DNA of 64,000 bases from NCBI GenBank assembly GCA_002086835.1, contig MVIG01000011.1:124001-188000 (forward strand), in the 5' to 3' direction. Position 1 is the stretch's first letter. Each line of letters begins with the position of its first letter. Made by a program: the position numbers and the translations under genes. Below the pieces are notes generated by a model, which was not told the origin of the DNA, searched no databases, and saw only the letters and a list, made by a program, of their open reading frames with translations. Shown here piece by piece: positions 1 through 64,000 of this stretch. This DNA is from Mycolicibacterium porcinum. Lineage in GTDB: Bacteria; Actinomycetota; Actinomycetes; Mycobacteriales; Mycobacteriaceae.

Positions 1-126
1 GTCGTCGATGATCGATGTCGGACCCGTGTGCGACGGTGGGGTTGTGAAGCATCCTGATGGGAGAACCCACGAGCGTCTGCTAGCGCACGAGGTGGGCGAT
101 CACTGCGGCGAAGCCGGTTGATCGTG

Positions 127-1587
127 GTGGCGAGGTTCGAGTTCCCGGACGGTTCAACGGTGCAGGCATATCGCTTTGCGCTGGATCCCACACCAGCCCA
201 GGCTCGAGCGTTGGCCTCGCATGCCGGGGCCGCACGGTTCGCCCACAATCACATGCTGACGTTGCTGAAGGCGGTGATGAACCAGCGGGCCGCAGAACGC
301 AGTTACGGCATCGCCGAGGAGGAGCTGACACCGGCGGTCGGGTGGTCGTTGCCTGCGTTGCGCAAGGTGTGGAATCAACGCAAAGTCTCCTGTGCGCCGT
401 GGTGGAGTGAGAATTCCAAGGAGGCTTACAACACCGGACTGGACAGCCTGGCCCGTGGATTGGAGGCCTGGTCGACATCGCGGCGCGGACGACGCGCCGG
501 GAAACCGGTGGGGTTTGTCCGGTTCAAGACGGCCCGGGCGCGACGCTCGGTGCGGTTCACCACCGGCACGATCCGCTGCGAGGCGGACCGCCACTATGTG
601 ACCTTGCCGCGGGTCGGAACGATCCGCACCCATGAATCGACCCGCAAACTGGCGCGCAGGGTGGAGGCGGGTACGGCGCGGATCTTGTCGGCCACCGTCA
701 ACCAGGACAGTTCCGGGCGCTGGTACTGCTCATTTCAGACAATCGTCGCCACCAAGACCCGACCCGCGCATGCGCGACGTTCCCCGCATCCGGTGGTGGG
801 TGTCGACGTCGGAGTCAAAGCCGATAGCTTGTTGGTCGTGGCCACCCCCGACGGCCGCGAGGTCGCCCGGGTTGCGGCACCCAAGTCACTGACCGCGGCC
901 CAGCGTCGGTTGCGTAGGCTGCAGCGCCGCGCAGCCCGCCAACACGGACCCTACGACCCGACAAGCCGGTCGAAGAGGCAGCCGTCGAAACGGTGGCGGG
1001 CCACCCAGGCCCGGATCGGCACGACGCATGCGCACGTGGCGGCGGTGCGCCGCGATGTGTTGCACAAGGCCACCACCACCCTGGCCCAACAACACCAAGT
1101 GGTCGTCGTAGAGACCCTCAACGCGGCCGGTATGCGCGCCAAAGGTGGTGCCCGCAAGCGCGGCCTGAACCGGGCGTTAGCGGACGCCGCCCTTGCCGAG
1201 ATTCGCCGGTTGCTCGAGTACAAAAGTCGTTGGTATGGCAGCGAGTTGGTGGCTGCGGATCGGTTTTATCCGTCGTCGAAGACGTGTTCGGCGTGTGGGA
1301 GGCGAAAGCCAAACCTCACCCTGGCCGACCGAGTCTTCCACTGTGATGGATGCGGTGTGCGGATCGATCGTGATCTCAATGCCGCGATCAACCTCGCCCG
1401 ACTCGGCGAACCTGCCGATGCGGGTGAACAGGGTCCTGCCGGGAGTGGCCCGGTGGCAGGACGTGGAGCCACGCGTGAGACCGACCCCGCGAAAGCGGGC
1501 GACGCTGCAGGCTGCGAAGCGTCAACCCCGCACCACCATCAGGTGGACCAGACGGGGACCGCCTCACCGCAAGGCGAGGCTGCCTAA
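127..1587 (+). CDS. tnpB: TnpB-family RNA-guided nuclease (IS200/IS605 or IS607 accessory protein)
   Basis: This protein of about 486 residues is a TnpB/OrfB. Known members are RNA-guided DNA nucleases carried by IS605/IS607 elements. Numbered from the upstream TTG at 118, the RuvC acidic residues are all visible: D230 in VVGVDVG, E332 in VVVETLN and D419 in DRDLNAA. A zinc ribbon uses C390/C393 (CSACG) and C409/C412 (CDGCG). The nuclease therefore looks intact, not a dead regulator. I prefer the GTG at 127 because related mycobacterial proteins, as I remember them, begin with (M/V)ARFE; TTG 118 and GTG 124 are alternatives. A low-complexity tail of about 60 residues follows the last RuvC motif and probably overlaps the guide-RNA scaffold. 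No tnpA is recognisable in the 117 bases before it, so the element may be TnpB-only, or its tnpA may lie outside the window. Confidence 0.9.
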   Translation: MARFEFPDGSTVQAYRFALDPTPAQARALASHAGAARFAHNHMLTLLKAVMNQRAAERSYGIAEEELTPAVGWSLPALRKVWNQRKVSCAPWWSENSKEAYNTGLDSLARGLEAWSTSRRGRRAGKPVGFVRFKTARARRSVRFTTGTIRCEADRHYVTLPRVGTIRTHESTRKLARRVEAGTARILSATVNQDSSGRWYCSFQTIVATKTRPAHARRSPHPVVGVDVGVKADSLLVVATPDGREVARVAAPKSLTAAQRRLRRLQRRAARQHGPYDPTSRSKRQPSKRWRATQARIGTTHAHVAAVRRDVLHKATTTLAQQHQVVVVETLNAAGMRAKGGARKRGLNRALADAALAEIRRLLEYKSRWYGSELVAADRFYPSSKTCSACGRRKPNLTLADRVFHCDGCGVRIDRDLNAAINLARLGEPADAGEQGPAGSGPVAGRGATRETDPAKAGDAAGCEASTPHHHQVDQTGTASPQGEAA

Positions 1588-1650
1588 TGGAGAGCACACA
1601 CATTCACTCACCAAAGGCAACGGGAGCCTTCGCGGACCGAGTGTCGCCGG
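1480..1650 (+). ncRNA. Candidate TnpB guide RNA (omega/reRNA) 3' region
   Basis: TnpB guide RNAs normally overlap the 3' end of tnpB and run to the right end of the element. Here a hairpin with a GCAA tetraloop sits at 1561-1580, directly before the tnpB stop (arms GCCTC/GAGGC and CC/GG, with one A/C mismatch). A second small hairpin, AAGGC/GCCTT, lies at 1614-1630. The boundaries given are guesses: the right end of the element, and so the guide, cannot be fixed without comparing insertion sites. Confidence 0.3.
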
Positions 1651-1671
1651 CGGGCGCAGGTCAGCCCGCGG

Positions 1672-2400
<729 letters not shown>

Positions 2401-2408
<8 letters not shown>

Positions 2409-2841
2409 TATGAACTCCGATATGGGCAGCAGTCTGGAGGAGCAGCCGCTCGGATACCTGATGTATCGCGTGGTCGCGGTGCTGCAGCCCAAGGTCGCCG
2501 CACAGCTGCAACCGCTTGGACTGACGCTGCCGGAATTCGTCTGCCTGCGGGTGCTGTCCATGGCCCCCGGCCAGTCCAACGCCGAACTCGCCCGGCACAC
2601 CAACGTCTCACCGCAGGCCATGAACAATGTGCTGCGCGGACTGCAGGACCGCGGCGCGGTACGCAGGCCCGCCACCGTCAATTCGGGACGGGCGCTGCCG
2701 GCCGAGCTGACCGCAGAGGGAGCCGGGTTGCTCAAGCGCGCCGAAGCCGCAGTGCTCGCCGCCGAGGACGAGGTTCTCGACCGGCTCGACCCCGAGCAGC
2801 GACGCGAACTCAAGCGACTGCTGGCCCATGCGGTGACCTGA
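2401..2841 (+). CDS. MarR family transcriptional regulator
   Basis: A winged-helix regulator of about 146 residues. The recognition region reads NAELARHTNVSPQAMNNVLRGLQDRGAVRRP and is followed by the wing and a C-terminal dimerisation helix, as is usual for MarR proteins. The reading frame is open further upstream to 2218, but that part overlaps the divergent methyltransferase and is not credible. In-frame ATGs lie at 2401, 2410 and 2422; none has a clear Shine-Dalgarno sequence, so a leaderless transcript is likely. The downstream operator half covers the 2401 ATG, so 2410 or 2422 may be the real start. It probably represses itself and the methyltransferase through the palindromes at 2374-2408. 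Confidence 0.88.
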
Positions 2842-2903
2842 GGGCCGCTGCGCGGCCGCTCATGCCGCGCCGACCGGCCTCACAGTCGGTAAGTTCCAGA
2901 CGG

Positions 2904-4025
2904 ATGAAGATCGTTCTGGCCCCGGACTCGTTCAAGGAGTCGATGACCGCGTCGCAAGCGGTGACGGCGATGCGTGACGGAGTCCGGTCGGTACTGCCCG
3001 ACGCCGAGTGCATCGGGGTGCCGATGGCCGACGGTGGCGAAGGGACGGTGGACGCCGTCGTCGACGCGCTCGGCGGCGACCGCGTCACGGTCGAGGTCAG
3101 CGATCCACTGGGACGGCCCGCTCACGCCACGTACGGCTACGTCGCCGCGCGCCGTCTGGCCGTGATCGAGATGGCCAGCGCCTCCGGACTGGAGATGGTC
3201 GCACAGGCCGATCGCGATGTATTGCGCGCCAGCACATTCGGGGTCGGCCAGCTCATCACCTCGGCGCTGGATCACGGCGCGACCGAGCTGCTGATCGGGA
3301 TCGGCGGATCAGCGACGAACGACGGTGGCGCCGGCATGCTCACCGCCCTCGGCGTCTCATTCACCGACGCCGCGGGTGCCGTACTGCCACCCGGCGGCGC
3401 GGCACTGGCCCGGCTCCAGCACATCGACGTCTCGGGTATGGACTCCCGGCTGGCCGATATCCACATCCGGATCGCGTCCGACGTCACGGCACCGCTACTC
3501 GGAACCGGTGGTGCCAGTGCGATTTTCGGCCCGCAGAAGGGCGCCAGTCCTGAAGACGTCGAGGTGCTCGAAGCCGCGCTGACCCGACTGGTGGCAGCGA
3601 CCGATGCCGCGCTCGGCCACGCCGGGCCCGACCGCCCGGGGGCAGGCGCCGCCGGCGGCCTCGGCTTCGGCCTGATGGAATTCCTTGCCGCCGAATGCGT
3701 GCCCGGTGTCGAGCTCGTCGCCCAGACCGTGGGACTGCAACGATCACTGAGCGGAGCGGACTGGGTGTTCACCGGCGAAGGCAGTGTCGATGCCCAGACG
3801 ATGCTCGGCAAGACGCCGTTCGGGGTCGCCCAGCTGGCCGCGGGCGCCGGTGCGCAGGTGGTGATCTTCGCCGGCCGCGTGGCGGCCGACGCCGACGTCC
3901 TGTTGGCCAATGGTGTGGCGAAGCTCGTGGCCATCACCGAGCCGGGCACCCCGCTGGACGAGGCCCTCCGGGACGGCCCCGCCGCATTGACCCGGGCCGC
4001 CGCCGCGGTGTGCCGGGCCCTGTAG
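2904..4025 (+). CDS. glxK: Glycerate kinase (GlxK/GarK family)
   Basis: Glycerate kinase phosphorylates D-glycerate to 2- or 3-phosphoglycerate in glyoxylate/glycerate metabolism. The 373-residue length is normal for the class I glycerate kinase family. Visible family signatures are the N-terminal KIVLAPDSFKES, PMADGGEGTVDA near residue 35, GIGGSATNDGG near 133, and FTGEGSVDAQT near 290. I start at ATG 2904 because the family begins at MKIVLAPDSFK; 14 more codons are open upstream. It lies 60 bases after the MarR gene on the same strand and may share its transcript, but nothing links the two functionally. It converges with the DUF350 gene, with only 6 bases between stops. Confidence 0.93.
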   Translation: MKIVLAPDSFKESMTASQAVTAMRDGVRSVLPDAECIGVPMADGGEGTVDAVVDALGGDRVTVEVSDPLGRPAHATYGYVAARRLAVIEMASASGLEMVAQADRDVLRASTFGVGQLITSALDHGATELLIGIGGSATNDGGAGMLTALGVSFTDAAGAVLPPGGAALARLQHIDVSGMDSRLADIHIRIASDVTAPLLGTGGASAIFGPQKGASPEDVEVLEAALTRLVAATDAALGHAGPDRPGAGAAGGLGFGLMEFLAAECVPGVELVAQTVGLQRSLSGADWVFTGEGSVDAQTMLGKTPFGVAQLAAGAGAQVVIFAGRVAADADVLLANGVAKLVAITEPGTPLDEALRDGPAALTRAAAAVCRAL

Positions 4026-4031
4026 CGCGAG

Positions 4032-4487
4032 CTAGAGGATGGCCGCCGCGATGATCAGGCCGAAGGCCACATACGAGGCCGTCACGACCAGGACCTGCGG
4101 GGTGAACTTCTCGGAGGCCAGCACGCCGCCGATGTCGATCCCCTTGATCGCACCGACCAGCCGGACCGAGAAGGCCTGGGCCGCAATACCCAGCAGACCG
4201 AACACCAGCGTGGTGATCAGGCCCTGGACCAGGTCACCCGACGAGCTGTAGATGGCCATGACGACGATGAAGGCCATGGACACCACACCGGAGGCCGCCA
4301 CGGCAGCCGCGTTCGGACGCCCGGCCTGCACCAGGGTCCGCAACGGACCGGGTGTGGTCCAGTCGATGACATAGAAGCCCAGGACCATCAGCGCCACACC
4401 GACGATCGAGTACAGCACTATCGCCGACACCCCGTGGCCGAGGAGTGACCAGTAATCGGAGCCGAGCGCAACCATGGTGGTGGTCAT
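4032..4487 (-). CDS. DUF350 integral membrane protein (YjfL-like)
   Basis: A 151-residue, very hydrophobic protein with four predicted membrane segments, near residues 20-42, 58-80, 85-107 and 127-150. This size and layout match DUF350 proteins such as E. coli YjfL. The function of the family is not established. It is the last gene of a minus-strand module with a YgiC/YjfC-like ligase 21 bases upstream and a YgiB/YjfM-like protein before that. The same three families cluster in E. coli (yjfL-yjfM-yjfC), so they probably work together at the membrane. A GGAAGGA sequence precedes the ATG. Confidence 0.75.
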   Translation of the reverse strand: MTTTMVALGSDYWSLLGHGVSAIVLYSIVGVALMVLGFYVIDWTTPGPLRTLVQAGRPNAAAVAASGVVSMAFIVVMAIYSSSGDLVQGLITTLVFGLLGIAAQAFSVRLVGAIKGIDIGGVLASEKFTPQVLVVTASYVAFGLIIAAAIL

Positions 4488-4508
4488 ATGGAGGTTGTTC
4501 CTTCCGGG

Positions 4509-5672
4509 TCACTGCGGGATGCGGTGTGGCACAAAGGCAGCGCCGTTGTCGGTGACGAGACCCGAGGTCTCGCGGATCCCGAGTCCGGCGGATTCGTCAC
4601 CGACGATCCACGCCCCCAAGGCAGGGCGCATATCGTCGAATTGCGGTAGCGGGTCGAGCAATTGGTACACGTAGCCCTCCTCGCCGTACACGCCACCCGT
4701 CTCGGTCTCGTACCCGGCGCCCACGATGGTGATGTTGGCACCCTCACGGCCCAGTTTGGGTTTACGTACGTAGTCGGTCAGCTCGTGCGGGTCATCGACG
4801 TAAGCGGGCAACAGATTCGGATGTCCGGGGTACATCTCCCACAGCACTGCCAGGATCGCCTTGTTGCTCAGCAACGTCTTCCAGAGTGGTTCCACCCACA
4901 TGGTGGCAGGCAATTGTTCGACGGCCCGGCGCCCGAAATCGTCGTCGAGCATCCACTCCCAGGGGTAGAGCTTGAAGATCGACGACATCGGAGCTTCCTC
5001 CAGGTCGACGAACCGGTCGAGGTCACGGTCGAACCCGATGTCCTCGATGGCCAGACCCACGGTGTGCAGGCCGGCCTCGGCCGCACACTCCTGCAGGTAG
5101 GCGACGGTGACATGGTCCTCGCCGGTGTGCTCGGCCCCCGACCAGGTGAAGTAGGTCTCGGCGCCCGGCAGGCGGTCACGGATCTCGGTCCAGCGGGCAA
5201 CCAGCTTCTCGTGCAACGAGTTCCACTGATCGTCGGCCGGGTACACGTCGGTCTTCCAGTGCCACTGCAGGATCGCCGCTTCCAGCAAGGTGGTGGGTGT
5301 ATCGGCGTTGTACTCCAGCAGGACCGGCGGCCTGCGCCCGTCGTAGCGGAGGTCGAATCGGCCGTAGAGATGCGGATCGCTGCGCCGCCAAGACTTCTCG
5401 ATGTGTTCCCAGCTCCACTCGGGAAGCCCGAAGTCGCGGTAGCGGCCGGCCAGCACGACGTGCTCGACGGCCTCCAGACACATCGAGTGCAACACCTCGA
5501 CAGAGGCCTCGATCGACAGCACCTCGTCCATGTCGAAGACGTAGTGCACCGATTCGTCCCAGTACGGGCGGTCGGCACCGGTCGCGTCCCGCGCCGGAGT
5601 CCCGTAACACATCCCCTGGTCGGCGACGATCTGTTCCCAGCCTGGTCGCGGGGAACTGCGTTGGCGGCGCAT
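4509..5672 (-). CDS. Glutathionylspermidine synthase-like ATP-grasp ligase (YgiC/YjfC family)
   Basis: The 387-residue protein resembles the synthetase domain of glutathionylspermidine synthase without the amidase domain, as in E. coli YgiC and YjfC. Characteristic pieces are LEYNADTPTTLLEA near residue 117, KLYPWEWM near 245, the ATP-grasp stretch KPKLGREGANI near 312 and SAGLGIRETSG near 370. These enzymes join a carboxylate to an amine using ATP. Mycobacteria do not make glutathione, so the name should not be taken literally; the substrates are unknown. The upstream gene's stop codon directly abuts this ATG with no spacer, indicating translational coupling. Confidence 0.85.
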   Translation of the reverse strand: MRRQRSSPRPGWEQIVADQGMCYGTPARDATGADRPYWDESVHYVFDMDEVLSIEASVEVLHSMCLEAVEHVVLAGRYRDFGLPEWSWEHIEKSWRRSDPHLYGRFDLRYDGRRPPVLLEYNADTPTTLLEAAILQWHWKTDVYPADDQWNSLHEKLVARWTEIRDRLPGAETYFTWSGAEHTGEDHVTVAYLQECAAEAGLHTVGLAIEDIGFDRDLDRFVDLEEAPMSSIFKLYPWEWMLDDDFGRRAVEQLPATMWVEPLWKTLLSNKAILAVLWEMYPGHPNLLPAYVDDPHELTDYVRKPKLGREGANITIVGAGYETETGGVYGEEGYVYQLLDPLPQFDDMRPALGAWIVGDESAGLGIRETSGLVTDNGAAFVPHRIPQ

Positions 5673-6227
5673 TCAGCTCCCCGAGCTTTTGCCGTAGCTC
5701 GACGACGAGCCGAAACCGCCGCGCGAGATCGATGTCCCCGACTTGGTCTTGGCGGTGGTGCCCTTGGGCTGTTCGATGGTCCCGCCCCGGGCGATGGTGC
5801 CCACCCCACCGTTGTTGCCGCCGTAGTAGTACCGGTACGGCGAGCCCAGGTAGATGAAGGTGCCGCCGGAACTGCTGTGGCCACTGGAGCAATACGAATC
5901 GGGCACCACCTCATTGGTGCCCTCCTTGACGCACGACGCCGCGATTTCCTCTTTGTGGAGCAGGTGGTAACCCAGCGCGATCACCCCGACCACACCGACC
6001 ACGGCCACGGAGCCCATCAGGATCTTCTTGTTGGTGGCGGCCCGCCGTTCGCGCGTCTCCTCCTGCTGCCTGGCCCACTCCTCGGCGGCTTCGCGCTCCT
6101 TCTGCATCTTGTCCCGCTGGCGCGCCTCGGCCACGGTCGGCGGCCGCGGTGTGGCGGTAGCCGGATCCTGCCAACGAATCGATCCGCGCTCGTCCTGGCT
6201 CCACTGCTCGTCTGGCCCAGACGTCAT
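5673..6227 (-). CDS. Single-pass membrane protein with Ser/Gly/Tyr-rich tail, YgiB/YjfM (DUF1190)-like
   Basis: A 184-residue protein with a charged N-terminal region (helical, rich in E, R, K and Q; residues about 30-68), one membrane helix near residues 69-90, and a tail rich in Gly, Ser and Tyr containing two cysteines (ASC...DSYC). The cysteine pair and PDSYC spacing, the low-complexity tail and the position directly before the YgiC-like ligase all resemble DUF1190 proteins (E. coli YgiB, YjfM). Assignment rests on context and weak similarity, so treat it as probable only. It is first in the three-gene module; 153 bases separate it from the amine oxidase operon. Confidence 0.65.
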   Translation of the reverse strand: MTSGPDEQWSQDERGSIRWQDPATATPRPPTVAEARQRDKMQKEREAAEEWARQQEETRERRAATNKKILMGSVAVVGVVGVIALGYHLLHKEEIAASCVKEGTNEVVPDSYCSSGHSSSGGTFIYLGSPYRYYYGGNNGGVGTIARGGTIEQPKGTTAKTKSGTSISRGGFGSSSSYGKSSGS

Positions 6228-6323
6228 TCACACCCCCGCAAACTCTGACACCTGACGGTCATCATAAGAGCAAGCCGGCACTCGGTGCCCCGGCAGTTGA
6301 CGAAATGTCCGCGCGAGCAGGAG

Positions 6324-6360
6324 CGGACGCCCCCGATTCACCGGTGTTCGGGGGCGTCCG
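6324..6360 (-). terminator. Strong hairpin downstream of the amine oxidase operon
   Basis: A perfect 13-bp inverted repeat (CGGACGCCCCCGA / TCGGGGGCGTCCG) with an 11-base loop lies 20 bases beyond the stop of the amine oxidase gene. It lacks a U-tract on the minus strand, which is common for mycobacterial terminators. It separates that operon from the DUF350/YgiC module. Confidence 0.65.
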
Positions 6361-6380
6361 GGCGGGTCAGGGCCCGTTAT

Positions 6381-8357
6381 TCAGTGGTGGTGGCAGGCCG
6401 CCGGCGGTGAGGGCGGAACGTCCAGGGCCGGATTGCCGTCGAAGAATCCCACCGGTTTGAGCTTGAAGCCGGTGTAGTGGCACGGCATCACCGGCCAGTC
6501 CTCCGGGCAGACCACGTGGTGGGCGCCGACGGTGTACCAGAGCACGATGTCGGTGTCCGTCAGCGGCGCGTCGTCGGCGACATACTGCGGCAGACCCTGG
6601 GCCTCGGCGCACTGATACATGTAGTCCCCCGCGGCGAAGAGCTCCTTGGGGTCATACCGGGTCACCCACAGGTTGTGCTGGACGAACCGGGCCCGGTCGT
6701 AGATCACCGAGCCCTCCTGCACCATGACCGGGACGATGTCCTTGGGCATCAGCTTGTAGCCGACCGGTGCACCGAACTCGTTGAGCTTGGACGGATTGAC
6801 CACCTTCCAGTACCGGCCGGTCGAGTACTCCCAGTCCCGGGCGCCTTCGGACTCCGAGGCCACCAGGGTGTCCCGGGTGATCCAGGCATTGTGGTGCGGG
6901 TTCCGTTCCGGGTCCGGCTCGGGGATCGAATCCACCTCGTACACACTGTTTCCCGGACCGTCGATGCTCATGTCCATGCGGAAGTTGAAGAAGTGCTGAT
7001 GGTTGGGGCCGTACATCCCCGGCGCCACCATCTTGCCCCAGCGCGGGGTCTCGCCGTCGGCAACCGCACCGGTGGTCAGCACGCCGGTGAGTTTGACCTC
7101 CATCTCGATGGACGCGTCGTTGTAGAAGTACCAGAAGAAGCCGTACTCGTAGTTGCCGACAGTGCAGATCATCGAGATCACCAGCCGGCGGGACCGTCGG
7201 ACTTCGACCTCCCCGGTGCGGAAATCGGTGTGCTTCCAGGAGATCCCGTAGTCCTCCTCATGCATGCAGATGGCGTTGGGGATGGTGACGGCGTTGCCGC
7301 TGGAATCGTTGACCGTACCGTCGAAGTAGAAGATCTCGCCGAGACAGTCACAGCCCAGGGTCAAGGGGTTGGCGGAGAAGCCCATCCCCACTTCGCCCAT
7401 GTCGAAGACGTTCTTGTTCCAATGTGTCGGCGACGAATCACCATATGGGACGACCATTTCCGACAGTGCGGCGCGATACATGATGGGCCGGACCGCGCCA
7501 CGGTCGGTGTAGGTGACTTCGTGCAGAACCAGGCCCTCGCGGGGGTTGAACCCCACTCGCAGCGACCATTTCTGCCAGGTGACGTTCCAACCGTCGACGG
7601 TGAAGCTGGGCCCGTGGGGTTGGGTGATGTCGATCGGCTTGACGTCGTCGCGAAACTGAGTGAACGCGGGCCGGTTGTCGGGCGTGAACATGAACTGCCC
7701 GGAGTAGTTGCCGCCCTTGGACGGTAACGGGACCGCGCCGTGGTCCTCGATGTCGATGACCTCCATGTGGTCCAGGTCGAACGTCACGATCAGGCCTTCG
7801 ACGGGACGCGCGTAGCCGTTCTCCGACGGTGCCGCGCGCATGAAGGTCAGCGGTCGGCAGATCAGCGGCGAGTTCTCGTACTGGTCCTGCGCGCCGTAGT
7901 AACCGGCCGGCCATGGGTCGATCATCGCCAGGCTGAAGTCGGTGACACCCCGTTTGCGCATGGCTTCCTGCCACCGCGGGTCCTGCCGCACCTTCTCCTC
8001 CACCCCCGTCATGTGTTCGACGAGATAGGACGGGAACCGGCCGGGAATCGGTGTCCACGAGTCGATCACCCTCGCGTCGAGGTCGACGACAGCCTCGTAG
8101 ATCAGCTTGGCGGCACCGTCGTACATCGTCACGAACGCCTGACGCTGCACCTCGGCGTCCCCCGCGAACGACAGCGCGGCAGTCTTGGCCGGCTCGGCCA
8201 GCTGAATCATCACGAATTTCAACGTCGGTGTGGCGTAGTTCGATTCGGTGATGATGGCCGCGGCCGTCTCGATCTCGGCACCGGTCAGCGGATCCAGTGG
8301 ATAGCGGCCGGCGGCATCGGTGGACTCGGTCGGCACCAGGGTGCTGTCCATGGTCAT
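6381..8357 (-). CDS. Copper-containing primary amine oxidase (TPQ cofactor)
   Basis: Copper amine oxidases oxidise primary amines to aldehydes with release of ammonia and hydrogen peroxide. The 658-residue length matches the Arthrobacter phenylethylamine oxidase type. The TPQ precursor is Y403 in TVGNYEYGF, the catalytic base is D319 in NVFDMGE, and copper ligands are H453/H455 (NHQH) and H614 (GAHHVV...EDWPVMP). There is no signal peptide, so the enzyme is probably cytoplasmic. It ends in Cys-His-His-His, as I recall for related enzymes. Its ATG overlaps the stop of the APC permease by 4 bases, which suggests the permease imports the amine. The gene is last in a five-gene operon with an FtsX-type ABC transporter. 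Confidence 0.95.
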   Translation of the reverse strand: MTMDSTLVPTESTDAAGRYPLDPLTGAEIETAAAIITESNYATPTLKFVMIQLAEPAKTAALSFAGDAEVQRQAFVTMYDGAAKLIYEAVVDLDARVIDSWTPIPGRFPSYLVEHMTGVEEKVRQDPRWQEAMRKRGVTDFSLAMIDPWPAGYYGAQDQYENSPLICRPLTFMRAAPSENGYARPVEGLIVTFDLDHMEVIDIEDHGAVPLPSKGGNYSGQFMFTPDNRPAFTQFRDDVKPIDITQPHGPSFTVDGWNVTWQKWSLRVGFNPREGLVLHEVTYTDRGAVRPIMYRAALSEMVVPYGDSSPTHWNKNVFDMGEVGMGFSANPLTLGCDCLGEIFYFDGTVNDSSGNAVTIPNAICMHEEDYGISWKHTDFRTGEVEVRRSRRLVISMICTVGNYEYGFFWYFYNDASIEMEVKLTGVLTTGAVADGETPRWGKMVAPGMYGPNHQHFFNFRMDMSIDGPGNSVYEVDSIPEPDPERNPHHNAWITRDTLVASESEGARDWEYSTGRYWKVVNPSKLNEFGAPVGYKLMPKDIVPVMVQEGSVIYDRARFVQHNLWVTRYDPKELFAAGDYMYQCAEAQGLPQYVADDAPLTDTDIVLWYTVGAHHVVCPEDWPVMPCHYTGFKLKPVGFFDGNPALDVPPSPPAACHHH

Positions 8358-9916
8358 CGGGGAAGATCCTCCTTGGTTGCGGTCGAGTCATCGGCGGTGA
8401 GGTCGAACACGGCGAGATGGGCCAGGGCGTCCTCCTGCGAGACCTTGTGCGCCGAGCGGCGGCCGAAGATGTAGACCACCAGCCCGAGTGCGCACATGCC
8501 GACGCTGATGCTGCCTACCCACTTCATCCACTCGGCATCCCCGACCCCGGAACTGGTGAGCCATGATTTCGCGAACGAGTAGTAGACCCCGCCGATGGTG
8601 CCGAGGGTGCCGACGATCACGGTGATCCAGACGCCGACCATGCCGCCGGGGATGCGCCAGAACTTCTCGTTCTCATAGCGATCCGCGTACTTCTTGCGGG
8701 CGATGACGACCGGGATGAGGAAGAAGAACCCGGAAAGCAGCCACACGGTCGACAAGCCGCCCTGGAGGAAGATCGTCGTGTTGACCAGGCTGCTCTGTGA
8801 ATACAGGCCGACGATGAGCAGCGACGAGATGACGCCCTGGATCAGGATGGCGGACACCGGGTTACGGGTACGCGGGTTCAGATGGGTGAAGATGCGCGGC
8901 AGGTGCCGCTCCAGCCCGGATACGAAGATCAACCGCGAGTAGGCCACCTGATACGTCATCAACGCGACGACGATGATCAAGGCTAGTACGACTGCGCAGA
9001 TCTCCATCAACCCCGGGAATCCCGCGACGTCGAGCATCCCGATGACACCTGTCACGGCGTCGATCTCGGCCGTGGGCAACGCCATCATCGTGCCCAGCGT
9101 CGTCATCAGGTAGATGGCGACCAGTGCCGTCGAACCCCAGAGGATCATCCGCGGGCCGCTCTTACGCACGGACAGGAACTCCGCACCCATGTTGTACGGC
9201 GTCTCCACACCAAGCAGGTAGAGCAGCACTGTGCCATACAGGAAACCCGATACCGCGAAGTTGGGAATCGTCGCCTCGGACCAGCTGAACGGCGTCGCCG
9301 AACCGTTCTTCACCGCGAAGAGCACTCCCGAGATGAAGATCGTCAGCGCGAGGACGCCGAACACCACGAAAACGACGTTCATGATCCGTTGGTTGGCGGC
9401 CAGCTTCGCCAAAGCCAGGCCGACAACCGTCCACAGGATCACCAGTTGCAGGATGACGCTCGTCATCACGCCGAGCTCGGCGTGAAAGGCCAACAACAGG
9501 AATGAGAGCACCACCGCGGGCGATGACGCAGCATTGAGGATCACCGGCACCCACGACAGGTAGCCGCCGATGAAGCCCCAGGTCTCCCCCATCGTCCGGG
9601 TGGCCCAGATGTAGACACCGCCCTGGCCGGGCCACAGGTTGCCGAGTTCCACCACGGCCATGCCTGCGGGGACCAGAAAGGTGAGGATGCCCAGTACCCA
9701 CATGGGGATGGCGGTCCATCCACCTGTCGCCATCACCGAGGAACCGGTGATCCAACAGATGATGAAGACATAGGCCGCGGTCAGGCCGAAGGTGCTCATC
9801 ACCTTCGGCAGGATTTGTTCGGGGACCAGTTCGGTCGTCATCAGCTTGTCACGCTCTGACGGTGCCGCGGCCTCGGTCGGATTGCTCGTCGCGTGCGCGG
9901 CCAGTTCTTGTGTCAT
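8354..9916 (-). CDS. APC-family amino acid/amine permease
   Basis: A 520-residue permease with about 12 hydrophobic segments, in the amino acid-polyamine-organocation superfamily and closest in feel to glutamate:GABA antiporter-like members. The first helix follows a soluble N-terminus of about 45 residues, and a GG-containing stretch (WPGQGGVYIW) marks the usual TM2-3 region. The 4-base overlap with the copper amine oxidase gene makes an amine substrate the most likely cargo (inference). The ATPase gene lies 26 bases upstream on the same strand, so it is probably co-transcribed with the ABC genes. Confidence 0.88.
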   Translation of the reverse strand: MTQELAAHATSNPTEAAAPSERDKLMTTELVPEQILPKVMSTFGLTAAYVFIICWITGSSVMATGGWTAIPMWVLGILTFLVPAGMAVVELGNLWPGQGGVYIWATRTMGETWGFIGGYLSWVPVILNAASSPAVVLSFLLLAFHAELGVMTSVILQLVILWTVVGLALAKLAANQRIMNVVFVVFGVLALTIFISGVLFAVKNGSATPFSWSEATIPNFAVSGFLYGTVLLYLLGVETPYNMGAEFLSVRKSGPRMILWGSTALVAIYLMTTLGTMMALPTAEIDAVTGVIGMLDVAGFPGLMEICAVVLALIIVVALMTYQVAYSRLIFVSGLERHLPRIFTHLNPRTRNPVSAILIQGVISSLLIVGLYSQSSLVNTTIFLQGGLSTVWLLSGFFFLIPVVIARKKYADRYENEKFWRIPGGMVGVWITVIVGTLGTIGGVYYSFAKSWLTSSGVGDAEWMKWVGSISVGMCALGLVVYIFGRRSAHKVSQEDALAHLAVFDLTADDSTATKEDLPR

Positions 9917-9942
9917 GTGATTCGTCTCCCAATACCGTTGAT

Positions 9943-10671
9943 TCAGTTGACGATTTGTCCGTCTCGCATGCGGACGACACGGCTCGCTTCATCGGCCACC
10001 GTGGGATCGTGGGTGCTGGCGACGACCGTGACGCCCAGCGTCGAACACAGGTCACGCAGCATGCGCACCACCGTCTCCCCCGTGCGGTGGTCGAGGTTGG
10101 CCGTCGGTTCATCGGCCAGTACCAAGGTCGGGCTGCTGATCAGCGACCGTGCGATGGCGGTGCGCTGCTGTTCACCACCCGACATCTTCGTGGGCTGGTG
10201 GTGCACCCGGTGCCCGAGCCCCACCAGCTCGAGCAGTTCGGTCGCGCGCTTGCGCAACGACTTCCGGTCGTAGGGCTCGAACATCAGCGGCAGCTCGACG
10301 TTCTCGACCGCGGACAGGAACGGGATCAGGTTGTAGCTCTGGAAGATGAATCCGATGGTGTCGTGCCGCAGCGCGGCGAACTGGCTCTCCGTCAACTGTG
10401 CGGTGTCCCGTCCACTGATCGTGACGGTGCCCTTGGTCGGCCGGTCCAGCCCGCCGATGATGTTGAGCAGCGTAGACTTTCCGCTGCCGCTCGGCCCCAT
10501 CAGGCAGACGAACTCGCCCGGCATCACCTGGAGTTCGGCGGCGACGAGGGCCTTGACCACCTCGTCGCCGAGCTTGTGCAGTTTCCATACGTCGCTGACC
10601 TCGATGACGGGCTTGCTGACCTGGTCGGCGTCCTCTGATGTGGCAGCGGCGGTGTCGTGAAGTGCGGTCAT
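9943..10671 (-). CDS. ABC transporter ATP-binding protein (MacB/LolD type)
   Basis: A 242-residue ATPase with Walker A GPSGSGKST near residues 59-67, a Q-loop FQSYNLIPF, signature MSGGEQQR near 163, Walker B LVLADEPTANLD and a late His switch (STHD). This group partners FtsX-type permeases in lipoprotein release, peptide or drug export, or stress-response systems. The two FtsX-type permeases directly upstream (7 bases between genes) are its partners. The downstream amine permease and oxidase are unexpected neighbours for such a system. Confidence 0.93.
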   Translation of the reverse strand: MTALHDTAAATSEDADQVSKPVIEVSDVWKLHKLGDEVVKALVAAELQVMPGEFVCLMGPSGSGKSTLLNIIGGLDRPTKGTVTISGRDTAQLTESQFAALRHDTIGFIFQSYNLIPFLSAVENVELPLMFEPYDRKSLRKRATELLELVGLGHRVHHQPTKMSGGEQQRTAIARSLISSPTLVLADEPTANLDHRTGETVVRMLRDLCSTLGVTVVASTHDPTVADEASRVVRMRDGQIVN

Positions 10672-10678
10672 GTTCGGC

Positions 10679-11311
10679 TCAGCCTCCCGAGGTGAGGGAT
10701 CGGATGGGTGGACGTGATGCGGCGTTGAAGGTGGGCACGAAACTTGTTGCGACCGCGGCCGCGACGCTGACCCCGATGGCGATTGCCGCGCCTACTGCCA
10801 GTCCTGAGTAGGACACCCCGGTGGGTGCCAGGCCCACCAGCGCGACCACGATGCCGGTGACACCAGCGCAGACCGCACCGAGCAGCGAGCCCAGGACTGC
10901 GGCCACCACCGGTTCGACGAGGAGAGCGGCGATCACGGGGGCGCGGGGTACGCCGTTGGCTCCGAGCACCCCGAGTTCACGGGTACGGTGCGCCACGGTG
11001 CGCGTGGTGGCCACCGCGACTTCCACCACCCCGACGAGCAGCACGGTGACCGCGATCAGGATCACCGCCCGGTTGATCTCCTCGGCGTGCCCCAGTGCTG
11101 CCGACTGCGCGCGGATCCCCGACGACATACCGAACACCAGCACCACCAGGAAGGCCCCGGTGGCCGTGGTCACCACCGGCAACACCATCTCGCGGATCCG
11201 CCGCCGGGCGGACAGCCAGCCGTAGGCCAGGCCCTTGCTGGTCACCTGCCACCTATTGCTCGCGCCGGCGCTCGTCATCTGCCATCTGTTCCTCGCGCCA
11301 GCGCTCGTCAC
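10679..11311 (-). CDS. FtsX-like ABC transporter permease (short)
   Basis: A permease of about 210 residues with a cytoplasmic N-terminal helix, a first membrane segment near residues 39-58 and three more in the C-terminal FtsX domain, ending RPPIRSLTSGG. It lacks the large extracellular domain of MacB. Its GTG overlaps the upstream permease's stop (GTGA, 11308-11311). Two further in-frame starts, ATG 11278 and GTG 11245, arise from a 33-base tandem duplication. The N-terminus therefore repeats (V/M)TS-G and NRWQ, and the ancestral start is probably GTG 11245 (VTSKGLAYGWL). It likely forms a heterodimer with the longer permease. Confidence 0.82.
   Translation of the reverse strand: MTSAGARNRWQMTSAGASNRWQVTSKGLAYGWLSARRRIREMVLPVVTTATGAFLVVLVFGMSSGIRAQSAALGHAEEINRAVILIAVTVLLVGVVEVAVATTRTVAHRTRELGVLGANGVPRAPVIAALLVEPVVAAVLGSLLGAVCAGVTGIVVALVGLAPTGVSYSGLAVGAAIAIGVSVAAAVATSFVPTFNAASRPPIRSLTSGG
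11246..11311 (-). repeat. 33-base tandem duplication carrying start codons
   Basis: Two consecutive near-identical 33-base units (11311-11279 and 11278-11246) each begin with a start codon (GTG, then ATG) and encode TSAGARNRWQ and TSAGASNRWQ. The next codon, GTG 11245, begins the unrepeated body. The unit is a multiple of three, so all three starts stay in frame. Confidence 0.85.
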
Positions 11312-12501
11312 CGTGCCCCCAGGAGGTCGACCGGACGTTGCTGCAGGAGCCTGTGCACGGGCACCAGGGCGCCGACGATGGCCATCGCGGGTAGGAACGC
11401 GGCCACCATTCCGGCCGCCTGGGCCCATGCGGTCAGTGTGGCGATCTCCGAGATGACCAGTGCCACAGCGATTCCCGCGCCGATCACGCCGACCGCGTAG
11501 GCCGCCACAAAGACGATCGCCGATTCGACCAGGAAGAAGTACAGCACCTCGTCGGCGAGGCCGATGCTGCTCATGATCCCGAATTCGCGTTTGCGTTCGG
11601 CGACTGCGGCCAGGAAAGACGAGACCGCGATGACGAATCCCAGAGCGAGCCCGATGGTCGAGATCAGGCCCAGGGTCGAGCCGGTGACCTGCCCCGAGAA
11701 CAGCGCCGAGAACTTCTGCTCGAAGCTCAGTGGACCCGATCCGCCTACCGTGTCGTAGATCAGGCCGTGGCCGCCGGGCGCCGGTTGCACCGACGGGTCG
11801 GCCGTGGCAGGCAACCCCACGGCGGCTCCGAAGGTCTGCGCCAGGTCACGGCGATGTTCGTCGCCCGGCGGTGCGGTGACCGTCCACCAGCCGTTGTCGC
11901 CGACGAGGAGCCGCGCCAATGCGGGCGCCACGGTCATCGACTCCCCCGAGCCCGAGACCTTCGCGGTGAGCGGCAGCGCCCCCACGTCGATCACCTCTCC
12001 GGACGCGACCCCCAATCGGCCGGCCAGTCCGGAGCCCAAAACTGCCTCGCCAGAAGGCACTTCGTCACTACCGCGCAGCGATACCGCAGCGCCGTCGATC
12101 ACCGTCACACCGGAGATCGTCATCCGGCCGTGCCAGCCGTCAGGCAGGTCGAACGCCGGAGGTGGCCCATCGGCGACCAGGGCGCGGGCCTCGTTGTCAT
12201 AGTGCACCCCGGCCGCGGGCACCGCCCACAACTGGGCATCACCCAGTACATCGACGACCGAATCGGCCCCGGTGATCGCAAAGCTCGCCGAGATGGTGCG
12301 CACCACGGTGACGCAGGCAATGGCCAGCGCGATCCCGAGCACCGACAACACAAACCGTTCGGGCCGGCGACGAATGTTGGCCAGCGCGAATCGAATCAGG
12401 CACCCGAAAGTGCCTCCGGTCCGCCCCGCAGTGGTCGCGATCTCCGGCGATCGACAGGCTGTGGATGCTTGAGACGAAGGTATCGAAGCTACGGTCTCCA
12501 C
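11308..12501 (-). CDS. FtsX/MacB-type ABC transporter permease
   Basis: A 397-residue permease with an N-terminal membrane helix near residues 46-68 preceded by FALANIRRRPERF, then an extracellular domain of about 190 residues (MacB periplasmic-core-like), then a C-terminal FtsX domain with three helices and the cytoplasmic stretch AERKREFGIMSSIG. It is the first gene of the operon running through the ATPase, APC permease and amine oxidase. The stated start (ATG 12501) leaves a 36-residue hydrophilic leader with no clear ribosome site. A GGAGG at about codon 30 hints that translation may begin further in, at a non-standard codon. Confidence 0.85.
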   Translation of the reverse strand: METVASIPSSQASTACRSPEIATTAGRTGGTFGCLIRFALANIRRRPERFVLSVLGIALAIACVTVVRTISASFAITGADSVVDVLGDAQLWAVPAAGVHYDNEARALVADGPPPAFDLPDGWHGRMTISGVTVIDGAAVSLRGSDEVPSGEAVLGSGLAGRLGVASGEVIDVGALPLTAKVSGSGESMTVAPALARLLVGDNGWWTVTAPPGDEHRRDLAQTFGAAVGLPATADPSVQPAPGGHGLIYDTVGGSGPLSFEQKFSALFSGQVTGSTLGLISTIGLALGFVIAVSSFLAAVAERKREFGIMSSIGLADEVLYFFLVESAIVFVAAYAVGVIGAGIAVALVISEIATLTAWAQAAGMVAAFLPAMAIVGALVPVHRLLQQRPVDLLGAR

Positions 12502-12646
12502 AGTGGGGAATGCTGCGAGCCGTGTGTTTCACCCGTAGCAGTTCGCGGTGTCACGCGAGTTAACACCCGCTGTTGGGCGTTACGTCATGATGTCGCCGAC
12601 ACAACGGATTTCGTCGCCGTCCTTGGAAGACGGCTTCAAAAACGAC
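12502..12646. other. Intergenic region upstream of the ABC/amine oxidase operon
   Basis: These 145 bases hold no gene. A small hairpin (GCCGTC/GACGGC, 12616-12634) lies just beyond the stop of the amidase gene and may help end its transcript. The rest should contain the promoter of the minus-strand ABC/amine oxidase operon, but I see no convincing -35/-10 pair. Confidence 0.4.
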
Positions 12647-14128
12647 CTATTTCACCGCTTTTCGCGCCCGTTTGCGTGGCGCCGGCGCGGGATCCTGAAT
12701 GCGTGGCCAGGGCCTGGCCTCCTCGAGCTCGTAGGCCAGTTCCAGCAGCAGGGCTTCACGACCGCGGGTCGTCGACAGCATCATCCCCGCGGGCAGGCCG
12801 CTCGCCGTCTGGGCCAGGGGCAGCGAGATCGCCGGATCTCCGGTGGCGTTCTGCAACGGGGTGAAGGCCACCCAGCCCAGCAGCCGGTCGATGATCTGCT
12901 CGTAATCCGCCGTCGGGTCGAGCCGGCCGATCTCCAGGGTGGGCTCGGCCAAGGTTGGCATGAGCACCGCGTCATAGCTGTTCGACAGGTGCTCGGTGAT
13001 GCGCCGCGACCGGGCCAGCCGGGCGATCGCCGCCGGGACCCGATACAGGTTGCGCGAGGCGTGGTGTTCCAGGCCGAGGGTCAGGTTGTCCAGCTTGTCG
13101 CGATCGAAACTCGGGCCGAAGGATCGCTTCCCGCCGCGCACGAGCGCGTATGCCAGGAATGCCCAGTAGAGCAGGAAGTCGTCCTTGAACCGGGTCTGCA
13201 CCGGATTGCCGATCACCGTGATCTGGTGGCCGAGTTCCTCGAGCAGAGCAGCGGTCTTGTGGGTCAGCTCGGTCATCTCGGCACCGGCGTCGTGCACGAC
13301 GGACTGCGTGCACACCGCGATGCGCAGGCGCTGTTTGCCCGGGCGGCTGACGTCGCCGATCGGCGGCAGCTTCGGGTTGCGGTAGACGCGTTCCATCTCC
13401 CGCAACAGAGCTGCGGTGTCACGCACCGATCGGGTGAGCACTCCGTCGGACACGATCCTCAGCGGCATCATCCGCATGTCCTTGTCCTGCGGCAGGCGGC
13501 CCCGGGTGGGCTTGAGGCCGACCAAGCCGTTGCAGGCGGCGGGGATGCGGATCGAGCCGCCCCCGTCGTTGGCGTGGGCGATCGGAACCACCCCTGCCGC
13601 GACGAAGGCCCCCGAGCCTGACGAGGACGCACCGGCGGTGTACGCAGGGTTCCACGGGTTGCGGACCGGACCCAGTCGGGGATGCTCGCACGACGCGCTG
13701 AAGCCGAACTCCGAGAGCCGGGTCTTGCCAAGCGGCACCAACCCGGTGGCCAGGTAGGCGCGGGCGAAGTCGCCGTTGGCCGGTTCCGGCCGGGGCTCCC
13801 ACGCGTCGGTGCCGCGCATGGTCGGCATGCCTTCGACCGCGGCGTTGTCCTTGACGAAGGTCGGTACACCGTCGAAGAACCCGCCGTAGCTGCTGGGAGC
13901 GGCGCCTCGGGCGTGGGCTCGGTCGAAGGCTTCGAAGGCCAGGCCGTTGAGGGTCGGATTGACCGCCTCGACCCGCGCGATGGCCGCCTCGATCAGGTCG
14001 GCTGCCGATACCCGTCCGGCCCGCAGTTCCTCCACCAGGCCGACGGCGTCGTGCTCGCCGAGGGCATCGTCGCCGAAGGCGCTCAGACGAGTCGGGGCTT
14101 TACGCGCGGGGCGCGGACTGCTGGTCAC
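12647..14128 (-). CDS. amiC: Amidase signature family enzyme (AmiC-like)
   Basis: A 493-residue amidase that hydrolyses an unknown carboxamide. The Ser-cisSer-Lys triad is visible: lysine in FVKDNAAVEGMP near residue 92, cis-serine in GASSSGSGA near 167, and the nucleophile in DGGGSIRIPA near 190. Position next to rpsB-tsf matches Rv2888c (amiC) of M. tuberculosis, which supports orthology. The C-terminus is basic (RKRARKAVK). The LLM oxidoreductase gene lies 22 bases upstream on the same strand, so the two may be co-transcribed. Confidence 0.9.
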   Translation of the reverse strand: MTSSPRPARKAPTRLSAFGDDALGEHDAVGLVEELRAGRVSAADLIEAAIARVEAVNPTLNGLAFEAFDRAHARGAAPSSYGGFFDGVPTFVKDNAAVEGMPTMRGTDAWEPRPEPANGDFARAYLATGLVPLGKTRLSEFGFSASCEHPRLGPVRNPWNPAYTAGASSSGSGAFVAAGVVPIAHANDGGGSIRIPAACNGLVGLKPTRGRLPQDKDMRMMPLRIVSDGVLTRSVRDTAALLREMERVYRNPKLPPIGDVSRPGKQRLRIAVCTQSVVHDAGAEMTELTHKTAALLEELGHQITVIGNPVQTRFKDDFLLYWAFLAYALVRGGKRSFGPSFDRDKLDNLTLGLEHHASRNLYRVPAAIARLARSRRITEHLSNSYDAVLMPTLAEPTLEIGRLDPTADYEQIIDRLLGWVAFTPLQNATGDPAISLPLAQTASGLPAGMMLSTTRGREALLLELAYELEEARPWPRIQDPAPAPRKRARKAVK

Positions 14129-14150
14129 GTTGCGACGCTAGCAGCCGCCG

Positions 14151-15005
14151 TCACTGCGTCCGAGCCACGCTCTGCAGCGCGGCCAGATGCTCGTCGACAG
14201 TCCGCAGGCCCGCACCCATGGTGTTCACCGTGACGTGGGTGGCTCCGGCGGCGGCCCACGCCGCGATGTCCGCTGCCGCCTTGTCCGGGTCGCCGGCCCA
14301 GGTGACGCGGCCCTCCATCCCGATCTTCGCCGGATCGCGTTCGGCAGACAGGGCGGCGCGCTCGACCCGCGCCTTGGCCTCCTCGAGCTCGGCGCCGGGG
14401 CCGACCATGGGGAACCAGCCATCGCCCAGCCGGCCGGCCCGCTCCAGTGCCCGGGCCGAGGCCGCTCCGAACCACACCGGGATGGGCCGCTGCACGGGCA
14501 ACGGCGCCAGGCCGGCGCCGGTCACCCGGTGGTAACGCCCCTCGAACGTGACCGACGATTCGGTCCACAGCCGTCGCATCAGCTCGACCTGCTCCTCGGA
14601 CCGCTTGCCGCGGTTCCCGAAATCCTCGCCGAGCGCCTCGTACTCCACCGCATTCCAGCCCAGCCCGATACCCAGGCGCAGCCGCCCACCCGTGAGCAGG
14701 TCGACCTCGGCGGCCTGCTTGGCCACCAGTACGGCTTGGCGCTGCGGCAGGATCACCACTCCGGTCACCAATTCCAACGAGGTGACGGCGGCCAGGTAAC
14801 CGAACATCACCATGGGCTCGTGGAAGGTGGTGTACAGGTCGTAGGGCCCCGCCCAGTCCCGGTGGACGGCCGGATCGGCGCCGACGACGTGGTCGTAGGC
14901 CAGGATGTGGGTGAAGCCCAGTTCCTCCACACGCTGGCCGTATGCGCGCACGGCTCCCGGATCTCCGCCGAGTTCCGTCTGCGGAAACACCACACCTACG
15001 CGCAT
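14151..15005 (-). CDS. LLM-class F420-dependent oxidoreductase
   Basis: A 284-residue luciferase-like monooxygenase-fold protein of the kind that uses coenzyme F420 in actinobacteria. Family features are the N-terminal beta strand RVGVVFPQTELGG, an AYDHVVG stretch near residue 32, LVTGVVILPQRQ near 75, and GRLRLGIGLGWNAVEYEALG near 98-117. I start at ATG 15005, preceded by GGAGGTGAC; 35 more codons are open upstream but lack a ribosome site. The substrate is unknown. It lies between amiC and tsf, where M. tuberculosis has no such gene as I recall, so it may be an insertion. Confidence 0.85.
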   Translation of the reverse strand: MRVGVVFPQTELGGDPGAVRAYGQRVEELGFTHILAYDHVVGADPAVHRDWAGPYDLYTTFHEPMVMFGYLAAVTSLELVTGVVILPQRQAVLVAKQAAEVDLLTGGRLRLGIGLGWNAVEYEALGEDFGNRGKRSEEQVELMRRLWTESSVTFEGRYHRVTGAGLAPLPVQRPIPVWFGAASARALERAGRLGDGWFPMVGPGAELEEAKARVERAALSAERDPAKIGMEGRVTWAGDPDKAAADIAAWAAAGATHVTVNTMGAGLRTVDEHLAALQSVARTQ

Positions 15006-15117
15006 GTCACCTCCATCACCACTCCCCAACCCATTCGTACCTGCCACACTCCCACATCGGCAAAGCCCCTCGCCCCCGCGTGAGCAACTACCCGGCACCG
15101 ACCGTGTCACGAATGAA

Positions 15118-15164
15118 CAAAACCCCGCGCTTTCCGGGATCGCCGGAATGAGCGCGGGGTTTTG
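15118..15164 (-). terminator. Terminator of the rpsB-tsf operon
   Basis: A 13-bp perfect inverted repeat (CAAAACCCCGCGC / GCGCGGGGTTTTG) encloses a second 6-bp stem (TTCCGG/CCGGAA). On the minus strand the hairpin ends in GGTTTTGTT, a classic Rho-independent signal about 70 bases beyond the tsf stop. Confidence 0.88.
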
Positions 15165-15230
15165 CGACGGGCGGCGCCGACGGCCGAGCCGTCAATCGGG
15201 TGTGATGTGCCGCCCGAGCCTTCTGGCGGG

Positions 15231-16058
15231 TCAGGCCTGGCCGACCTCGAACCGGACGAAGCGGGTCACGGTGACACCGGCCTCGTCCAGCAGTGCCTTG
15301 ACGGTCTTCTTGTTGTCGGACACCGACGGCTGGTCCAGCAGCACGACATCCTTGTAGAAGCCCGTGACGCGACCTTCGATGATCTTGGGCAGCGCCTGCT
15401 CGGGCTTGCCCTCTTCCTTCGCGGTCTCCTCGGCGATACGCCGCTCGTTGGCGACGATGTCGGCCGGGACGTCCTCACGGGTGAGGTACTTGGCCTTGAG
15501 CGCAGCGATCTGCAGGGCGACCGCGTGAGCGGCCTCCTTGCCCTTGTCCGCGTCGCCGGCGGTGTACTCCACCAGCACGCCGACGGCCGGCGGCAGGTCC
15601 GCGGCACGCTTGTGCAGGTAGGTCTCGACCGTGCCGTCGAAGTAGGCGGCGCGACGCAGCTCCAGCTTCTCGCCGATCTTCGCGGAAAGGTCCGCGATGG
15701 CCTGCTCGACCGTGGCGTCCCCGACCTTGGCGGCCTTGAGGGCGTCCGCGTCGCTGACCTTCGCGGCGGCCGCGGCGGCCACGACCTGGTTGGCGAGCTC
15801 CTGGAATTCGGCGTTCTTGGCGACGAAGTCGGTCTCGGAGTTCAGCTCGATGAGCGCGCCGTCCTTGGCCGCGACCAGGCCCTCGGCGGTGGCGCGCTCA
15901 GCGCGCTTGCCGACGTCCTTGGCGCCCTTGATACGGAGCAACTCGACGGCCTTGTCGAAATCGCCGTCCGACTCGGCCAGCGCGTTCTTGCAGTCCATCA
16001 TGCCGGAGCCGGTCAGCTCCCGGAGGCGCTTGACGTCGGCAGCGGTGTAGTTAGCCAT
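15231..16058 (-). CDS. tsf: Elongation factor Ts
   Basis: EF-Ts is the guanine-nucleotide exchange factor for EF-Tu in translation. The 275-residue length is normal. The N-terminal UBA-like domain ([24 protein letters not shown]) and the motif [13 protein letters not shown] near residues 76-88 are standard. It follows rpsB by 18 bases, the usual bacterial order, and is followed by a strong terminator. Housekeeping gene with no visible oddities. Confidence 0.98.
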
Positions 16059-16076
16059 GTAAGACTTCTCCTGGAA

Positions 16077-16907
16077 TTACGAAGCGTCAGTGGATGTTTC
16101 GGGTGCGGCAGCGGCCTCACCCTCGGCGGTGCCTGCGGTCGCACCGGCCAGCAGCTCCTGCTCCCACTCGGCGAGCGGCTCAGCACCCTCGGCGTCCTGC
16201 TTCTCGCCGGCACCCTGGCCGGCGCGGGCCTGCAGGCCCTCGGCCACCGCGGAGGCGACAACCTTGGTCAGCAGGGCAGCCGAACGGATCGCATCGTCGT
16301 TGCCCGGGATCGGGTAGTTGACCTGGTCGGGATCGCAGTTGGTGTCCAGGATCGCGATGACCGGGATGCCCAGCTTGATGGCCTCGTTGACCGCCAGGTG
16401 CTCCTTGTTGGTGTCGACGACCCAGATCGCCGAAGGCACCTTCTGCATGTCCCGGATACCGCCGAGGCTGCGCTCAAGCTTGTTCTTCTCACGCGTGAGC
16501 ATGAGGATTTCCTTCTTGGTGCGACCCTCGAAGCCACCGGTCTGCTCCATGGCCTCGAGTTCCTTGAGGCGCTGCAGGCGCTTGTGCACGGTGGAGAAGT
16601 TGGTGAGCATGCCGCCCAGCCAGCGCTGGTTCACGTAGGGCATGCCGACGCGGGTGGCCTCTTCGGCGATGGACTCCTGCGCCTGCTTCTTGGTGCCGAC
16701 GAACAGGATGGTGCCGCCGTGGGCAACCGTCTCCTTGACGAACTCGTAGGCCTTGTCGATGTAGGTCAGCGTCTGCTGCAGATCGATGATGTAGATGCCA
16801 TTGCGGTCGGTGAAGATGAACCGCTTCATCTTGGGGTTCCAGCGTCGGGTCTGATGCCCGAAGTGAGCGCCGCTGTCCAGCAGCTGCTTCATGGTCACAA
16901 CAGCCAT
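16077..16907 (-). CDS. rpsB: 30S ribosomal protein S2
   Basis: S2 binds the 30S head-body junction and is needed for S1 recruitment in many bacteria. The sequence starts [32 protein letters not shown], continues through the usual [12 protein letters not shown] near residue 104, and ends in an Ala/Glu-rich tail of about 45 residues typical of actinobacteria. AAAGGA precedes the ATG by 6 bases. First gene of the rpsB-tsf operon. Confidence 0.98.
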
Positions 16908-17206
16908 GAACTCGTTCCTTTATGTGTCGGTTGTCGCCCGGCGTCGGGTGATGCCAGGCCCTGGTGCCCGCTGGTTGCCGAACCCGATCTGGGAAATACC
17001 AGGTCAGGACCGTCGGCATCCGGGTACGACCCCGTTGAGGCAGTCGAATGCGCAGACACGCGAAGTCAGCCCGCTAGCGAGCTGCGGGTAGAAGTTTACA
17101 CGCTGCTGGGAGGTGCTTTTACCACGCGGCGAAGCCGGCCGCATTCATCCACAGCCACCGGTTTGGGGCTTTCGTCCCGCCCTGCCGCAGCGCTGGACTT
17201 GAGGGT
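16908..17206. promoter_or_regulatory. Divergent promoter region and rpsB leader
   Basis: This 299-base region between rpsB (minus) and the M23 peptidase gene (plus) holds no gene. On the rpsB side there are several short dyads, for example CCCGC/GCGGG at about 17070-17090 and CCCG/CGGG pairs at 16940-16990. These would fold in a long leader and could serve S2 autoregulation, which is known in other bacteria; this is inference. A TGTAAACTT at about 17093-17101 (minus strand) is a possible -10. No confident -35 was found. Confidence 0.4.
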
Positions 17207-17704
17207 ATGAGGTTAGCCGCGACGGTACTGATACTCGGGGTGGTGTGGACATGGCCCGCCACCGCCCACGCCGAGGGCTCGCGGCTGCAGTGGCCGGTCC
17301 CTCCTCGCCCCACGGTGACCAGGGGTTTCGATGCCCCGTCCCCCAATTGGAACCGTGGGCATCGAGGCGTCGATCTCGCTGCCGCGCCACAACAACCCGT
17401 CTATGCCGCGGGTCCGGGCACCGTGGTGTTCGCCGGCGTCCTGGCCGGACGTCCGGTGGTCTCACTCGCCCACCCGGGCGGGTTGCGCACCAGCTATGAA
17501 CCGGTGCACGCCGCGGTCCGGCCCGGCCAGACCGTCAGCCCCGGACAACTGCTCGGGACTCTGGAGCCAGGCCACCCCGGCTGTCCCGTGGCGGCGTGCC
17601 TGCACTGGGGCGCGATGTGGGGTGCGGCCTCCGATGCCGACTACGTCAACCCGCTCGGGCTGCTCACCGAAACCCCGATCCGGCTCAAGCCGCTGGGTGG
17701 GTGA
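17207..17704 (+). CDS. Secreted M23 (LytM-like) peptidase-fold protein, Rv2891-like
   Basis: A 165-residue protein with a signal peptide (residues 1-22, cleavage after AHA) and one M23/LytM domain. The first zinc motif is present (RGHRGVDLA, giving H and D). The usual second motif HxH reads CLHWG here, so its first histidine is replaced by cysteine. The enzyme may bind zinc differently or may be a non-catalytic LytM domain. Such proteins act on, or regulate, peptidoglycan in the periplasm. Its place beside rpsB on the opposite strand matches Rv2891. GAGGG precedes the ATG. Confidence 0.85.
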   Translation: MRLAATVLILGVVWTWPATAHAEGSRLQWPVPPRPTVTRGFDAPSPNWNRGHRGVDLAAAPQQPVYAAGPGTVVFAGVLAGRPVVSLAHPGGLRTSYEPVHAAVRPGQTVSPGQLLGTLEPGHPGCPVAACLHWGAMWGAASDADYVNPLGLLTETPIRLKPLGG

Positions 17705-17713
17705 CCCCTGCAC

Positions 17714-17776
17714 CGCGAGCGTGCGTGTCTGCCGCCCGCCGCGCCGCCGAACAGCAGCGGTTTGCGCACGCTCGCG
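17714..17776. terminator. Long-loop inverted repeat after the M23 gene
   Basis: A perfect 12-bp inverted repeat (CGCGAGCGTGCG / CGCACGCTCGCG) with a 39-base GC-rich loop lies between the M23 gene stop and the following LLM gene, ending 19 bases before its start. It could terminate the M23 transcript or act in the leader of the next gene. There is no U-tract. Confidence 0.45.
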
Positions 17777-17795
17777 CGGCAGTCAGTGCGGCCTA

Positions 17796-18773
17796 ATGTC
17801 GGAATATATGAGCATCGCGTCGCAATCCCACCGCAACCGTCCTTTGCGCTTCGGGCTGCACACCGCGCTGCCCCGCGGTGCGGAGTTCGCCGAGTTCGCG
17901 ATCTCTGTCGAACAATCCGGGTTCGATGTGCTGACCATTCCCGATCATCTGGCGCCGACACTGGCTCCGTTCAGCGGCGCCGCCACTGCCTGCGCGGTCA
18001 CCTCGACTCTGCGCACCGGCACGCTGGTGCTCAACAACGATCTACGCCATCCGGTCGACACGGCGCGGGAAGCCGTGAGCGTGGCGGCGTTATCCGGTGG
18101 CCGGTTCGAGCTGGGGCTCGGTGCGGGCCACATGAAGTCCGAATACGACGCCGCCGGGCTGAGATTCGATCCAGGTGCCACCCGGGTGGACCGCCTGATC
18201 GAGTCGGTCGACGTGATCCGCCCGCTGCTGGCCGGAGAACCGGTCGACGTCGACGGCGCCCATTACTGTGTGCGAGCCGCCGCGGGCGAACTCGTCGCCG
18301 CTCCCGGAGTCAGCGTGCCGCTGCTCATCGGCGGCAACGGCACCCGGGTCCTGCAACTGGCCGGCCGGGTCGCCGATATCGCCGGGCTGGCCGGGTTCAG
18401 CCAAAATCGCGACGCCACCGAGGTGCGGCTGACCCACTTCGATGTCGCCGGGCTGCTGGACCGGATCGCGGTGGTCCGCGACGCCGCAGGCGATCGTTTC
18501 GAGGACATCGAACTGAACGCCCTCATCCAGTTCGTGGTGCACACCGAGAATCCGGCTGAGGCCGCCGCAGAGCTGGCCGGCCCGTTGAAGGCCGATCCGG
18601 CGCTGCTGCTGGAGTCGCCGTTCGCACTGCTCGGCACCTACGAACATATGGCGGAGGCACTGGTCGACCGGCAGCGCCGATTCGGCATCAGCTATTGGAC
18701 GGTGTTCGACGCATGGCCGGGGCGCGAATCAGCGTTACCGCACCTGGCCGAGGTGCTCAAGCTGCTGCGTTGA
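17796..18773 (+). CDS. LLM-class F420-dependent oxidoreductase (Rv2893-like)
   Basis: A 325-residue LLM-fold protein. Its hallmarks are RFGLHTALPRGAEF near the N-terminus, DVLTIPDHLAP near residue 42, GTLVLNNDLRHPV near 75, and GRFELGLGAGHMKSEYDAAG near 100-119. The position between the M23 gene and xerC matches Rv2893. ATG 17796 (MSEYMSIAS) and ATG 17808 are both possible; the frame is open to 17331 but that part overlaps the M23 gene. The substrate is unknown. Its end overlaps the convergent hydrolase gene by 17 bases. Confidence 0.87.
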   Translation: MSEYMSIASQSHRNRPLRFGLHTALPRGAEFAEFAISVEQSGFDVLTIPDHLAPTLAPFSGAATACAVTSTLRTGTLVLNNDLRHPVDTAREAVSVAALSGGRFELGLGAGHMKSEYDAAGLRFDPGATRVDRLIESVDVIRPLLAGEPVDVDGAHYCVRAAAGELVAAPGVSVPLLIGGNGTRVLQLAGRVADIAGLAGFSQNRDATEVRLTHFDVAGLLDRIAVVRDAAGDRFEDIELNALIQFVVHTENPAEAAAELAGPLKADPALLLESPFALLGTYEHMAEALVDRQRRFGISYWTVFDAWPGRESALPHLAEVLKLLR

Positions 18774-19623
18774 CGTCCTGCAGGAACTCGACGATCGCAT
18801 CGAGCACGACATCCGGCTGGTCGCGCTGAACCCAATGTCCGGCACCCGCAACCACTTTGAGGTGGGCATCCGGAATCAGCTCGGCAGCCGCGCGGGCCCG
18901 CGCGACGGGCACGCCTGGATCGCGGTCGCCGTGGATCACCAGAGCGGGGCACCGCAGCTCGACGAGCCGGGCCGTGTAGTCGGTGCGTAGCAGGTTCCAC
19001 CGCACCTGGTCGCGTTGCCATTGCTCGAACGCCTCGAATCCCCCAGGTTGCGCCGCAGCGGTCATGATCTCGTCCATCAACGCATCCGTCAGGTGTCGCG
19101 GATCCCTGATCAGCGTGCGCATGCTGCGAGTCATCGCGGCCCGGTTGCCACCGACCCAACGCGTCGCCGCGCCGAGCAGCCCTGTCCGCAGCATCGCCCA
19201 CGTGACCAGCTGACGGACGCCCGACAACGGTCCGTCCGACAGCCGGGGCATGATGCCGTAACTACCGAGCAGCATCGCACCGGTCACCCGGTCGGGCCGG
19301 TCCAGCGCGTGGCCGATCGCCATACCGCCGCCGAGCGACAGTCCGCCGACCACGTAGCGGTCCAACTGCATCCCGTCGACGAACTCCCCCACGTAGGCCA
19401 CCAACCGGTCCTGCGTGACCGGTTGTCGCGCCGGCGGACTCTGGCCGTAGCCGGGGTGGTCCGGCGCGATGACGCGGTAGCCCGCTTCGGCCAGTCGTGG
19501 ACCGATTCCGGCCCACGACAGCGCGGCGTTGTCCACACCACCACCGTGCAGCAACACCACAGTCGAATCGGGTTGGCGGGGCGCCCAGGTGAGATACGAG
19601 ACGCGTCCGCACGGCAGGTCCAC
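18757..19623 (-). CDS. Alpha/beta hydrolase
   Basis: A 288-residue alpha/beta-hydrolase fold protein. The oxyanion region is VVLLHGGGVDN, the nucleophile elbow is GGLSLGGGM near residue 98, the acid lies in HGDRDPGVPV near 229, and the histidine is in AGAGHWVQRDQP near 262. It could be an esterase, lipase-like enzyme or C-C hydrolase; the sequence does not decide. Start is GTG at 19623. It sits 45 bases after xerC on the same strand and overlaps the convergent LLM gene by 17 bases. Confidence 0.85.
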   Translation of the reverse strand: MDLPCGRVSYLTWAPRQPDSTVVLLHGGGVDNAALSWAGIGPRLAEAGYRVIAPDHPGYGQSPPARQPVTQDRLVAYVGEFVDGMQLDRYVVGGLSLGGGMAIGHALDRPDRVTGAMLLGSYGIMPRLSDGPLSGVRQLVTWAMLRTGLLGAATRWVGGNRAAMTRSMRTLIRDPRHLTDALMDEIMTAAAQPGGFEAFEQWQRDQVRWNLLRTDYTARLVELRCPALVIHGDRDPGVPVARARAAAELIPDAHLKVVAGAGHWVQRDQPDVVLDAIVEFLQDVNAAA

Positions 19624-19668
19624 GGTGGATCGGATCGCGAGTTCTCCTGTCCTTTTCGTTCCGAGGGG

Positions 19669-20565
19669 TCAGGCGCGCGGGTGCGCCTGGTCGTGCACCG
19701 CACGCAGTCGTTCGACGGTGACGTGGGTGTAGAGCTGCGTGGTGGCCAGCGAGGTGTGGCCCAGCAATTCCTGCACGATGCGCAGATCGGCACCACCTTC
19801 GAGCAGGTGGGTGGCCGCGCTGTGGCGCAGCCCGTGGGGGCCGATGTCGGGGGCACCGTCGACGGCGGAGACGGTCTGATGCACCACCGTGCGGGCCTGG
19901 CGCGGATCGAGCCGTTTGCCCCGGGCGCCGAGCAACAGCGCCGGGCCAGAGTCGGCAGTGGCCAACGCGGGGCGTCCCTCGGTCAGCCAGGCCGTCAACG
20001 CGACCTGGGCGGGTTCGCCGAACGGGACCGTGCGTTGCTTGTTTCCCTTGCCCAGCACCTGCAGCACCCGGCGTGAGATGTCGATGTCGTCGATGTCCAG
20101 GCCGCACAGTTCGCTGACGCGAATACCCGTGGCGTACAACATCTCCACGATGAGCCGGTCTCGCAATGCCAGCGGATCGCCCTCGCGGGCAGCAGTATTC
20201 ATCGCCTCCATGGCGTCGATCGCCTGATCTCGACGGAGCACCGCAGGCAAGGTGCGGTGGGCTTTGGGCACCTGGAGCCGAGCGGCGGCGTCATCCGGCA
20301 GCAGCCCCCGCCGGGCCGCCCAGGTGCAGAAGGTCTTGACCGTCGACGTGCGCCGCGCCAGCGTGGTCCGTGCGGCTCCCGCCGCCGCCTGACCGGCCAG
20401 CCAGGACCGCAGCGTCGGCAGGGTCACGGTCTCCAGGCCACCGCCGGTGAACTCGAAGAAAGCCAACAGGTCACCCCGGTACGCCCGCCGCGTGTGTTCG
20501 GACCGGCCGCGCTGCAGCGCCAGGTATTCGTCGAACTCGGCGAGTACTTCCGGGACCGCGGGCAC
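19669..20565 (-). CDS. xerC: Tyrosine recombinase XerC
   Basis: XerC, with XerD, resolves chromosome dimers at dif. The 298-residue protein has the N-terminal SAM-like core-binding domain ([23 protein letters not shown]) and a C-terminal catalytic domain. The tetrad is visible: R in [10 protein letters not shown] near residue 155, HGLR near 245, GH in [11 protein letters not shown] near 271, and Y in LYTHV near 279. Position matches Rv2894c. Start is GTG 20565. Not associated with a mobile element here, so this is the housekeeping recombinase. Confidence 0.95.
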
Positions 20566-20639
20566 CCTGCCACGGTGGCAGAAGTCGGCCCGCCCTGCAC
20601 CCGACGCGCCGGACCGCTACCGATCCGCAACCAATGGCC

Positions 20640-21800
20640 TCAGTCGACGCGGTGCAGCGCCTCGGGCGTGAGATCGGCCAGCGTCGGATACCCGTCGACC
20701 CCCATGATGAGATCGGCCTCGGCGAGCAGCGACCGCAACACGTGCACGATGCCGTCGGCCCCTCCCAGTGCCAGTCCGTAGGCGTACGGCCGGCCGACAC
20801 CGACGGCGGTGGCACCCAGGGCGAGCGCCTTGACGATGTCGGCGCCGTTGCGGATCCCCGAGTCGAACAGCACCGGCAGTCCGTCGGCGGCCTCGACCAC
20901 CCCGGGCAGGCAGTCGATCGCGGGCAGGCCACCATTGGCTTGGCGCCCACCATGATTGGAGCAGTAGATCCCGTCGACGCCGCCGTCCTTGGCCCGCCGG
21001 ACGTCATCGGGGTGGCAGATGCCCTTGAGGATCAGCGGCAACGTGGTCAGCGACCGCAGCCAGGGCAGGTCGTCCCAGGTGAGCGGGTTGCCGAACAGGC
21101 TGACCCAGCGCAGCACGGTGGCCTGGGGGTTCTCTTCGGGCGGCTGCGGCAGCCCGGCCCGGAACACCGGGTCGCTGGTGTAGTTGGCCAGGCACTTGCC
21201 GCGCAGCTGCGGGAAGTTGGAGGTGGCCAGGTCCCGCGGCCGCCACCCCGGCACCCAAGTGTCGAGCGTGACGACGATGCCCTTGAACCCGGCCTTCTCG
21301 GCGCGCTGGACCAGGCTCGCCGCGAGATCTTTGTCGGTCGGTGTGTACAGCTGGAAAAACCCTGGGATGTCACCGAATTCGGCCGCGACGTCCTCAAGCG
21401 GGTCCTCGGTCAGGGTGGACAACACCATCGGCACCCCGGTGCGCGCGGCGGCACGGGCACCGGCCAGATCACCGTGACCGTCCTGCCCGCAGATGCCCAG
21501 CACCCCGATCGGCGCCATGAACAACGGTGAGGGCAGCGTGAGCCCGAACAGGTCGACGGACAGGTCCCGTTCCCGGTGGGCGTTCAACATGCGCGGCATC
21601 AGGCCCCACCGGTCGAATGCGGTGCGGTTGACCTGCTGGGTACGTTCGTCGCCTGCTCCCCCGGCCACATAGGACCAGATCGAGGCCGGCATCGCGGCGT
21701 GGGCTTTGGCCTCCAGCCCCGCGTAGTCCATCGGCATGGTCGGCAGCACGCCGGACAGCCCCTGCAGGTAGATCTCGAGTTGGTAATCGCCGTATGCCAT
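20640..21800 (-). CDS. Lactate 2-monooxygenase-like FMN alpha-hydroxy acid oxidase
   Basis: A 386-residue FMN-dependent enzyme of the lactate oxidase/glycolate oxidase family. Length and motifs fit lactate 2-monooxygenase, which turns L-lactate into acetate and CO2 and was first characterised in M. smegmatis. Visible are [12 protein letters not shown] near residues 43-54, FFQLYTP near 150, the active-site SNHGGRQ near 291 and [18 protein letters not shown] near 318. I start at ATG 21800 ([14 protein letters not shown]); 51 more open codons upstream do not look like protein. In M. tuberculosis xerC and viuB are neighbours, so this gene is an insertion into that pair. Confidence 0.88.
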
Positions 21801-21847
21801 GACGGCTACCTTGCCATCCCGGAGCCGTCCGATACCCGAACCGTGAC

Positions 21848-22714
21848 TCAGCCGGCGGTGTCGGCCTCGGCTTTTGCCAGCTCGGCCTTCCACTGCCGGA
21901 AAGTCTCCTCGGTGCGCCCGCGGCGCCAGTACCCAGAGATCGAAGCGGCCCACTTCGCTGGGACACCGCGCTCCTTGCGGATGTAGGGACGCAGGTTGTG
22001 CATGACGGCCTGGGCCTCACCGTGGATGAAGACCTGCACCTGGCCCGGCAGCCAGTCGGCCTCCTTCACGGCGGCGATCAGCGGGGCGTTGTCTCCGGAG
22101 TGGTCGTCACCCACCAGGTCGGCGCGGCCGCCGCGGTGGATCCAGTTGACCTCGACGCCGGCGGGGGCGGTGAGCTCGACTTCGTCGTGCGGGCCGGCCA
22201 CCTCGATGAAAACTTTGCCGACCGCGTCGGCGGGCAGGGCCTCAAGTGCGGCACCGATGGCCGGTAGCGCCGATTCGTCACCGGCGAGCAGGTGCCAGTC
22301 GGCGGCCGGGTCGGGGCTGTAGGCGCCACTGGGCCCCATCAGGTAGGCGGGCTGGCCCGGTACCGCCGCCGCGGCCCACGGGGCGGCCACACCCTGTTCA
22401 CCGTGCACGACGAAGTCGATGGTGATCTCACCACGCTCCCTGTCGACCTTGCGCACGGTGTAGGTCCGCACAGTCGGTCGCTGTTCGGCGGGCAACTCCT
22501 GAAAGCTGTCCAGCGTCAAGGGTTTCGGGAGTACCGACACGTCCACATTCGCCGGAACGATGACGAGTTTGGCGTAGGCATCGCTGAATTCGTTGGGCGA
22601 GAAGGTGTCGAACCCCGTGCCCTCGCCCGATCCACCCAAGACCAGGCGGACGATGTGGTCGGTCAACTGCTCGCGATGCACCACCTGAAACGTGTGCACG
22701 GGTCGTCCTGCCAT
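21848..22714 (-). CDS. viuB: Siderophore-interacting protein (ViuB-like)
   Basis: A 288-residue flavin-binding ferric-siderophore reductase-type protein. It has an N-terminal FAD-binding beta-barrel (residues about 1-125, with TYTVRKVD and [10 protein letters not shown]) and a C-terminal NAD(P)H-like domain with [12 protein letters not shown] and the tail [16 protein letters not shown]. These proteins release iron from imported siderophores in the cytoplasm. Position equals Rv2895c (viuB). Start ATG 22714 is preceded by GGAGG. An AGGT/GGCTAAC stretch upstream (minus strand, about 22744-22759) recalls half of an IdeR site but the spacing is one base short. Confidence 0.9.
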
Positions 22715-22801
22715 GGCGCCTCCAAGATCATCTGCCGCTCGTTTGTTAGCCGACCTCATCGACTATACGGAGACCAGCGGCCGGCCTGGGTGCTACGTGT
22801 A

Positions 22802-23173
22802 TCAGGCCTCGAGTCTCCTCCGGACCACGGCGAGCCGCTCCTGCAGCTCGCGTTCGGTGATCACGCCACGGGCCAGAAGCGAGTGCGCGAGGGCGACGAG
22901 CTGGTTCTCGGGATACGGCAGGTCGGCGTAGACCGTTGCCGACAAGCGGTCTTCCTCGTCGCGTCGCTGTTTGAAGTCGGGTACCCCGGTGCCGCAGGCG
23001 TGATCGAGAGCGTCACAGAAACCGTCGAGGCTGGTCTTCCACGGCGGGACCAGGTTTTCGACACCGTACTTGGCGGCCATCAACGGCCAGACCTGATTGC
23101 GTTCCACGATCCGCGTCAGGGTCGGTATCCGGGCTTCCTCAAGTGGCGCCGGGTCGTTCGATGCGTCCGTCAC
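22802..23173 (-). CDS. Nitrile hydratase accessory/activator protein
   Basis: A 123-residue protein resembling the N-terminal part of nitrile hydratase beta subunits, as do the P14K/NhlE-type activators that help insert cobalt. The region VERNQVWPLMAAKYG and the C-terminal ARGVITERELQERLA support this. I choose GTG 23173 because GAGGAGG sits 5 bases before it. The frame is open to 23263 inside the alpha-subunit gene. The alpha gene's stop is 10 bases upstream, so the genes are coupled in the order beta-alpha-activator. Confidence 0.78.
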   Translation of the reverse strand: MTDASNDPAPLEEARIPTLTRIVERNQVWPLMAAKYGVENLVPPWKTSLDGFCDALDHACGTGVPDFKQRRDEEDRLSATVYADLPYPENQLVALAHSLLARGVITERELQERLAVVRRRLEA

Positions 23174-23183
23174 GGGGCCCTCC

Positions 23184-23894
23184 TCATTCACCGGTGGGAT
23201 GGACCGCAGGCCGGGTGTCGGTGATGACATTGGTGGTGACACCGGCTTTGGGCAGGGCGACACCGATCAGGCAGTCGCGGGTGATGATCTCGGTGAGCTG
23301 ATCCTCGGTCCAGCCGTCGGTGCCCTCGGGGCGCATCGGCATGACCATGAACCGGTGCTTCTGATTCGAATCCTGCACCCGCACTTCGACGGTGTCGGGC
23401 AGACACAACCCGAACTCGGACAGCACCTGGCGGGGCCAGCGCACCAGACGGCGACGGTAGTTGGGCGTCCGGTACCACTCGGGTGAATTGCCGAGAATCG
23501 GGCGCGGGTAGCACGAGCACAGCGCGCAGACGATCACGTGGTGCACGGTCGGAGTGTCTTCCAGGATCTGGAATGCGGTGAAGTCGCTGGGTGTTCCGAA
23601 CCCGGTGGGCTCCAGCCAGTCGACGCCGACCTCCTTGCTCGCCGTCATCGGTTCGGCGGCCGCCAGCTGCTTGAAGTCGGGGTCGAGCCAGGCCCGGGCG
23701 ACCAGACGTGCCGCCGGGGTCGGTCCGATCTGTTCGGCGAACTCGGTGAACAGCCGATGTTCCTCGGCGGTGAATATCCCCTTCTCGATACACAATTCGC
23801 GTAACGCGATCTCGAGCACCTCGAAGTCGGTGACCTCGTCGACCATCGGCTTGACGGTGCGCTCGTGATCGTGATCATGATCGTGTTGTGCCAT
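23184..23894 (-). CDS. Nitrile hydratase/thiocyanate hydrolase-type alpha (metal) subunit
   Basis: A 236-residue metal subunit. The claw motif is V-C-A-L-C-S-C-Y-P-R-P at residues 122-132, so C123, C126, S127 and C128 are the metal ligands. The family norm has Thr (cobalt) or Ser (iron) where this protein has Ala124, so the metal type cannot be read in the usual way; YPRP after the claw is common in cobalt and thiocyanate hydrolase-type proteins. The N-terminus carries alternating His/Asp (HDHDHDHE), possibly a metal-acquisition tail. The reaction is hydration of a nitrile to an amide, or of thiocyanate. Middle gene of a three-gene operon. Confidence 0.9.
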   Translation of the reverse strand: MAQHDHDHDHERTVKPMVDEVTDFEVLEIALRELCIEKGIFTAEEHRLFTEFAEQIGPTPAARLVARAWLDPDFKQLAAAEPMTASKEVGVDWLEPTGFGTPSDFTAFQILEDTPTVHHVIVCALCSCYPRPILGNSPEWYRTPNYRRRLVRWPRQVLSEFGLCLPDTVEVRVQDSNQKHRFMVMPMRPEGTDGWTEDQLTEIITRDCLIGVALPKAGVTTNVITDTRPAVHPTGE

Positions 23895-23933
23895 GGTGCG
23901 CCCTTCGTGAGGAGGCCGATCGGTGCGTGGAGG

Positions 23934-24773
23934 TCAGCCGGCTGCCAGCAGCCAGTGCTCGGGGATCTCGGTTCTCAACGTGTCGGCGGCCGTTCCCGTG
24001 TAGCCGTCCCACAGATCGGCCATGGTGAAGCTGACGACGTAGAACCATTCCGGTGTGGCATCGGTGCGGTCCCAGGTTTCGTCCTCGGCCGCCGGACTTT
24101 CGTATGCGACGGCGGCGATCTCACCGCGCGCGCCGCGGACGTACTCGGGTGTGCGGGTGTAGAACAGCACCGGCAGCTCGCGCACGACCACCGCGTCGCC
24201 CACCTTGAATTTCGGTGTCCCGGCCCGGCCCGCGTACACCTGCGGATCGCCTTTGCCCTGGGCGTGCACGATGTGACTGTTGCGCTTGACGTTCGAGCCG
24301 TCGCCCTCGAATTTCGGCCGGGCCTCCAGCCGCTTGCCTGCCATCCCGCCGGCGTACCGCTCCTGGACCTCGGCCATCCGCTCGGACAGTTCGGTCAAGC
24401 CGATGTGATGCTTCTCTACCAGGACGCGGGCGACCGACAGGAGCCAGCGACCGTAGTACGGGAAACCCAGGTACACCGCCCGCCCGACGTCGACGTTACC
24501 CATCCGTCGCCGTTCCTCGGACAACCAAATACCCCGCCACGCAAGGACTTCGCAGATGACATAGGTCATGTGCTCCCAGTACTCGTAGTCCTTGTTCTCG
24601 TACTTCATCGGGGCATCCGGCTCGCCGCCGACGTCGTGCACGGGCTTCATGTAGGCGGTGAAACGGTCATGGTCGAGCAGGTCCGGCGTCGGGGCGTCGG
24701 GCAGTTCCGGATAGGCCGATTTCAGGCGGGCGACCAATGCCAGCTGGGCAGCGCGGTCGGCGGCTGTGCTCAT
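23934..24773 (-). CDS. Nitrile hydratase/thiocyanate hydrolase-type beta subunit
   Basis: A 279-residue beta subunit. Near residue 45 it has the family hallmark VHDVGG, followed by helices (YWEHMTYVICEVLAWRGIW) and a C-terminal SH3-like barrel (FKVGDAVVVRELP...EWFYVVSFTMADLWDGY). The roughly 40 residues before VHDVGG resemble an extra N-terminal extension not found in simple beta subunits. ATG 24773 is preceded by GGGGAGG; the upstream open frame is not used. First gene of the operon; the promoter should lie in the 138 bases before it. The operon interrupts the viuB-dprA neighbourhood known from M. tuberculosis. Confidence 0.85.
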   Translation of the reverse strand: MSTAADRAAQLALVARLKSAYPELPDAPTPDLLDHDRFTAYMKPVHDVGGEPDAPMKYENKDYEYWEHMTYVICEVLAWRGIWLSEERRRMGNVDVGRAVYLGFPYYGRWLLSVARVLVEKHHIGLTELSERMAEVQERYAGGMAGKRLEARPKFEGDGSNVKRNSHIVHAQGKGDPQVYAGRAGTPKFKVGDAVVVRELPVLFYTRTPEYVRGARGEIAAVAYESPAAEDETWDRTDATPEWFYVVSFTMADLWDGYTGTAADTLRTEIPEHWLLAAG

Positions 24774-24911
24774 GTCGAACCTCCCCATACCCGACGTGCG
24801 ACGCGGCGTACCCCTGGGTTGTGAGCTCACTCGATGGGTGCAAATTAACACCGGGCCAGCTGGTCCTGCAGCAAATCGGCACCAATACACCGAGCTCTAC
24901 GCAGGCGTCAT

Positions 24912-26051
24912 TTACGACGAGCGGGCCCGGCGCCTGCGCGCGATACGCCAGCATCCGTCGACACTTTCGGCCAACCCGGCGAGCTCCAACATCGTCAACG
25001 GGCCGAGTACCTGGTGCGGGGCCAGGGCAGCGAGCACCGCGATCTCGTCCACCGTGACGGTGCCACGCGCCGGAAGCGCGTCGTACACCTGTTTCTCCGC
25101 CGGGGCGAGCTCGTCGAGGGGGCTGGTTGGCCGTACCTCCTCCGGCGCCAGTTCGCCTATGCGCCCGACGAGTTCGACGACCTCCTCAGCCCTGGCGACC
25201 AAACGAGCTCCGTCCCGCAGCAGTGCGTGGCATCCCACCGAGGATGCCGAGGTCACCGGGCCCGGCACCGCACACACCGAGCGCCCCTGCGCCTTGGCCC
25301 ACCCCGCGGTGTTGGCCGCTCCGCTGCGGATTCCCGCCTCCACCACGACGGTCGCCCCGGAGAGGGCGGCCACCAGCCGGTTGCGGGTGAGGAACCGCAG
25401 CCGGCCCGGCGCCGTCCCCGGCGGGTACTCGCTGATCAGCAGGCCCTCCTGCCGGATCCGGTGGAACAGCGCGCTGTGGCCGGCCGGGTAAGGATTGTCG
25501 ATGCCCCCGGCCACGATCGCGATGGTCACCCCCTCGCACGCCAGCGCTGCCCGGTGAGCCGACCCGTCGATGCCGTAGGCCCCACCGGACACCACCGTGA
25601 CATCGCGTTCGACCAGCCCGGCAGCCAACTCTGCCGCCACGTGCTCCCCGTAGGCAGTGGCCGCGCGGGTACCGACGATCGCCGCGGCACGCTCGGTCAC
25701 ATCGTCCAGGCGCACGGGACCGACCGCCCACAACACCAGCGGAGGATGAGCATGCGGCCGCTTGAGTTCCTTGCCGCGAAGCGCTCGGAAGCGCAGCAGC
25801 GGCCATTCCTCGTCATCGGGCGTGATCAGCCGACCGCCCATGCGGTCGAGTACCTCCAGATCTTGTGCCGCACAATCGAGCTCCCGCCGCGCCTCGATCC
25901 GGCTCGACAACTCGGCACCCACCCGGCCGGCTTTGACCCGGTCGGCGGCCTGCACCGGGCCGTCCTGTGCGACCAGCGCCGTCAATTCCGGGCACGGCGG
26001 CTCGGCCACCCGCGATAGATACGCCCACGCGCGGCGCGCTTCGTCGGTCAT
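24912..26051 (-). CDS. dprA: DNA processing protein DprA/Smf
   Basis: DprA loads RecA on incoming single-stranded DNA in naturally competent bacteria; its job in mycobacteria is unclear. The 379-residue protein has a helical N-terminal part, the Rossmann core with VSGGAYGIDGSAHRAAL near residue 175-191 and AGGIDNPYPAGHSALFHRI near 200, and a C-terminal winged helix. ATG 26051 overlaps the comM stop by 4 bases (ATGA). Position matches Rv2896c. Confidence 0.95.
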   Translation of the reverse strand: MTDEARRAWAYLSRVAEPPCPELTALVAQDGPVQAADRVKAGRVGAELSSRIEARRELDCAAQDLEVLDRMGGRLITPDDEEWPLLRFRALRGKELKRPHAHPPLVLWAVGPVRLDDVTERAAAIVGTRAATAYGEHVAAELAAGLVERDVTVVSGGAYGIDGSAHRAALACEGVTIAIVAGGIDNPYPAGHSALFHRIRQEGLLISEYPPGTAPGRLRFLTRNRLVAALSGATVVVEAGIRSGAANTAGWAKAQGRSVCAVPGPVTSASSVGCHALLRDGARLVARAEEVVELVGRIGELAPEEVRPTSPLDELAPAEKQVYDALPARGTVTVDEIAVLAALAPHQVLGPLTMLELAGLAESVDGCWRIARRRRARSS

Positions 26052-27559
26052 GACACACCGCCGACCTGACGGAAGCTCAACGCGGCAGCGACGTCCTCGT
26101 GAGCGGGCATGGTCCGCCCGGCCAGGTCCGCCAACGTCCAGGCGACCCTCAAACACCTGTCAGCCCCACGCATGCTGATCACGCCGCGGTCGAGTACCGA
26201 CCGCAACGGTTCCATCGCGGCCCTGGGCAATCGGAATTCGCGACGCAGCAGGGGGCCGCTGACCTCAGCATTGGTGCCGATTCCATACGGTTTCCAGCGT
26301 TCCTGGGCGGCGAGGCGCGCCGCGGCGACGCGCTCACGAACCACGGCGCTGGATTCTCCCGATTGCGGCATGAACGCCCCCGCGCTGACCGGGTACAGCT
26401 CCACCTGCAAGTCGACACGATCCACCAGAGGCCCCGACAGCTTGCCTCGATACCGGAGCTTGGCTTGGGCCGAGCACACGCAGTCAGCCGAATTGGGCGG
26501 CGCGCACGGGCACAGGTTCGCCGCCAGCACGAGCTGAAACCGCGCCGGGTAGCAGGCCACGCCGTCCCGGCGAGCCAACCGGATCTGGCCGTCTTCCAAC
26601 GGAGTTCGCAACGCTTCCAACGCACTCGACCCCATTTCGGCGAACTCGTCGAGAAACAGCACTCCCCGATGCGCCCGGCTGACGGCTCCTGGGCGCGCGA
26701 ACCCACTGCCGCCGCCGACCAACGCCGCCACGCTCGAGGTGTGGTGTGGCGCCACGAACGGTGGACGCGTGATCAGCGGTGTGTCCCCCGCAAGTAGTCC
26801 CGCCATCGAGTGGATGGCCGTCACCTCAAGCGATTCCGCCGACGACAAGGGCGGCAGCAGCCCCGGAAGGCGCTGTGCCAACATTGTTTTCCCGATCCCG
26901 GGCGGGCCGGTCAGCATCAGGTGATGCGCACCCGCGGCCGCGACCTCGACGGCGTAGCGGGCCTGGCCCTGCCCGACGACATCGGCGAGATCCGCCGTCG
27001 CCTCGGCGGCGCAGCCCGGCGCCACCACGCGTGCCTCCAGATCTCCTTTGCCGTCCAGCCAGGCTTGCAGGTGCCGCAGGGTGCGGACACCCCACACCTC
27101 GATACCGTCGACGAGACTGGCCTCGGCCAGGTTGTCGACCGGCACCACTGCCACGGTCCAGCCCTCCTGCTTGGCTGCCAGTACGGCGGGCAGCACGCCG
27201 TGGACCGGCCGGACCCGGCCGTCGAGGGCGAGTTCGCCCAGCAGGACCGACTTTTCCAGCCGCGCCCAGGCTGTCTTGGTGTGCGCCGAGAGCACTGCCG
27301 CCGCCAGTGCGAGGTCGTACACCGAGCCGACCTTGCGCAACGTGGCCGGCGACAGTGCCAGCGTCAGGCGCGACATCGGCCAGTCGTTGCCGCAGTTGGT
27401 GATGGCCGCCCGCACGCGATCCCGCGACTCCTGCAGCGCGGTGTCGGGCAATCCCACCAAGTTCACGCTGGGCAGCCCCGAGGTGATGTCCGCCTCGATC
27501 TCCACGATGACACCGTCCACCCCGCGCATGGCCACCGAATACGCTCTGCCCAAACCCAT
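26048..27559 (-). CDS. comM: YifB/ComM family Mg-chelatase-like AAA+ ATPase
   Basis: ComM is a helicase that promotes branch migration during recombination of transformed DNA. The 503-residue protein has an N-terminal Lon-like fold, Walker A GPPGIGKTML near residue 217, Walker B VLFLDEFAEM near 300, and a C-terminal Mg-chelatase domain with a cysteine cluster (CPCAPPNSADCVC). It is translationally coupled to dprA downstream and separated by one base from yraN upstream, making a yraN-comM-dprA operon equivalent to Rv2898c-Rv2896c. Confidence 0.95.
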   Translation of the reverse strand: MGLGRAYSVAMRGVDGVIVEIEADITSGLPSVNLVGLPDTALQESRDRVRAAITNCGNDWPMSRLTLALSPATLRKVGSVYDLALAAAVLSAHTKTAWARLEKSVLLGELALDGRVRPVHGVLPAVLAAKQEGWTVAVVPVDNLAEASLVDGIEVWGVRTLRHLQAWLDGKGDLEARVVAPGCAAEATADLADVVGQGQARYAVEVAAAGAHHLMLTGPPGIGKTMLAQRLPGLLPPLSSAESLEVTAIHSMAGLLAGDTPLITRPPFVAPHHTSSVAALVGGGSGFARPGAVSRAHRGVLFLDEFAEMGSSALEALRTPLEDGQIRLARRDGVACYPARFQLVLAANLCPCAPPNSADCVCSAQAKLRYRGKLSGPLVDRVDLQVELYPVSAGAFMPQSGESSAVVRERVAAARLAAQERWKPYGIGTNAEVSGPLLRREFRLPRAAMEPLRSVLDRGVISMRGADRCLRVAWTLADLAGRTMPAHEDVAAALSFRQVGGVS

Positions 27560-27560
27560 T

Positions 27561-27929
27561 TCAGCTCACCCCCTTGAGGTGCGTCAACTCGGGTTCTCGG
27601 CGCCGGCCGAGGCGCACCCCGATCACATCGATGCGCAGCGCGGCGTAGCCGGCCTCCTGTTCAGCCAGCCACAGCGCCGCAAGCCGCCGGATCCGGCGCA
27701 CCTTCTGCGCCGTGACCGCCTCGGCCAGCCCGCCGAAGCCGTCGCCGGTTCGCGTCTTCACCTCGACGAAGACCACCGTGTCGGTGGCGGGGTCAACGGC
27801 GATCACGTCGAGCTCGCCATAGCGGCATCGCCAGTTGCGCGTCACGGTGCGCAGACCCTGCGTGGTCAGGTAGTCGACGGCCAGCTGTTCACCCAGTGCG
27901 CCGATCTCGGCCCGTGTCAGAGAACTCAT
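27561..27929 (-). CDS. yraN: YraN family (UPF0102) endonuclease-like protein
   Basis: A 122-residue protein of the restriction endonuclease-like superfamily. The core reads GELDVIAVDPATDTVVFVEVKTRT, with the D and ExK residues of that fold, preceded by GEQLAVDYLTTQGLRTVTRNWRC. Its exact job is unknown; it travels with comM and dprA. I use ATG 27929 (MSSLTRAEIGALGEQ); an ATG at 28001 is in frame but codes for a stretch not seen in the family. Matches Rv2898c. Confidence 0.9.
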   Translation of the reverse strand: MSSLTRAEIGALGEQLAVDYLTTQGLRTVTRNWRCRYGELDVIAVDPATDTVVFVEVKTRTGDGFGGLAEAVTAQKVRRIRRLAALWLAEQEAGYAALRIDVIGVRLGRRREPELTHLKGVS

Positions 27930-28036
27930 GCCCACACCGTGCGGACCCGGTCCGACAACATCGGCTCGGTCAGGCCGAGTTATCCCCAGCGTGGAGTTCA
28001 TCCACAGACGCCACCTAGCGTGCCCCGGCGGCCGGC

Positions 28037-29518
28037 CTAGGCGAGTGTGAACGGGGCCGGCGGATGGCCGTGCCAGATCCGCCGCGACTTTTCCTCGGGA
28101 TAGGGGGCGGTGGTGGATGGTGTCGCCAGAACTCGCGTCGCGCGCTGGTCAGTGCTGTAGCGGGGCCAGCCAGATTGGCCCGCGGTGATGAATCGGACCC
28201 AGGTCTGCTGAAGTTCGTGCGACAACGCAACCGCATCGGACGTGGGACGGTCGCCGAACAACAGTCGGCCGGTGGGACTGTCGAGGGTGCCGAAGGCCAG
28301 TGGGACATCCATGCTGTGACACGCGCCGAACTGCTCTGTGGCATAGCAGAGTTCGAACAGAAAAGTACTGCCGCCGGCCACGGTGTTCGCTTCTGCCAGC
28401 AGAAGCGACGGCATCCGGAAGGTGGCATCCGAGTACACGATCTCCACGAGTTCCTCAGGACCGGCGTCGGGATAGGCGCGACGGTATCCGTCTGGACCGT
28501 CCGGGCGCGGAGCGAAGACTTCCATCGCCGTACGCGCGTCGTCGTCGGTGAAGGTGCCGCGAACGCCCATCGTGGTGCTGAAGAGTCGGAATTCGTCACG
28601 GGTGTGGCCGACGAGGAGATCGATCCCTTCGGCCCGACCGTCGGTCAGGGCGGCCCACGGGGTGTCGACGAGGAGTTCTCCATCGATCACCGGGCAGACG
28701 ACGATGCCAAGGTGCGCCAGGCGGCCCCAGCATTCGCGATAGGAGGGCATGTCGAGGCACAGCGCGGTGACCTCGTCGGCCAGCCGCTGCGGAGCGACGG
28801 CGGACACCCCTTGCGCTGTAGGAGTTACGCCCAAGCGGTTGGCGAGCGTAGCGGTCACTTTCTCGGCCAGTGTCGGCGTGCAGTGCAGTCCGGGAACCGA
28901 GTGGGTGATGGCCCGGTGGAACAACGACCGGGCGCGAGGGATGGCGAGAAGGGCGGCGACCGACCCGGCTCCGCCGGATGTCCCGGCGATGGTGACGCGG
29001 GTCGGGTCTCCGCCGAAGCTGGCGATGTTGCGCTGGACCCATTCCAACGCCGCGATTTGATCGAGCAGGCCGCGATTGGACGGAACACCGTCGAGCAGGG
29101 CGAAACCTTCCGCGCCCATCCGGCATTGGACGCTGACCACGACGATGCCGGCATCGGCCAGGGCGGTGGGATCGGTCATCGGATCGGCCGCGGTGCCGGC
29201 CATGTAGCCGCCGCAGCACAGCCACACCAGCACCGGCAACCCCGTCGTGGCGGGGTCTGGCGTCCACACGTTGAGTGTCAGCCAGTCCGTTGCTGGGGAC
29301 GGATCCGCCTTGGGGCCTGGGCCCGACTGCGGCGGCGGTGGGCCGAACTCGACCGCGGGCCGAACGCCGTCCCACGGGGCGACCGGCACGGGAGCGGCGA
29401 AACGCAGCGCACCGACCGGCGGCTGCGCGTAGGAGATGCCGCGGAAGACGGCGTTCCCCCGCAGGAGGCGCCCCTCGATGATCCCCTGCTCGGTTCGGAC
29501 TCGCGGATGTCCGGGCAT
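28037..29518 (-). CDS. Type B carboxylesterase
   Basis: A 493-residue carboxylesterase/cholinesterase-fold hydrolase. The start is typical (RVRTEQGIIEGR...FRGISYAQPPVGALRF). The nucleophile is S181 in AGTSGGAGS, replacing the common GESAG form. The oxyanion motif, usually HGGGF, reads CCGGYMAG near residue 101, an unusual change. The acid and histidine lie in the C-terminal half (CHSMDVPLAFGT near 401). It is divergent from a TetR gene 62 bases away, which likely controls it. The substrate is an unknown ester. Confidence 0.9.
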   Translation of the reverse strand: MPGHPRVRTEQGIIEGRLLRGNAVFRGISYAQPPVGALRFAAPVPVAPWDGVRPAVEFGPPPPQSGPGPKADPSPATDWLTLNVWTPDPATTGLPVLVWLCCGGYMAGTAADPMTDPTALADAGIVVVSVQCRMGAEGFALLDGVPSNRGLLDQIAALEWVQRNIASFGGDPTRVTIAGTSGGAGSVAALLAIPRARSLFHRAITHSVPGLHCTPTLAEKVTATLANRLGVTPTAQGVSAVAPQRLADEVTALCLDMPSYRECWGRLAHLGIVVCPVIDGELLVDTPWAALTDGRAEGIDLLVGHTRDEFRLFSTTMGVRGTFTDDDARTAMEVFAPRPDGPDGYRRAYPDAGPEELVEIVYSDATFRMPSLLLAEANTVAGGSTFLFELCYATEQFGACHSMDVPLAFGTLDSPTGRLLFGDRPTSDAVALSHELQQTWVRFITAGQSGWPRYSTDQRATRVLATPSTTAPYPEEKSRRIWHGHPPAPFTLA

Positions 29519-29569
29519 GCTTGCTCCGTCCGTTCGATGCGCCCCGACGGTAACCAGCCACCTGTATTA

Positions 29570-29586
29570 TTTCAACTGTATTGGAA
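29570..29586. promoter_or_regulatory. Possible TetR operator between esterase and TetR genes
   Basis: An imperfect inverted repeat, TTTCAA-CTGTA-TTGGAA, overlaps the TTG start of the TetR gene. A direct repeat CTGTATT occurs at 29562 and 29576. TetR regulators commonly bind such palindromes in divergent regions; binding here is inference. Confidence 0.35.
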
Positions 29587-30204
29587 CAACGGGAGGGCAT
29601 CCTGCCGAAACAGGTCGATCACCGGGAGCGTCGCGAAACGATCGCCCGCGCGCTGTGGCGTGTGGTGGATCAACGCGGGGTTCTGCGGCTGAGCTTGCGT
29701 GAGGTGGCGACGGAGGCCGGGATGTCACACGGCCAACTCCAGCACTACTTCGCCAGCCGTTCGGAGATGCTTTCGTTCGCGATGGACTTCGCTGCCGAAC
29801 AGACCGCCGAGCGGGTGGCACGCGGCCTGCAGGCACTCGGCGCGGCGCCACATCCTCGAGACGTCCTGAGATTGACGCTCATCGAGATGCTGCCGCTGCA
29901 CGACGATGCGCGCGCGACGAGCCGAATGAATGCCGCCTACGTTCTGGAAGCACTGCACGACAATACGATTCGCGATCGTGCGCGCGAGGGCCTACGTCAG
30001 GGACGGGAACAGGTCAAAGCACTCATCGCGCAGGCGATCACCGATGGGAAGATCGCCCGCGATCGCGACGTGACCGCCGAGACCGACCGCATCCTGGCGT
30101 TGACGGGCCTGACCCCCCTTCTCGACCTGGAGGTCATCGAACCCGGGGAAGCCCTCGCGGCAATCGATCGGCATCTTGACGAACTCTTCATCGTTGCGAA
30201 TTAG
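29581..30204 (+). CDS. TetR family transcriptional regulator
   Basis: A 207-residue TetR regulator. The N-terminal helix-turn-helix is clear: RRETIARALWRVVDQRGVLRLSLREVATEAGMSHGQLQHYFASRSEML (helices near residues 16-63). The C-terminal ligand domain is of the BetI-like type. The TTG at 29581 is the only standard start near the expected N-terminus; GGGAGG follows it, so translation might begin at a rarer codon nearer PKQVDHRERRE. It probably represses the divergent carboxylesterase. Confidence 0.88.
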   Translation: MEQREGILPKQVDHRERRETIARALWRVVDQRGVLRLSLREVATEAGMSHGQLQHYFASRSEMLSFAMDFAAEQTAERVARGLQALGAAPHPRDVLRLTLIEMLPLHDDARATSRMNAAYVLEALHDNTIRDRAREGLRQGREQVKALIAQAITDGKIARDRDVTAETDRILALTGLTPLLDLEVIEPGEALAAIDRHLDELFIVAN

Positions 30205-30270
30205 GGGCCGCCGACGACCAGAAGCGCTCCCGAGGCAGTCCCGATACTCCGACCCGCCCCGGTAGTGTCC

Positions 30271-30289
30271 TTAGGTGATGCTCAGCTAA
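30271..30289. promoter_or_regulatory. IdeR-type iron box
   Basis: TTAGGTGATGCTCAGCTAA matches the mycobacterial IdeR consensus TTAGGTTAGGCTAACCTAA at 15 of 19 positions, including the outer TTAGGT and CTAA arms. It ends 19 bases before the ATG of the iron-binding protein gene, the position expected for an Fe-dependent repressor site. Confidence 0.8.
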
Positions 30290-30308
30290 CGCCGAAAGGA
30301 TTCACTTG

Positions 30309-31325
30309 ATGCGCACACGTTGGAGCCGCCGGGTCGCTGTCTTCCTGTCTGCCGTCGCGGTCGCCGCCGGCATGGTCGCGTGCTCCAGTTCGGGGTCTGA
30401 CGAGCTGTTGATTTACAACGCCCAGCACGAGTCGCTCACCAAGGAGTGGATCGATGCGTTCACCAAGGAGACCGGGATCAAGGTCACCTACCGGCAGGGC
30501 GGTGACACCGAGCTCGGCAACCAACTGGTGGCCGAGGGCAACGCGTCCCCCGCCGACGTGTTCCTCACCGAGAACTCCCCGGCGATGGCGGCCGTCGAGC
30601 GCGCCGGGCTGTTCGCCGACGTCGAGCAGCAGACCCTCGACCAGGTCCCGGCCCAGTTCCGGCCGTCGTCGGGCAAGTGGACGGGTGTGGCCGCCCGCTC
30701 GACGGTGTTCGTCTACAACAGGGCCAAGCTGCCGGCCGATCAGCTGCCGCACTCGATCATGGATCTGCAACAGCCCCAGTGGAAGGGCCGCTGGGGCGCA
30801 CCTCCGGCCAAGGCGGACTTCCAGGCGATCGTCGCGGCCATCCTCGAGCTGAAGGGCGAAGCCGCCACCGCCCAGTGGCTGGCCGGCCTGAAGACGAACG
30901 CCGTTGTGCTCCAGGACAACATCGCCACCCTGCGCGCCGTGAACGACGGTCAGGTGGACGGCGGAATCATCTACCACTACTACTGGTTCCGCGATCAGGC
31001 CAAGACCAAGGAGATCAGCGGCAACACCGCCCTGCACTACTTCAAGAACTCCGATCCCGGCGCGTTCGTCAGCCTCTCCGGCGGCGGCGTCCTGAAATCC
31101 AGCAAGAAGCAGGACCGGGCCCAGCAGTTCCTCCGGTTCATCACCGGCAAGGCCGGTCAGGAGGTCCTGCAGAAGGGCACGTCGTTCGAATACCCCGTCG
31201 CCAGCGGTGTCGCCGCCAATCCGGCCCTGCCGCCGCTGGACACGCTGCAGGCGCCCGCGGTCAACCCGTCCAATCTCGATGCCGCCAAGGTCACCGACCT
31301 GATGACGAAGGCTGGCTTGCTGTAA
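30309..31325 (+). CDS. Iron(III) ABC transporter substrate-binding lipoprotein (FbpA/FutA type)
   Basis: A 338-residue binding protein with a lipoprotein signal (cysteine in MVACSSSG, about residue 24). The mature part is of the ferric-binding FbpA class: LLIYNAQHESLTKEW near the start, ADVFLTENSPAMAAVERAG near 82, and the iron-binding tyrosine cluster IIYHYYWFRD near 222. It captures Fe(III) outside the membrane and hands it to the permease gene that follows directly. GAAAGGA precedes ATG 30309. The IdeR-like box just upstream indicates induction under iron limitation. Confidence 0.92.
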   Translation: MRTRWSRRVAVFLSAVAVAAGMVACSSSGSDELLIYNAQHESLTKEWIDAFTKETGIKVTYRQGGDTELGNQLVAEGNASPADVFLTENSPAMAAVERAGLFADVEQQTLDQVPAQFRPSSGKWTGVAARSTVFVYNRAKLPADQLPHSIMDLQQPQWKGRWGAPPAKADFQAIVAAILELKGEAATAQWLAGLKTNAVVLQDNIATLRAVNDGQVDGGIIYHYYWFRDQAKTKEISGNTALHYFKNSDPGAFVSLSGGGVLKSSKKQDRAQQFLRFITGKAGQEVLQKGTSFEYPVASGVAANPALPPLDTLQAPAVNPSNLDAAKVTDLMTKAGLL

Positions 31326-32900
31326 TTGGTCGCGACAGAAGCACCGCCGGGTCAGCCCGTACCGCAGCAGCGTTCCACCCGTGCCCGGCCGGGGGCGGGG
31401 CTGAGCACCGCCGTGGTGCTCTTGCTGGCCGCCACCTTCATCCCGCTGGGCTACGTCGCCTGGTCGGTGATCGCCACCGGCCCGAGCCGGGTGATCGAGC
31501 TCGTGGTGCGGCCCCGCGTCGGCGAACTCCTGCTCAACACGGTGGGCCTGGTCGTGATCACCGTGCCCGTGTGCGTCGTGCTCGGAGTCGGCGCGGCGTG
31601 GCTGGTCGAGCGCACGGATCTGCCGGGGCGGACGTGGTGGCGGCCGGTGTTCGTCGCGCCGCTGGCCGTGCCCGCGTTCGTCAACAGCTACGCCTGGGTC
31701 AGTGTGCTCCCGACGCTGCACGGGATGCCGGCCGGAGTGCTGATCGCGACGCTGTCGTACTTCCCGTTCGTCTACGTGCCCGCCGCGGCGACGCTGCGCC
31801 GCATCGATCCGGCGCTTGAGGAATCGGCCCGGGCGCTGGGATCCGGATCGTCCGGGGTGTTCTTCCGGGTGGTGCTGCCACAGCTGCGCCTGGCGATCCT
31901 CGGTGGCGCTCTGCTGATCGGTGTGCACCTGCTGGCCGAGTACGGCGCGTTCGCGATGATCCGGTTCTCGACCTTCACCACGGCGATCTTCGAACAGTTC
32001 CAGGCCACCTTCGACGGTGCCGCCGGCGCCACCCTGGCCGCCGTCCTCGTCCTCCTGTGCCTACTGCTGCTGGTCACCGAGGCGGCGGCCCGGGGCAACG
32101 CCCGCTTCGCGCGGATCGGCTCCGGAGCGCAACGCGCCGGCACGCCGATGCGCCTGGGCCGCACCATGTTCCCGGCCGTCGTCGGGTTGCTCGCACTGGC
32201 GGTCCTGGCGCTGGGTGTCCCGCTGTGGACGCTGACGCGGTGGATGTGGATCGGCGGCGCGACGGTGTGGGACGCCACCGAGATCGGTACCGCACTGGCC
32301 CAGACGGCGACGCTGGCCGCTGCCGCCGCGGTCCTGACCACGGTGCTGGCCTTCCCGTTCGCCTGGGTCGCCGTCCGCTACAGCGGACTGCTGGCGCGCT
32401 CGATCGAGGGCGCCAACTTCATCACCAGCTCCATGCCCGGCATCGTGACCGCGCTGGCTCTGGTGACGGTGGCGATCCGCTACGCTCCCCCGCTCTATCA
32501 GACTGCGGCCCTGGTGATCTGCGCCTATGTGCTGCTGTTCCTGCCCCGCGCCCTGGTCAGCCTGCGCTCGGGCCTGGCCCAGGTGCCGCCGTCGGTGGAG
32601 GAGGCCTCGCGCTCGTTGGGAGCCTCACCGGCCCGGACGTTCGTGCGGGTCACCCTGCGGCTCACCGCGCCAGCCGCCGCCGCCGGCGCCTCGCTGGTAT
32701 TCGTCGCCGTGGCAACGGAATTGACTGCGACGCTGCTGCTGGCACCCACCGGCACACGCACACTGGCCATGCGGTTCTGGTCACTGAGCAGCGAATTGGA
32801 CTACGCCGCGGCGGCGCCCTACGCGCTGATGCTGATCGCCTTGTCCATACCCGTAACCCTGATGCTGTTGCGCCAGTCGACGAAGGTGGCCGCTCTGTGA
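31326..32900 (+). CDS. Iron(III) ABC transporter permease (FbpB type, two fused halves)
   Basis: A 524-residue permease with about 12 membrane segments and two copies of the binding-protein-dependent transport motif: EESARALGSGSSGVFFRVVLPQ near residue 160 and EEASRSLGASPARTFVRVTLRL near 427. This duplicated form is typical of FbpB/SfuB iron permeases. The TTG start follows the previous stop with no gap. Its stop overlaps the ATPase start (GTGA). Confidence 0.93.
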   Translation: MVATEAPPGQPVPQQRSTRARPGAGLSTAVVLLLAATFIPLGYVAWSVIATGPSRVIELVVRPRVGELLLNTVGLVVITVPVCVVLGVGAAWLVERTDLPGRTWWRPVFVAPLAVPAFVNSYAWVSVLPTLHGMPAGVLIATLSYFPFVYVPAAATLRRIDPALEESARALGSGSSGVFFRVVLPQLRLAILGGALLIGVHLLAEYGAFAMIRFSTFTTAIFEQFQATFDGAAGATLAAVLVLLCLLLLVTEAAARGNARFARIGSGAQRAGTPMRLGRTMFPAVVGLLALAVLALGVPLWTLTRWMWIGGATVWDATEIGTALAQTATLAAAAAVLTTVLAFPFAWVAVRYSGLLARSIEGANFITSSMPGIVTALALVTVAIRYAPPLYQTAALVICAYVLLFLPRALVSLRSGLAQVPPSVEEASRSLGASPARTFVRVTLRLTAPAAAAGASLVFVAVATELTATLLLAPTGTRTLAMRFWSLSSELDYAAAAPYALMLIALSIPVTLMLLRQSTKVAAL

Positions 32901-33955
32901 CCGACGATGTCCTGCAGGTACGTGGACTGCGCAAGTCCTTCAACGGCACCACGGTGCTCGACGGCATCGACCTGACCCTGACGCCTGGCTCCATCACCGC
33001 GGTGGTCGGATCGTCCGGATGCGGGAAAACCACGCTGCTGCGGGTGATCGCCGGCTTCGAATCCCCCGACGCCGGCACCGTGACCATCAGCGGACGCGAA
33101 ATGGCAGGTCCGACAAACACTGTCGCACCCCATCGCCGCGACGTCGGCTACGTGGCGCAGGACGGAGCGCTCTTCCCGCACCTGACGGTGGCCCAGAACG
33201 TCGCCTACGGTCTGCGCGAGCGTGGGGCCGCGGCCCAGGCCAGGGTCAGCGAGCTCCTGGATACCGTGTCCCTGGATTCCTCGTTCGCGCAGCGCAGGCC
33301 GCACCAACTGTCCGGCGGCCAGCAGCAGCGCGTCGCACTGGCCCGGGCGCTGGCCCGCCGACCGGTGGTGATGCTGCTCGACGAACCGTTCAGCGCGCTG
33401 GACACCGGATTGCGCGCCGCGACCCGCAAGTCCGTGGCCCGCGTGCTGTCAGAGACCGGGGTGACCACCCTGATCGTGACGCACGATCAGGAGGAGGCAC
33501 TGTCGATCTCCGATCAGATCGCGGTGATGCGCGAGGGCAGGTTCACGCAGGTCGGCAGGCCCGAGCACGTGTACCGCCAGCCTGCCGACCGGTTCACCGC
33601 CGAGTTCCTCGGGGACTGCATCACGGTGCCGGGCACCGTCACCGCGGGTTCGGCAGACAGCGCGCTGGGCCGCATCCCCGTGCAGGCCGGCGCCGCCGAC
33701 GGTCCGTGCACTTTGATACTGCGACCGGAACAACTTGTCGCGACGGCGATTTCGGACAGCGAGGGCGATGCAGAGGCCGCCGCCAGCGTGGGCACCGTGA
33801 TCGCCACCGAGTTCCTCGGCCACGATGTGCTGCTCACCATCGAACCGGCCGCGGCCGGTGAGCCCATCGTCGTACGTCAGCACAGCCTCAATCCGCCGGC
33901 CCGCGACACCAAGGTCCGGATCGACGTACGGGGCACGGGGACGGCGTTGCCTTGA
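32897..33955 (+). CDS. Iron(III) ABC transporter ATP-binding protein (FbpC type)
   Basis: A 352-residue ATPase with Walker [10 protein letters not shown] near residue 38, signature LSGGQQQR near 137, Walker [14 protein letters not shown] near 156 and switch His in [10 protein letters not shown] regulatory TOBE-like C-terminal domain (residues about 235-352) is typical of the FbpC/PotA group. GTG 32897 overlaps the permease stop by 4 bases; its own stop overlaps the following gene by 4 bases. The operon therefore continues into the adenylation-acyltransferase gene. Confidence 0.93.
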
Positions 33956-36477
33956 GCCGCCTCGTCGAGACGTTGCGAGCGCACGGTGACCGGATCGCGG
34001 TGTTCACCGAGACCCAGCGGGTCAGCTACGCGGCCCTCGCCGATCTCGTGGCACAGTCCGCGACGGAGCTGGGCACTGAACGACGACTGGTGCTCCTCGA
34101 AGCACGCAATGATCTGCCGACCCTCGTGCATTATCTCGGCGCACTCGCCGGTGGCCACGTATCCCTGCCGGTGCCCGCGGACGTCGATCACCGCACGATC
34201 CTGCAGACCTACTCCCCCGACACCGTCGTCGACGCAGCGGGCATCCGCCACCTCCGCCCGCACAGCGCGCACCGACTGCACGACGATCTGGCCCTGCTCA
34301 TGTCGACGTCGGGCAGCACCGGATCGCCGAAGCTCGTCCGGTTGTCCTACACCAACCTGACCAGCAACGCCGGCGCCATCGCCGAGTACCTCGCGATCAG
34401 TGAAACTGACCGGGCGGCAACCACATTGCCGATCTCCTACTGCTACGGGCTTTCGGTGGTCAACAGCCACCTGCTGCGCGGGGCCGGCCTGATCCTCACC
34501 GATCGCTCGGTGCTCGATGACGAGTTCTGGGACCTGTTCACCCGGCACCGGGCCACCACGTTCGCCGGGGTTCCCCACACCTTCGAACTGCTCGACCGCA
34601 TCGGCTTCGACACCATGAACCTGCCCCATCTGCGGTACCTCACCCAGGCGGGTGGGCGGATGGCCCCTGACCGGGTACGCCGTTTCGCGGCCCTCGGACA
34701 GCGCCGCGGCTGGCAGCTGTACGTGATGTACGGAGCGACCGAAGCGACTGCCCGGATGGCGTATCTGCCACCGGAATTGGCTCTGGCACACCCCGAAGCC
34801 ATCGGCCGTCCGATTCCCGGCGGCACCCTGTCCATCCGCTCCGGCGACGGCTGGCCCGACGACACCGGTGAGCTGGTCTACCGCGGGGCCAACGTGATGC
34901 TCGGATACGCCCACCGTCCCGAGGACCTGGCACTGGGCGCCACCGTCGAGGAACTGCACACCGGCGACATCGCCCGGTACACCTCCGATGGACTGTACGA
35001 GATCATGGGCCGCAGTGGGCGATTCGTGAAACTGTTCGGTCTCCGCATAGATCTGGACCGTCTGCAAACCACCCTCGCCGAACGCGGCGTGACGGCACTG
35101 TGCACCGAAGACGGCGAAACCCTCGCGGTGGCGGCCGTCGACACCGACGGAACCACCTCAGCCGAAGTGCAGCATCTGACGGCCGCCCTCGCGGGTGTAC
35201 CGGCCGGTGCGGTGCACGCCGCGCTCGTCCCCGAACTGCCCAGGTTGATCTCGGGCAAGCCGGACTACGCCGCGGTACGTACGTTGGCCACCGAACCACG
35301 CGTGACCGACGCCGAGGATCTGAGAGGTCTGTTCGCCGACGTCCTGCACGTGCCCGCCGAGTCCGTCGACCGTGACGCCAGCTTCGTCGACCTCGGCGGC
35401 AACTCGTTGTCCTACGTGGCGATGTCGGTTCGGCTGGAGCGGGCCCTCGGGCGGCTGCCGAAGGACTGGCACCGGATGACGCTGCGGGACCTGGAGTACC
35501 ACTACGCGCCCCGCCGACGTCGGTGGGCGACCGTGGAAACCAGCGTCGCCCTGCGCGCCGCGGCCATCGTCCTCATCGTCGGCTCGCATGCCGAATTGTT
35601 CGCCCTGTGGGGCGGTGCACACGTCCTGCTCGGGGTGGCCGGCTACAACTTTGGCCGCTTCTGCCTCACACCGGTGGCCAGGTCGACCCGGTTGCGCCAC
35701 CTGCGCAACACGATCGCCTGGATCGCGGTGCCCGCCATCGTCTGGGTCGCCGTCGCCCTGGCCCTCACCGACGACTACCACGCATCGAACCTGTTGCTGG
35801 CCAACAAGTTCCTCGGGCCGCCCGACAGCATGACCGCCGGGCGGCTGTGGTTCGTCGAGGTGCTGGTCTGGATCCTGGTGGCGCTGACCGCCGTGTGCGC
35901 GCTGCCGGGCGTCGACCGGTTGGAGCGACGTCGTCCCTTCGCCTTCGCCGCGGCGTTCCTGGCGCTGGGGCTGGTATTGCGTTACGACCTACCCGGTTTC
36001 GGTTTGGGCCGAGAAGCCTGGTTCACGGTGCTGGCGTTCTGGTTCTTCGCAGCCGGATGGGCGGCGGCCAAGGTGACGGCCGCCTGGCAGCGCGTGACCG
36101 TCACCGTCGTACTGGCAATCGGACTGCACGGCTACTTCGGCAACACCGGCAGGGAAACCCTGGTGCTGGCCGGTTTCGCGCTGCTGATCTGGCTGCCCGC
36201 GATGCGCTGTCCCGCGCCCGTGGCGATCGGTTGCGGTCTGCTCGCCGAGGCGTCGCTGTACACCTACCTCACGCACTACCAGGTCTATCCGTTGTTCGGC
36301 GAGCACCGGTTGCTCGGCGTGCTGGTTTCACTGCTCGTGGGCGTGGCACTCACCTATCTCGTGAACCTCATGCACAGGTGGTTGGCGGGCAGGAACTCAC
36401 GCGGGATCGCGCTCGGCGACCAATCCCTCCTGCACCAGGGTGGCGGCGACCGCGCCGTCAGCGCGCAGCAGGCTTGA
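33952..36477 (+). CDS. Adenylation-carrier-membrane acyltransferase fusion protein
   Basis: An 841-residue three-part protein. Residues about 1-450 form an AMP-binding domain (core motif STSGSTGSPK near 117, MYGATEATARM near 258, GRSGRFVKLFG near 352, catalytic lysine in SGKPDYA near 435). Residues about 455-515 form a carrier domain with the phosphopantetheine serine in DLGGNSLSY near 485. Residues about 525-820 contain roughly ten membrane helices and resemble acyltransferase-3 proteins (LRAAAIVLIVGSHAELF). It should activate an acid, load it on its own carrier and pass it to an acceptor at the membrane. TTG 33952 overlaps the iron ATPase stop, so it is co-regulated with iron uptake; a role in siderophore or envelope modification is inference. 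Confidence 0.85.
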   Translation: MSRLVETLRAHGDRIAVFTETQRVSYAALADLVAQSATELGTERRLVLLEARNDLPTLVHYLGALAGGHVSLPVPADVDHRTILQTYSPDTVVDAAGIRHLRPHSAHRLHDDLALLMSTSGSTGSPKLVRLSYTNLTSNAGAIAEYLAISETDRAATTLPISYCYGLSVVNSHLLRGAGLILTDRSVLDDEFWDLFTRHRATTFAGVPHTFELLDRIGFDTMNLPHLRYLTQAGGRMAPDRVRRFAALGQRRGWQLYVMYGATEATARMAYLPPELALAHPEAIGRPIPGGTLSIRSGDGWPDDTGELVYRGANVMLGYAHRPEDLALGATVEELHTGDIARYTSDGLYEIMGRSGRFVKLFGLRIDLDRLQTTLAERGVTALCTEDGETLAVAAVDTDGTTSAEVQHLTAALAGVPAGAVHAALVPELPRLISGKPDYAAVRTLATEPRVTDAEDLRGLFADVLHVPAESVDRDASFVDLGGNSLSYVAMSVRLERALGRLPKDWHRMTLRDLEYHYAPRRRRWATVETSVALRAAAIVLIVGSHAELFALWGGAHVLLGVAGYNFGRFCLTPVARSTRLRHLRNTIAWIAVPAIVWVAVALALTDDYHASNLLLANKFLGPPDSMTAGRLWFVEVLVWILVALTAVCALPGVDRLERRRPFAFAAAFLALGLVLRYDLPGFGLGREAWFTVLAFWFFAAGWAAAKVTAAWQRVTVTVVLAIGLHGYFGNTGRETLVLAGFALLIWLPAMRCPAPVAIGCGLLAEASLYTYLTHYQVYPLFGEHRLLGVLVSLLVGVALTYLVNLMHRWLAGRNSRGIALGDQSLLHQGGGDRAVSAQQA

Positions 36478-37203
36478 CGTGATCAGCCCGCGGCCCCGCG
36501 CGGTGGCAGGCGACCGCGACTCCAGCAGATTCCATTCCCCGGCCCGCACCGGGCGGTGAAACCAGATCGACGAATCAGTGGTGCCGCTGCGGTGGCTGCG
36601 CGACCGCATGCTGTGCCCGTGCACGGCCAGCGCCGGATCGATCCCGTACAGGTCGGTGATGTACACCGCGATCAGCATGTGCACCACCGGATCGTCGGGC
36701 AGCTCCGTGGTGACCCGCCACCACATCCGGCGGACGAAGTCCTCTCCCTCCCCCTCGTCGGCGATGCGGATGTCGAACTCGTCGAGCGGCAGGGACGGCG
36801 CCGGGCCGGGCGGGCCGGTGCACGGCAGGACCTGCGGATCGTGCGGCATCGCGCCCCATCCGTGTTCGGGCCCGGCGAGTGCCGTCGCGAACGACACCGT
36901 GGCCGTGGTCAACATGCGGCCCTGCTCATACGATTCGACACGCCGGGCCGAGGCCGTGCGCCCGTCGTACACCCGCTCCACGCGGTACTCAGCGGCCTCC
37001 CCGGCGTTTCCACCGCGCAGGAATTGCAGGTGCATGTTGGTCGGTGACCGGTCGTCGCCCACGGTTCGGCAGGCTGCCGCCAGGCTCTGAGCGGCCAGCA
37101 GCCCGCCGTAGGCCCGTTTGCCCTCCGGCCCACTGGCAGTCCCGGTGAACACCTCAGCGGCCGCGTCTTCGCTGACGTCCAACAGCCTCAGCAGGGCGCT
37201 CAC
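36397..37203 (-). CDS. Acyl-CoA thioesterase II (TesB-like)
   Basis: A 268-residue double-hotdog acyl-CoA thioesterase. The N-terminal hotdog contains GKRAYGGLLAAQSLAAACRTV and NMHLQFLRGG; the second contains GHSMRSRSHRSGTTDSSIWFHRPV near residue 215, with the Asp-Thr/Ser pattern of TesB, and the conserved end LVQEGL. GTG 37203 overlaps the CoA-transferase stop by 4 bases; a longer open frame upstream is a shadow of that gene. It is last in a five-gene minus-strand operon. Its end overlaps the convergent acyltransferase fusion gene by 81 bases, so both C-termini are encoded on opposite strands of the same DNA. Confidence 0.87.
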   Translation of the reverse strand: MSALLRLLDVSEDAAAEVFTGTASGPEGKRAYGGLLAAQSLAAACRTVGDDRSPTNMHLQFLRGGNAGEAAEYRVERVYDGRTASARRVESYEQGRMLTTATVSFATALAGPEHGWGAMPHDPQVLPCTGPPGPAPSLPLDEFDIRIADEGEGEDFVRRMWWRVTTELPDDPVVHMLIAVYITDLYGIDPALAVHGHSMRSRSHRSGTTDSSIWFHRPVRAGEWNLLESRSPATARGRGLITSSLLRADGAVAATLVQEGLVAERDPA

Positions 37204-38429
37204 CGCTCGTCGGCACCCGTTGCGACGGTGCCTGATTCGGTCAGCGCCGCGATCTCGTCGGCACCGAGCCCAAGGTGTTCGGCCAGCACGGCGGTGGTGT
37301 CGTCGCCGAGGGCGGGCGCGGGGACCGCGGGCGGATACACCCCGCCGATCGCCACCGGCAGGCCGGGCGCCAGGTAGGTGCCGACGCGGGGTTGTTCCAG
37401 CGGCGTGAACAGCGGATTGGCGACCACCCGCTCGTTGACCGCGACCTCGGCGAAGCTGCGGTACCGCTCCCAGAGCACCGAGGTTCCCGACAGTGCCGCG
37501 CTGATCTCGTCGGCGGTGTGCTCGCTGAACCACAGGGTGAACAATCCGGTGAGGGCGTCGCGGTGGGTGTAGCGCTGGCCTTCGTCGGTGAAGTCGGCAC
37601 CGAATGCCTCGGCAAGGGCGGCAACGGCTTTGGTGGTCCCGGTGACTTCGGTGAGATCCCGGAAGTGCCTGCCGGTCAGCGCCACGAGCATGAACCCGAC
37701 GCCGTCGCTGCTGGTGAAGTTCTGCCCGTAGGTACCGTACAAGGTGTTCCCGAGTCGTTCGCGGCTGGTGCCGTTGATCATCACCTCGGTCAGGAATCCC
37801 AGATTGCCCGCGGTGGCCAGCGCGACGTTCTCCAACGGGATGCTGATCCGGGCACCCTCACCGGTGGCGTCACGGTGTCGCAGTGCGGCGCTGACCGCCA
37901 GCGCCACGTACAGCCCGCAGCTGACATCCCAGGCCGGAAGCACATGGTTGACCGGAGTGGCCAACTGCGCGGGCCCGGTGACCATCGGGAAGCCGAGCCC
38001 GGCGTTGACCGTGTAATCCACGCCGGTGCCGCCGTCCGCGCGCCCCGACACCTCGACGTGAATGAGGTCCGGACGCAGAGCGGACAGAACATCGTACGAA
38101 TGCCATTGCCGTCCAGCTACATTGGTGATGAGAACCCCGGCTTCGGCGATCAACCGTTGCACCAGCTGCTGCCCGTCAGGCGAGCGCATGTCGGCGGCCA
38201 GTGAACGCTTGCCCTTGTTCAGCCCGGCCCAGTAGATGCTGTCGCCGCCGTCGGTGAGCGGCCAGCGGTGATAGTCGGCAGCGCCGCCGATGGGGTCCAC
38301 CCGCACCACCTCGGCACCCAGCTGAGCGAGCGTCATGCCGGCCAGCGGCACGGCGACGAAACTGGAGATCTCGACGATCCGCACCCCGGAAAGCGGGCGG
38401 GTCGGGTCCGGCGTTACAGAATCGGCCAT
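37200..38429 (-). CDS. Class III CoA transferase (CaiB/Frc family)
   Basis: A 409-residue CoA transferase. The N-terminus (LSGVRIVEISSFVAVPLAGMTLAQLGAEVVRVDP) is the family hallmark, and D168 in LPAWDVSCG sits where the catalytic aspartate of formyl-CoA transferase lies. These enzymes move CoA between organic acids. With a glutaryl-CoA dehydrogenase-like gene in the same operon, a dicarboxylate such as glutarate is a plausible acceptor (inference). ATG 38429 is chosen over TTG 38438. It follows the E1 gene by 10 bases. Confidence 0.9.
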   Translation of the reverse strand: MADSVTPDPTRPLSGVRIVEISSFVAVPLAGMTLAQLGAEVVRVDPIGGAADYHRWPLTDGGDSIYWAGLNKGKRSLAADMRSPDGQQLVQRLIAEAGVLITNVAGRQWHSYDVLSALRPDLIHVEVSGRADGGTGVDYTVNAGLGFPMVTGPAQLATPVNHVLPAWDVSCGLYVALAVSAALRHRDATGEGARISIPLENVALATAGNLGFLTEVMINGTSRERLGNTLYGTYGQNFTSSDGVGFMLVALTGRHFRDLTEVTGTTKAVAALAEAFGADFTDEGQRYTHRDALTGLFTLWFSEHTADEISAALSGTSVLWERYRSFAEVAVNERVVANPLFTPLEQPRVGTYLAPGLPVAIGGVYPPAVPAPALGDDTTAVLAEHLGLGADEIAALTESGTVATGADER

Positions 38430-38439
38430 GCCAGTCAAG

Positions 38440-40602
38440 CTATCGTGCGCCGACCAGTTTCACCGCGGCGGCCTCGATGGTGTCCTCGGACAGCAACACC
38501 TGCAGCGCGGCATCGCCCAGCGGGATGAAGCTGTCGGCACTGGCGACGCGCTGCACGCTGCCGGTGAAGCCGTGATCGATGAGTTCGGCCAGCACGCCTT
38601 CCCCCACGCCTCCGGTGCGGCGGGTCTCGTCGACGATGAGCACCCGGCCGGTCGCGTCCGCCTCGCGCAGCATGTCCTCGACCGGCAACGGCGACAACCA
38701 GCGCAGGTCGACCACCCGCGCGGCGATCCCGGCCTGCTCCAGGCGACGGGCCACCCGCAGGCTCATCCACAATCCGTTGCCGAACGTCAGGATGGTCAGG
38801 TCCGTACCGGCGCCGTAGGTGCGGGCCGCACCGATGCGCACCGGCTCGGCAGGGTAGGGCGCCAACCATTCTTGATCACCGTCGTCATACAGGTCCTTGG
38901 TGTGATAGAGGGCGATCGGTTCGAGGTAGATGCACACGGCGCCTGCGGTTTTCGCCGCGGCGACGCAGGTGTGCAACATCGCGGCGGCATCGTCGGGCCG
39001 GGCCGGCGAGGCGATCACCACCCCGGGGATATCACGGATCGCGGCGATCGAGTCGTCGTTGTGGAAGTGGCCGCCGAATCCCTTCTGGTAGCCGTAGCCC
39101 GCGATCCGCACCACCATCGGATTCCGGTACTGGCGGTTGGAAAAGAACTGCAGCGTGGCGCCCTCGCCGCGGATCTGGTCGGCGGCGTTGTGCAGATAGG
39201 CCAGGTACTGGATCTCCGGGATCGGCAGCAGACCCGATACGCCCGCTCCGAGCGCCAGTCCCAGGATGGTCTGTTCGTCGAGCAGCGTGTCGAATACGCG
39301 GGCGGGACCGGCGGTGTTCTGCAGGCCCCGGGTGACGCCGTAGACACCGCCTTTGCGGGCGATGTCCTCGCCGAATGCGATCGCCTCCGGGTGCGTCTGC
39401 AGTACGTCCTTGAGGGCTCGGTTGATAGCCAGCGCCAGCGTCAGCGGCGCGCCGCCCGGTTCTGCCGGGCCGACCACCGAGACCGCCCGGGCCTCGTCGA
39501 AGGTGTCGCGCAGCGGTTTCATCACCGCCGGCGCACTGTCGAGCTGGGGGCAGGCACTGAGCTCCCCCGCCAGCGCGATCACCTCGGTCCGTTTGGCCTC
39601 GTAGCGCTCGACGGCCTCGCCGGCCGTGAGTACGCCGTGTGCCACAAGGATTCTGGCGGTATTGAGCACGGGATCTCGGTCGTAGTCGGCGAGAATTTCA
39701 TCGGGCCTGCGATAGGCCGGCTCGTAGTCGGAGCCGGCGTGGCCCATCAGCCGAACCGTGCCGAGATGCAGGAAGGCGGGTTTGCGATGGTTGCGCACCC
39801 ACTGTGCGGCGGCCAGTGCGGTGTCGAACGCCGCGATCAGATCGCAGCCGTCGGCGGCGAAGTACTGGAGTCCGTCGCGGTCGGCATAGGTCCGGGCCAC
39901 CCAGCCGCGCGGCGTCTTGGTGCTGATCCCGATGCCGTTGTCTTCGCAGACGAACAGCAGCGGCATGGGCAGCCCCTGATAGGAGGCGTGCAGTGCGGCA
40001 TTGATGGCGCCTACGGCCGTCGAGTGGTTGGCCGAGGCATCGCCGAAACTGCACACCGTGACCGCATCGTCGGGCCACGGACAGGCGACATCGAGCTTGC
40101 GGGCCCGGGCGATCGAAAAGGCGACCCCCACTGCCCGCGGCAGGTGCGAGGCGATCGTCGACGTCTGCGGAATGATGTTCAGGTCATGGCGGCCGAACAC
40201 CTTGTGCCGCCCGCCGGAAATCGGTTCGTCAGTGGCTGCGACCAGGCCCAGCAGCACATCGCGCACCGGATCGCTGCCGGCCACCTGAGCAGCACGGGCC
40301 AGGTAGAAACCGCCGGAACGGTAATGCAGCAGCGCCGGATCGTCTGCGCGCAGTGCCGCGGCGACCGCCGCATTGCCCTCGTGCCCGGATGATCCGATCG
40401 TGTAGAAGCCCTTGCCCTGTGCCCGCAACCAGCGCGCTGCCAGATCGAGGTGACGACTGCCCAGCTGTGCCTCGAAGAGGGCCAACGCATTCCGTTCGGT
40501 CAATGCCGATCCGTCGGGCCACGGCTGGACGCCGGGCCCGGTCAACTCCGAAACGCCTGTGCGGAAGTATTCGTCGATGGCTTCGTGGTGAGAACTGGCC
40601 AC
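38440..40602 (-). CDS. 2-oxoacid dehydrogenase E1, alpha-beta fusion
   Basis: A 720-residue thiamine diphosphate enzyme joining the E1 alpha part (residues about 1-360) and E1 beta part (about 375-720), usually separate genes. The ThDP motif is GDASANH...CEDN near residues 200-230, and the beta half has FGEDIARKGGVYGVT near 414 and the usual transketolase C-terminal domain. It resembles branched-chain/acetoin/2-oxoisovalerate E1 proteins. No E2 or E3 gene is present nearby, so it either borrows a housekeeping E2 or acts as a decarboxylase. GTG 40602 follows GGAGG. It sits between the ACAD and CoA transferase genes. Confidence 0.9.
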   Translation of the reverse strand: MASSHHEAIDEYFRTGVSELTGPGVQPWPDGSALTERNALALFEAQLGSRHLDLAARWLRAQGKGFYTIGSSGHEGNAAVAAALRADDPALLHYRSGGFYLARAAQVAGSDPVRDVLLGLVAATDEPISGGRHKVFGRHDLNIIPQTSTIASHLPRAVGVAFSIARARKLDVACPWPDDAVTVCSFGDASANHSTAVGAINAALHASYQGLPMPLLFVCEDNGIGISTKTPRGWVARTYADRDGLQYFAADGCDLIAAFDTALAAAQWVRNHRKPAFLHLGTVRLMGHAGSDYEPAYRRPDEILADYDRDPVLNTARILVAHGVLTAGEAVERYEAKRTEVIALAGELSACPQLDSAPAVMKPLRDTFDEARAVSVVGPAEPGGAPLTLALAINRALKDVLQTHPEAIAFGEDIARKGGVYGVTRGLQNTAGPARVFDTLLDEQTILGLALGAGVSGLLPIPEIQYLAYLHNAADQIRGEGATLQFFSNRQYRNPMVVRIAGYGYQKGFGGHFHNDDSIAAIRDIPGVVIASPARPDDAAAMLHTCVAAAKTAGAVCIYLEPIALYHTKDLYDDGDQEWLAPYPAEPVRIGAARTYGAGTDLTILTFGNGLWMSLRVARRLEQAGIAARVVDLRWLSPLPVEDMLREADATGRVLIVDETRRTGGVGEGVLAELIDHGFTGSVQRVASADSFIPLGDAALQVLLSEDTIEAAAVKLVGAR

Positions 40603-40652
40603 CTGGCCTCCTGAGCTCGCGGTGGGCGGACGATGGGCGCAACGCCGACTCG

Positions 40653-41852
40653 TCAGCGGAACGCCGGAATTCCGGTGAGCGCCTGCCCGATGATCAGACT
40701 ATGCATTTCGCTGGTGCCTTCGTAGGTCAACACCGATTCCAGGTTGTTGGCGTGGCGCATCACCGGATATTCGGCGGTGATACCGCTGGCGCCCAGGATG
40801 GTGCGCGCGGTGCGGGCGATTTCCAAGGCTTCCCGGACATTGTTGAGCTTGCCGAGGCTGACCTGATCCGGAACCAGATCGCCGGTGTCCTTGCGCCTGC
40901 CGAGGTGCAGTGCGAGCAACAGGCCCTTTCCGTACTCCAGTGTCATGTCGGCCAGCTTCTGCTGGGTGAGCTGGAAGCCGCCGATCGGCCGGCCGAACTG
41001 TTCACGTGACCGCGCATACTCCAGTGCGGTCTGTAGGCAGTCCCGTGCCGCACCCAAGGCACCGAACACGATGCCGAATCGCGCTTCGTTCAGGCAGCGC
41101 AGCGGAGCCCCGAGACTGGTCGCGCCGGGTAGCCGTGCGCTGTCGGGCAGCCGGACACCGTCGAGTACCAACTCACTGGTCACCGACGCGCGCAGCGACA
41201 TCTTCGACTTGATCGTGTTGGCGGTGAAACCCGTTGTGTCCGTGGGCACGACGAAGCCGCGGACGCCCTCGTCGGTGCGCGCCCAGATGACGGCCAGATC
41301 GGCCACCGATCCGTTGGTGATCCACATCTTGGTGCCGGTCAACACCCAGTCACCGCCGGACCGGATGGCCCGAGTCCGCATCCCGGCCGGGTTTGACCCG
41401 TGGTCGGGTTCGGTGAGGCCGAAGCACCCGATGGTGCGGCCGGCGGCCATCTCCGGAAGCCAACGCTGCTTCTGCTCCTCGCTGCCGAATGCGTGGATGG
41501 CGAACATGGCCAGCGATCCCTGCACGCTGACCAGCGACCGGATCCCGGAGTCACCGGCTTCCAGCTCCAGACAGGCCAACCCGTAGGCCACCGCGCTGGT
41601 GCCCGCGCATCCGTAGCCCTGCAAGTGCATGCCGAGCAGCCCGAGTTCGCCGAGCTCACCGGCCAATTCCCGGGCCGGGAGTTCGCCGCTCTCATACCAA
41701 CTCGCGATGTGCGGGCTGATACTCCGCTGGACGACCGACCGCACGGTGTCGCGGATTTCGCGTTCTTCGGCCGAGAGCAGGGCATCGACGCCGAACATCG
41801 CGTCGGCGCCGACGATTCCGGAACTGTGTAGGGCCACAGCAGCTTCAACCAT
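40653..41852 (-). CDS. Acyl-CoA dehydrogenase, glutaryl-CoA dehydrogenase-like
   Basis: A 399-residue flavoprotein. FAD/substrate motifs are GCFGLTEPDHGSNP near residue 142 and TGTKMWITNG near 172. The catalytic base is E378 in TYEGTSEMH, and the SVQGSLAM stretch near 108 as well as the C-terminal LIIGQALTG resemble glutaryl-CoA dehydrogenase, which oxidises and decarboxylates glutaryl-CoA to crotonyl-CoA. A substituted glutaryl-CoA or another acyl-CoA is equally possible. It lies 27 bases after the enamidase-like gene and 50 before the E1 gene, in the GntR-linked operon. Confidence 0.88.
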   Translation of the reverse strand: MVEAAVALHSSGIVGADAMFGVDALLSAEEREIRDTVRSVVQRSISPHIASWYESGELPARELAGELGELGLLGMHLQGYGCAGTSAVAYGLACLELEAGDSGIRSLVSVQGSLAMFAIHAFGSEEQKQRWLPEMAAGRTIGCFGLTEPDHGSNPAGMRTRAIRSGGDWVLTGTKMWITNGSVADLAVIWARTDEGVRGFVVPTDTTGFTANTIKSKMSLRASVTSELVLDGVRLPDSARLPGATSLGAPLRCLNEARFGIVFGALGAARDCLQTALEYARSREQFGRPIGGFQLTQQKLADMTLEYGKGLLLALHLGRRKDTGDLVPDQVSLGKLNNVREALEIARTARTILGASGITAEYPVMRHANNLESVLTYEGTSEMHSLIIGQALTGIPAFR

Positions 41853-41879
41853 ATTTCTGGACTCCTGGTGGTTGTCGGT

Positions 41880-43100
41880 TCAGCAGCACCCGGTGCGGCG
41901 CGCCGTGGATTGTGCGGCCGGCGCGGGCTGGCCGCGCCACTTGACCGCGCGGCTGGGAGGCGGGGTCTGTTCACTGCGTGTCGTCACCAGCGGTACACCG
42001 TCGACCAGTACCGTCGCGATGCCCGGCAGGTCCCCGACGGCAAAGCACTCCAGGGCGTCGTCGGCGGTCGATCCGGTGACCGGTCCGAGGACCAGCAGGT
42101 CGGCGGGGCGCCCTTCCGCGAGCACCCCGGTGTGCAAGCCGTGCGCCCGCGCGGTCTGGCCGGTGGCCGCCGCAACCGCGCGAAGCGGGTCGACGCCGCA
42201 GATCGAGGCCAGAAAGCAGATGTTGCGCAGCATTCCCCGCGGGATCACGCCGGTGCCGCCGGGAGTGTCGGTGCCGAGTGTGAGCCTGCCGAGTTCATCG
42301 CGCGCGGACAGTTCGTCGACGACCAGTTTGGTCGCGCGGTAGTTCATGGAACTGCACACCTCGACGTGGGCCGAGGGCAGGTCGGCGATGATCGCCACGA
42401 TGTCCTCGTCAGGTGGTGGGATCGGACCACCCGAGATATGACCGACGATGTCCGGTCTGACCGCCGCCACGACGTCACGCCCGGCGACCCGGCTCGACCC
42501 GGACCGCGACACCCCGCCTGAGTGCATCTTGACGGTCATGCCGCGTTCGTGAGCCCATCGGACGTAGCGCTGCGCTTCCCCGTCCCCCAGGCGGTTCCAG
42601 TCGTAGAAGATGAACTTGAGATGCTCGATGCCTTCGTGGCGCGCCCGGTCGAAGTGCTCCTCGGTCATGCCCGGAACGAGTAGCACCGTGCCCGCGTTGA
42701 CCTTCACGCCCGAAGGGCGCGCACGCCCGGTGGTGTGCTTGGACGTGATCGCGATGCTCAGTACGAGTTCCGGGGTCAGCGCACCGAAATCCAAGCCGGG
42801 AATGTGCAGTTCGCCCGCAGACACCATCGAGGTGGTCCCGCCCTGCAGGTAGTTGCCGATCCAGCCGATCGAGTTCTGCGCGGGCGTCCACTCGCCGAAC
42901 GTCGGATGCACGTGCCCGTCGACGAGTCCGGGCATGACGGTCAAGCCGCCGGCGGACAGCACGTGGTCGGGATCGTGGTGGTCCACCCCGATGCCTGCGA
43001 CGCATCCGTCCTCGATCAGCAGTGTGGTGTCACGCAGGGGTGGCGACGACGCATCGCCGGACACCAGCAGTCCGATGTCCTCCACGAGCAGTGTGGTCAC
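41880..43100 (-). CDS. Enamidase-like metal-dependent amidohydrolase
   Basis: A 406-residue amidohydrolase-superfamily enzyme. Metal-site features are GLVDGHVHPTFGE near residue 52-64, MTVKMHSGG near 187, VGHISGG near 213 and GTDTPGG near 270. Overall resemblance (TSMVSAGELHIPG, FIFYDWNRLGDGEAQ) is to enamidase of anaerobic nicotinate degradation, which opens a reduced pyridone ring. GTG 43100 is preceded by GGGAGG; GTG 43112 is also in frame. The tail (PAPAAQSTARRTGCC) is unusual. It is the first gene of a five-gene operon and has a GntR-type operator 21 bases upstream. Confidence 0.83.
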   Translation of the reverse strand: MTTLLVEDIGLLVSGDASSPPLRDTTLLIEDGCVAGIGVDHHDPDHVLSAGGLTVMPGLVDGHVHPTFGEWTPAQNSIGWIGNYLQGGTTSMVSAGELHIPGLDFGALTPELVLSIAITSKHTTGRARPSGVKVNAGTVLLVPGMTEEHFDRARHEGIEHLKFIFYDWNRLGDGEAQRYVRWAHERGMTVKMHSGGVSRSGSSRVAGRDVVAAVRPDIVGHISGGPIPPPDEDIVAIIADLPSAHVEVCSSMNYRATKLVVDELSARDELGRLTLGTDTPGGTGVIPRGMLRNICFLASICGVDPLRAVAAATGQTARAHGLHTGVLAEGRPADLLVLGPVTGSTADDALECFAVGDLPGIATVLVDGVPLVTTRSEQTPPPSRAVKWRGQPAPAAQSTARRTGCC

Positions 43101-43121
43101 AGATCCTCCCACCGTTGGATT

Positions 43122-43138
43122 TTGTATACACTATCCGA
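43122..43138. promoter_or_regulatory. GntR operator, copy 1 (amidohydrolase operon)
   Basis: TTGTATA-CAC-TATCCGA, a variant of the motif TTGGATA-N3-TATCCAA found at three other starts in this region. It lies 21 bases upstream of the GTG of the enamidase-like gene. The right arm reads TATCCGA as in an imperfect palindrome; the left arm differs from the 52797 copy at one base. Confidence 0.7.
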
Positions 43139-43210
43139 TGTTGTCCAATGGGCATAGCGCAACCGACGGCGACACGGTTGCGGCGCCCGCCGATGCAGCC
43201 CTGTAGGTAT

Positions 43211-44236
43211 TCACCGCTGCCGCAACCACATCGGTGCCGCCAACGGCGCGACGAACACGATCAGCACCACGATCAACGCCCCGGCGAAATTCATCGCCAG
43301 CCGCACGGCGCCCTCGTACCAGGGAAACAACCCCGGGTATTCACTGATCACCAGCAGCACGGGAGGTCCGGTGATCGCCCACCACGTGTAGTTGACGGGC
43401 CGCAGCGCCATCGCGAGCAGGAACAGCACCACGGTCAGTCCGATCACCACAGGCGCCGGTGGATGTGCCCCCAGCAGGGCCGCGGCGATCACCGCACCGA
43501 CCGCGTTACCCGAAAGCCGCTGGGCCAAGCGCTGACCGGTCCGGGACCGGGTCGGCTGAATGGTCAGCAGCACGCTGGTGACCAACCAATGGCCGCCCAC
43601 CATGCCGGCGGGCAGCAGCGTCGCCGTCAGCACGGCCAGGCCTACAGCGACCCCTACCCGAACCGCATGAGCCGCCCCGGCCGGGGCACTCGACGAGGTC
43701 GGTTCATCCTCGCCACGGTGCCGCAGCCGGGATACCGCGAACCACACCGCCCATCCCGCGAACACGATGAGGATGCCGACGAGGTACGGCCACAGCGCCG
43801 CCGGACCCGTGGTGCCGCGATCCAGGTCGATCGATATCAGGACCACCGCCAGGCCCGCCGTCGCACCGACCGCCGGCACGAGTGCGCCCGCGATCGACGC
43901 CGCCACGGTGAGCGTCGCGAGTGCCACGGCGTTGTGCATGCCGGCAACGAGCGCTCCGGCGACCATCACCGTCACGGCCCGCACCGCCATGGTGTGCACG
44001 GCCGGGCGCCAGGCGGTGGGGATCTCGGGAACGGCGGTCAGCACGAAGCCCAGTCCGATCGCCGACCCCCATTCGGGTCGGCCCGACAACGCTGTGCCAC
44101 ACAGGATCACGCCCAGTCCGACGGCCAGCGCCGCACCCATCCCCCACCTGCTGCGGCCGACGGGACGCAGCAGCTCCGGAGTGCGGACCCGGGCGCCGTT
44201 CACAGGGCTGTCGGCAGGCCCCGCGCGCGGCGACAT
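43211..44236 (-). CDS. FUSC/aromatic acid exporter-like membrane protein
   Basis: A 341-residue membrane protein with about ten helices in two groups separated by a hydrophilic stretch (SRLRHRGEDEPTSSSAPAG, near residue 195). The second half contains LLTIQPTRSRTGQRLAQRLSGNAVGAVIAAAL, the FUSC-family signature seen in aromatic acid efflux proteins. It probably exports an intermediate or inhibitor (inference). ATG 44236 shares one base with the stop of the iron-sulfur subunit gene (TGATG). It is the last gene of the transporter-hydroxylase operon, 110 bases before the next operon's start. Confidence 0.78.
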   Translation of the reverse strand: MSPRAGPADSPVNGARVRTPELLRPVGRSRWGMGAALAVGLGVILCGTALSGRPEWGSAIGLGFVLTAVPEIPTAWRPAVHTMAVRAVTVMVAGALVAGMHNAVALATLTVAASIAGALVPAVGATAGLAVVLISIDLDRGTTGPAALWPYLVGILIVFAGWAVWFAVSRLRHRGEDEPTSSSAPAGAAHAVRVGVAVGLAVLTATLLPAGMVGGHWLVTSVLLTIQPTRSRTGQRLAQRLSGNAVGAVIAAALLGAHPPAPVVIGLTVVLFLLAMALRPVNYTWWAITGPPVLLVISEYPGLFPWYEGAVRLAMNFAGALIVVLIVFVAPLAAPMWLRQR

Positions 44237-44757
44237 CACCCGGATTCGCCGGCGGCGTCCAGCACCGCCTGCACAATGCCCTGGTAGCCGGTGCACCGGC
44301 AGATATTGCCCGACAATGCCTCTCGCACCGAAGCCTCGGTCAGCGGCTTCTCGGTGTCGGGATCACGCAGCAGCTCGACGGCAGTGACGAGGAATCCCGG
44401 GGTGCAGAACCCGCACTGCAGACCCCCGCGCTCGGAAAACGCCTCACGCAGCCTTCTGGTCTCCTCGAACTCCTCGAGACCCTCGACCGTGGTCACCCGC
44501 ATCCCGTCGATCTGCACCGCCAGCATGAGGCAGGTGCGCACGCTGCGACCATCGAGGAACACCGAACAAGCGCCACATACCCCGTGCTCGCAACCCAGAT
44601 GTGTTCCGGTCAAGCCCAGTTCGTCCCGCAGAAAATCGGCCAGCGTCAATCGCGGCGGCACCGTGCGCTGTATCAACCTGCCGTTGACGACGGCGGATAT
44701 CGGCACACTCGCCGGCGGTTGCGCCACATCGGTAGCCGGCGCCTCAATCGCCCGCAT
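44236..44757 (-). CDS. Molybdenum hydroxylase, 2Fe-2S small subunit
   Basis: A 173-residue iron-sulfur subunit of the xanthine dehydrogenase/CO dehydrogenase type. The plant-type cluster motif is GCEHGVCGACSV near residues 54-65 with a further cysteine in RTCLML; the second cluster uses CGFCTPGF near 113 and NICRCTGYQGI near 150. It carries electrons from the molybdenum centre to FAD. It overlaps the FAD subunit gene by 14 bases. Confidence 0.95.
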   Translation of the reverse strand: MRAIEAPATDVAQPPASVPISAVVNGRLIQRTVPPRLTLADFLRDELGLTGTHLGCEHGVCGACSVFLDGRSVRTCLMLAVQIDGMRVTTVEGLEEFEETRRLREAFSERGGLQCGFCTPGFLVTAVELLRDPDTEKPLTEASVREALSGNICRCTGYQGIVQAVLDAAGESG

Positions 44758-45625
44758 GGACGGCCTCCTGCCCCTGTTCGATGCGTCGTTGCGCTTCGGT
44801 CAACGCTTGAGCCAAAGCCTCGGCGCACAACCGCCGCGAGTAGTCGGGATCGTCGGAGGATGGTTCGGCGGTGTCGGCCCAGTGCTGTGCCAGGCCTCGC
44901 CACAACTGCTCCGAGGGGCGTTCACCGACCACCTCGTCGCCGGTGAACAACAGTGGCCGGTCCGCGGCGCTGAGGGCGCCGGCCCGCAACGACGCGATCC
45001 GGCCGGCGCTGTCGACACTCAGCAGGCAACCGGCACCGGCCAGCCCGTAATCACCATGCTGCCGGGCATATTCGACGAATCCCCAGCCCTGATCGCGTCC
45101 GATGGCGGGGATCGACACCCACGTGAGCATCTCGTCCGGTTCGAGCGCGTTCGTGTAGAACGACACGAACATGTCCTCGGCTGCGACATCGCGACGGCCG
45201 CCGCTCGCGGATTCGGTGTGAAATGTCGCGCCGAGTACCAAGGTGGCCAACGGCATTTCAGCCGCCGGATCGGCGTGAGCCACCGATCCCCCGAGAGTTC
45301 CTCGGTTACGAATCCCGATGTGTCCGATGTGGCCGGCCGCGGTGGCCAGCAGCGGCACGCGAGCGCCGATCAACGGATCGACCTCGACGGTGCGATGAGT
45401 CACCAAGGCGCCGAGGATCAGGTCGTCGGTGTCGTCGAAAACCCGCCGGAGTTCGTCGAGGCGGCCCATGTCGATGATCACGCTCGGTCGCGCCAACCGA
45501 AGGTTCATCAGCGCCATCAAGGACTGTCCGCCGGCCATCAGTTTGGCGTCTGGATAACGCGCCAACTGTTCGAGGGCCTCGCCGACCGAATCCGGGCGGA
45601 GGTAGTGAAAGGGCGCCGGCTTCAC
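44744..45625 (-). CDS. Molybdenum hydroxylase, FAD-binding medium subunit
   Basis: A 293-residue FAD subunit (CoxM/XdhB type). Signatures are FHYLRPDSVGEAL at the start, the FAD motif AGGQSLMALMNLRLARP near residues 32-48 and NRGTLGGSVAHADPAAEMP near 107-125. The ATG overlaps the large-subunit stop (ATGA). It forms the electron exit of the heterotrimer. Confidence 0.95.
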   Translation of the reverse strand: MKPAPFHYLRPDSVGEALEQLARYPDAKLMAGGQSLMALMNLRLARPSVIIDMGRLDELRRVFDDTDDLILGALVTHRTVEVDPLIGARVPLLATAAGHIGHIGIRNRGTLGGSVAHADPAAEMPLATLVLGATFHTESASGGRRDVAAEDMFVSFYTNALEPDEMLTWVSIPAIGRDQGWGFVEYARQHGDYGLAGAGCLLSVDSAGRIASLRAGALSAADRPLLFTGDEVVGERPSEQLWRGLAQHWADTAEPSSDDPDYSRRLCAEALAQALTEAQRRIEQGQEAVHAGD

Positions 45626-47955
45626 GATGCCCGCCGGTCAAGCGCGCCAAGCACGTGCGCCGTGGAGATCGGGGTGCTGTCGACGTGGATCCGATGTCCG
45701 AGCGCGTCGTCGACGGCCCCGGCGAGCACGGCGTACACGGCGATGGTTCCGCTCTCGCCCGCCCCGCGAACTCCGAGCGGGTTCGCCGGGGTGTCAGCAT
45801 GCAGATGCCGTACTCGCACCATCGGCATGTCCGTTGTCAGCGGCAGGTGATAGGCGGCAAACGTGGTCGATTGCGGCTGACCGGTTTCCGAGTACTTCCA
45901 TTGCTCGAAAAGCGCCCCGCCGACTCCCTGGGCAACACCACCGATGATCTGTCCTTCGACGATTCTCGGATTGATCTCGCGACCGCCTTCGTGCGACACC
46001 GCATAACGCAGCACCTTGACGATTCCGGTTCGCCGATGCACCCCCACGATCGCAGCGTGCACACCCATCGTCCAGGTCACTGTCGAAACCCGATGTACCG
46101 CAGTGGCATCGAGCGCACCGCTGCTCTCCTGCTCGCCGCCCACCGCGGTGGCCCGGGCGAGTTCGGCCCAGTCGATCGACCAGTCTTCGGCGACGTGAAA
46201 CCGCCCGCCGACGTATTGGACGTCGCCGCGTTGTGCGTTCGACAGGGCTGCCACCCGCTCGCCGGCCAGCTCGATCAGCGTGACTGCGGCTTTGTGCACA
46301 GCGGAGCCGGCCAAAATCGCCGACCGGCTGGCGAAGGTACCGACGCCGTCGGGCAGGCGCTCGGTGTCCGACGGCACATACCGGACCCGGTCGAACGGCA
46401 CCGCCAACGCCTCGGCGGCAACCTGCGCGAACACCGTCTCGTGCCCCTGACCGGCCGACGCCGCTCCAGCGGTGACCTCGAATTCACCGTTGGGCAGCAG
46501 GCGTATCCGGGCGGTCTCGTGCGGGCCACGGCCGGTGGCCTCCAGATAGGACGACACCCCATAACCGATGTGGTACTGCGGGAACTCGGCTGCGCAAGCG
46601 GCCAATTCGTCCCGCGGCAGCGCGTCGAGCACCGAATCGAGACAGGCCCGATAGTCGCGCCCGTCGTACTTGATCGGGACCCCGTCACGGTACGGAATCG
46701 GCCGGGGGTACGGCATGTCCGCATGGGTCAGGAGGTTGCGCCGCCGGATCTCGTCGGTGCTCAGACCGATCTCGCGGGCCGCGGCGTCGAGGCTGCGTTC
46801 CAGGGCGAACGTCGCCTCGGGCCGGCCGGCACCGCGATACTGGGCGACCAACGTCTTGTTGGTCAGCGCCGCGCGACCGGAGATCTGTGCGGCCGGTATC
46901 CGATACGGGCCGAGGAGGTGGATCGCCGTGTTGGCGATGATGCCGGCCACCCAGAGGCTTCCGGCCCCGACGTCGACGACGAAATCGTCCTCCCAGGCCA
47001 GGATGTGGCCGTCGCGGTCGACCGCGAGCCTGGTGCGGTGCACCTGATCGCGGCCCTGCGCGCTGGCCAGCAGATGTTCCTGGCGATCCTCGATCCAGAT
47101 CACCCGATGGCCGGTGTGCCGGACCAGCAATGCCAGCAGGATCTCTTCGCCGTAAACGTTGGCCTTCGTACCGAAGCCACCGCCCACGTCGGGAACCGCG
47201 ACCTTGACATCCTGGCGCGACCAGCCGGTCACCGCGCAGATCGCGTTGCGCACCATGTGCGGAACCTGAGTCGAGGTGGTCACCTCCACCCGCTGCCGCC
47301 GAGAGTCGAACTGCGCCAGCACGCCCCGGCATTCCAGTGGGACCGCCCCGTGCCGGTTCATCCGGTAGGTGCCACTGACCACCGTTGCGGCCGAGGCGAA
47401 CTCGCGTTCGACGTCGCCGAACGAATAGCGCAACCGCGCGGCCTCATTGCTGTCGAGGTGTTCGAACAGCGGCGGGCACCCCTCGTCGAGCGCACTGAAC
47501 GGATCGGTCACCGCCGGCAGCGGCTCATAATCGACCTCGATGGCCTCCAGCGCGTCCTCGGCCCGATAGCGATCTTCGGCGACCACCATCGCGACCGGCT
47601 GTCCGGCATAGTGCACGCGGTCATGGGCCAGGATCGGCAGCCGCTGCTCGGCCAACACACATGACGTGGCTTCGGCGAAGCCCGGATCGGGAGTGGTCAG
47701 TGACGGGATCGGGACATCACACAGACCAAGGTCGCCGGCGACGTAGACACCGATCACGCCGGGCATCTGCTCGGCCGCCGACGCGTCGAACCGGATGATC
47801 CTCGCGTGCGGTTGAGCCGAGCGCAGGAACACGACGTGGTGTGCACCCGCTGCGCAGTCGGCCACGAACTGACCGTGGCCGCCGAGCAGGCGCTCGTCTT
47901 CGCGACGCCGGACCGAGCTACCGATGTGACCCTGCGCCGATGAGTTCGCGGTCAA
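45622..47955 (-). CDS. Molybdenum hydroxylase, large (molybdopterin) subunit, CoxL form II-like
   Basis: The roughly 777-residue catalytic subunit of a xanthine dehydrogenase-family enzyme. Typical parts are GSSVRRREDERLLGGHGQFV at the start, VAVPDVGGGFGTKANVYGEE, the active-site loop QYRGAGRPEA (form II CoxL-like, not the AYRCSFR of true CO dehydrogenase), and the catalytic glutamate E734 in GVRGAGESG. These enzymes hydroxylate carbons in N-heterocycles or aldehydes using water. TTG 47955 overlaps the permease stop by 4 bases with GGGAG upstream; GTG 47973 is an alternative. No XdhC/CoxD maturation gene is nearby. Confidence 0.93.
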   Translation of the reverse strand: MTANSSAQGHIGSSVRRREDERLLGGHGQFVADCAAGAHHVVFLRSAQPHARIIRFDASAAEQMPGVIGVYVAGDLGLCDVPIPSLTTPDPGFAEATSCVLAEQRLPILAHDRVHYAGQPVAMVVAEDRYRAEDALEAIEVDYEPLPAVTDPFSALDEGCPPLFEHLDSNEAARLRYSFGDVEREFASAATVVSGTYRMNRHGAVPLECRGVLAQFDSRRQRVEVTTSTQVPHMVRNAICAVTGWSRQDVKVAVPDVGGGFGTKANVYGEEILLALLVRHTGHRVIWIEDRQEHLLASAQGRDQVHRTRLAVDRDGHILAWEDDFVVDVGAGSLWVAGIIANTAIHLLGPYRIPAAQISGRAALTNKTLVAQYRGAGRPEATFALERSLDAAAREIGLSTDEIRRRNLLTHADMPYPRPIPYRDGVPIKYDGRDYRACLDSVLDALPRDELAACAAEFPQYHIGYGVSSYLEATGRGPHETARIRLLPNGEFEVTAGAASAGQGHETVFAQVAAEALAVPFDRVRYVPSDTERLPDGVGTFASRSAILAGSAVHKAAVTLIELAGERVAALSNAQRGDVQYVGGRFHVAEDWSIDWAELARATAVGGEQESSGALDATAVHRVSTVTWTMGVHAAIVGVHRRTGIVKVLRYAVSHEGGREINPRIVEGQIIGGVAQGVGGALFEQWKYSETGQPQSTTFAAYHLPLTTDMPMVRVRHLHADTPANPLGVRGAGESGTIAVYAVLAGAVDDALGHRIHVDSTPISTAHVLGALDRRAS

Positions 47956-48752
47956 TGAAGTCGTTTCTCCCACTGCCAGAGCGCAATCGAGATTCCGAAC
48001 GAGATGGTGATCAGCAACATGATGGTGGCCACCATGGACGGGTAGTCGCCGTGACTGTAGGCCTGCAGAACCACGCGGCCGAGACCCCGCCTGGTCGCGA
48101 AGAACTCCGACAGCACCACGCCGACAACCGCGAGGCTCACCGCCAGCCGGATTCCGGTCAACAGCGGCCGCCGGATGGCCGGAATGATGATGTGTACCAG
48201 GGTCTGCCAGGCGTTGGCGCGCACCGACCGGGCCAGCTTCCAGTACACCCGCGGGATTTCCTGTACCCCGGTGGTCACGTTGATCAACACCGGGAACAGC
48301 GCGAACAGCACCCCCATCACGATCTTGGAGCCAGACAGACTGAAGATCGGCAGCAGTACCGGGTACAGCACGATCTTCGGAATTCCGTTCAGCACGATCA
48401 GCATCGGCTCGAACATCACGCGCAACCGCTGGGACAAGCCGAGCACCAGCCCCAGCGCCCCACCGACTGCCGTGCCGATCACGAACGCCAGGAACACCGA
48501 CTGTGCTGTGACCTGCAGATCGAACAGATACCCGGGATCGGCGAGGTTGTGGACGAGTACCCGGAAGGTCTCGACCGGCGACGGAATCACGAACGTCAGG
48601 GCCGAGAAGATCTCCCAGACGACGACCACCAGGAGTGCCAGCAGGGTGGCTCCGACGGCCTGGTTGCCGAGGATGGCGCGGAGGCGCTGCGGCGTGGTTC
48701 GCGGCGCGGGGGCCGCGGGGTGTCCGGCAGGTGGCTGCAGGGTCGAGGTCAT
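47952..48752 (-). CDS. ABC transporter permease (SsuC/TauC type) 2
   Basis: A 266-residue permease of the NitT/TauT family with six membrane helices and the EAA-type loop WKLARSVRANAWQTLVHIIIPAIRRPLLTG near residues 165-195. ATG 48752 overlaps the previous permease's stop by 4 bases. Two different permeases in one operon suggest a heterodimeric importer. Confidence 0.92.
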   Translation of the reverse strand: MTSTLQPPAGHPAAPAPRTTPQRLRAILGNQAVGATLLALLVVVVWEIFSALTFVIPSPVETFRVLVHNLADPGYLFDLQVTAQSVFLAFVIGTAVGGALGLVLGLSQRLRVMFEPMLIVLNGIPKIVLYPVLLPIFSLSGSKIVMGVLFALFPVLINVTTGVQEIPRVYWKLARSVRANAWQTLVHIIIPAIRRPLLTGIRLAVSLAVVGVVLSEFFATRRGLGRVVLQAYSHGDYPSMVATIMLLITISFGISIALWQWEKRLH

Positions 48753-49600
48753 CGGTTCCTCCCGCGCAGCAGAATGCGTTCCACGCCTGCCAGCAACGCG
48801 GTGAGGATGCAGGACAGCACCAGCACAACCGCGATGTAGGCGAACATCTCGTTGTTGTTGAAAATCTCGTAGAGGTACCGGATCCGGTAGCCCAGACCGG
48901 CCTGCGCAGTGGTGAACTCCATCGCGATGGTTCCGATCAGCGCGTAGACCACCGCCAGGCGCAGGCCCGCCACGATGTATGGTCCGGCCGCAGGGATGGC
49001 GATCGCGAAAAGGGTCTGCCGGGGCGAGGCCTTCAGCGAGCGGGCCAGTTTCATGTACACCGGCGGCATGGTGTTGAGCCCGACCGCCGTGTTCAGCGCC
49101 ATCGGGATGGCCGCCATGATCGTGGCCAGGATGATCACCGACGTCGCGTTGATCCCGACGATCACGATCATCACCGGATAGAACAGCACGAGCGGCACCG
49201 CGTAGAACGACACCAGATACGGCTCGAAGATGCGTCCGACGGCAGGCAGCTTCCAGAAGGTCAGGCCGGCCGCGAAACCCAGCAGACTGCCGAACAGGAT
49301 CGAGAACGCCACCTCGATACCCGTGCGGGCCGCGTCGTTCCAGAACTGTCCTTCGCCGAGGAGGCGACCGAGCTCGGAGAGGATCACCGAGGGCGCGGGC
49401 AGAATGCGGTCGCTCCACAGCCCGGTCCGGGCGCCCAACTCGGCGAACAGCAAGAAGCCGATGATGAGCGCGAGCGTCGAGAGCATGCTGATCACCGAGT
49501 TGCCCACCCGCATCTTGCGCCGCTCCGGCTCCGGACGTCCCGCGTGGGTACTCATGTCCTCGGTGGGCAGGTCATCCTGTGCGACATATGACGTCGTCAC
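48749..49600 (-). CDS. ABC transporter permease (SsuC/TauC type) 1
   Basis: A 283-residue inner-membrane permease of the NitT/TauT family, with six helices after a hydrophilic N-terminus of about 35 residues and the EAA-type loop [30 protein letters not shown] near residue 185. GTG 49600 overlaps the ATPase stop (GTGA); an internal ATG ([13 protein letters not shown]) is possible. It likely pairs with the following permease. Confidence 0.9.
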
Positions 49601-50406
49601 GTAGCCACCTTCTTCTGGGCTTCCTGCTGTCTGAATCCGCGCATGGATTCGGCTTGCAGTGACGTCCAGATCCGGTTCTGGAGTTCGTTGAATCGCGGGG
49701 TGGAGACCATGCCCGCGTCGCGCTCGGCGGGCAGGTCGATGTCGACGACATCGATGATCGATCCGGGCCGGTACGACATCACCCAAACCTGTTGGGAGAG
49801 CAGAATCGCCTCGGAAATGTCATGGGTGACGAACACGATCGTCTGTTTGGTTCTCGCCCAGATCTGCCGAACCTCGGCACCGAGAAACAACCGGGTCTGC
49901 TGGTCGAGGGCGGCGAACGGCTCGTCCATCAGCACCACTTCCGGCTGCACCGCCAAGGTCCGCGCGAGGGCGACCCGCTGCCGCATGCCACCGGAAAGCA
50001 TGGAGGGATAAGATTTTTCGAAGCCGCCGAGCCCGACCAGTTCGATAGCCTCTTTCGCCCGCCGACGGCGCTCGGCCTTGTCGGTGCCGATCATCTCCAT
50101 CGCGAACGCCACGTTTTCCTCGACCGTCCGCCACGGCAGCGTCGAATCTTCCTGAAACACCACACCGATGGACGGGTCGGGGCCGGTGACGGGCCTTCCG
50201 CCGACGCGCACCAGCCCGGTTGACGACTCCTGCAGACCGGAGATCACGGCCAGCAGGGTCGACTTTCCGCATCCGCTCGGTCCGACGATGGACACGAAAC
50301 TGGCATGCGGTACGTGCTGTTTGATGTCGGTTACCGCTGTCACCTTGCCGGCCGGGGTGTCGAAGACCACGGAGACGTTGTCGATCCGGATACCGTCACG
50401 ATCCAT
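49597..50406 (-). CDS. ABC transporter ATP-binding protein (SsuB/TauB type)
   Basis: A 269-residue ATPase with Walker [10 protein letters not shown] near residue 42, signature LSGGMRQR near 140 and Walker [13 protein letters not shown] near 160. The aromatic-rich end and the DISEAILLS stretch are typical of the nitrate/sulfonate/taurine importer group. It follows the binding-protein gene by 35 bases. Confidence 0.94.
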
Positions 50407-50441
50407 TGGTACGCCTTTCGGAGGTACTGACCCTGGTCAGC

Positions 50442-51425
50442 TCAGATGTCGGTCTGCGCGTCATCGGGCAGGTACTGCTGATCAAGCGTTGCGGCCCAAT
50501 CGATCTGCTCCGGAATCTGCCCGGCGCCGACCATCAGCTCGGAGAGGTTCTTCAGCCCGTCCGCATCGACTTTCAGCGAGTAACCCTTGGCCAGATCGGG
50601 ATTGCTGGCGAACGCTGCCGTCATCACTTCGGGCGACACTCCGACCAGGGGGGCGATCTCTTTGGCCGCCTCACCGGGGTTGGCGACCAGCCAGTCGTTC
50701 AGTCGATCGGCGACGGTGAAGAACGCGCGCACATTGTCGGGATTCTGTTGGGCGTATTCGGCATTCACCGCCACCAGATCGGCGGGCAGGTCGCCCACCA
50801 CGTCCCTGGAATCGACCAGCACCTCGGCATGATCGGAAGCCTGCTTGTCGGCGATGAACGGCTGCATGGCCCAACCCGCGGTGATCTGACCGGCCTTGGC
50901 AGCGGTCCAGTTGTCGCCCATCGGTCCCACCGCCTGCGACTTGACCCCGAGCTTGCGTTCGAGGCCTTTGACGATCAGCTCGGTGGACGAGCCCGCCGAG
51001 CTGAACCCGAGGGTGGCGTTCTCCAGTTTCCGCCCCGGTGGCGCGATCCACGAGAAGTCGTTGACCTGGAACCAGGGCGCAACCACCTTGAGGTTCGAAT
51101 TCGGTTGCCGCGCCGCGAGAATCACCGAACTGTTGCCGGCGATCGCCATGTCCGCGTCACCGCTGGTGACCACACGCAGAGTGTTGCCGCCACCGCCACC
51201 GGAATACAGATCGACGTTGACTCCCTGTTCCTTGAACCAGCCCTTGTCGATTCCGACCTGCAGTATCGCCATGAACGGCAGACTGTCGACGCCGGTCGCC
51301 GAGATGCTCAGCGTGTCCGCGCCGCCACTCTCCGGGCCTGTCGATTCGTCGGCACAAGCTGTTACTGCCGCGACGAGTGCCACCGCGGTACCCGCCGCGG
51401 CGAACACTTTACGAAACCAGGCCAT
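50442..51425 (-). CDS. ABC transporter substrate-binding lipoprotein (NitT/TauT family)
   Basis: A 327-residue binding protein with a lipoprotein signal (cysteine at about residue 24, VTACADES) and the SsuA/TauA/NMT1 fold: SLPFMAILQVGIDKGWFKEQGVNVDL near residue 45 and GDADMAIAGNSSVILAARQ near 88. The family imports sulfonates, nitrate, pyrimidine precursors and aromatic acids, so the ligand is open. It opens the eight-gene operon that continues through the importer and molybdenum hydroxylase to the FUSC gene. A promoter and a GntR-type operator lie just upstream. Confidence 0.92.
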   Translation of the reverse strand: MAWFRKVFAAAGTAVALVAAVTACADESTGPESGGADTLSISATGVDSLPFMAILQVGIDKGWFKEQGVNVDLYSGGGGGNTLRVVTSGDADMAIAGNSSVILAARQPNSNLKVVAPWFQVNDFSWIAPPGRKLENATLGFSSAGSSTELIVKGLERKLGVKSQAVGPMGDNWTAAKAGQITAGWAMQPFIADKQASDHAEVLVDSRDVVGDLPADLVAVNAEYAQQNPDNVRAFFTVADRLNDWLVANPGEAAKEIAPLVGVSPEVMTAAFASNPDLAKGYSLKVDADGLKNLSELMVGAGQIPEQIDWAATLDQQYLPDDAQTDI

Positions 51426-51455
51426 GGACGCAAACCTCCGAGAGCGGGTTGAATA

Positions 51456-51472
51456 TTGGATACACTATACGA
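51456..51472. promoter_or_regulatory. GntR operator, copy 2 (transporter-hydroxylase operon)
   Basis: TTGGATA-CAC-TATACGA, 30 bases upstream of the binding-protein ATG. It covers the -10 hexamer of the predicted promoter, which suits a repressor. Confidence 0.75.
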
Positions 51473-51492
51473 ATTGGTGTGATCTAGGTCAA
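51464..51492 (-). promoter_or_regulatory. Sigma-A type promoter of the transporter-hydroxylase operon
   Basis: On the minus strand TTGACC (51492-51487) is followed by a 17-base spacer and TATAGT (51469-51464), an excellent housekeeping promoter. Further GGTC(C)AA repeats at 51500, 51508 and 51520 give extra TTGACC-like boxes upstream. Confidence 0.7.
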
Positions 51493-51509
51493 CATTTTCG
51501 GTCAATAGG

Positions 51510-51788
51510 TCAACAGTTTGGTCCAATGCGGGAAGCACCGCCACCCGTCCACAGCCGGGACAGTTCCAGTCCTACCGCCACGCCGATCAGCGCCGCAGCC
51601 GTGGTGAACCGCGACCTCGGCGCAGCCGGTACTTGAACGGGTGGCGCGCAGGCGGCGGCCGACACCCCGGCTCCGACTGCCGTGATCGAAACGCCGTCAG
51701 CCGCAGTGAGATTCCGTTTCAGCGGTGGCGGGGCGCCCGGCCCCGCGCTACCCGGTGCCGGAAACCCCCCGACGGCACCCTCAGCCAC
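51510..51788 (-). CDS. Possible small membrane protein downstream of the LLM gene
   Basis: A 92-codon frame whose GTG overlaps the end of the LLM gene by 8 bases. The product is Ala/Pro/Gly-rich with one hydrophobic segment near residues 61-76 (FTTAAALIGVAVGLEL). That segment resembles the C-terminal anchor of the CoxG-like protein encoded nearby (LLTTAAGIALGLAIG). It has no ribosome site and runs into the promoter repeats. It may be a real small protein, a remnant of a CoxG-like gene, or chance. Confidence 0.3.
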   Translation of the reverse strand: MAEGAVGGFPAPGSAGPGAPPPLKRNLTAADGVSITAVGAGVSAAACAPPVQVPAAPRSRFTTAAALIGVAVGLELSRLWTGGGASRIGPNC

Positions 51789-52776
51789 GGCCGTCGACGA
51801 TGCGCGCGAAGGTACGGATGGTGGGCGCCCGGCTCTCCCCCGGTCGCACGAACGGCACGATCGACACCTGGTCGACGCCGAGCGATTCGATCTCCTTGAG
51901 ACGCTGCGCGCATTCATCGGGTGTCCCGGCGAGCGCAAACAGGTCCACCAGCTCGTCGGGCACCAGGTCGGCGTGCGAGGCCTCGGGATTCATGTGCTGG
52001 TAATAGTCGTAGGAGTCCCGGATCCGATCGATCACCTTCTCCAAAGCGGGCTCGACCTTGGCCGGGAGCGGCCTGATCGCCACGCGGGACACGTGCGCGC
52101 GCACCAGATCCCGCGCCTTGGTCCGATCTTCGTCGATGGCCGTCGGAGTCCAGAGCACCACATGGATGTCGTCGAGCGAACGGCCGCTCTCGGCCGCGCC
52201 GGCTTCGATCGTCTGCAGCGCCGCCTCGATGAAGTGCGGTGCGGTGCCGACCAGCACGATGACACCATCGGCGATGCGTCCCGACATCCGCAGGATCTTC
52301 GGGGCGGAGGCGGCGATGTAGATCGGAATGTCCATCGGGCCGTCGAGATAATTGAGGTGATACTCGGAGCCGCTGGTCGGCTCCGCCACCTTCTCGCCCC
52401 TGAACAGTGCTCTCAGTTCGCGTATCGACTCTTCGAGCTCAGCCAGCTTGAGCGGCTTGAGACCCATTGTCCGCAAAGACGAGTCGCCGGTGCCTATGCC
52501 GAGCGCCACCCGGCCACCGGTGTATTCGGCCAGGGTCGCCCAGGTGGACGCCAGCAGGGATTGATGCCGCGTCACCGCATTGGTGACGCCGGTGCCGAAG
52601 ATGATGCGTTCGGTTCCGACGGCCGCGGCGCCCATGACGGTGGAAGACTCCCGCCAGATGTTCTGCGAATCCCCGAACCAGACGTTGTCGTAACCGAGCG
52701 ACTCGCTCAACCGCACGTATTCACACATCGTGCCCACCGGTTCGGTCGGAAACAGACCGACTCCCTTACTCAGCAC
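51781..52776 (-). CDS. LLM-class flavin/F420 monooxygenase or reductase
   Basis: A 331-residue LLM-fold protein resembling the methylene-tetrahydromethanopterin reductase-like group: SKGVGLFPTEPVG at the start, YDNVWFGDSQN near residue 29, GTGVTNAVTRHQ near 62, GGRVALGIGTGDSS near 88. GTG 52776 is preceded by AGGAGG six bases away, which fixes the start; the open frame to 52854 is not used. A GntR-type operator lies 20 bases upstream, shared with the divergent CoxG-like gene. In this context a role in ring oxidation or opening, as for RutA in pyrimidine breakdown, is possible (inference). Confidence 0.87.
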   Translation of the reverse strand: MLSKGVGLFPTEPVGTMCEYVRLSESLGYDNVWFGDSQNIWRESSTVMGAAAVGTERIIFGTGVTNAVTRHQSLLASTWATLAEYTGGRVALGIGTGDSSLRTMGLKPLKLAELEESIRELRALFRGEKVAEPTSGSEYHLNYLDGPMDIPIYIAASAPKILRMSGRIADGVIVLVGTAPHFIEAALQTIEAGAAESGRSLDDIHVVLWTPTAIDEDRTKARDLVRAHVSRVAIRPLPAKVEPALEKVIDRIRDSYDYYQHMNPEASHADLVPDELVDLFALAGTPDECAQRLKEIESLGVDQVSIVPFVRPGESRAPTIRTFARIVDGRG

Positions 52777-52796
52777 TATCGACCTCCTGGGCGACG

Positions 52797-52813
52797 TTGG
52801 ATATCGTATCCAA
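52797..52813. promoter_or_regulatory. GntR operator, copy 3 (perfect palindrome, LLM/CoxG)
   Basis: TTGGATA-TCG-TATCCAA is a perfect 7+3+7 palindrome in the divergent region between the LLM and CoxG-like genes. It is the best copy of the motif in the window. Confidence 0.8.
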
Positions 52814-52874
52814 TCGTAGGGTGGGCCTTCGGGACGCACAACCGCAGCACGCAATCGAGGAAACGGAAACCGCC

Positions 52875-53468
52875 ATGCAGTTAGTCAACGAGTTCTCCGT
52901 CGATGCCCCGCTTGACATCGCCTGGGCGGCACTGACAGACGTGCCCCGTGTGGTCGAATGCATCCCTGGCGCAACGCTGGAAAGCCACGACGGCGACGAC
53001 TACCGCGCCAACGTCGCCATCAAGGTCGGCCCGGTCGGTCTCACCCTCGCCGGCACGGCGACCGTGATCCGTCGCGACGACAGCACGCATGAGATGGTGG
53101 TCCGCGGCCAGGCCAGCGACAGGAAAGGGAACGGCTCAGCACAGGCCACCGTCACCATGTCGGCCTGCGAGCGCGGCACCCACACCGAGGTCACGGTGCG
53201 TACCGATCTCGAACTGGATGGCCGTATCGCCCAGTTCGGCAGCGGCGTCATCTCTCAGGTCAGCAACCGCATCATCGGGCAGTTCGTGCGCAGGCTCAAC
53301 ACGATGATCGTGGGGGCCGACGGCATTCAGAGCGCTGCTGTCGAGGTGATCCCGGCGCCACGACAGCCGGAGTTCACCGAAACCGACTGGTGGTCAGTCC
53401 TGTTGACCACCGCGGCCGGGATCGCGCTGGGGCTTGCGATCGGACGCACCGCCGCCCGACGGGTCTGA
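52875..53468 (+). CDS. CoxG-like SRPBCC protein with C-terminal membrane anchor
   Basis: A 197-residue protein with an SRPBCC (START-like) domain at residues 1-150: MQLVNEFSVDAPLDIAWAALTDVPRVVECIPGA at the start is the CoxG signature. A membrane helix near residues 175-193 (LLTTAAGIALGLAIG) ends the protein. CoxG anchors CO dehydrogenase to the membrane in Oligotropha (now Afipia); here it probably docks the nearby molybdenum hydroxylase. ATG 52875 follows GAGGAAACGGAAA. It shares the perfect GntR palindrome with the divergent LLM gene. Its stop directly abuts the end of the broken Rid gene. Confidence 0.88.
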   Translation: MQLVNEFSVDAPLDIAWAALTDVPRVVECIPGATLESHDGDDYRANVAIKVGPVGLTLAGTATVIRRDDSTHEMVVRGQASDRKGNGSAQATVTMSACERGTHTEVTVRTDLELDGRIAQFGSGVISQVSNRIIGQFVRRLNTMIVGADGIQSAAVEVIPAPRQPEFTETDWWSVLLTTAAGIALGLAIGRTAARRV

Positions 53469-53929
53469 TCAGTCGCGCACCGCTGCGACGAGTTCGAGTT
53501 CCACGCACGCCCCACCAGGCAATGACGCCACCCCGATCGCCGTGCGGGCATGAGCCCCGCACTCCTCGCCGAATACCTCGAGCAACAACTCGGACGCCCC
53601 GTCGATCACCCCGGGTGGGAGTCGAAATCGGAAGTGGCGCGGACGTACCCACGCAGATGCACCAGTGCGGTGACCGAATCCAAGCCGACGGCGGCATCCA
53701 ACGCCGCCACGAGATTGAGGGCAGCCAGCCGCGCCTGGGCGGTTGCCTGCTCAGCGGTGACATCGGCGCCGACCACGCCCACTGCACTCGGATCGTCGGG
53801 ACGACGCGCCGTGGTTCCCGAAACCCACAGCTGGTCGCCATGCCTGCGGCTCGGAAAGTAGGCTCCCTTCGGCCGCGCCGGCGCCGGCAGCTCGATTCCC
53901 AACGAAGCCAAGCGTTCTCCGACCGTCAC
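53469..53929 (-). pseudogene. Rid-family (YjgF) enamine/imine deaminase, frameshifted
   Basis: The first 107 codons encode the N-terminal two thirds of a Rid protein (GAYFPSRRHGDQLWVSGTT...VTAEQATAQARLAALNLVAAL) and stop at 53606-53608. The rest continues in the -1 frame from GTG 53609 to the stop at 53469-53471: VIDGASELLLEVFGEE, then RTAIGVASLPGGACVELE with the conserved arginine. Adding one G to the GGGG run at 53609-53612 (minus strand) restores a 153-residue protein of normal length. The cause could be a true mutation, a sequencing slip in a homopolymer, or frameshifting. GTG 53929 overlaps the GntR stop, so it is the second gene of the GntR operon. Confidence 0.8.
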
Positions 53930-54651
53930 GCTCCCGGTTCCTGGTTGCCGAAGACGGTGTGCAGGTGGTCGATGGCATGACTGCGGTGCTGGTGGTTCAA
54001 CGCGACCACCCGATCGACATCGCGGGCCGCCATCGCATCGACCAGCAGCACGTGCTCACTGTTGACCTGGTCCAGATCCATCAGGTGGGCATACATCGGG
54101 CGGTAGGCGTCGGCGGTGTTCCACAGCTGGGTGACGATCCGCTTGGTGCGCGCCATCCGACTGGCCTCGAAGGTCAGGAAGTGAAACTGCCTGTTCGCCA
54201 ACCCCACCCCGATGAGATCAGCCTCGGCCGCGGCCCGGTCCATCGCGGCCATCTGCTCACGCATGGCATCGATGAGTTCGTCGGTGACCGCCGGCATCGC
54301 ATCACGAATGAGTTCGGCCTCGAGGATGTCGCGAATCCGGAACACCTCGACGAGCTCATCCAGCCCGAGTTGTGCGACGCGGTATCCGCTGTGCGGCACG
54401 TACGTGATGTATTCCTCGGCCTCAAGGGTTTTCAGCGCCTCGCGAACCGGAATCCGCGACATGCCGAACTGCTCGGCCAGGCTCTCCTGCACGATCCAGC
54501 TGCCGGGCGCGAGTTTGCCACTGGTGATGTCGCGTCGCAGCGCTTCGGCCACCGCCTGCTGGGCGGTTTTGGGCCGGACGAAATCCGACCGCGCTCCAGT
54601 TGCGGAGTCGGACGCGACGGCTGTACGTCGGGTGGCAGTTCGCGGTGGCAT
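53926..54651 (-). CDS. GntR family regulator with FCD domain
   Basis: A 241-residue regulator: winged helix at residues about 27-95 (TAQQAVAEALRRDITSGKL...SRIPVREALKTLEAEEYITYVPHSGYRVA) and an all-helical FCD ligand domain (VFRIRDILEAELIRDAMPAV, with the histidines of the metal-binding pocket toward the end). FCD regulators usually repress catabolic genes until a pathway acid binds. An operator copy sits 21 bases before its ATG. The same motif lies before three other transcription units here, so it is the likely master switch of the 36-55 kb cluster. Confidence 0.92.
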   Translation of the reverse strand: MPPRTATRRTAVASDSATGARSDFVRPKTAQQAVAEALRRDITSGKLAPGSWIVQESLAEQFGMSRIPVREALKTLEAEEYITYVPHSGYRVAQLGLDELVEVFRIRDILEAELIRDAMPAVTDELIDAMREQMAAMDRAAAEADLIGVGLANRQFHFLTFEASRMARTKRIVTQLWNTADAYRPMYAHLMDLDQVNSEHVLLVDAMAARDVDRVVALNHQHRSHAIDHLHTVFGNQEPGA

Positions 54652-54672
54652 CAGGTCTCGCTTTCGCTAATA

Positions 54673-54689
54673 TTGGATACTCTATGCGA
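54673..54689. promoter_or_regulatory. GntR operator, copy 4 (autoregulation)
   Basis: TTGGATA-CTC-TATGCGA, 21 bases upstream of the gntR start, nearly identical to the 51456 copy. Suggests autorepression. Confidence 0.75.
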
Positions 54690-54759
54690 TCACCAGGTCG
54701 CGATGCCAGATCGCCGCTCCATCGCGGCGCGTCATAACAATCAGCCGTTGGGCACCGGC

Positions 54760-55533
54760 TCAGATCAGCTCGATCGCCTCGGCGATCGAAGGCAGCACCC
54801 GGCTGGGCCGGAACGGATAGCGTTCGATGTCCTCGACCGATGTCGAACCGGTGAGCACCAGGATGGTGTCCAGCCCCGCCTCGATCCCGGCCACCACATC
54901 GGTGTCCATCCGGTCCCCCACCATCACGGTGTTCTCGGAGTGCGCCTCGATCCGATTCAGGGCGCTGCGGAACATCATCGGGTTGGGCTTGCCGACGAAG
55001 TAGGGTTCGCGTCCGGTTGCCTTGGTGATCATCGCGGCCACCGACCCGGTCGCGGGCAGCGGTCCCTCCGCCGACGGACCGCTGACGTCAGGGTTGGTGG
55101 CGATGAACCGGGCACCGCCGAGGATCAGTCGGACGGCCTTGGTGATCGCCTCGAACGAATACGTACGGGTCTCCCCCAGCACCACGTAGTCCGGGTCGAT
55201 GTCGGTCAGGGTGTAGCCGGCCTCGTGCAGCGCGGTGGTCAGCCCGGCCTCACCGATCACGTAGGCCGAGCCACCCGGTTGCTGATCGTTGAGGAACGCC
55301 GCCGTGGCCAGGGCCGACGTCCAGATCGACAGCTCGGGCACGATCAGCCCGGAGCGCGCCAAGCGGGCGGCCAGGTCGCGCGGCGTGAAGATCGAATTAT
55401 TGGTCAGGACCAGGAACGGCCGTTGCTTGTCGGCCAGGGTCTGCAGGAATTCGGCGGCGCCCGGCAGCGCGTGTTCTTCGCGTACCAGGACGCCGTCCAT
55501 GTCGGTTAGCCAGCACTGGGCAGGTGAACGCAC
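54760..55533 (-). CDS. HAD-IIA family phosphatase (NagD-like)
   Basis: A 257-residue haloacid dehalogenase-superfamily hydrolase. Motif I is WLTDMDGVL near residue 8-16, motif II LTNNS near 45, motif III includes GKPNPMMF near 180 and motif [20 protein letters not shown] near 207. NagD-type enzymes dephosphorylate nucleotides or sugar phosphates. GTG 55533 is chosen because the D-x-D motif then lies at the usual distance from the start. Gap of 108 bases to gntR; probably independent of the GntR cluster. Confidence 0.87.
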
Positions 55534-55597
55534 GGGTCCAGTGTCCCAATTTGCGCCGCGATCAGGGGCCAACCGGGTGATCGAGGTGTAAAACGCA

Positions 55598-55659
55598 CAC
55601 CGAGACCGCACTCAGGGACAGATTTTTCGCGATTCTTGTCCCTGGGCGCAGTCTCGGTG
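55598..55659. terminator. Large hairpin downstream of the aminotransferase gene
   Basis: A 23-base inverted repeat with 20 matches (55598-55620 and 55637-55659; outer arms CACCGAGAC / GTCTCGGTG, inner arms CAGGGACA / TGTCCCTG) and a 16-base AT-rich loop. It starts 17 bases after the aminotransferase stop and is followed on that strand by GTGTGCGTTTT, consistent with a terminator. Confidence 0.65.
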
Positions 55660-55675
55660 AAGAGCAGGCGCTAGA

Positions 55676-57061
55676 TCAGTTGGCGTGCTGATCGGCCACG
55701 TCGAGTGCGGAGTCCAGGATCGCCAGACCCTCGCGGGCCTCCTCCTCCGTGACGTTGCACGGCGGCACCACGTGGATGCGGTTGAAGTTGGCGAACGGGA
55801 GCAGGCCGTTGGCCTTGCACGCACCGACCACGGCGTTCATCGCCGGGCTGGAGCCACCGTAGGGCGCCAACGGTTCCCGGGTCTGCTGGTCGGCGACCAG
55901 TTCGACGGCCCAGAACACGCCCGCACCGCGAACCTCGCCGATGCTGCGGTGTTTGGCGGCCAACTCGGCCAGGCCCGGGGCCAGCACCTCGGCACCGATC
56001 TTGGCCGCGTTCTCGACCATGCCCTCGTCGGCCATCGCGTTGATGGTCGCGACGGCGGCCGCGGTGGCCAGCGGATGGCCCGAGTACGTGAGCCCGCCCG
56101 GGTAGCTGCGATGCGCGAACGTCTCGTAGATGGCCGGGCTGATCGCCACGCCACCGAGCGGCACGTAACCGGAGTTGACCCCCTTGGCGAAGGTCATCAG
56201 GTCCGGCACCACGTCGAAATGCTCGATGGAGAACCACTTTCCGCTGCGCCCGAATCCTGCCATCACCTCGTCGGCGATGAACACGATGCCGTAGCGGTCA
56301 CAGATCTCCCGCACCCCGGCCATGTATCCGGGCGGGGGCACCATGATGCCCGCGGTACCCGGGATCGACTCCAGGATGATCGCGGCGATGGTGGTCGGGC
56401 CCTCCATCTGGATCAGCTTGTCGAGGTACTCCAGCGCGCGCTGGGATTCCTGTTCCTCGGTCTCGGCGTAGAACGACGAGCGATACAGGAACGGTCCGTT
56501 GAAGTGCACGATGCCTGCGTTGCCGCGGTCGTTGGGCCAGCGCCGCGGGTCACCGGTCAGGTTGATCGCGGTGTCGGTGCCACCGTGGTAGGCGCGGTAC
56601 CGAGACAGCACCTTGTAGCGGCCGGTGTGCAGGCGGGCCATCCGGACCGCATGCTCGACCGCGTCGGCACCGCCGTTGGTGAAGAACACCTTGTTCAGCT
56701 CACCCGGGGTGCGCTCGGCGATCAGCCGGGCCGCCTCCGAGCGGGCCGCGTTGGCGTACTGCGGAGCCACCGTGCACAGCTTGGCGGCCTGCTCGGCAAT
56801 GGCGGCAACAACTTTCGGGTGCTGGTGGCCGATGTTGGTGTTGACCAGCTGGCAGGAGAAGTCCAGCAGCCGATTGCCGTCGCCGTCCCACACATAGGAA
56901 CCCTCGGCGGCGGTGATGGTCATCGGCGAGATCTCCTCCTGCGCCGACCAGGAGTGGAACACATGCGCACGGTCGAGTTCGTAGGCCCGGGCGGCCTCGG
57001 CCTTGGCCGCCTCGACGGTCAGCCCGTTGGGCAGCACGGAGGACTCTTGAGTCACAGTCAT
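55676..57061 (-). CDS. Class III (omega) aminotransferase, beta-alanine:pyruvate type
   Basis: A 461-residue PLP enzyme. Signatures include VWDGDGNRLLDFSCQLVNTNIGHQHP near residues 57-78, FTNGGADAVEHAVRMAR near 124, ADEVMAGFGRSGKWF near 253 and the PLP lysine in LMTFAKGVNSGYVPLGG near 282. With a malonate-semialdehyde dehydrogenase 13 bases upstream, a beta-amino acid such as beta-alanine or beta-aminoisobutyrate is the likely donor. ATG 57061 is used; the upstream frame is a shadow. Probably regulated with mmsA by PucR. Confidence 0.9.
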   Translation of the reverse strand: MTVTQESSVLPNGLTVEAAKAEAARAYELDRAHVFHSWSAQEEISPMTITAAEGSYVWDGDGNRLLDFSCQLVNTNIGHQHPKVVAAIAEQAAKLCTVAPQYANAARSEAARLIAERTPGELNKVFFTNGGADAVEHAVRMARLHTGRYKVLSRYRAYHGGTDTAINLTGDPRRWPNDRGNAGIVHFNGPFLYRSSFYAETEEQESQRALEYLDKLIQMEGPTTIAAIILESIPGTAGIMVPPPGYMAGVREICDRYGIVFIADEVMAGFGRSGKWFSIEHFDVVPDLMTFAKGVNSGYVPLGGVAISPAIYETFAHRSYPGGLTYSGHPLATAAAVATINAMADEGMVENAAKIGAEVLAPGLAELAAKHRSIGEVRGAGVFWAVELVADQQTREPLAPYGGSSPAMNAVVGACKANGLLPFANFNRIHVVPPCNVTEEEAREGLAILDSALDVADQHAN

Positions 57062-57074
57062 GAGTGGAATTCTC

Positions 57075-58568
57075 TCACTTGTTCTCGGGGAACCCGAGGT
57101 TGATGCCCCCGTGGCTGGGGTCCAGCCAGCGGGTGGTGATGGCCTTGGTCCGGGTGAAGAAGTGGACGCCTTCGGCGCCGTGCGCGTGGCTGTCACCGAA
57201 CAGCGATGCCTTCCAGCCGCCAAAGCTGAAGTACGCCATCGGAACCGGGATCGGCACGTTGATGCCGACCATGCCGACCTCGACCTCGTTCTGGAACCGC
57301 CGCGCGGCGCCGCCGTCGTTGGTGAAGATCGCCGTGCCGTTGCCGTAGGGGTTGTTGTTGATCAACTCGAGCGCCTGCTCGTAGGTCTCGACCCGCAGCA
57401 CCGACAGCACCGGGCCGAAGATCTCGTCGGTGTAGACGCTCATCTCCGGGGTGACGTTGTCGAGCAGGGTCGGGCCCAGCCAGAATCCGTCGGCCCCGCC
57501 GTTGGCGATCACGGTACGGCCGTCGAGCACCACCTTGGCGCCGTCGGATTCGCCGGCATCGATGTAGGACGCCACCTTGTCGCGATGGACCTTGGTGACC
57601 AGCGGACCCATGTCCGAATCCTTGGTTCCGTCACCGGTTTTGATGGTGGCGGCGCGCTCGGCGATCTTGGCCACCAGCTCGTCGGCGATCGGGCCGACGG
57701 CGACGGCGGCCGAGATGGCCATGCAGCGCTCGCCGGCAGAACCGAAGCCGGCGTTGACCATGGCGTCGGCGGCCAGGTCGAGATCGGCGTCAGGCAGGAT
57801 CACGGCGTGGTTCTTGGCCCCGCCGAGTGCCTGCACGCGCTTGCCGGCCGCGGTCGCGGTGGCGTAGACGTACTGGGCGATCGGGGTGGAGCCGACGAAG
57901 GAGATCGCCTTGATCTTGGGGTTGGTCAGCAGCTCGTCGACCGCGGTCTTGTCGCCCTGCAGCACGTTGAACACGCCCTCGGGCAGGCCGGCCTCGGCCC
58001 ACAGCCGGGCCATCCACAGCGATGCGCTCGGATCCTTCTCCGACGGCTTGATCACCACGGTGTTGCCCGCGGCGATGGCGATCGGGAAGAACCACATCGG
58101 CACCATGGCCGGGAAGTTGAACGGCGAGATGATGCCGACCGGGCCCAGCGGCTGCAGCACGGAGTGCACATCCACGTTGGTCGAGGCGTTCTCGGTGAAA
58201 CCGCCCTTGAGCAGACTCGGGATGCCGCAGGCGAATTCGACGACCTCGAGACCACGGCTCACTTCGCCGAGGGCGTCGGAGAGCACCTTGCCGTGCTCGG
58301 CGGTGATGAGCGCGGCGAGCTCGTCCTTGCGGGCGTTGAGCAACTCGCGGAAGGCGAACAGCACCGAGGTGCGCTTGGCCAGTGACGTGTCACGCCAGGC
58401 CGGGAAGGCGGCGACGGCGGCGTCGATCACCGCACGGGCATCATCCACGCTGGCCAGTGCGACCTCGCCGGTGACCGCGCCCGTGGCCGGATTGGTCACC
58501 GGGGCAGTGGCGGTCGAGGTACCGGCAAATACCTTGCCGTCGCGCCAGTGCTGGATGACATTGCTCAT
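57075..58568 (-). CDS. mmsA: CoA-acylating (methyl)malonate-semialdehyde dehydrogenase
   Basis: A 497-residue aldehyde dehydrogenase of the MmsA/IolA class, which converts malonate or methylmalonate semialdehyde to acetyl- or propionyl-CoA. Visible are FNFPAMVPMWFFPIAIAAGNTVVIKPSEKDP near residues 146-176, the catalytic cysteine in SAGERCMAISAAV near 280, and EIFGPVLSVLRVETYEQAL near 385. ATG 58568 fits the family start (MSNVIQHWRDGK). It is divergent from pucR and precedes the aminotransferase. Confidence 0.93.
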   Translation of the reverse strand: MSNVIQHWRDGKVFAGTSTATAPVTNPATGAVTGEVALASVDDARAVIDAAVAAFPAWRDTSLAKRTSVLFAFRELLNARKDELAALITAEHGKVLSDALGEVSRGLEVVEFACGIPSLLKGGFTENASTNVDVHSVLQPLGPVGIISPFNFPAMVPMWFFPIAIAAGNTVVIKPSEKDPSASLWMARLWAEAGLPEGVFNVLQGDKTAVDELLTNPKIKAISFVGSTPIAQYVYATATAAGKRVQALGGAKNHAVILPDADLDLAADAMVNAGFGSAGERCMAISAAVAVGPIADELVAKIAERAATIKTGDGTKDSDMGPLVTKVHRDKVASYIDAGESDGAKVVLDGRTVIANGGADGFWLGPTLLDNVTPEMSVYTDEIFGPVLSVLRVETYEQALELINNNPYGNGTAIFTNDGGAARRFQNEVEVGMVGINVPIPVPMAYFSFGGWKASLFGDSHAHGAEGVHFFTRTKAITTRWLDPSHGGINLGFPENK

Positions 58569-58681
58569 GGGTCCGAACCTTCCTGTGGCATTTGGGGTAC
58601 GGCTATCACTCTGAGCCACCGTCAACACCTCAAGTGTCATCAACCTGTAAGTCTGATTGACTCGTTCATTACACTTTGTAA

Positions 58682-60286
58682 ATGATCCCAAGCGTGCGCG
58701 ACATCATCGAACTCCCGGTGGTGCGGGCCGGCGAACCCGAGGTGCTCAGCGCGCAACAACTCGATCGCCCGGTGCGCTGGGTCCACGTCAGCGACATGCC
58801 CGACCTCGCCGGCCTCCTGCAAGGCGGCGAACTGGTACTCACCACCGGCGCCGCGCTGCGGGACGCACCCCGTGACTACCTGCGACGGATGCAGCGCGCA
58901 GGCGTCGTCGGGGTGGTGGTCGAACTGGGCACCCGCATCGAATCGCTTCCCGACAGCGTCGGCGAGACCGCTCAGACGCTCGGACTCGCGCTCGTGGTGC
59001 TGCATCGGGAGACCAAGTTCGTCGAGATCACCGAGGCGGTGCACCGGCTCATCGTGGCCGATCAGTACGAGGAACTCGAATTCGCCCACCGCACCCACAA
59101 AACCTTCACCGAGCTGAGCATGAAACGGCCCACGATGGCCGACATCGTGCGCGCAGCGGCCGAGATGATCGACGAATCGGTGGTGCTCGAGGACCTGTCG
59201 CACCAGGTGCTGGCGATCTCACCCCGCCACGAGCCGGCCACCATCGTGCTCACCGACTGGCAGCGCCGGTCCCGGGCGATGACCGAACCGTGGGTCGCGA
59301 CCGCTGTCGGCCCTCGCGCCGAGGAGTGGGGGCGGCTGATCGTTCCCCACGCCCCGTCGGCACCGGCCAAGACCACGATGGTCCTGGAACGCGCCGCCCA
59401 AGCGCTGGCCCTGCACCGGATGGCCGAACGCGGCCGGTCCGGACTCGAACATCAGGCCCAGAGCGGGTTGATCGACGACATCCTGGCCGGACGGATCGCC
59501 GACGACCGTGAGGCCGACGCCCGGGCCCTGGCACTCGGCCTGCGCGCCGGCGGTCCCTATCTACCGACCATGGTGCGGGTCGGCACGCCACCGGACCGGC
59601 TCGACCCCGTCGGCACCCAGCGTCGCAACATCCGCATTCTCGACGCGATCACCCACAACGTGAAAGCCCAAGGGCACAGCGCGATCTGCTCGATCCGGCG
59701 GGACGGTGAGATCGGCCTGGTGCTGGCGCTGCATCCGCGGCGCGGGCTCACCACCGACGCCGCGCTCAGCCGGCTGACCGAAGGCTGGCGCGAGGCCATC
59801 GCCCGCGGCGGCGACACCGACAAGGTCGTCGTCGCCGTCGGCGGTGAGGCCGGTGTGTTCGCCGACGCAGTCCACGGCTTGCGCGAGGCCGCCCACGTCG
59901 CAGAGGTCGCCGCGTCGATGTCGGATCAGGCCCGCCCGTTCGTGCGCGCCTCCGACGTCCGGCTGCGCGGGCTGATCACGCTGCTGCTCGACGATCCACG
60001 AGTCCAGATGTTCGCCGAGACCGAACTCAAGACCCTGCTGATCCACGACGCCGAGCAGGGCAGCGACGACGTGCAAGTGCTGCGCGGCTACCTCGAACTC
60101 GCCGGCAACAAGTCCGCGCTGGCCAAGCGCCTGCACATGAGCCGCCCGGCGCTCTACAGCCGGCTGGCGTCGATCGAGCGCCGGCTCGGCGTCAACCTCG
60201 ACGACGGTGAATCGATGACCTCGCTGCACGTGGCGTTGCTCGTACTCGACGCACAACGCAGCGCGGGCCCGCAGACAACGACCTGA
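58682..60286 (+). CDS. PucR family transcriptional regulator
   Basis: A 534-residue regulator: N-terminal PucR domain (VRDIIELPVVRAGEPEVLS...RPVRWVHVSD), a central GGDEF-like/CdaR region, and a C-terminal helix-turn-helix (RGYLELAGNKSALAKRLHMSRPALYSRLASIERRLG near residues 463-498). PucR-type proteins usually activate catabolic genes for purines, amino acids or polyamines. It is divergent from mmsA by 113 bases; TTAC-ACTTT-GTAA (58669-58681), directly before its start, is a possible binding site. Confidence 0.92.
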   Translation: MIPSVRDIIELPVVRAGEPEVLSAQQLDRPVRWVHVSDMPDLAGLLQGGELVLTTGAALRDAPRDYLRRMQRAGVVGVVVELGTRIESLPDSVGETAQTLGLALVVLHRETKFVEITEAVHRLIVADQYEELEFAHRTHKTFTELSMKRPTMADIVRAAAEMIDESVVLEDLSHQVLAISPRHEPATIVLTDWQRRSRAMTEPWVATAVGPRAEEWGRLIVPHAPSAPAKTTMVLERAAQALALHRMAERGRSGLEHQAQSGLIDDILAGRIADDREADARALALGLRAGGPYLPTMVRVGTPPDRLDPVGTQRRNIRILDAITHNVKAQGHSAICSIRRDGEIGLVLALHPRRGLTTDAALSRLTEGWREAIARGGDTDKVVVAVGGEAGVFADAVHGLREAAHVAEVAASMSDQARPFVRASDVRLRGLITLLLDDPRVQMFAETELKTLLIHDAEQGSDDVQVLRGYLELAGNKSALAKRLHMSRPALYSRLASIERRLGVNLDDGESMTSLHVALLVLDAQRSAGPQTTT

Positions 60287-60296
60287 TGCGGGGCAT

Positions 60297-61709
60297 TCAA
60301 TCGGTGAGCAGTTTCTTCTGCACCTTGCCCATCGCGTTTCTCGGCAGCTCGCCGACGAAGACGACTTCGCGCGGCCGCTTGTGCTGCGAAAGCGTCTGTG
60401 CCACAAACTCGATGAGACTGTCGGCGAGCCGAGGCCGGTTCCGGTCATCGGCCACCACGTATGCCACTACCCGCTGTCCCAGGTCGGCATCTGCGCGCCC
60501 CACAACTGCTGCCTCACGCACCGACGGATGAGCGAGAAGAGCGGTCTCGACCTCGCCCGCGCCGATTCGGTAGCCGCCCGACTTGATCAGATCCACTGAT
60601 TCGCGCCCGACGATGCGGTGGAACCCGTCCGTGTCGCGGATGGCGACATCGCCGGTCATGAACCAGCCGTCGTCGGTCCATGCGGCCGCCGTGGCCTCGG
60701 GTCGATTGAGGTAGCCGTCGAACAGCATGGGGCCGCGGACCTGGAGCCGCCCGATGCTGGTGCCGTCGTCGGGAACCACCTGACCGTCGTCGGTGCGCAG
60801 CCTGGTGTCGACGCCGAGGACGGGTTGTCCGACCGAGCCGGGCCTGCGTTCGCCGTCGGCACGGGTGGACAGGGTGATCATCGTTTCACTCATGCCGTAC
60901 CGCTCGATCGGTGTGCAGCCGGTGAGTTCGGCGATGCGGTGAAAAACCGGGGTGACCAGCGGCGCGCTACCCGATACCAGCAGCCGGGCACCGCGCAGCG
61001 CCCGCGCCGACGCTTCGTCGGCGGCGATACGGGACCACACCGTCGGCACGCCGAAGTACATCGTCCCCGCGGCGGCGGCGTAGCGCTCCGGTCGCGGTTT
61101 GACGGTGTGGATCACCCGGGAGCCGATGCGCAGTGAGGCCAGCACTCCCAGCATCAGTCCGTGCAGATGGAACAACGGCAGGCCGTGCACCACCGTGTCA
61201 TCGCGTGTCCATTGCCACGCGTCGGCCACGGCATCGATACCGGCCGCGAGCGCCCGATGGCTCAGGTTGACCCCCTTGGGCGCACCGGTGGTCCCCGACG
61301 TGTACAGAATCATCGCGACCGCCTCGGGCGACGGCGGCACCGGCACCTCGCCGCTCCCCCGTCCGCTGATGATCGCCGGTATCGCGGGGAGTCCCGAGTC
61401 GCGATGCGGCGGTCCGGCCCAGCACGTGACGCGGGCGTCGGTGAGCATGTGCCGCAGCTCGGCGGGGCCGGAGTCGGGGGGAATGGGGACCACCGGGACG
61501 CCGGCCAGCAGACAGCCCACCACGGCGACGACTGTCTCCAGAGTCGGTTGGGCACACACCGCAACCGGACCCGCGTCGGGCAATGTGCCCGCGAGCGCGC
61601 AGGCAGCGTCGAGCAACTGGGACCGCGACATGCTGCGCGAACCCACCGAGATCACGGCGGCAGTATCGGCCGATTCGCCCCCGGAAGGGTCAAGAGAGGT
61701 CAAAAGCAT
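60297..61709 (-). CDS. Malonyl-CoA synthetase-like AMP ligase (MatB/FadD36 type)
   Basis: A 470-residue acyl-CoA synthetase. Core motifs are LYTSGTTGAPKGV near residue 145, RYGMSETM near 275, the hinge WFMTGDVAIRDTDGFHRIVGR near 350 and the catalytic lysine in RNAMGKVQKK near 460. It strongly recalls M. tuberculosis FadD36, whose relatives include malonyl-CoA synthetase (MatB). The neighbouring MatC-like carrier supports malonate as substrate. ATG 61709 (MLLTSLD) fits the family; GTG 61745 is an alternative that nearly touches the carrier's stop. Confidence 0.88.
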   Translation of the reverse strand: MLLTSLDPSGGESADTAAVISVGSRSMSRSQLLDAACALAGTLPDAGPVAVCAQPTLETVVAVVGCLLAGVPVVPIPPDSGPAELRHMLTDARVTCWAGPPHRDSGLPAIPAIISGRGSGEVPVPPSPEAVAMILYTSGTTGAPKGVNLSHRALAAGIDAVADAWQWTRDDTVVHGLPLFHLHGLMLGVLASLRIGSRVIHTVKPRPERYAAAAGTMYFGVPTVWSRIAADEASARALRGARLLVSGSAPLVTPVFHRIAELTGCTPIERYGMSETMITLSTRADGERRPGSVGQPVLGVDTRLRTDDGQVVPDDGTSIGRLQVRGPMLFDGYLNRPEATAAAWTDDGWFMTGDVAIRDTDGFHRIVGRESVDLIKSGGYRIGAGEVETALLAHPSVREAAVVGRADADLGQRVVAYVVADDRNRPRLADSLIEFVAQTLSQHKRPREVVFVGELPRNAMGKVQKKLLTD

Positions 61710-61745
61710 TGGCGAACGAGTCCTTTCATCGCTGATAACGGCCAC

Positions 61746-63095
61746 TTACAACACCGTGCCCGGCAGGACAAGGGCTCCGACCAGCAGAACCGGGCCGATC
61801 GCCACCATCGACAGACCCCAGCGCATCAGCAGCCTGGTCATGCGAGGCCGTTGTGCTTCGTCGACGGTGGTCGCCACGAGCGTCGCGCCCACGGTCGAGA
61901 ACGGCGATACGTCAACGATGGACGCGCATACGCCGAGCGCACACATCAGTGCCCAGCCAGGGATGCCGCCCGCGGCGACCAGCGGCAGAGCGAGCGGAAC
62001 CAGCGCCGCCAGCATGCCGGTGGTCGAGGCGAACGCCGAAACAAGGCCTGCTACCAGGCAGATGAACAGCGCAGAGAGGAGCGGCACGCCGATGTGGCCG
62101 GCGAATTCACCGAGCAGATCAACCGAACCCAGTTTGTCGAGCACTCCGACGAAGGTGATGATGCCGCCCACCAGCAGAACTGTCGACCAGTCGATCCGGG
62201 GAATCGCCTTGTTGCCCGACTGCGGATCCACGAGGGTGAGCACCGCACCCAGGGCGAACGCCAACACGCCGATGTCGGGATCCATGCCCGCCAGCGACAT
62301 TCCGATGACCGCACCGATCAGCCCGACCATCGCCATCACGGTGACGATCTGATTGGGCGTGAAGGGGTTTCGTTCCGTCTCGGATGGCAGCTCCGGACTC
62401 GTCCCGCCGCCGCGAGGGACATTTCGCCCTCCCCCGACGGTAATCAGCCGATCCTCGGCGGACAGCGCCACCGCCCGTTCGGCGACCGCGTTGCGGTGCA
62501 CCAGCTTCAGCCCTCCGAACAGGACGTATGCCGCCACCAGCAACACCAGGTTGACGACAAGGGCCACGACGAACAGCACGAACGGATTGAGCTCGATCCC
62601 GGCCTGGTGTGCAGTGCCGTACGTGACGATGCCGAACAGACTGGTCGGCGCGAACGCCCCGGCACTCAGGCCGGTGCCGATCGACAGTGCCATCAGCATC
62701 GGATCGATCGCGCGCCTGTCCGCGACCATCATGCCGATCGGCGCCATCACCAACCCGCCCAGCGGAGAGCCCATCGCCGAGATGACCGCGGTCAGCAGGA
62801 AGAAAACCAGCGGCAGCAGCACCGTCCGGTGCCCCACCTTGGCGAGAGTGACCTCGATGATCCGGTCGATGGTGCCGTTGGCATGGGCGATCCCGAAGAA
62901 GTAGGTCACCCCGACCAGCAGCACGAGGATGTCGATCGGGAAGCCGTCGATGATGTCGTCGATCGGCATACCCGCCAGCCCGAGGCCCACCCCGCTCGCC
63001 GCGGCGAACATCAACACGCCGAGGTGAGCGTTACGCCACGCCGAAACCGCGAAGACGCCGACAAAGATCGCCAGCGCCAGCAGCTGAATCGTCAT
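61746..63095 (-). CDS. MatC-like dicarboxylate (malonate) carrier
   Basis: A 449-residue membrane carrier of the ion transporter/SLC13-like superfamily with about 12 helices. Toward the N-terminus it has GFPIDILVLLVGVTYFFGIAHANGTID, a MatC hallmark, with GSPLGGLVMAPIGMM following. MatC imports malonate in rhizobia. It is directly followed by the MatB/FadD36-like synthetase, giving an uptake-and-activation pair. ATG 63095 is preceded by GAAAGGCGATGG; the frame open to 63221 crosses the promoter region. Divergent from an IclR regulator. Confidence 0.87.
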   Translation of the reverse strand: MTIQLLALAIFVGVFAVSAWRNAHLGVLMFAAASGVGLGLAGMPIDDIIDGFPIDILVLLVGVTYFFGIAHANGTIDRIIEVTLAKVGHRTVLLPLVFFLLTAVISAMGSPLGGLVMAPIGMMVADRRAIDPMLMALSIGTGLSAGAFAPTSLFGIVTYGTAHQAGIELNPFVLFVVALVVNLVLLVAAYVLFGGLKLVHRNAVAERAVALSAEDRLITVGGGRNVPRGGGTSPELPSETERNPFTPNQIVTVMAMVGLIGAVIGMSLAGMDPDIGVLAFALGAVLTLVDPQSGNKAIPRIDWSTVLLVGGIITFVGVLDKLGSVDLLGEFAGHIGVPLLSALFICLVAGLVSAFASTTGMLAALVPLALPLVAAGGIPGWALMCALGVCASIVDVSPFSTVGATLVATTVDEAQRPRMTRLLMRWGLSMVAIGPVLLVGALVLPGTVL

Positions 63096-63234
63096 TCCAT
63101 CGCCTTTCGAAACATTGGACCCGCTTCCCAACTGGTCCACCGTGTGGCACAGTGGTCTACTGTATGAACCGGTGCCGGGGTAAGCTAGCTCACATCCGCG
63201 GCGCGGGTCAATGTGAGTCACCCAGGAGGGGCGC
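63096..63234. promoter_or_regulatory. Divergent matC-iclR control region
   Basis: The 139 bases between the two starts contain an imperfect palindrome, GTCCAC-cgtgtggcaca-GTGGTC (63135-63157), a candidate IclR site. A second, looser partner GTCTAC-TGTATG follows. No other feature is visible. Confidence 0.35.
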
Positions 63235-63975
63235 GTGTCGACGAACAGCGTGGTGTCCGCGTTTCAGGTGTTGGAGACAGTCGCGAGGCTGCAACCGGTG
63301 GGGCTGTCCGAGCTCACGCGCGCAGTCGGGCTACCCAAGAGCACGGTTCAGCGGTGTTTGCTCACGCTGCACGAGATCGGCTGGCTGCGACCGACCTCCG
63401 CGCAGCCGACCCGATGGAACCTGACATACCGTGCGTTTTCCGTCGGCAGTCGGGCCGGCGATCATCAGCTGATGCGTGAGACCGCGCTTCCCTTCCTCAA
63501 CGAACTGCAACTCGACACCACCGAGACCATCCATCTCGCCGCACCCGACGGACCGGAGCTGGTACTCATCGAACGCCTGGACACCCCGCATCCCCTGCGG
63601 GCCTTCATGCCATTGGGATCACGAATTCCGTTGCACGCCTCAGCAACCGGAATCGCCTTCCTCGCAGCAAGCACCGACGACTATGTTGCGCAGTATCTTT
63701 CACAACACCTCGCTCCGCAGACCGAACACACGATCACCGATCCGGACCGACTGCGCGAGACCATCGCGTTGGTGCGGACCCGTGGGTACTCGGTGAACGA
63801 GCAAGGCCTGAATGCCGGCATCACGGCACTGGGCGCCAGTATCGTCAACGCACAACGTGAACCGATCGGATCGGTCTCGATATCGGGACCGAGTAGCAGG
63901 ATCACGGCCGACAAGTTCGCCAGGTTCGGATGCGCAGTCCGCGAGACCGCGCAGCGAATCTCCGCGGCATTGTGA
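63235..63975 (+). CDS. IclR family transcriptional regulator
   Basis: A 246-residue regulator with a winged helix at residues about 5-65 (VVSAFQVLETVARLQPVGLSELTRAVGLPKSTVQRCLLTL) and an IclR effector domain (residues about 80-246, with HASATGIAFLAAS and the conserved NEQGLNAGITALGASI). GTG 63235 follows GGAGGGG. It probably controls the divergent malonate carrier and synthetase genes. After its stop, AGGAGATACC at 63991-64000 looks like the ribosome site of a further plus-strand gene beyond the window. Confidence 0.92.
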   Translation: MSTNSVVSAFQVLETVARLQPVGLSELTRAVGLPKSTVQRCLLTLHEIGWLRPTSAQPTRWNLTYRAFSVGSRAGDHQLMRETALPFLNELQLDTTETIHLAAPDGPELVLIERLDTPHPLRAFMPLGSRIPLHASATGIAFLAASTDDYVAQYLSQHLAPQTEHTITDPDRLRETIALVRTRGYSVNEQGLNAGITALGASIVNAQREPIGSVSISGPSSRITADKFARFGCAVRETAQRISAAL

Positions 63976-64000
63976 ACTCGCGCAGGACTCAGGAGATACC

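Follow-up and report, generated by a model that had tools for sequence, protein, structure and literature searches.

A single palindromic motif, TTGGATA-N3-TATCCAA, marks four promoters of a catabolic gene cluster in Mycolicibacterium porcinum. The first-pass annotation had proposed that these genes, about 17 in number, form a self-contained regulon. We also counted 17, and the proposal is well supported, as the motif is almost exclusive to the cluster, conserved, and co-occurs with the GntR-family regulator encoded within it. With strong confidence, we propose that this regulator acts at the four sites. We lean toward a complete model in which a GntR-repressed, self-contained regulon would degrade picolinate via 2-oxoadipate.

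Four proposed operator sites and their specificity

The window (the whole 64,000-nucleotide stretch analysed) contained the four previously noted sites, with arm mismatches of 2 (43122), 2 (51456), 0 (52797) and 2 (54673). Counted by hand, they lie 21 nt (enamidase), 30 nt (solute-binding protein), 20 nt (LLM) and 21 nt (gntR) before the start codons, within the 20–30 nt claimed earlier. A fifth, weaker match (3 mismatches) at 43115 overlaps the 43122 site. These five matches at ≤3 mismatches compare with 0.19 expected, and five were reached in 0 of 100 shuffles. When each site in turn was withheld and the window scanned on both strands with a matrix of the other three, the withheld site came 4th in three cases and 5th in one. 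Apart from the four sites, the top scores fell at 43115 and 51449, each overlapping a site at a shift of 7 bp, and both were lower than those of the sites.

Scanning the whole genome at ≤2 mismatches returned seven places, of which four were the cluster sites. One of the three outside places falls within a long open frame, another near an open frame's 3' end in coding-like composition, and the last belongs to another, longer palindrome (TTGGACACATT...AATGTGTCCAA). At ≤3 mismatches the genome held 34 places versus 30 for the reversed pattern, indicating that the non-cluster matches are background. Among 14 relatives picked for carrying this GntR, 40 of 51 places at ≤2 mismatches were within the orthologous cluster, and the 11 outside equalled the reversed-pattern control (11). 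Commonness at unrelated promoters would speak against a dedicated regulon; neither the own genome nor the 14 relatives showed it. Of 198 congeneric genomes, 13 carried the 24-bp block of the enamidase operator. Every one of them was among the 20 with this GntR (13/20 versus 0/178; Fisher p 1e-15, kinship ignored), which leaves 7 of those 20 without the block.

In Sciscionella, sites were found at gntR (2 mismatches) and, weakly, at LLM-coxG (3 mismatches), and the importer and enamidase promoters had none at ≤4 mismatches. The Clostridium GntR matches L025 and L026 (32–33% identity) showed no such cluster within the stretches examined and do not enter the promoter counts.

Table 1. Coordinates of the genes, operators and predicted promoters in the window
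Feature	Position	Strand	Basis or remark
TesB-type thioesterase	36397..37206	-	profile scan; start approximate
Family III CoA-transferase	37200..38438	-	profile scan
Thiamine-dependent 2-oxoacid dehydrogenase E1, alpha and beta fused	38440..40602	-	PF00676, PF02779, PF02780
Glutaryl-CoA dehydrogenase	40653..41852	-	3sf6, 770 bits
Enamidase-like amidohydrolase	41880..43100	-	2vun enamidase match, 280 bits, nearly full length
Enamidase-operon operator	43115..43138	-	17-mer TCGGATA-GTG-TATACAA (43122-43138) and third half-box AATCCAA (43115-43121)
FUSC/ArAE-like membrane protein	43211..44240	-	profile scan; start approximate
Mo hydroxylase 2Fe-2S subunit	44236..44757	-	profile scan
Mo hydroxylase FAD subunit	44744..45625	-	profile scan
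Mo hydroxylase large subunit	45622..47925	-	profile and PDB matches; start approximate
ABC permease 2	47952..48758	-	named by eye from translation; start approximate
ABC permease 1	48749..49600	-	profile scan; start approximate
ABC ATPase	49597..50406	-	profile scan
ABC solute-binding protein (NMT1/SsuA-like)	50442..51425	-	profile scan
Importer-hydroxylase operon operator	51449..51472	-	TCGTATA-GTG-TATCCAA (51456-51472) and third half-box TATTCAA (51449-51455)
Predicted importer promoter	51464..51492	-	TTGACC-N17-TATAGT; -10 inside operator
LLM-class F420-type oxidoreductase (methylene-H4MPT reductase-like)	51781..52776	-	profile and PDB matches
LLM/coxG-like divergent operator	52797..52813	.	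perfect palindrome TTGGATA-TCG-TATCCAA
Predicted LLM promoter	52813..52841	-	TTGTGC-N17-TACGAT; -10 abuts operator
CoxG-like protein, divergent from LLM	52875..53468	+	PF06240
ridA-like gene, overlaps gntR end	53469..53929	-	family named by eye from translation
gntR (GntR wHTH and FCD domain regulator, 241 aa)	53926..54651	-	PF00392, PF07729 (Pfam)
gntR operator	54673..54689	-	TCGCATA-GAG-TATCCAA

Predicted promoter architecture and the GntR regulator

At each of the four promoters the operator motif was the best conserved part (12–19 aligned sequences). Mean pairwise identity of the 17-mer was 0.95 for gntR (19 sequences), 0.95 for LLM (18), 0.87 for the importer (17) and 1.0 for enamidase (12), compared to 0.28–0.50 in the farthest 20 upstream columns and 0.40–0.60 in the nearest 25. 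The whole 24-bp enamidase block did not vary among the 12 aligned promoters, which came from 11 relatives and the window; a 12th mycobacterial relative outside the alignment, L035, has an enamidase promoter with only a 3-mismatch 17-mer. A third half-box adjoins two of the four sites, the enamidase and importer operators, and at the importer it was of the TATTC type in 15 of 17 aligned promoters. This half-box, the overlap of sites with promoters, and the pathway reading below are new relative to the first-pass annotation.

The importer promoter reads TTGAC-N17-TATAGT in 13 of 17 aligned sequences, TTGAC-N17-TATGCT in two and TTGTC-N17-TATAGT in L018, with no N17 match in L014. Its -35 falls within TTGACCTAGATCACA (51478-51492), a stretch resembling a CRP site. 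At the LLM promoter a TTGT-type element with N17 was present in 16 of 20 aligned sequences and with N18 in one (L018); no TTGT-type match was found in L022–L024. Because the operators lie over the -10 or the region of the transcription start, GntR most likely represses, blocking RNA polymerase. We infer binding, repression and effector: the adjacent FCD-type GntR would control its own gene together with three other promoter regions, of which one is common to a divergent pair, and would exclude the polymerase until its FCD domain takes up a compound of the pathway.

A reading of the conserved boxes as strong promoter elements alone (-10 and start region), with no repressor operator, is very improbable. 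Hexamers resembling a -10 do lie in or against every site, but the arms reach beyond the -10 and are dyad-symmetric, L017 and L019 keep the -10 in place despite rearranged arms, and in 15 genomes the pattern does not rise above background elsewhere than in the cluster. Activation by GntR at these sites also seems improbable. It has a precedent in Ms0535 of Mycobacterium smegmatis, like this protein a mycobacterial FCD GntR with a palindrome before its own operon, which it activates; Ms0535 is reported to differ in its 26-bp motif, 4-nt spacer and role as activator of a permease (PMC4609117). Against activation here, the sites coincide with the predicted -10 or follow it, and a protein bound at such a position would block polymerase.

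The likely repressor belongs to the FadR/FCD subfamily, as both domains score above cut-off (PF00392, 60 bits; PF07729, 82 bits). A published account of that subfamily (PMC4494728) describes features in common with this system: wHTH and FCD domains, AT-rich palindromes close to catabolic operons, an additional half-box by the palindrome, and one site for a divergent pair. Its consensus TKGT/ACMA, with a 2–3 nt GT-AC gap, differs from the conserved arms found here, TTGGAT/ATCCAA spaced 5 nt apart. Since the subfamily, according to the same paper, also includes members with other motifs, this mismatch does not exclude membership.

Candidate pathway and its substrate

From the families and gene neighbourhoods found we infer each reaction step. 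The ABC importer would take up picolinate, the Mo hydroxylase would convert it to 6-hydroxypicolinate, and the F420-type LLM enzyme would reduce this ring to 1,4,5,6-tetrahydro-6-oxopicolinate. The enamidase would then open the reduced ring, the RidA-like protein would aid imine hydrolysis to 2-oxoadipate and ammonia, and E1, with E2/E3 borrowed from a housekeeping complex, would form glutaryl-CoA, which glutaryl-CoA dehydrogenase would turn into crotonyl-CoA. No E2 or E3 was found among the operon proteins scanned. The ridA-like gene of the window has a broken frame, and all 8 mycobacterial loci read keep this frame intact; ABC permease 2 is conserved in L005–L024.

The enamidase-like protein (residues 2–384) aligned with residues 5–384 of 2vun, its only full-length solved relative, from Eubacterium barkeri, and both contain HxH and DxPxGTG stretches that would serve metal binding or catalysis. 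A plasmid search with this protein gave 25 records, all <60% identity (best 20 of 25 inspected). Ten PDB entries matched the LLM protein below E 1e-10, seven named F420 and three named methylene-H4MPT reductase, which is an F420 enzyme. The closest solved relatives are thus F420 enzymes, and F420 use is predicted; the best 25 of 27 NCBIfam models were all below cut-off. For the Mo large subunit, PDB entries for 6-hydroxypseudooxynicotine and quinoline enzymes (460 and 400 bits) ranked above CoxL (≤329 bits), and the top NCBIfam model was a CO dehydrogenase (CODH group-5; 599 bits, cut-off 950). These closest matches name no substrate for it. CO oxidation, hinted at by CoxG and the CODH model, was dropped given the PDB ranking of other hydroxylases over CoxL.

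The E1 carries TPP-dependent alpha and beta parts and is the only E1 at E ≤1e-60 in its own genome. We read 31 other E1 loci with 1.5 kb flanks. Glutaryl-CoA dehydrogenase adjoins E1 in 13, an aldehyde dehydrogenase of one BLAST cluster is near it in 17, and both partners occur in 12; neither lies within 1.5 kb in 13, so that the genomic lysine/aminoadipate and glutaryl-CoA dehydrogenase link expected of a 2-oxoadipate dehydrogenase E1 is present and not universal. In each of three aldehyde dehydrogenases scanned the best model was L-piperidine-6-carboxylate dehydrogenase, with L099 above cut-off (792 bits versus 730) and L073 and L102 well below it; by similarity they are of the aminoadipate-semialdehyde type or nearest to that type. 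Of six further E1 neighbourhoods fetched, those of L099, L101 and L102 were read, with proteins scanned from two, and L102 also carries an L-lysine 6-transaminase (686 bits, cut-off 520.8). These neighbours (glutaryl-CoA dehydrogenase, aldehyde dehydrogenase, lysine 6-transaminase) suggest that the E1 probably acts on 2-oxoadipate, which favours picolinate over nicotinate. That the pathway runs through 2-oxoadipate is reasonably probable, and we give an even chance to picolinate or a close pyridine-2-carboxylate as the substrate.

Glutaryl-CoA dehydrogenase is missing from its place in L050, one of 11 mycobacterial relatives whose enamidase loci were fetched. The Sciscionella cluster stops at enamidase, with E1 and glutaryl-CoA dehydrogenase outside it; in L023 both are elsewhere on the same contig, with no ridA at the cluster positions searched, and no E1 was found in the L022 genome. 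In a congener (L070/L101), E1 occurs with CoA-transferase and thioesterase genes beside an aldehyde dehydrogenase and an aminotransferase (by eye). The CoA-transferase and thioesterase may thus belong with E1 for a reason outside the present model.

The same regulon could instead serve nicotinate, via 6-hydroxynicotinate, tetrahydro-6-oxonicotinate, 2-formylglutarate and glutarate, with the CoA-transferase yielding glutaryl-CoA. This is unlikely, even though 2vun is itself named enamidase, glutaryl-CoA dehydrogenase is compatible, and the CoA-transferase weakly matches succinate-glutarate CoA-transferase (122 bits, cut-off 750). That protein scores better with 2-methylfumaryl-CoA isomerase (399 bits, cut-off 725), the route would leave the E1 and RidA-like proteins unused, and E1 is kept downstream in 11 of the 11 mycobacterial enamidase loci versus 6 of 11 for the CoA-transferase. 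In addition, the Mo large subunit forms a single chain, unlike the split 3hrd nicotinate dehydrogenase, which scores only 124 and 97 bits. An equally unlikely origin of 2-oxoadipate is another compound, such as quinolinate (one carboxyl lost) or a C6-oxidised cyclic lysine derivative. Both are chemically allowed, and E1 is linked to lysine breakdown in some other genomes, but the scan of operon proteins found no lysine aminotransferase or piperidine-6-carboxylate dehydrogenase, and the usual targets of Mo hydroxylases are sp2 carbons of rings. Isonicotinate, an idea prompted by mycobacterial work, was rejected: its ring opening would not yield 2-oxoadipate, and no paper on its breakdown was among the literature matches listed.

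The picolinate reading resembles two known systems in part. The nicotinate pathway of Eubacterium barkeri and Azorhizobium (PMC9304392) likewise proceeds by hydroxylation, partial ring reduction and hydrolytic opening by enamidase; here the candidate reductase is an F420-type LLM protein, and E1 and the RidA-like protein suggest 2-oxoadipate rather than 2-formylglutarate. The Alcaligenes faecalis pic pathway, as described in PMC10142695, also starts by converting picolinate to 6-hydroxypicolinate, by the dehydrogenase PicA, and then uses a monooxygenase and a decarboxylase to reach 2,5-dihydroxypyridine, followed by a dioxygenase; its regulator, PicR, is a MarR protein. No flavin/Rieske monooxygenase, decarboxylase or dioxygenase family was found among the cluster proteins scanned, the LLM protein apart. 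No picolinate route via 2-oxoadipate appeared among the open-access titles listed, a scope mostly outside the subscription literature, and this is weak evidence of novelty. We tentatively suggest that actinomycetes have an aerobic, reductive route for picolinate, as yet undescribed, that may combine F420 ring reduction, enamidase, 2-oxoadipate, a fused E1 and one FCD regulator.

Implications

The cluster offers a clean and testable mycobacterial regulon: one regulator and four sites are named, a specific substrate is predicted, and the sites would be suited to a biosensor for the inducer. If the regulatory reading is true, it provides an example of widely spaced operators built into promoters, with one perfect palindrome for a divergent pair. 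If the chemistry is true, an F420-using way to break the pyridine ring would be added. Under the same condition, actinomycete lysine breakdown would gain a probable 2-oxoadipate dehydrogenase whose E1 has alpha and beta fused, in contrast to DHTKD1 of the human pathway.

Predicted operator sites in the window and the genome

Scanning the window for TTGGATA-N3-TATCCAA confirmed the four sites (Table) at the positions named in the first-pass annotation, which had proposed that a repeated GntR operator links one self-contained catabolic regulon. With up to three mismatches allowed, the pattern matched at five places, the four sites and a weaker one overlapping the first with a 7-bp offset, compared to 0.19 expected; five were reached in 0 of 100 shuffles. 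When a matrix was built from any three sites, the remaining site ranked 4 or 5 in the window. The distances to the start codons, counted by hand, are 21, 30, 20 and 21 nt, in agreement with the 20–30 bases noted earlier.

The whole genome, 6.96 Mb in 102 contigs, had seven matches with up to two mismatches, and these sites account for four of them. Of the remaining three, one was contained in a long open frame, a second came close to the 3′ end of an open frame, and the third belonged to a different and longer palindrome. With up to three mismatches the motif is not common outside the cluster, because the pattern occurred at 34 places compared to 30 for the reversed control. Elsewhere in this genome (contig C81 near 44081, locus L056), TTGGACACATTTCGATAATGTGTCCAA forms a long palindrome immediately 5′ of an ATG and is probably the operator of another regulator.

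Coordinates of features in the window
Feature	Position	Strand	Remark
Operator, enamidase operon	43122
Operator, importer-hydroxylase operon	51456
Operator, LLM/coxG-like divergent pair	52797
Operator, gntR	54673
CRP-like element	51478-51492
RidA-like gene	53469-53929
ABC importer pair (binding protein + fused permease), 2-aminoethylphosphonate/molybdate-type-like	30306-32900		outside regulon; family searches
Copper amine oxidase, amino acid permease and glutathionylspermidine-synthase-like gene, close together	4509-9916	minus

By its domains the GntR protein is a regular FCD-type regulator. The published FadR-subfamily consensus, TKGT/ACMA with 2–3 nt between GT and AC, is not fitted by the arms of the sites here; PMC4494728, the source of that consensus, also names other exceptions to it. 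As a regulatory system this is ordinary; its operator is unusual.

Conservation and promoter anatomy

Orthologues of GntR were found at 18 mycobacterial loci (L005–L022) and two Sciscionella loci, in addition to two distant Clostridium matches; the top match, from Mycolicibacterium peregrinum (L005), is identical over 240 residues, which probably places the window in the same species group. The order gntR, coxG-like gene (divergent), LLM gene, solute-binding protein, ATPase, two permeases and Mo hydroxylase subunits is kept at 17 of the 18 mycobacterial and both Sciscionella loci. At the mycobacterial locus L020, the LLM, binding-protein and ATPase genes are absent from that place. Mean identities of the 17-mers in the four promoter alignments (excluding the two Sciscionella rows, with the mycobacterial relative L035 outside the alignment) were 0.95 (gntR), 0.95 (LLM), 0.87 (importer) and 1.0 (enamidase); around them, identity was 0.28–0.50 in the farthest 20 upstream columns and 0.40–0.60 in the nearest 25.

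Across 14 genomes, reached via 14 of the 22 GntR loci, the motif with up to two mismatches occurred at 51 places. By contig and coordinate, 40 of these belong to the orthologous cluster and 11 do not; the reversed control also gave 11. Among 198 genomes of the genus, GntR (E ≤ 1e-70) was present in 20 and a 24-bp enamidase block (≤2 mismatches) in 13, all 13 belonging to the 20 (Fisher p 1e-15, which overstates independence because the genomes are related). At this threshold the block was absent from 7 of the 20 GntR genomes. L035, the only one of its set of mycobacterial relatives to lack the block at the enamidase gene, still has a three-mismatch 17-mer, TCGTATA-CTG-GATCCAA, directly before the gene, and the Sciscionella enamidase and importer genes are without a recognisable site. 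The earlier proposal of a regulon stands, strengthened.

The importer promoter reads TTGAC-N17-TATAGT in 13 of 17 aligned sequences, TTGAC-N17-TATGCT in two and TTGTC-N17-TATAGT in L018, with no match at N17 spacing in L014; its predicted –10 lies inside the upstream arm of the operator. At the LLM promoter, a TTGT-type element stands N17 before TACGAT in 16 of 20 sequences and N18 in one, with none in L022–L024, and the last base of the predicted –10 is the first base of the palindrome. The –10 position holds mostly CATAGA/T-type sequences at the gntR sites and GATAGT at the enamidase sites. A TTGAC-type –35 at 17–18 nt was present in only 6 of 21 gntR promoters and was not evident in the aligned enamidase promoters. 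Repression is the mode suggested by the position of the predicted operators, which cover the –10 and the start.

Overlapping the importer –35 is TTGACCTAGATCACA, which itself or as a variant occurs in 16 of 17 aligned promoters. It resembles the mycobacterial CRP consensus, suggesting a second, global input. A third half-box, repeated directly at 7 bp, accompanies two of the site groups; it is AATCCAA in all 12 enamidase sites aligned and of TATTC type in 15 of 17 importer sites. PMC4494728 reports additional half-boxes for GntR-family sites, at 7–12 nt from the centre. Two mycobacterial loci, L017 and L019, have TTGGATCCAATATCCAC (near 13220) as a rearranged form of the importer operator, a compact palindrome plus direct repeat; their promoter, TTGACG-N17-TATAGT, is kept.

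Enzymes and E1 neighbourhoods

Families were assigned by family searches and solved relatives in the PDB. The importer is of the NMT1/SsuA type. The closest PDB relatives of the Mo hydroxylase are 6-hydroxypseudooxynicotine dehydrogenase and quinoline 2-oxidoreductase, and the best NCBIfam model, which it matches below cut-off, is one for CO dehydrogenase. Solved relatives of the LLM protein are F420 or methylene-H4MPT reductase enzymes. The amidohydrolase aligns with enamidase 2vun over nearly its whole length, the glutaryl-CoA dehydrogenase matches 3sf6 with 770 bits, and the fused E1 is of the pyruvate/branched-chain type. A RidA-like gene, recognised by eye between gntR and coxG and overlapping the gntR end, has a broken frame in the window, which is either an assembly error or a recent pseudogene; the frame is uninterrupted in all eight mycobacterial loci read, and no such gene was seen in the Sciscionella locus L023.

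The E1 is the decisive hint to the pathway. Across the class, 53 of 296 genomes and 28 of 114 genera carry it, and the genome studied here has a single one at E up to 1e-60. We read 31 E1 loci with ~1.5 kb flanks each (29 of 30 returned, own locus excluded, and two from Sciscionella). Next to E1, 13 loci have a glutaryl-CoA dehydrogenase gene, 17 have an aldehyde dehydrogenase gene from a single BLAST cluster, and 12 have both; another 13 have neither. Scans covered three of the 17 aldehyde dehydrogenases. L-Piperidine-6-carboxylate dehydrogenase is the best family for all three, with the enzyme of L072/L099 above its cut-off (792 vs 730) and those of L073 (308) and L088/L102 (343) far below it. 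L102 additionally encodes an L-lysine 6-transaminase, above cut-off at 686 vs 520.8, as well as an Lrp-type regulator that scores below its cut-off. By eye, the Sciscionella E1 lies alongside an amino-acid permease and an FAD amino-acid-oxidase-like gene. One route degrades lysine via aminoadipate and 2-oxoadipate to glutaryl-CoA. Because E1 with glutaryl-CoA and aldehyde dehydrogenases is the pattern of this lysine/aminoadipate route, the E1 most likely takes 2-oxoadipate.

Actinomycete clusters at L102:5232-11576 and L099:10944-14433 hold a fused alpha-beta E1 beside both dehydrogenases, which is likely a 2-oxoadipate dehydrogenase of unusual type. In a congener whose genome gave no GntR match (L070; L101:12080-16318), E1 precedes the CoA-transferase and thioesterase genes; the three lie beside the HAD gene, and other genes stand ahead of E1. 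E1, CoA-transferase and thioesterase may move as a unit.

A candidate picolinate pathway

Downstream (3′) of the enamidase gene in the mycobacterial loci fetched, E1 was present in 11 of 11, glutaryl-CoA dehydrogenase in 10 and the CoA-transferase and thioesterase in six. A Mo hydroxylase, reductase, enamidase and imine hydrolase ending in 2-oxoadipate would fit a pyridine-2-carboxylate substrate. Picolinate would be converted to 6-hydroxypicolinate, then to tetrahydro-6-oxopicolinate, which would be opened to 2-aminohexenedioate/2-iminoadipate and finally yield 2-oxoadipate. Nicotinate yields 2-formylglutarate by the same steps, according to PMC9304392, but as the substrate here it would leave the E1 and the RidA-like protein idle. 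Against the picolinate reading, the Sciscionella cluster ends at the enamidase, without E1 or glutaryl-CoA dehydrogenase in place.

The known picolinate route, that of the pic genes, has only its first product in common with the proposed one, as described in PMC10142695. No paper on the proposed picolinate/2-oxoadipate route was listed in searches of an open-access literature library. The predicted pathway, which we infer from sequence, is the more interesting part of this cluster than its regulation.
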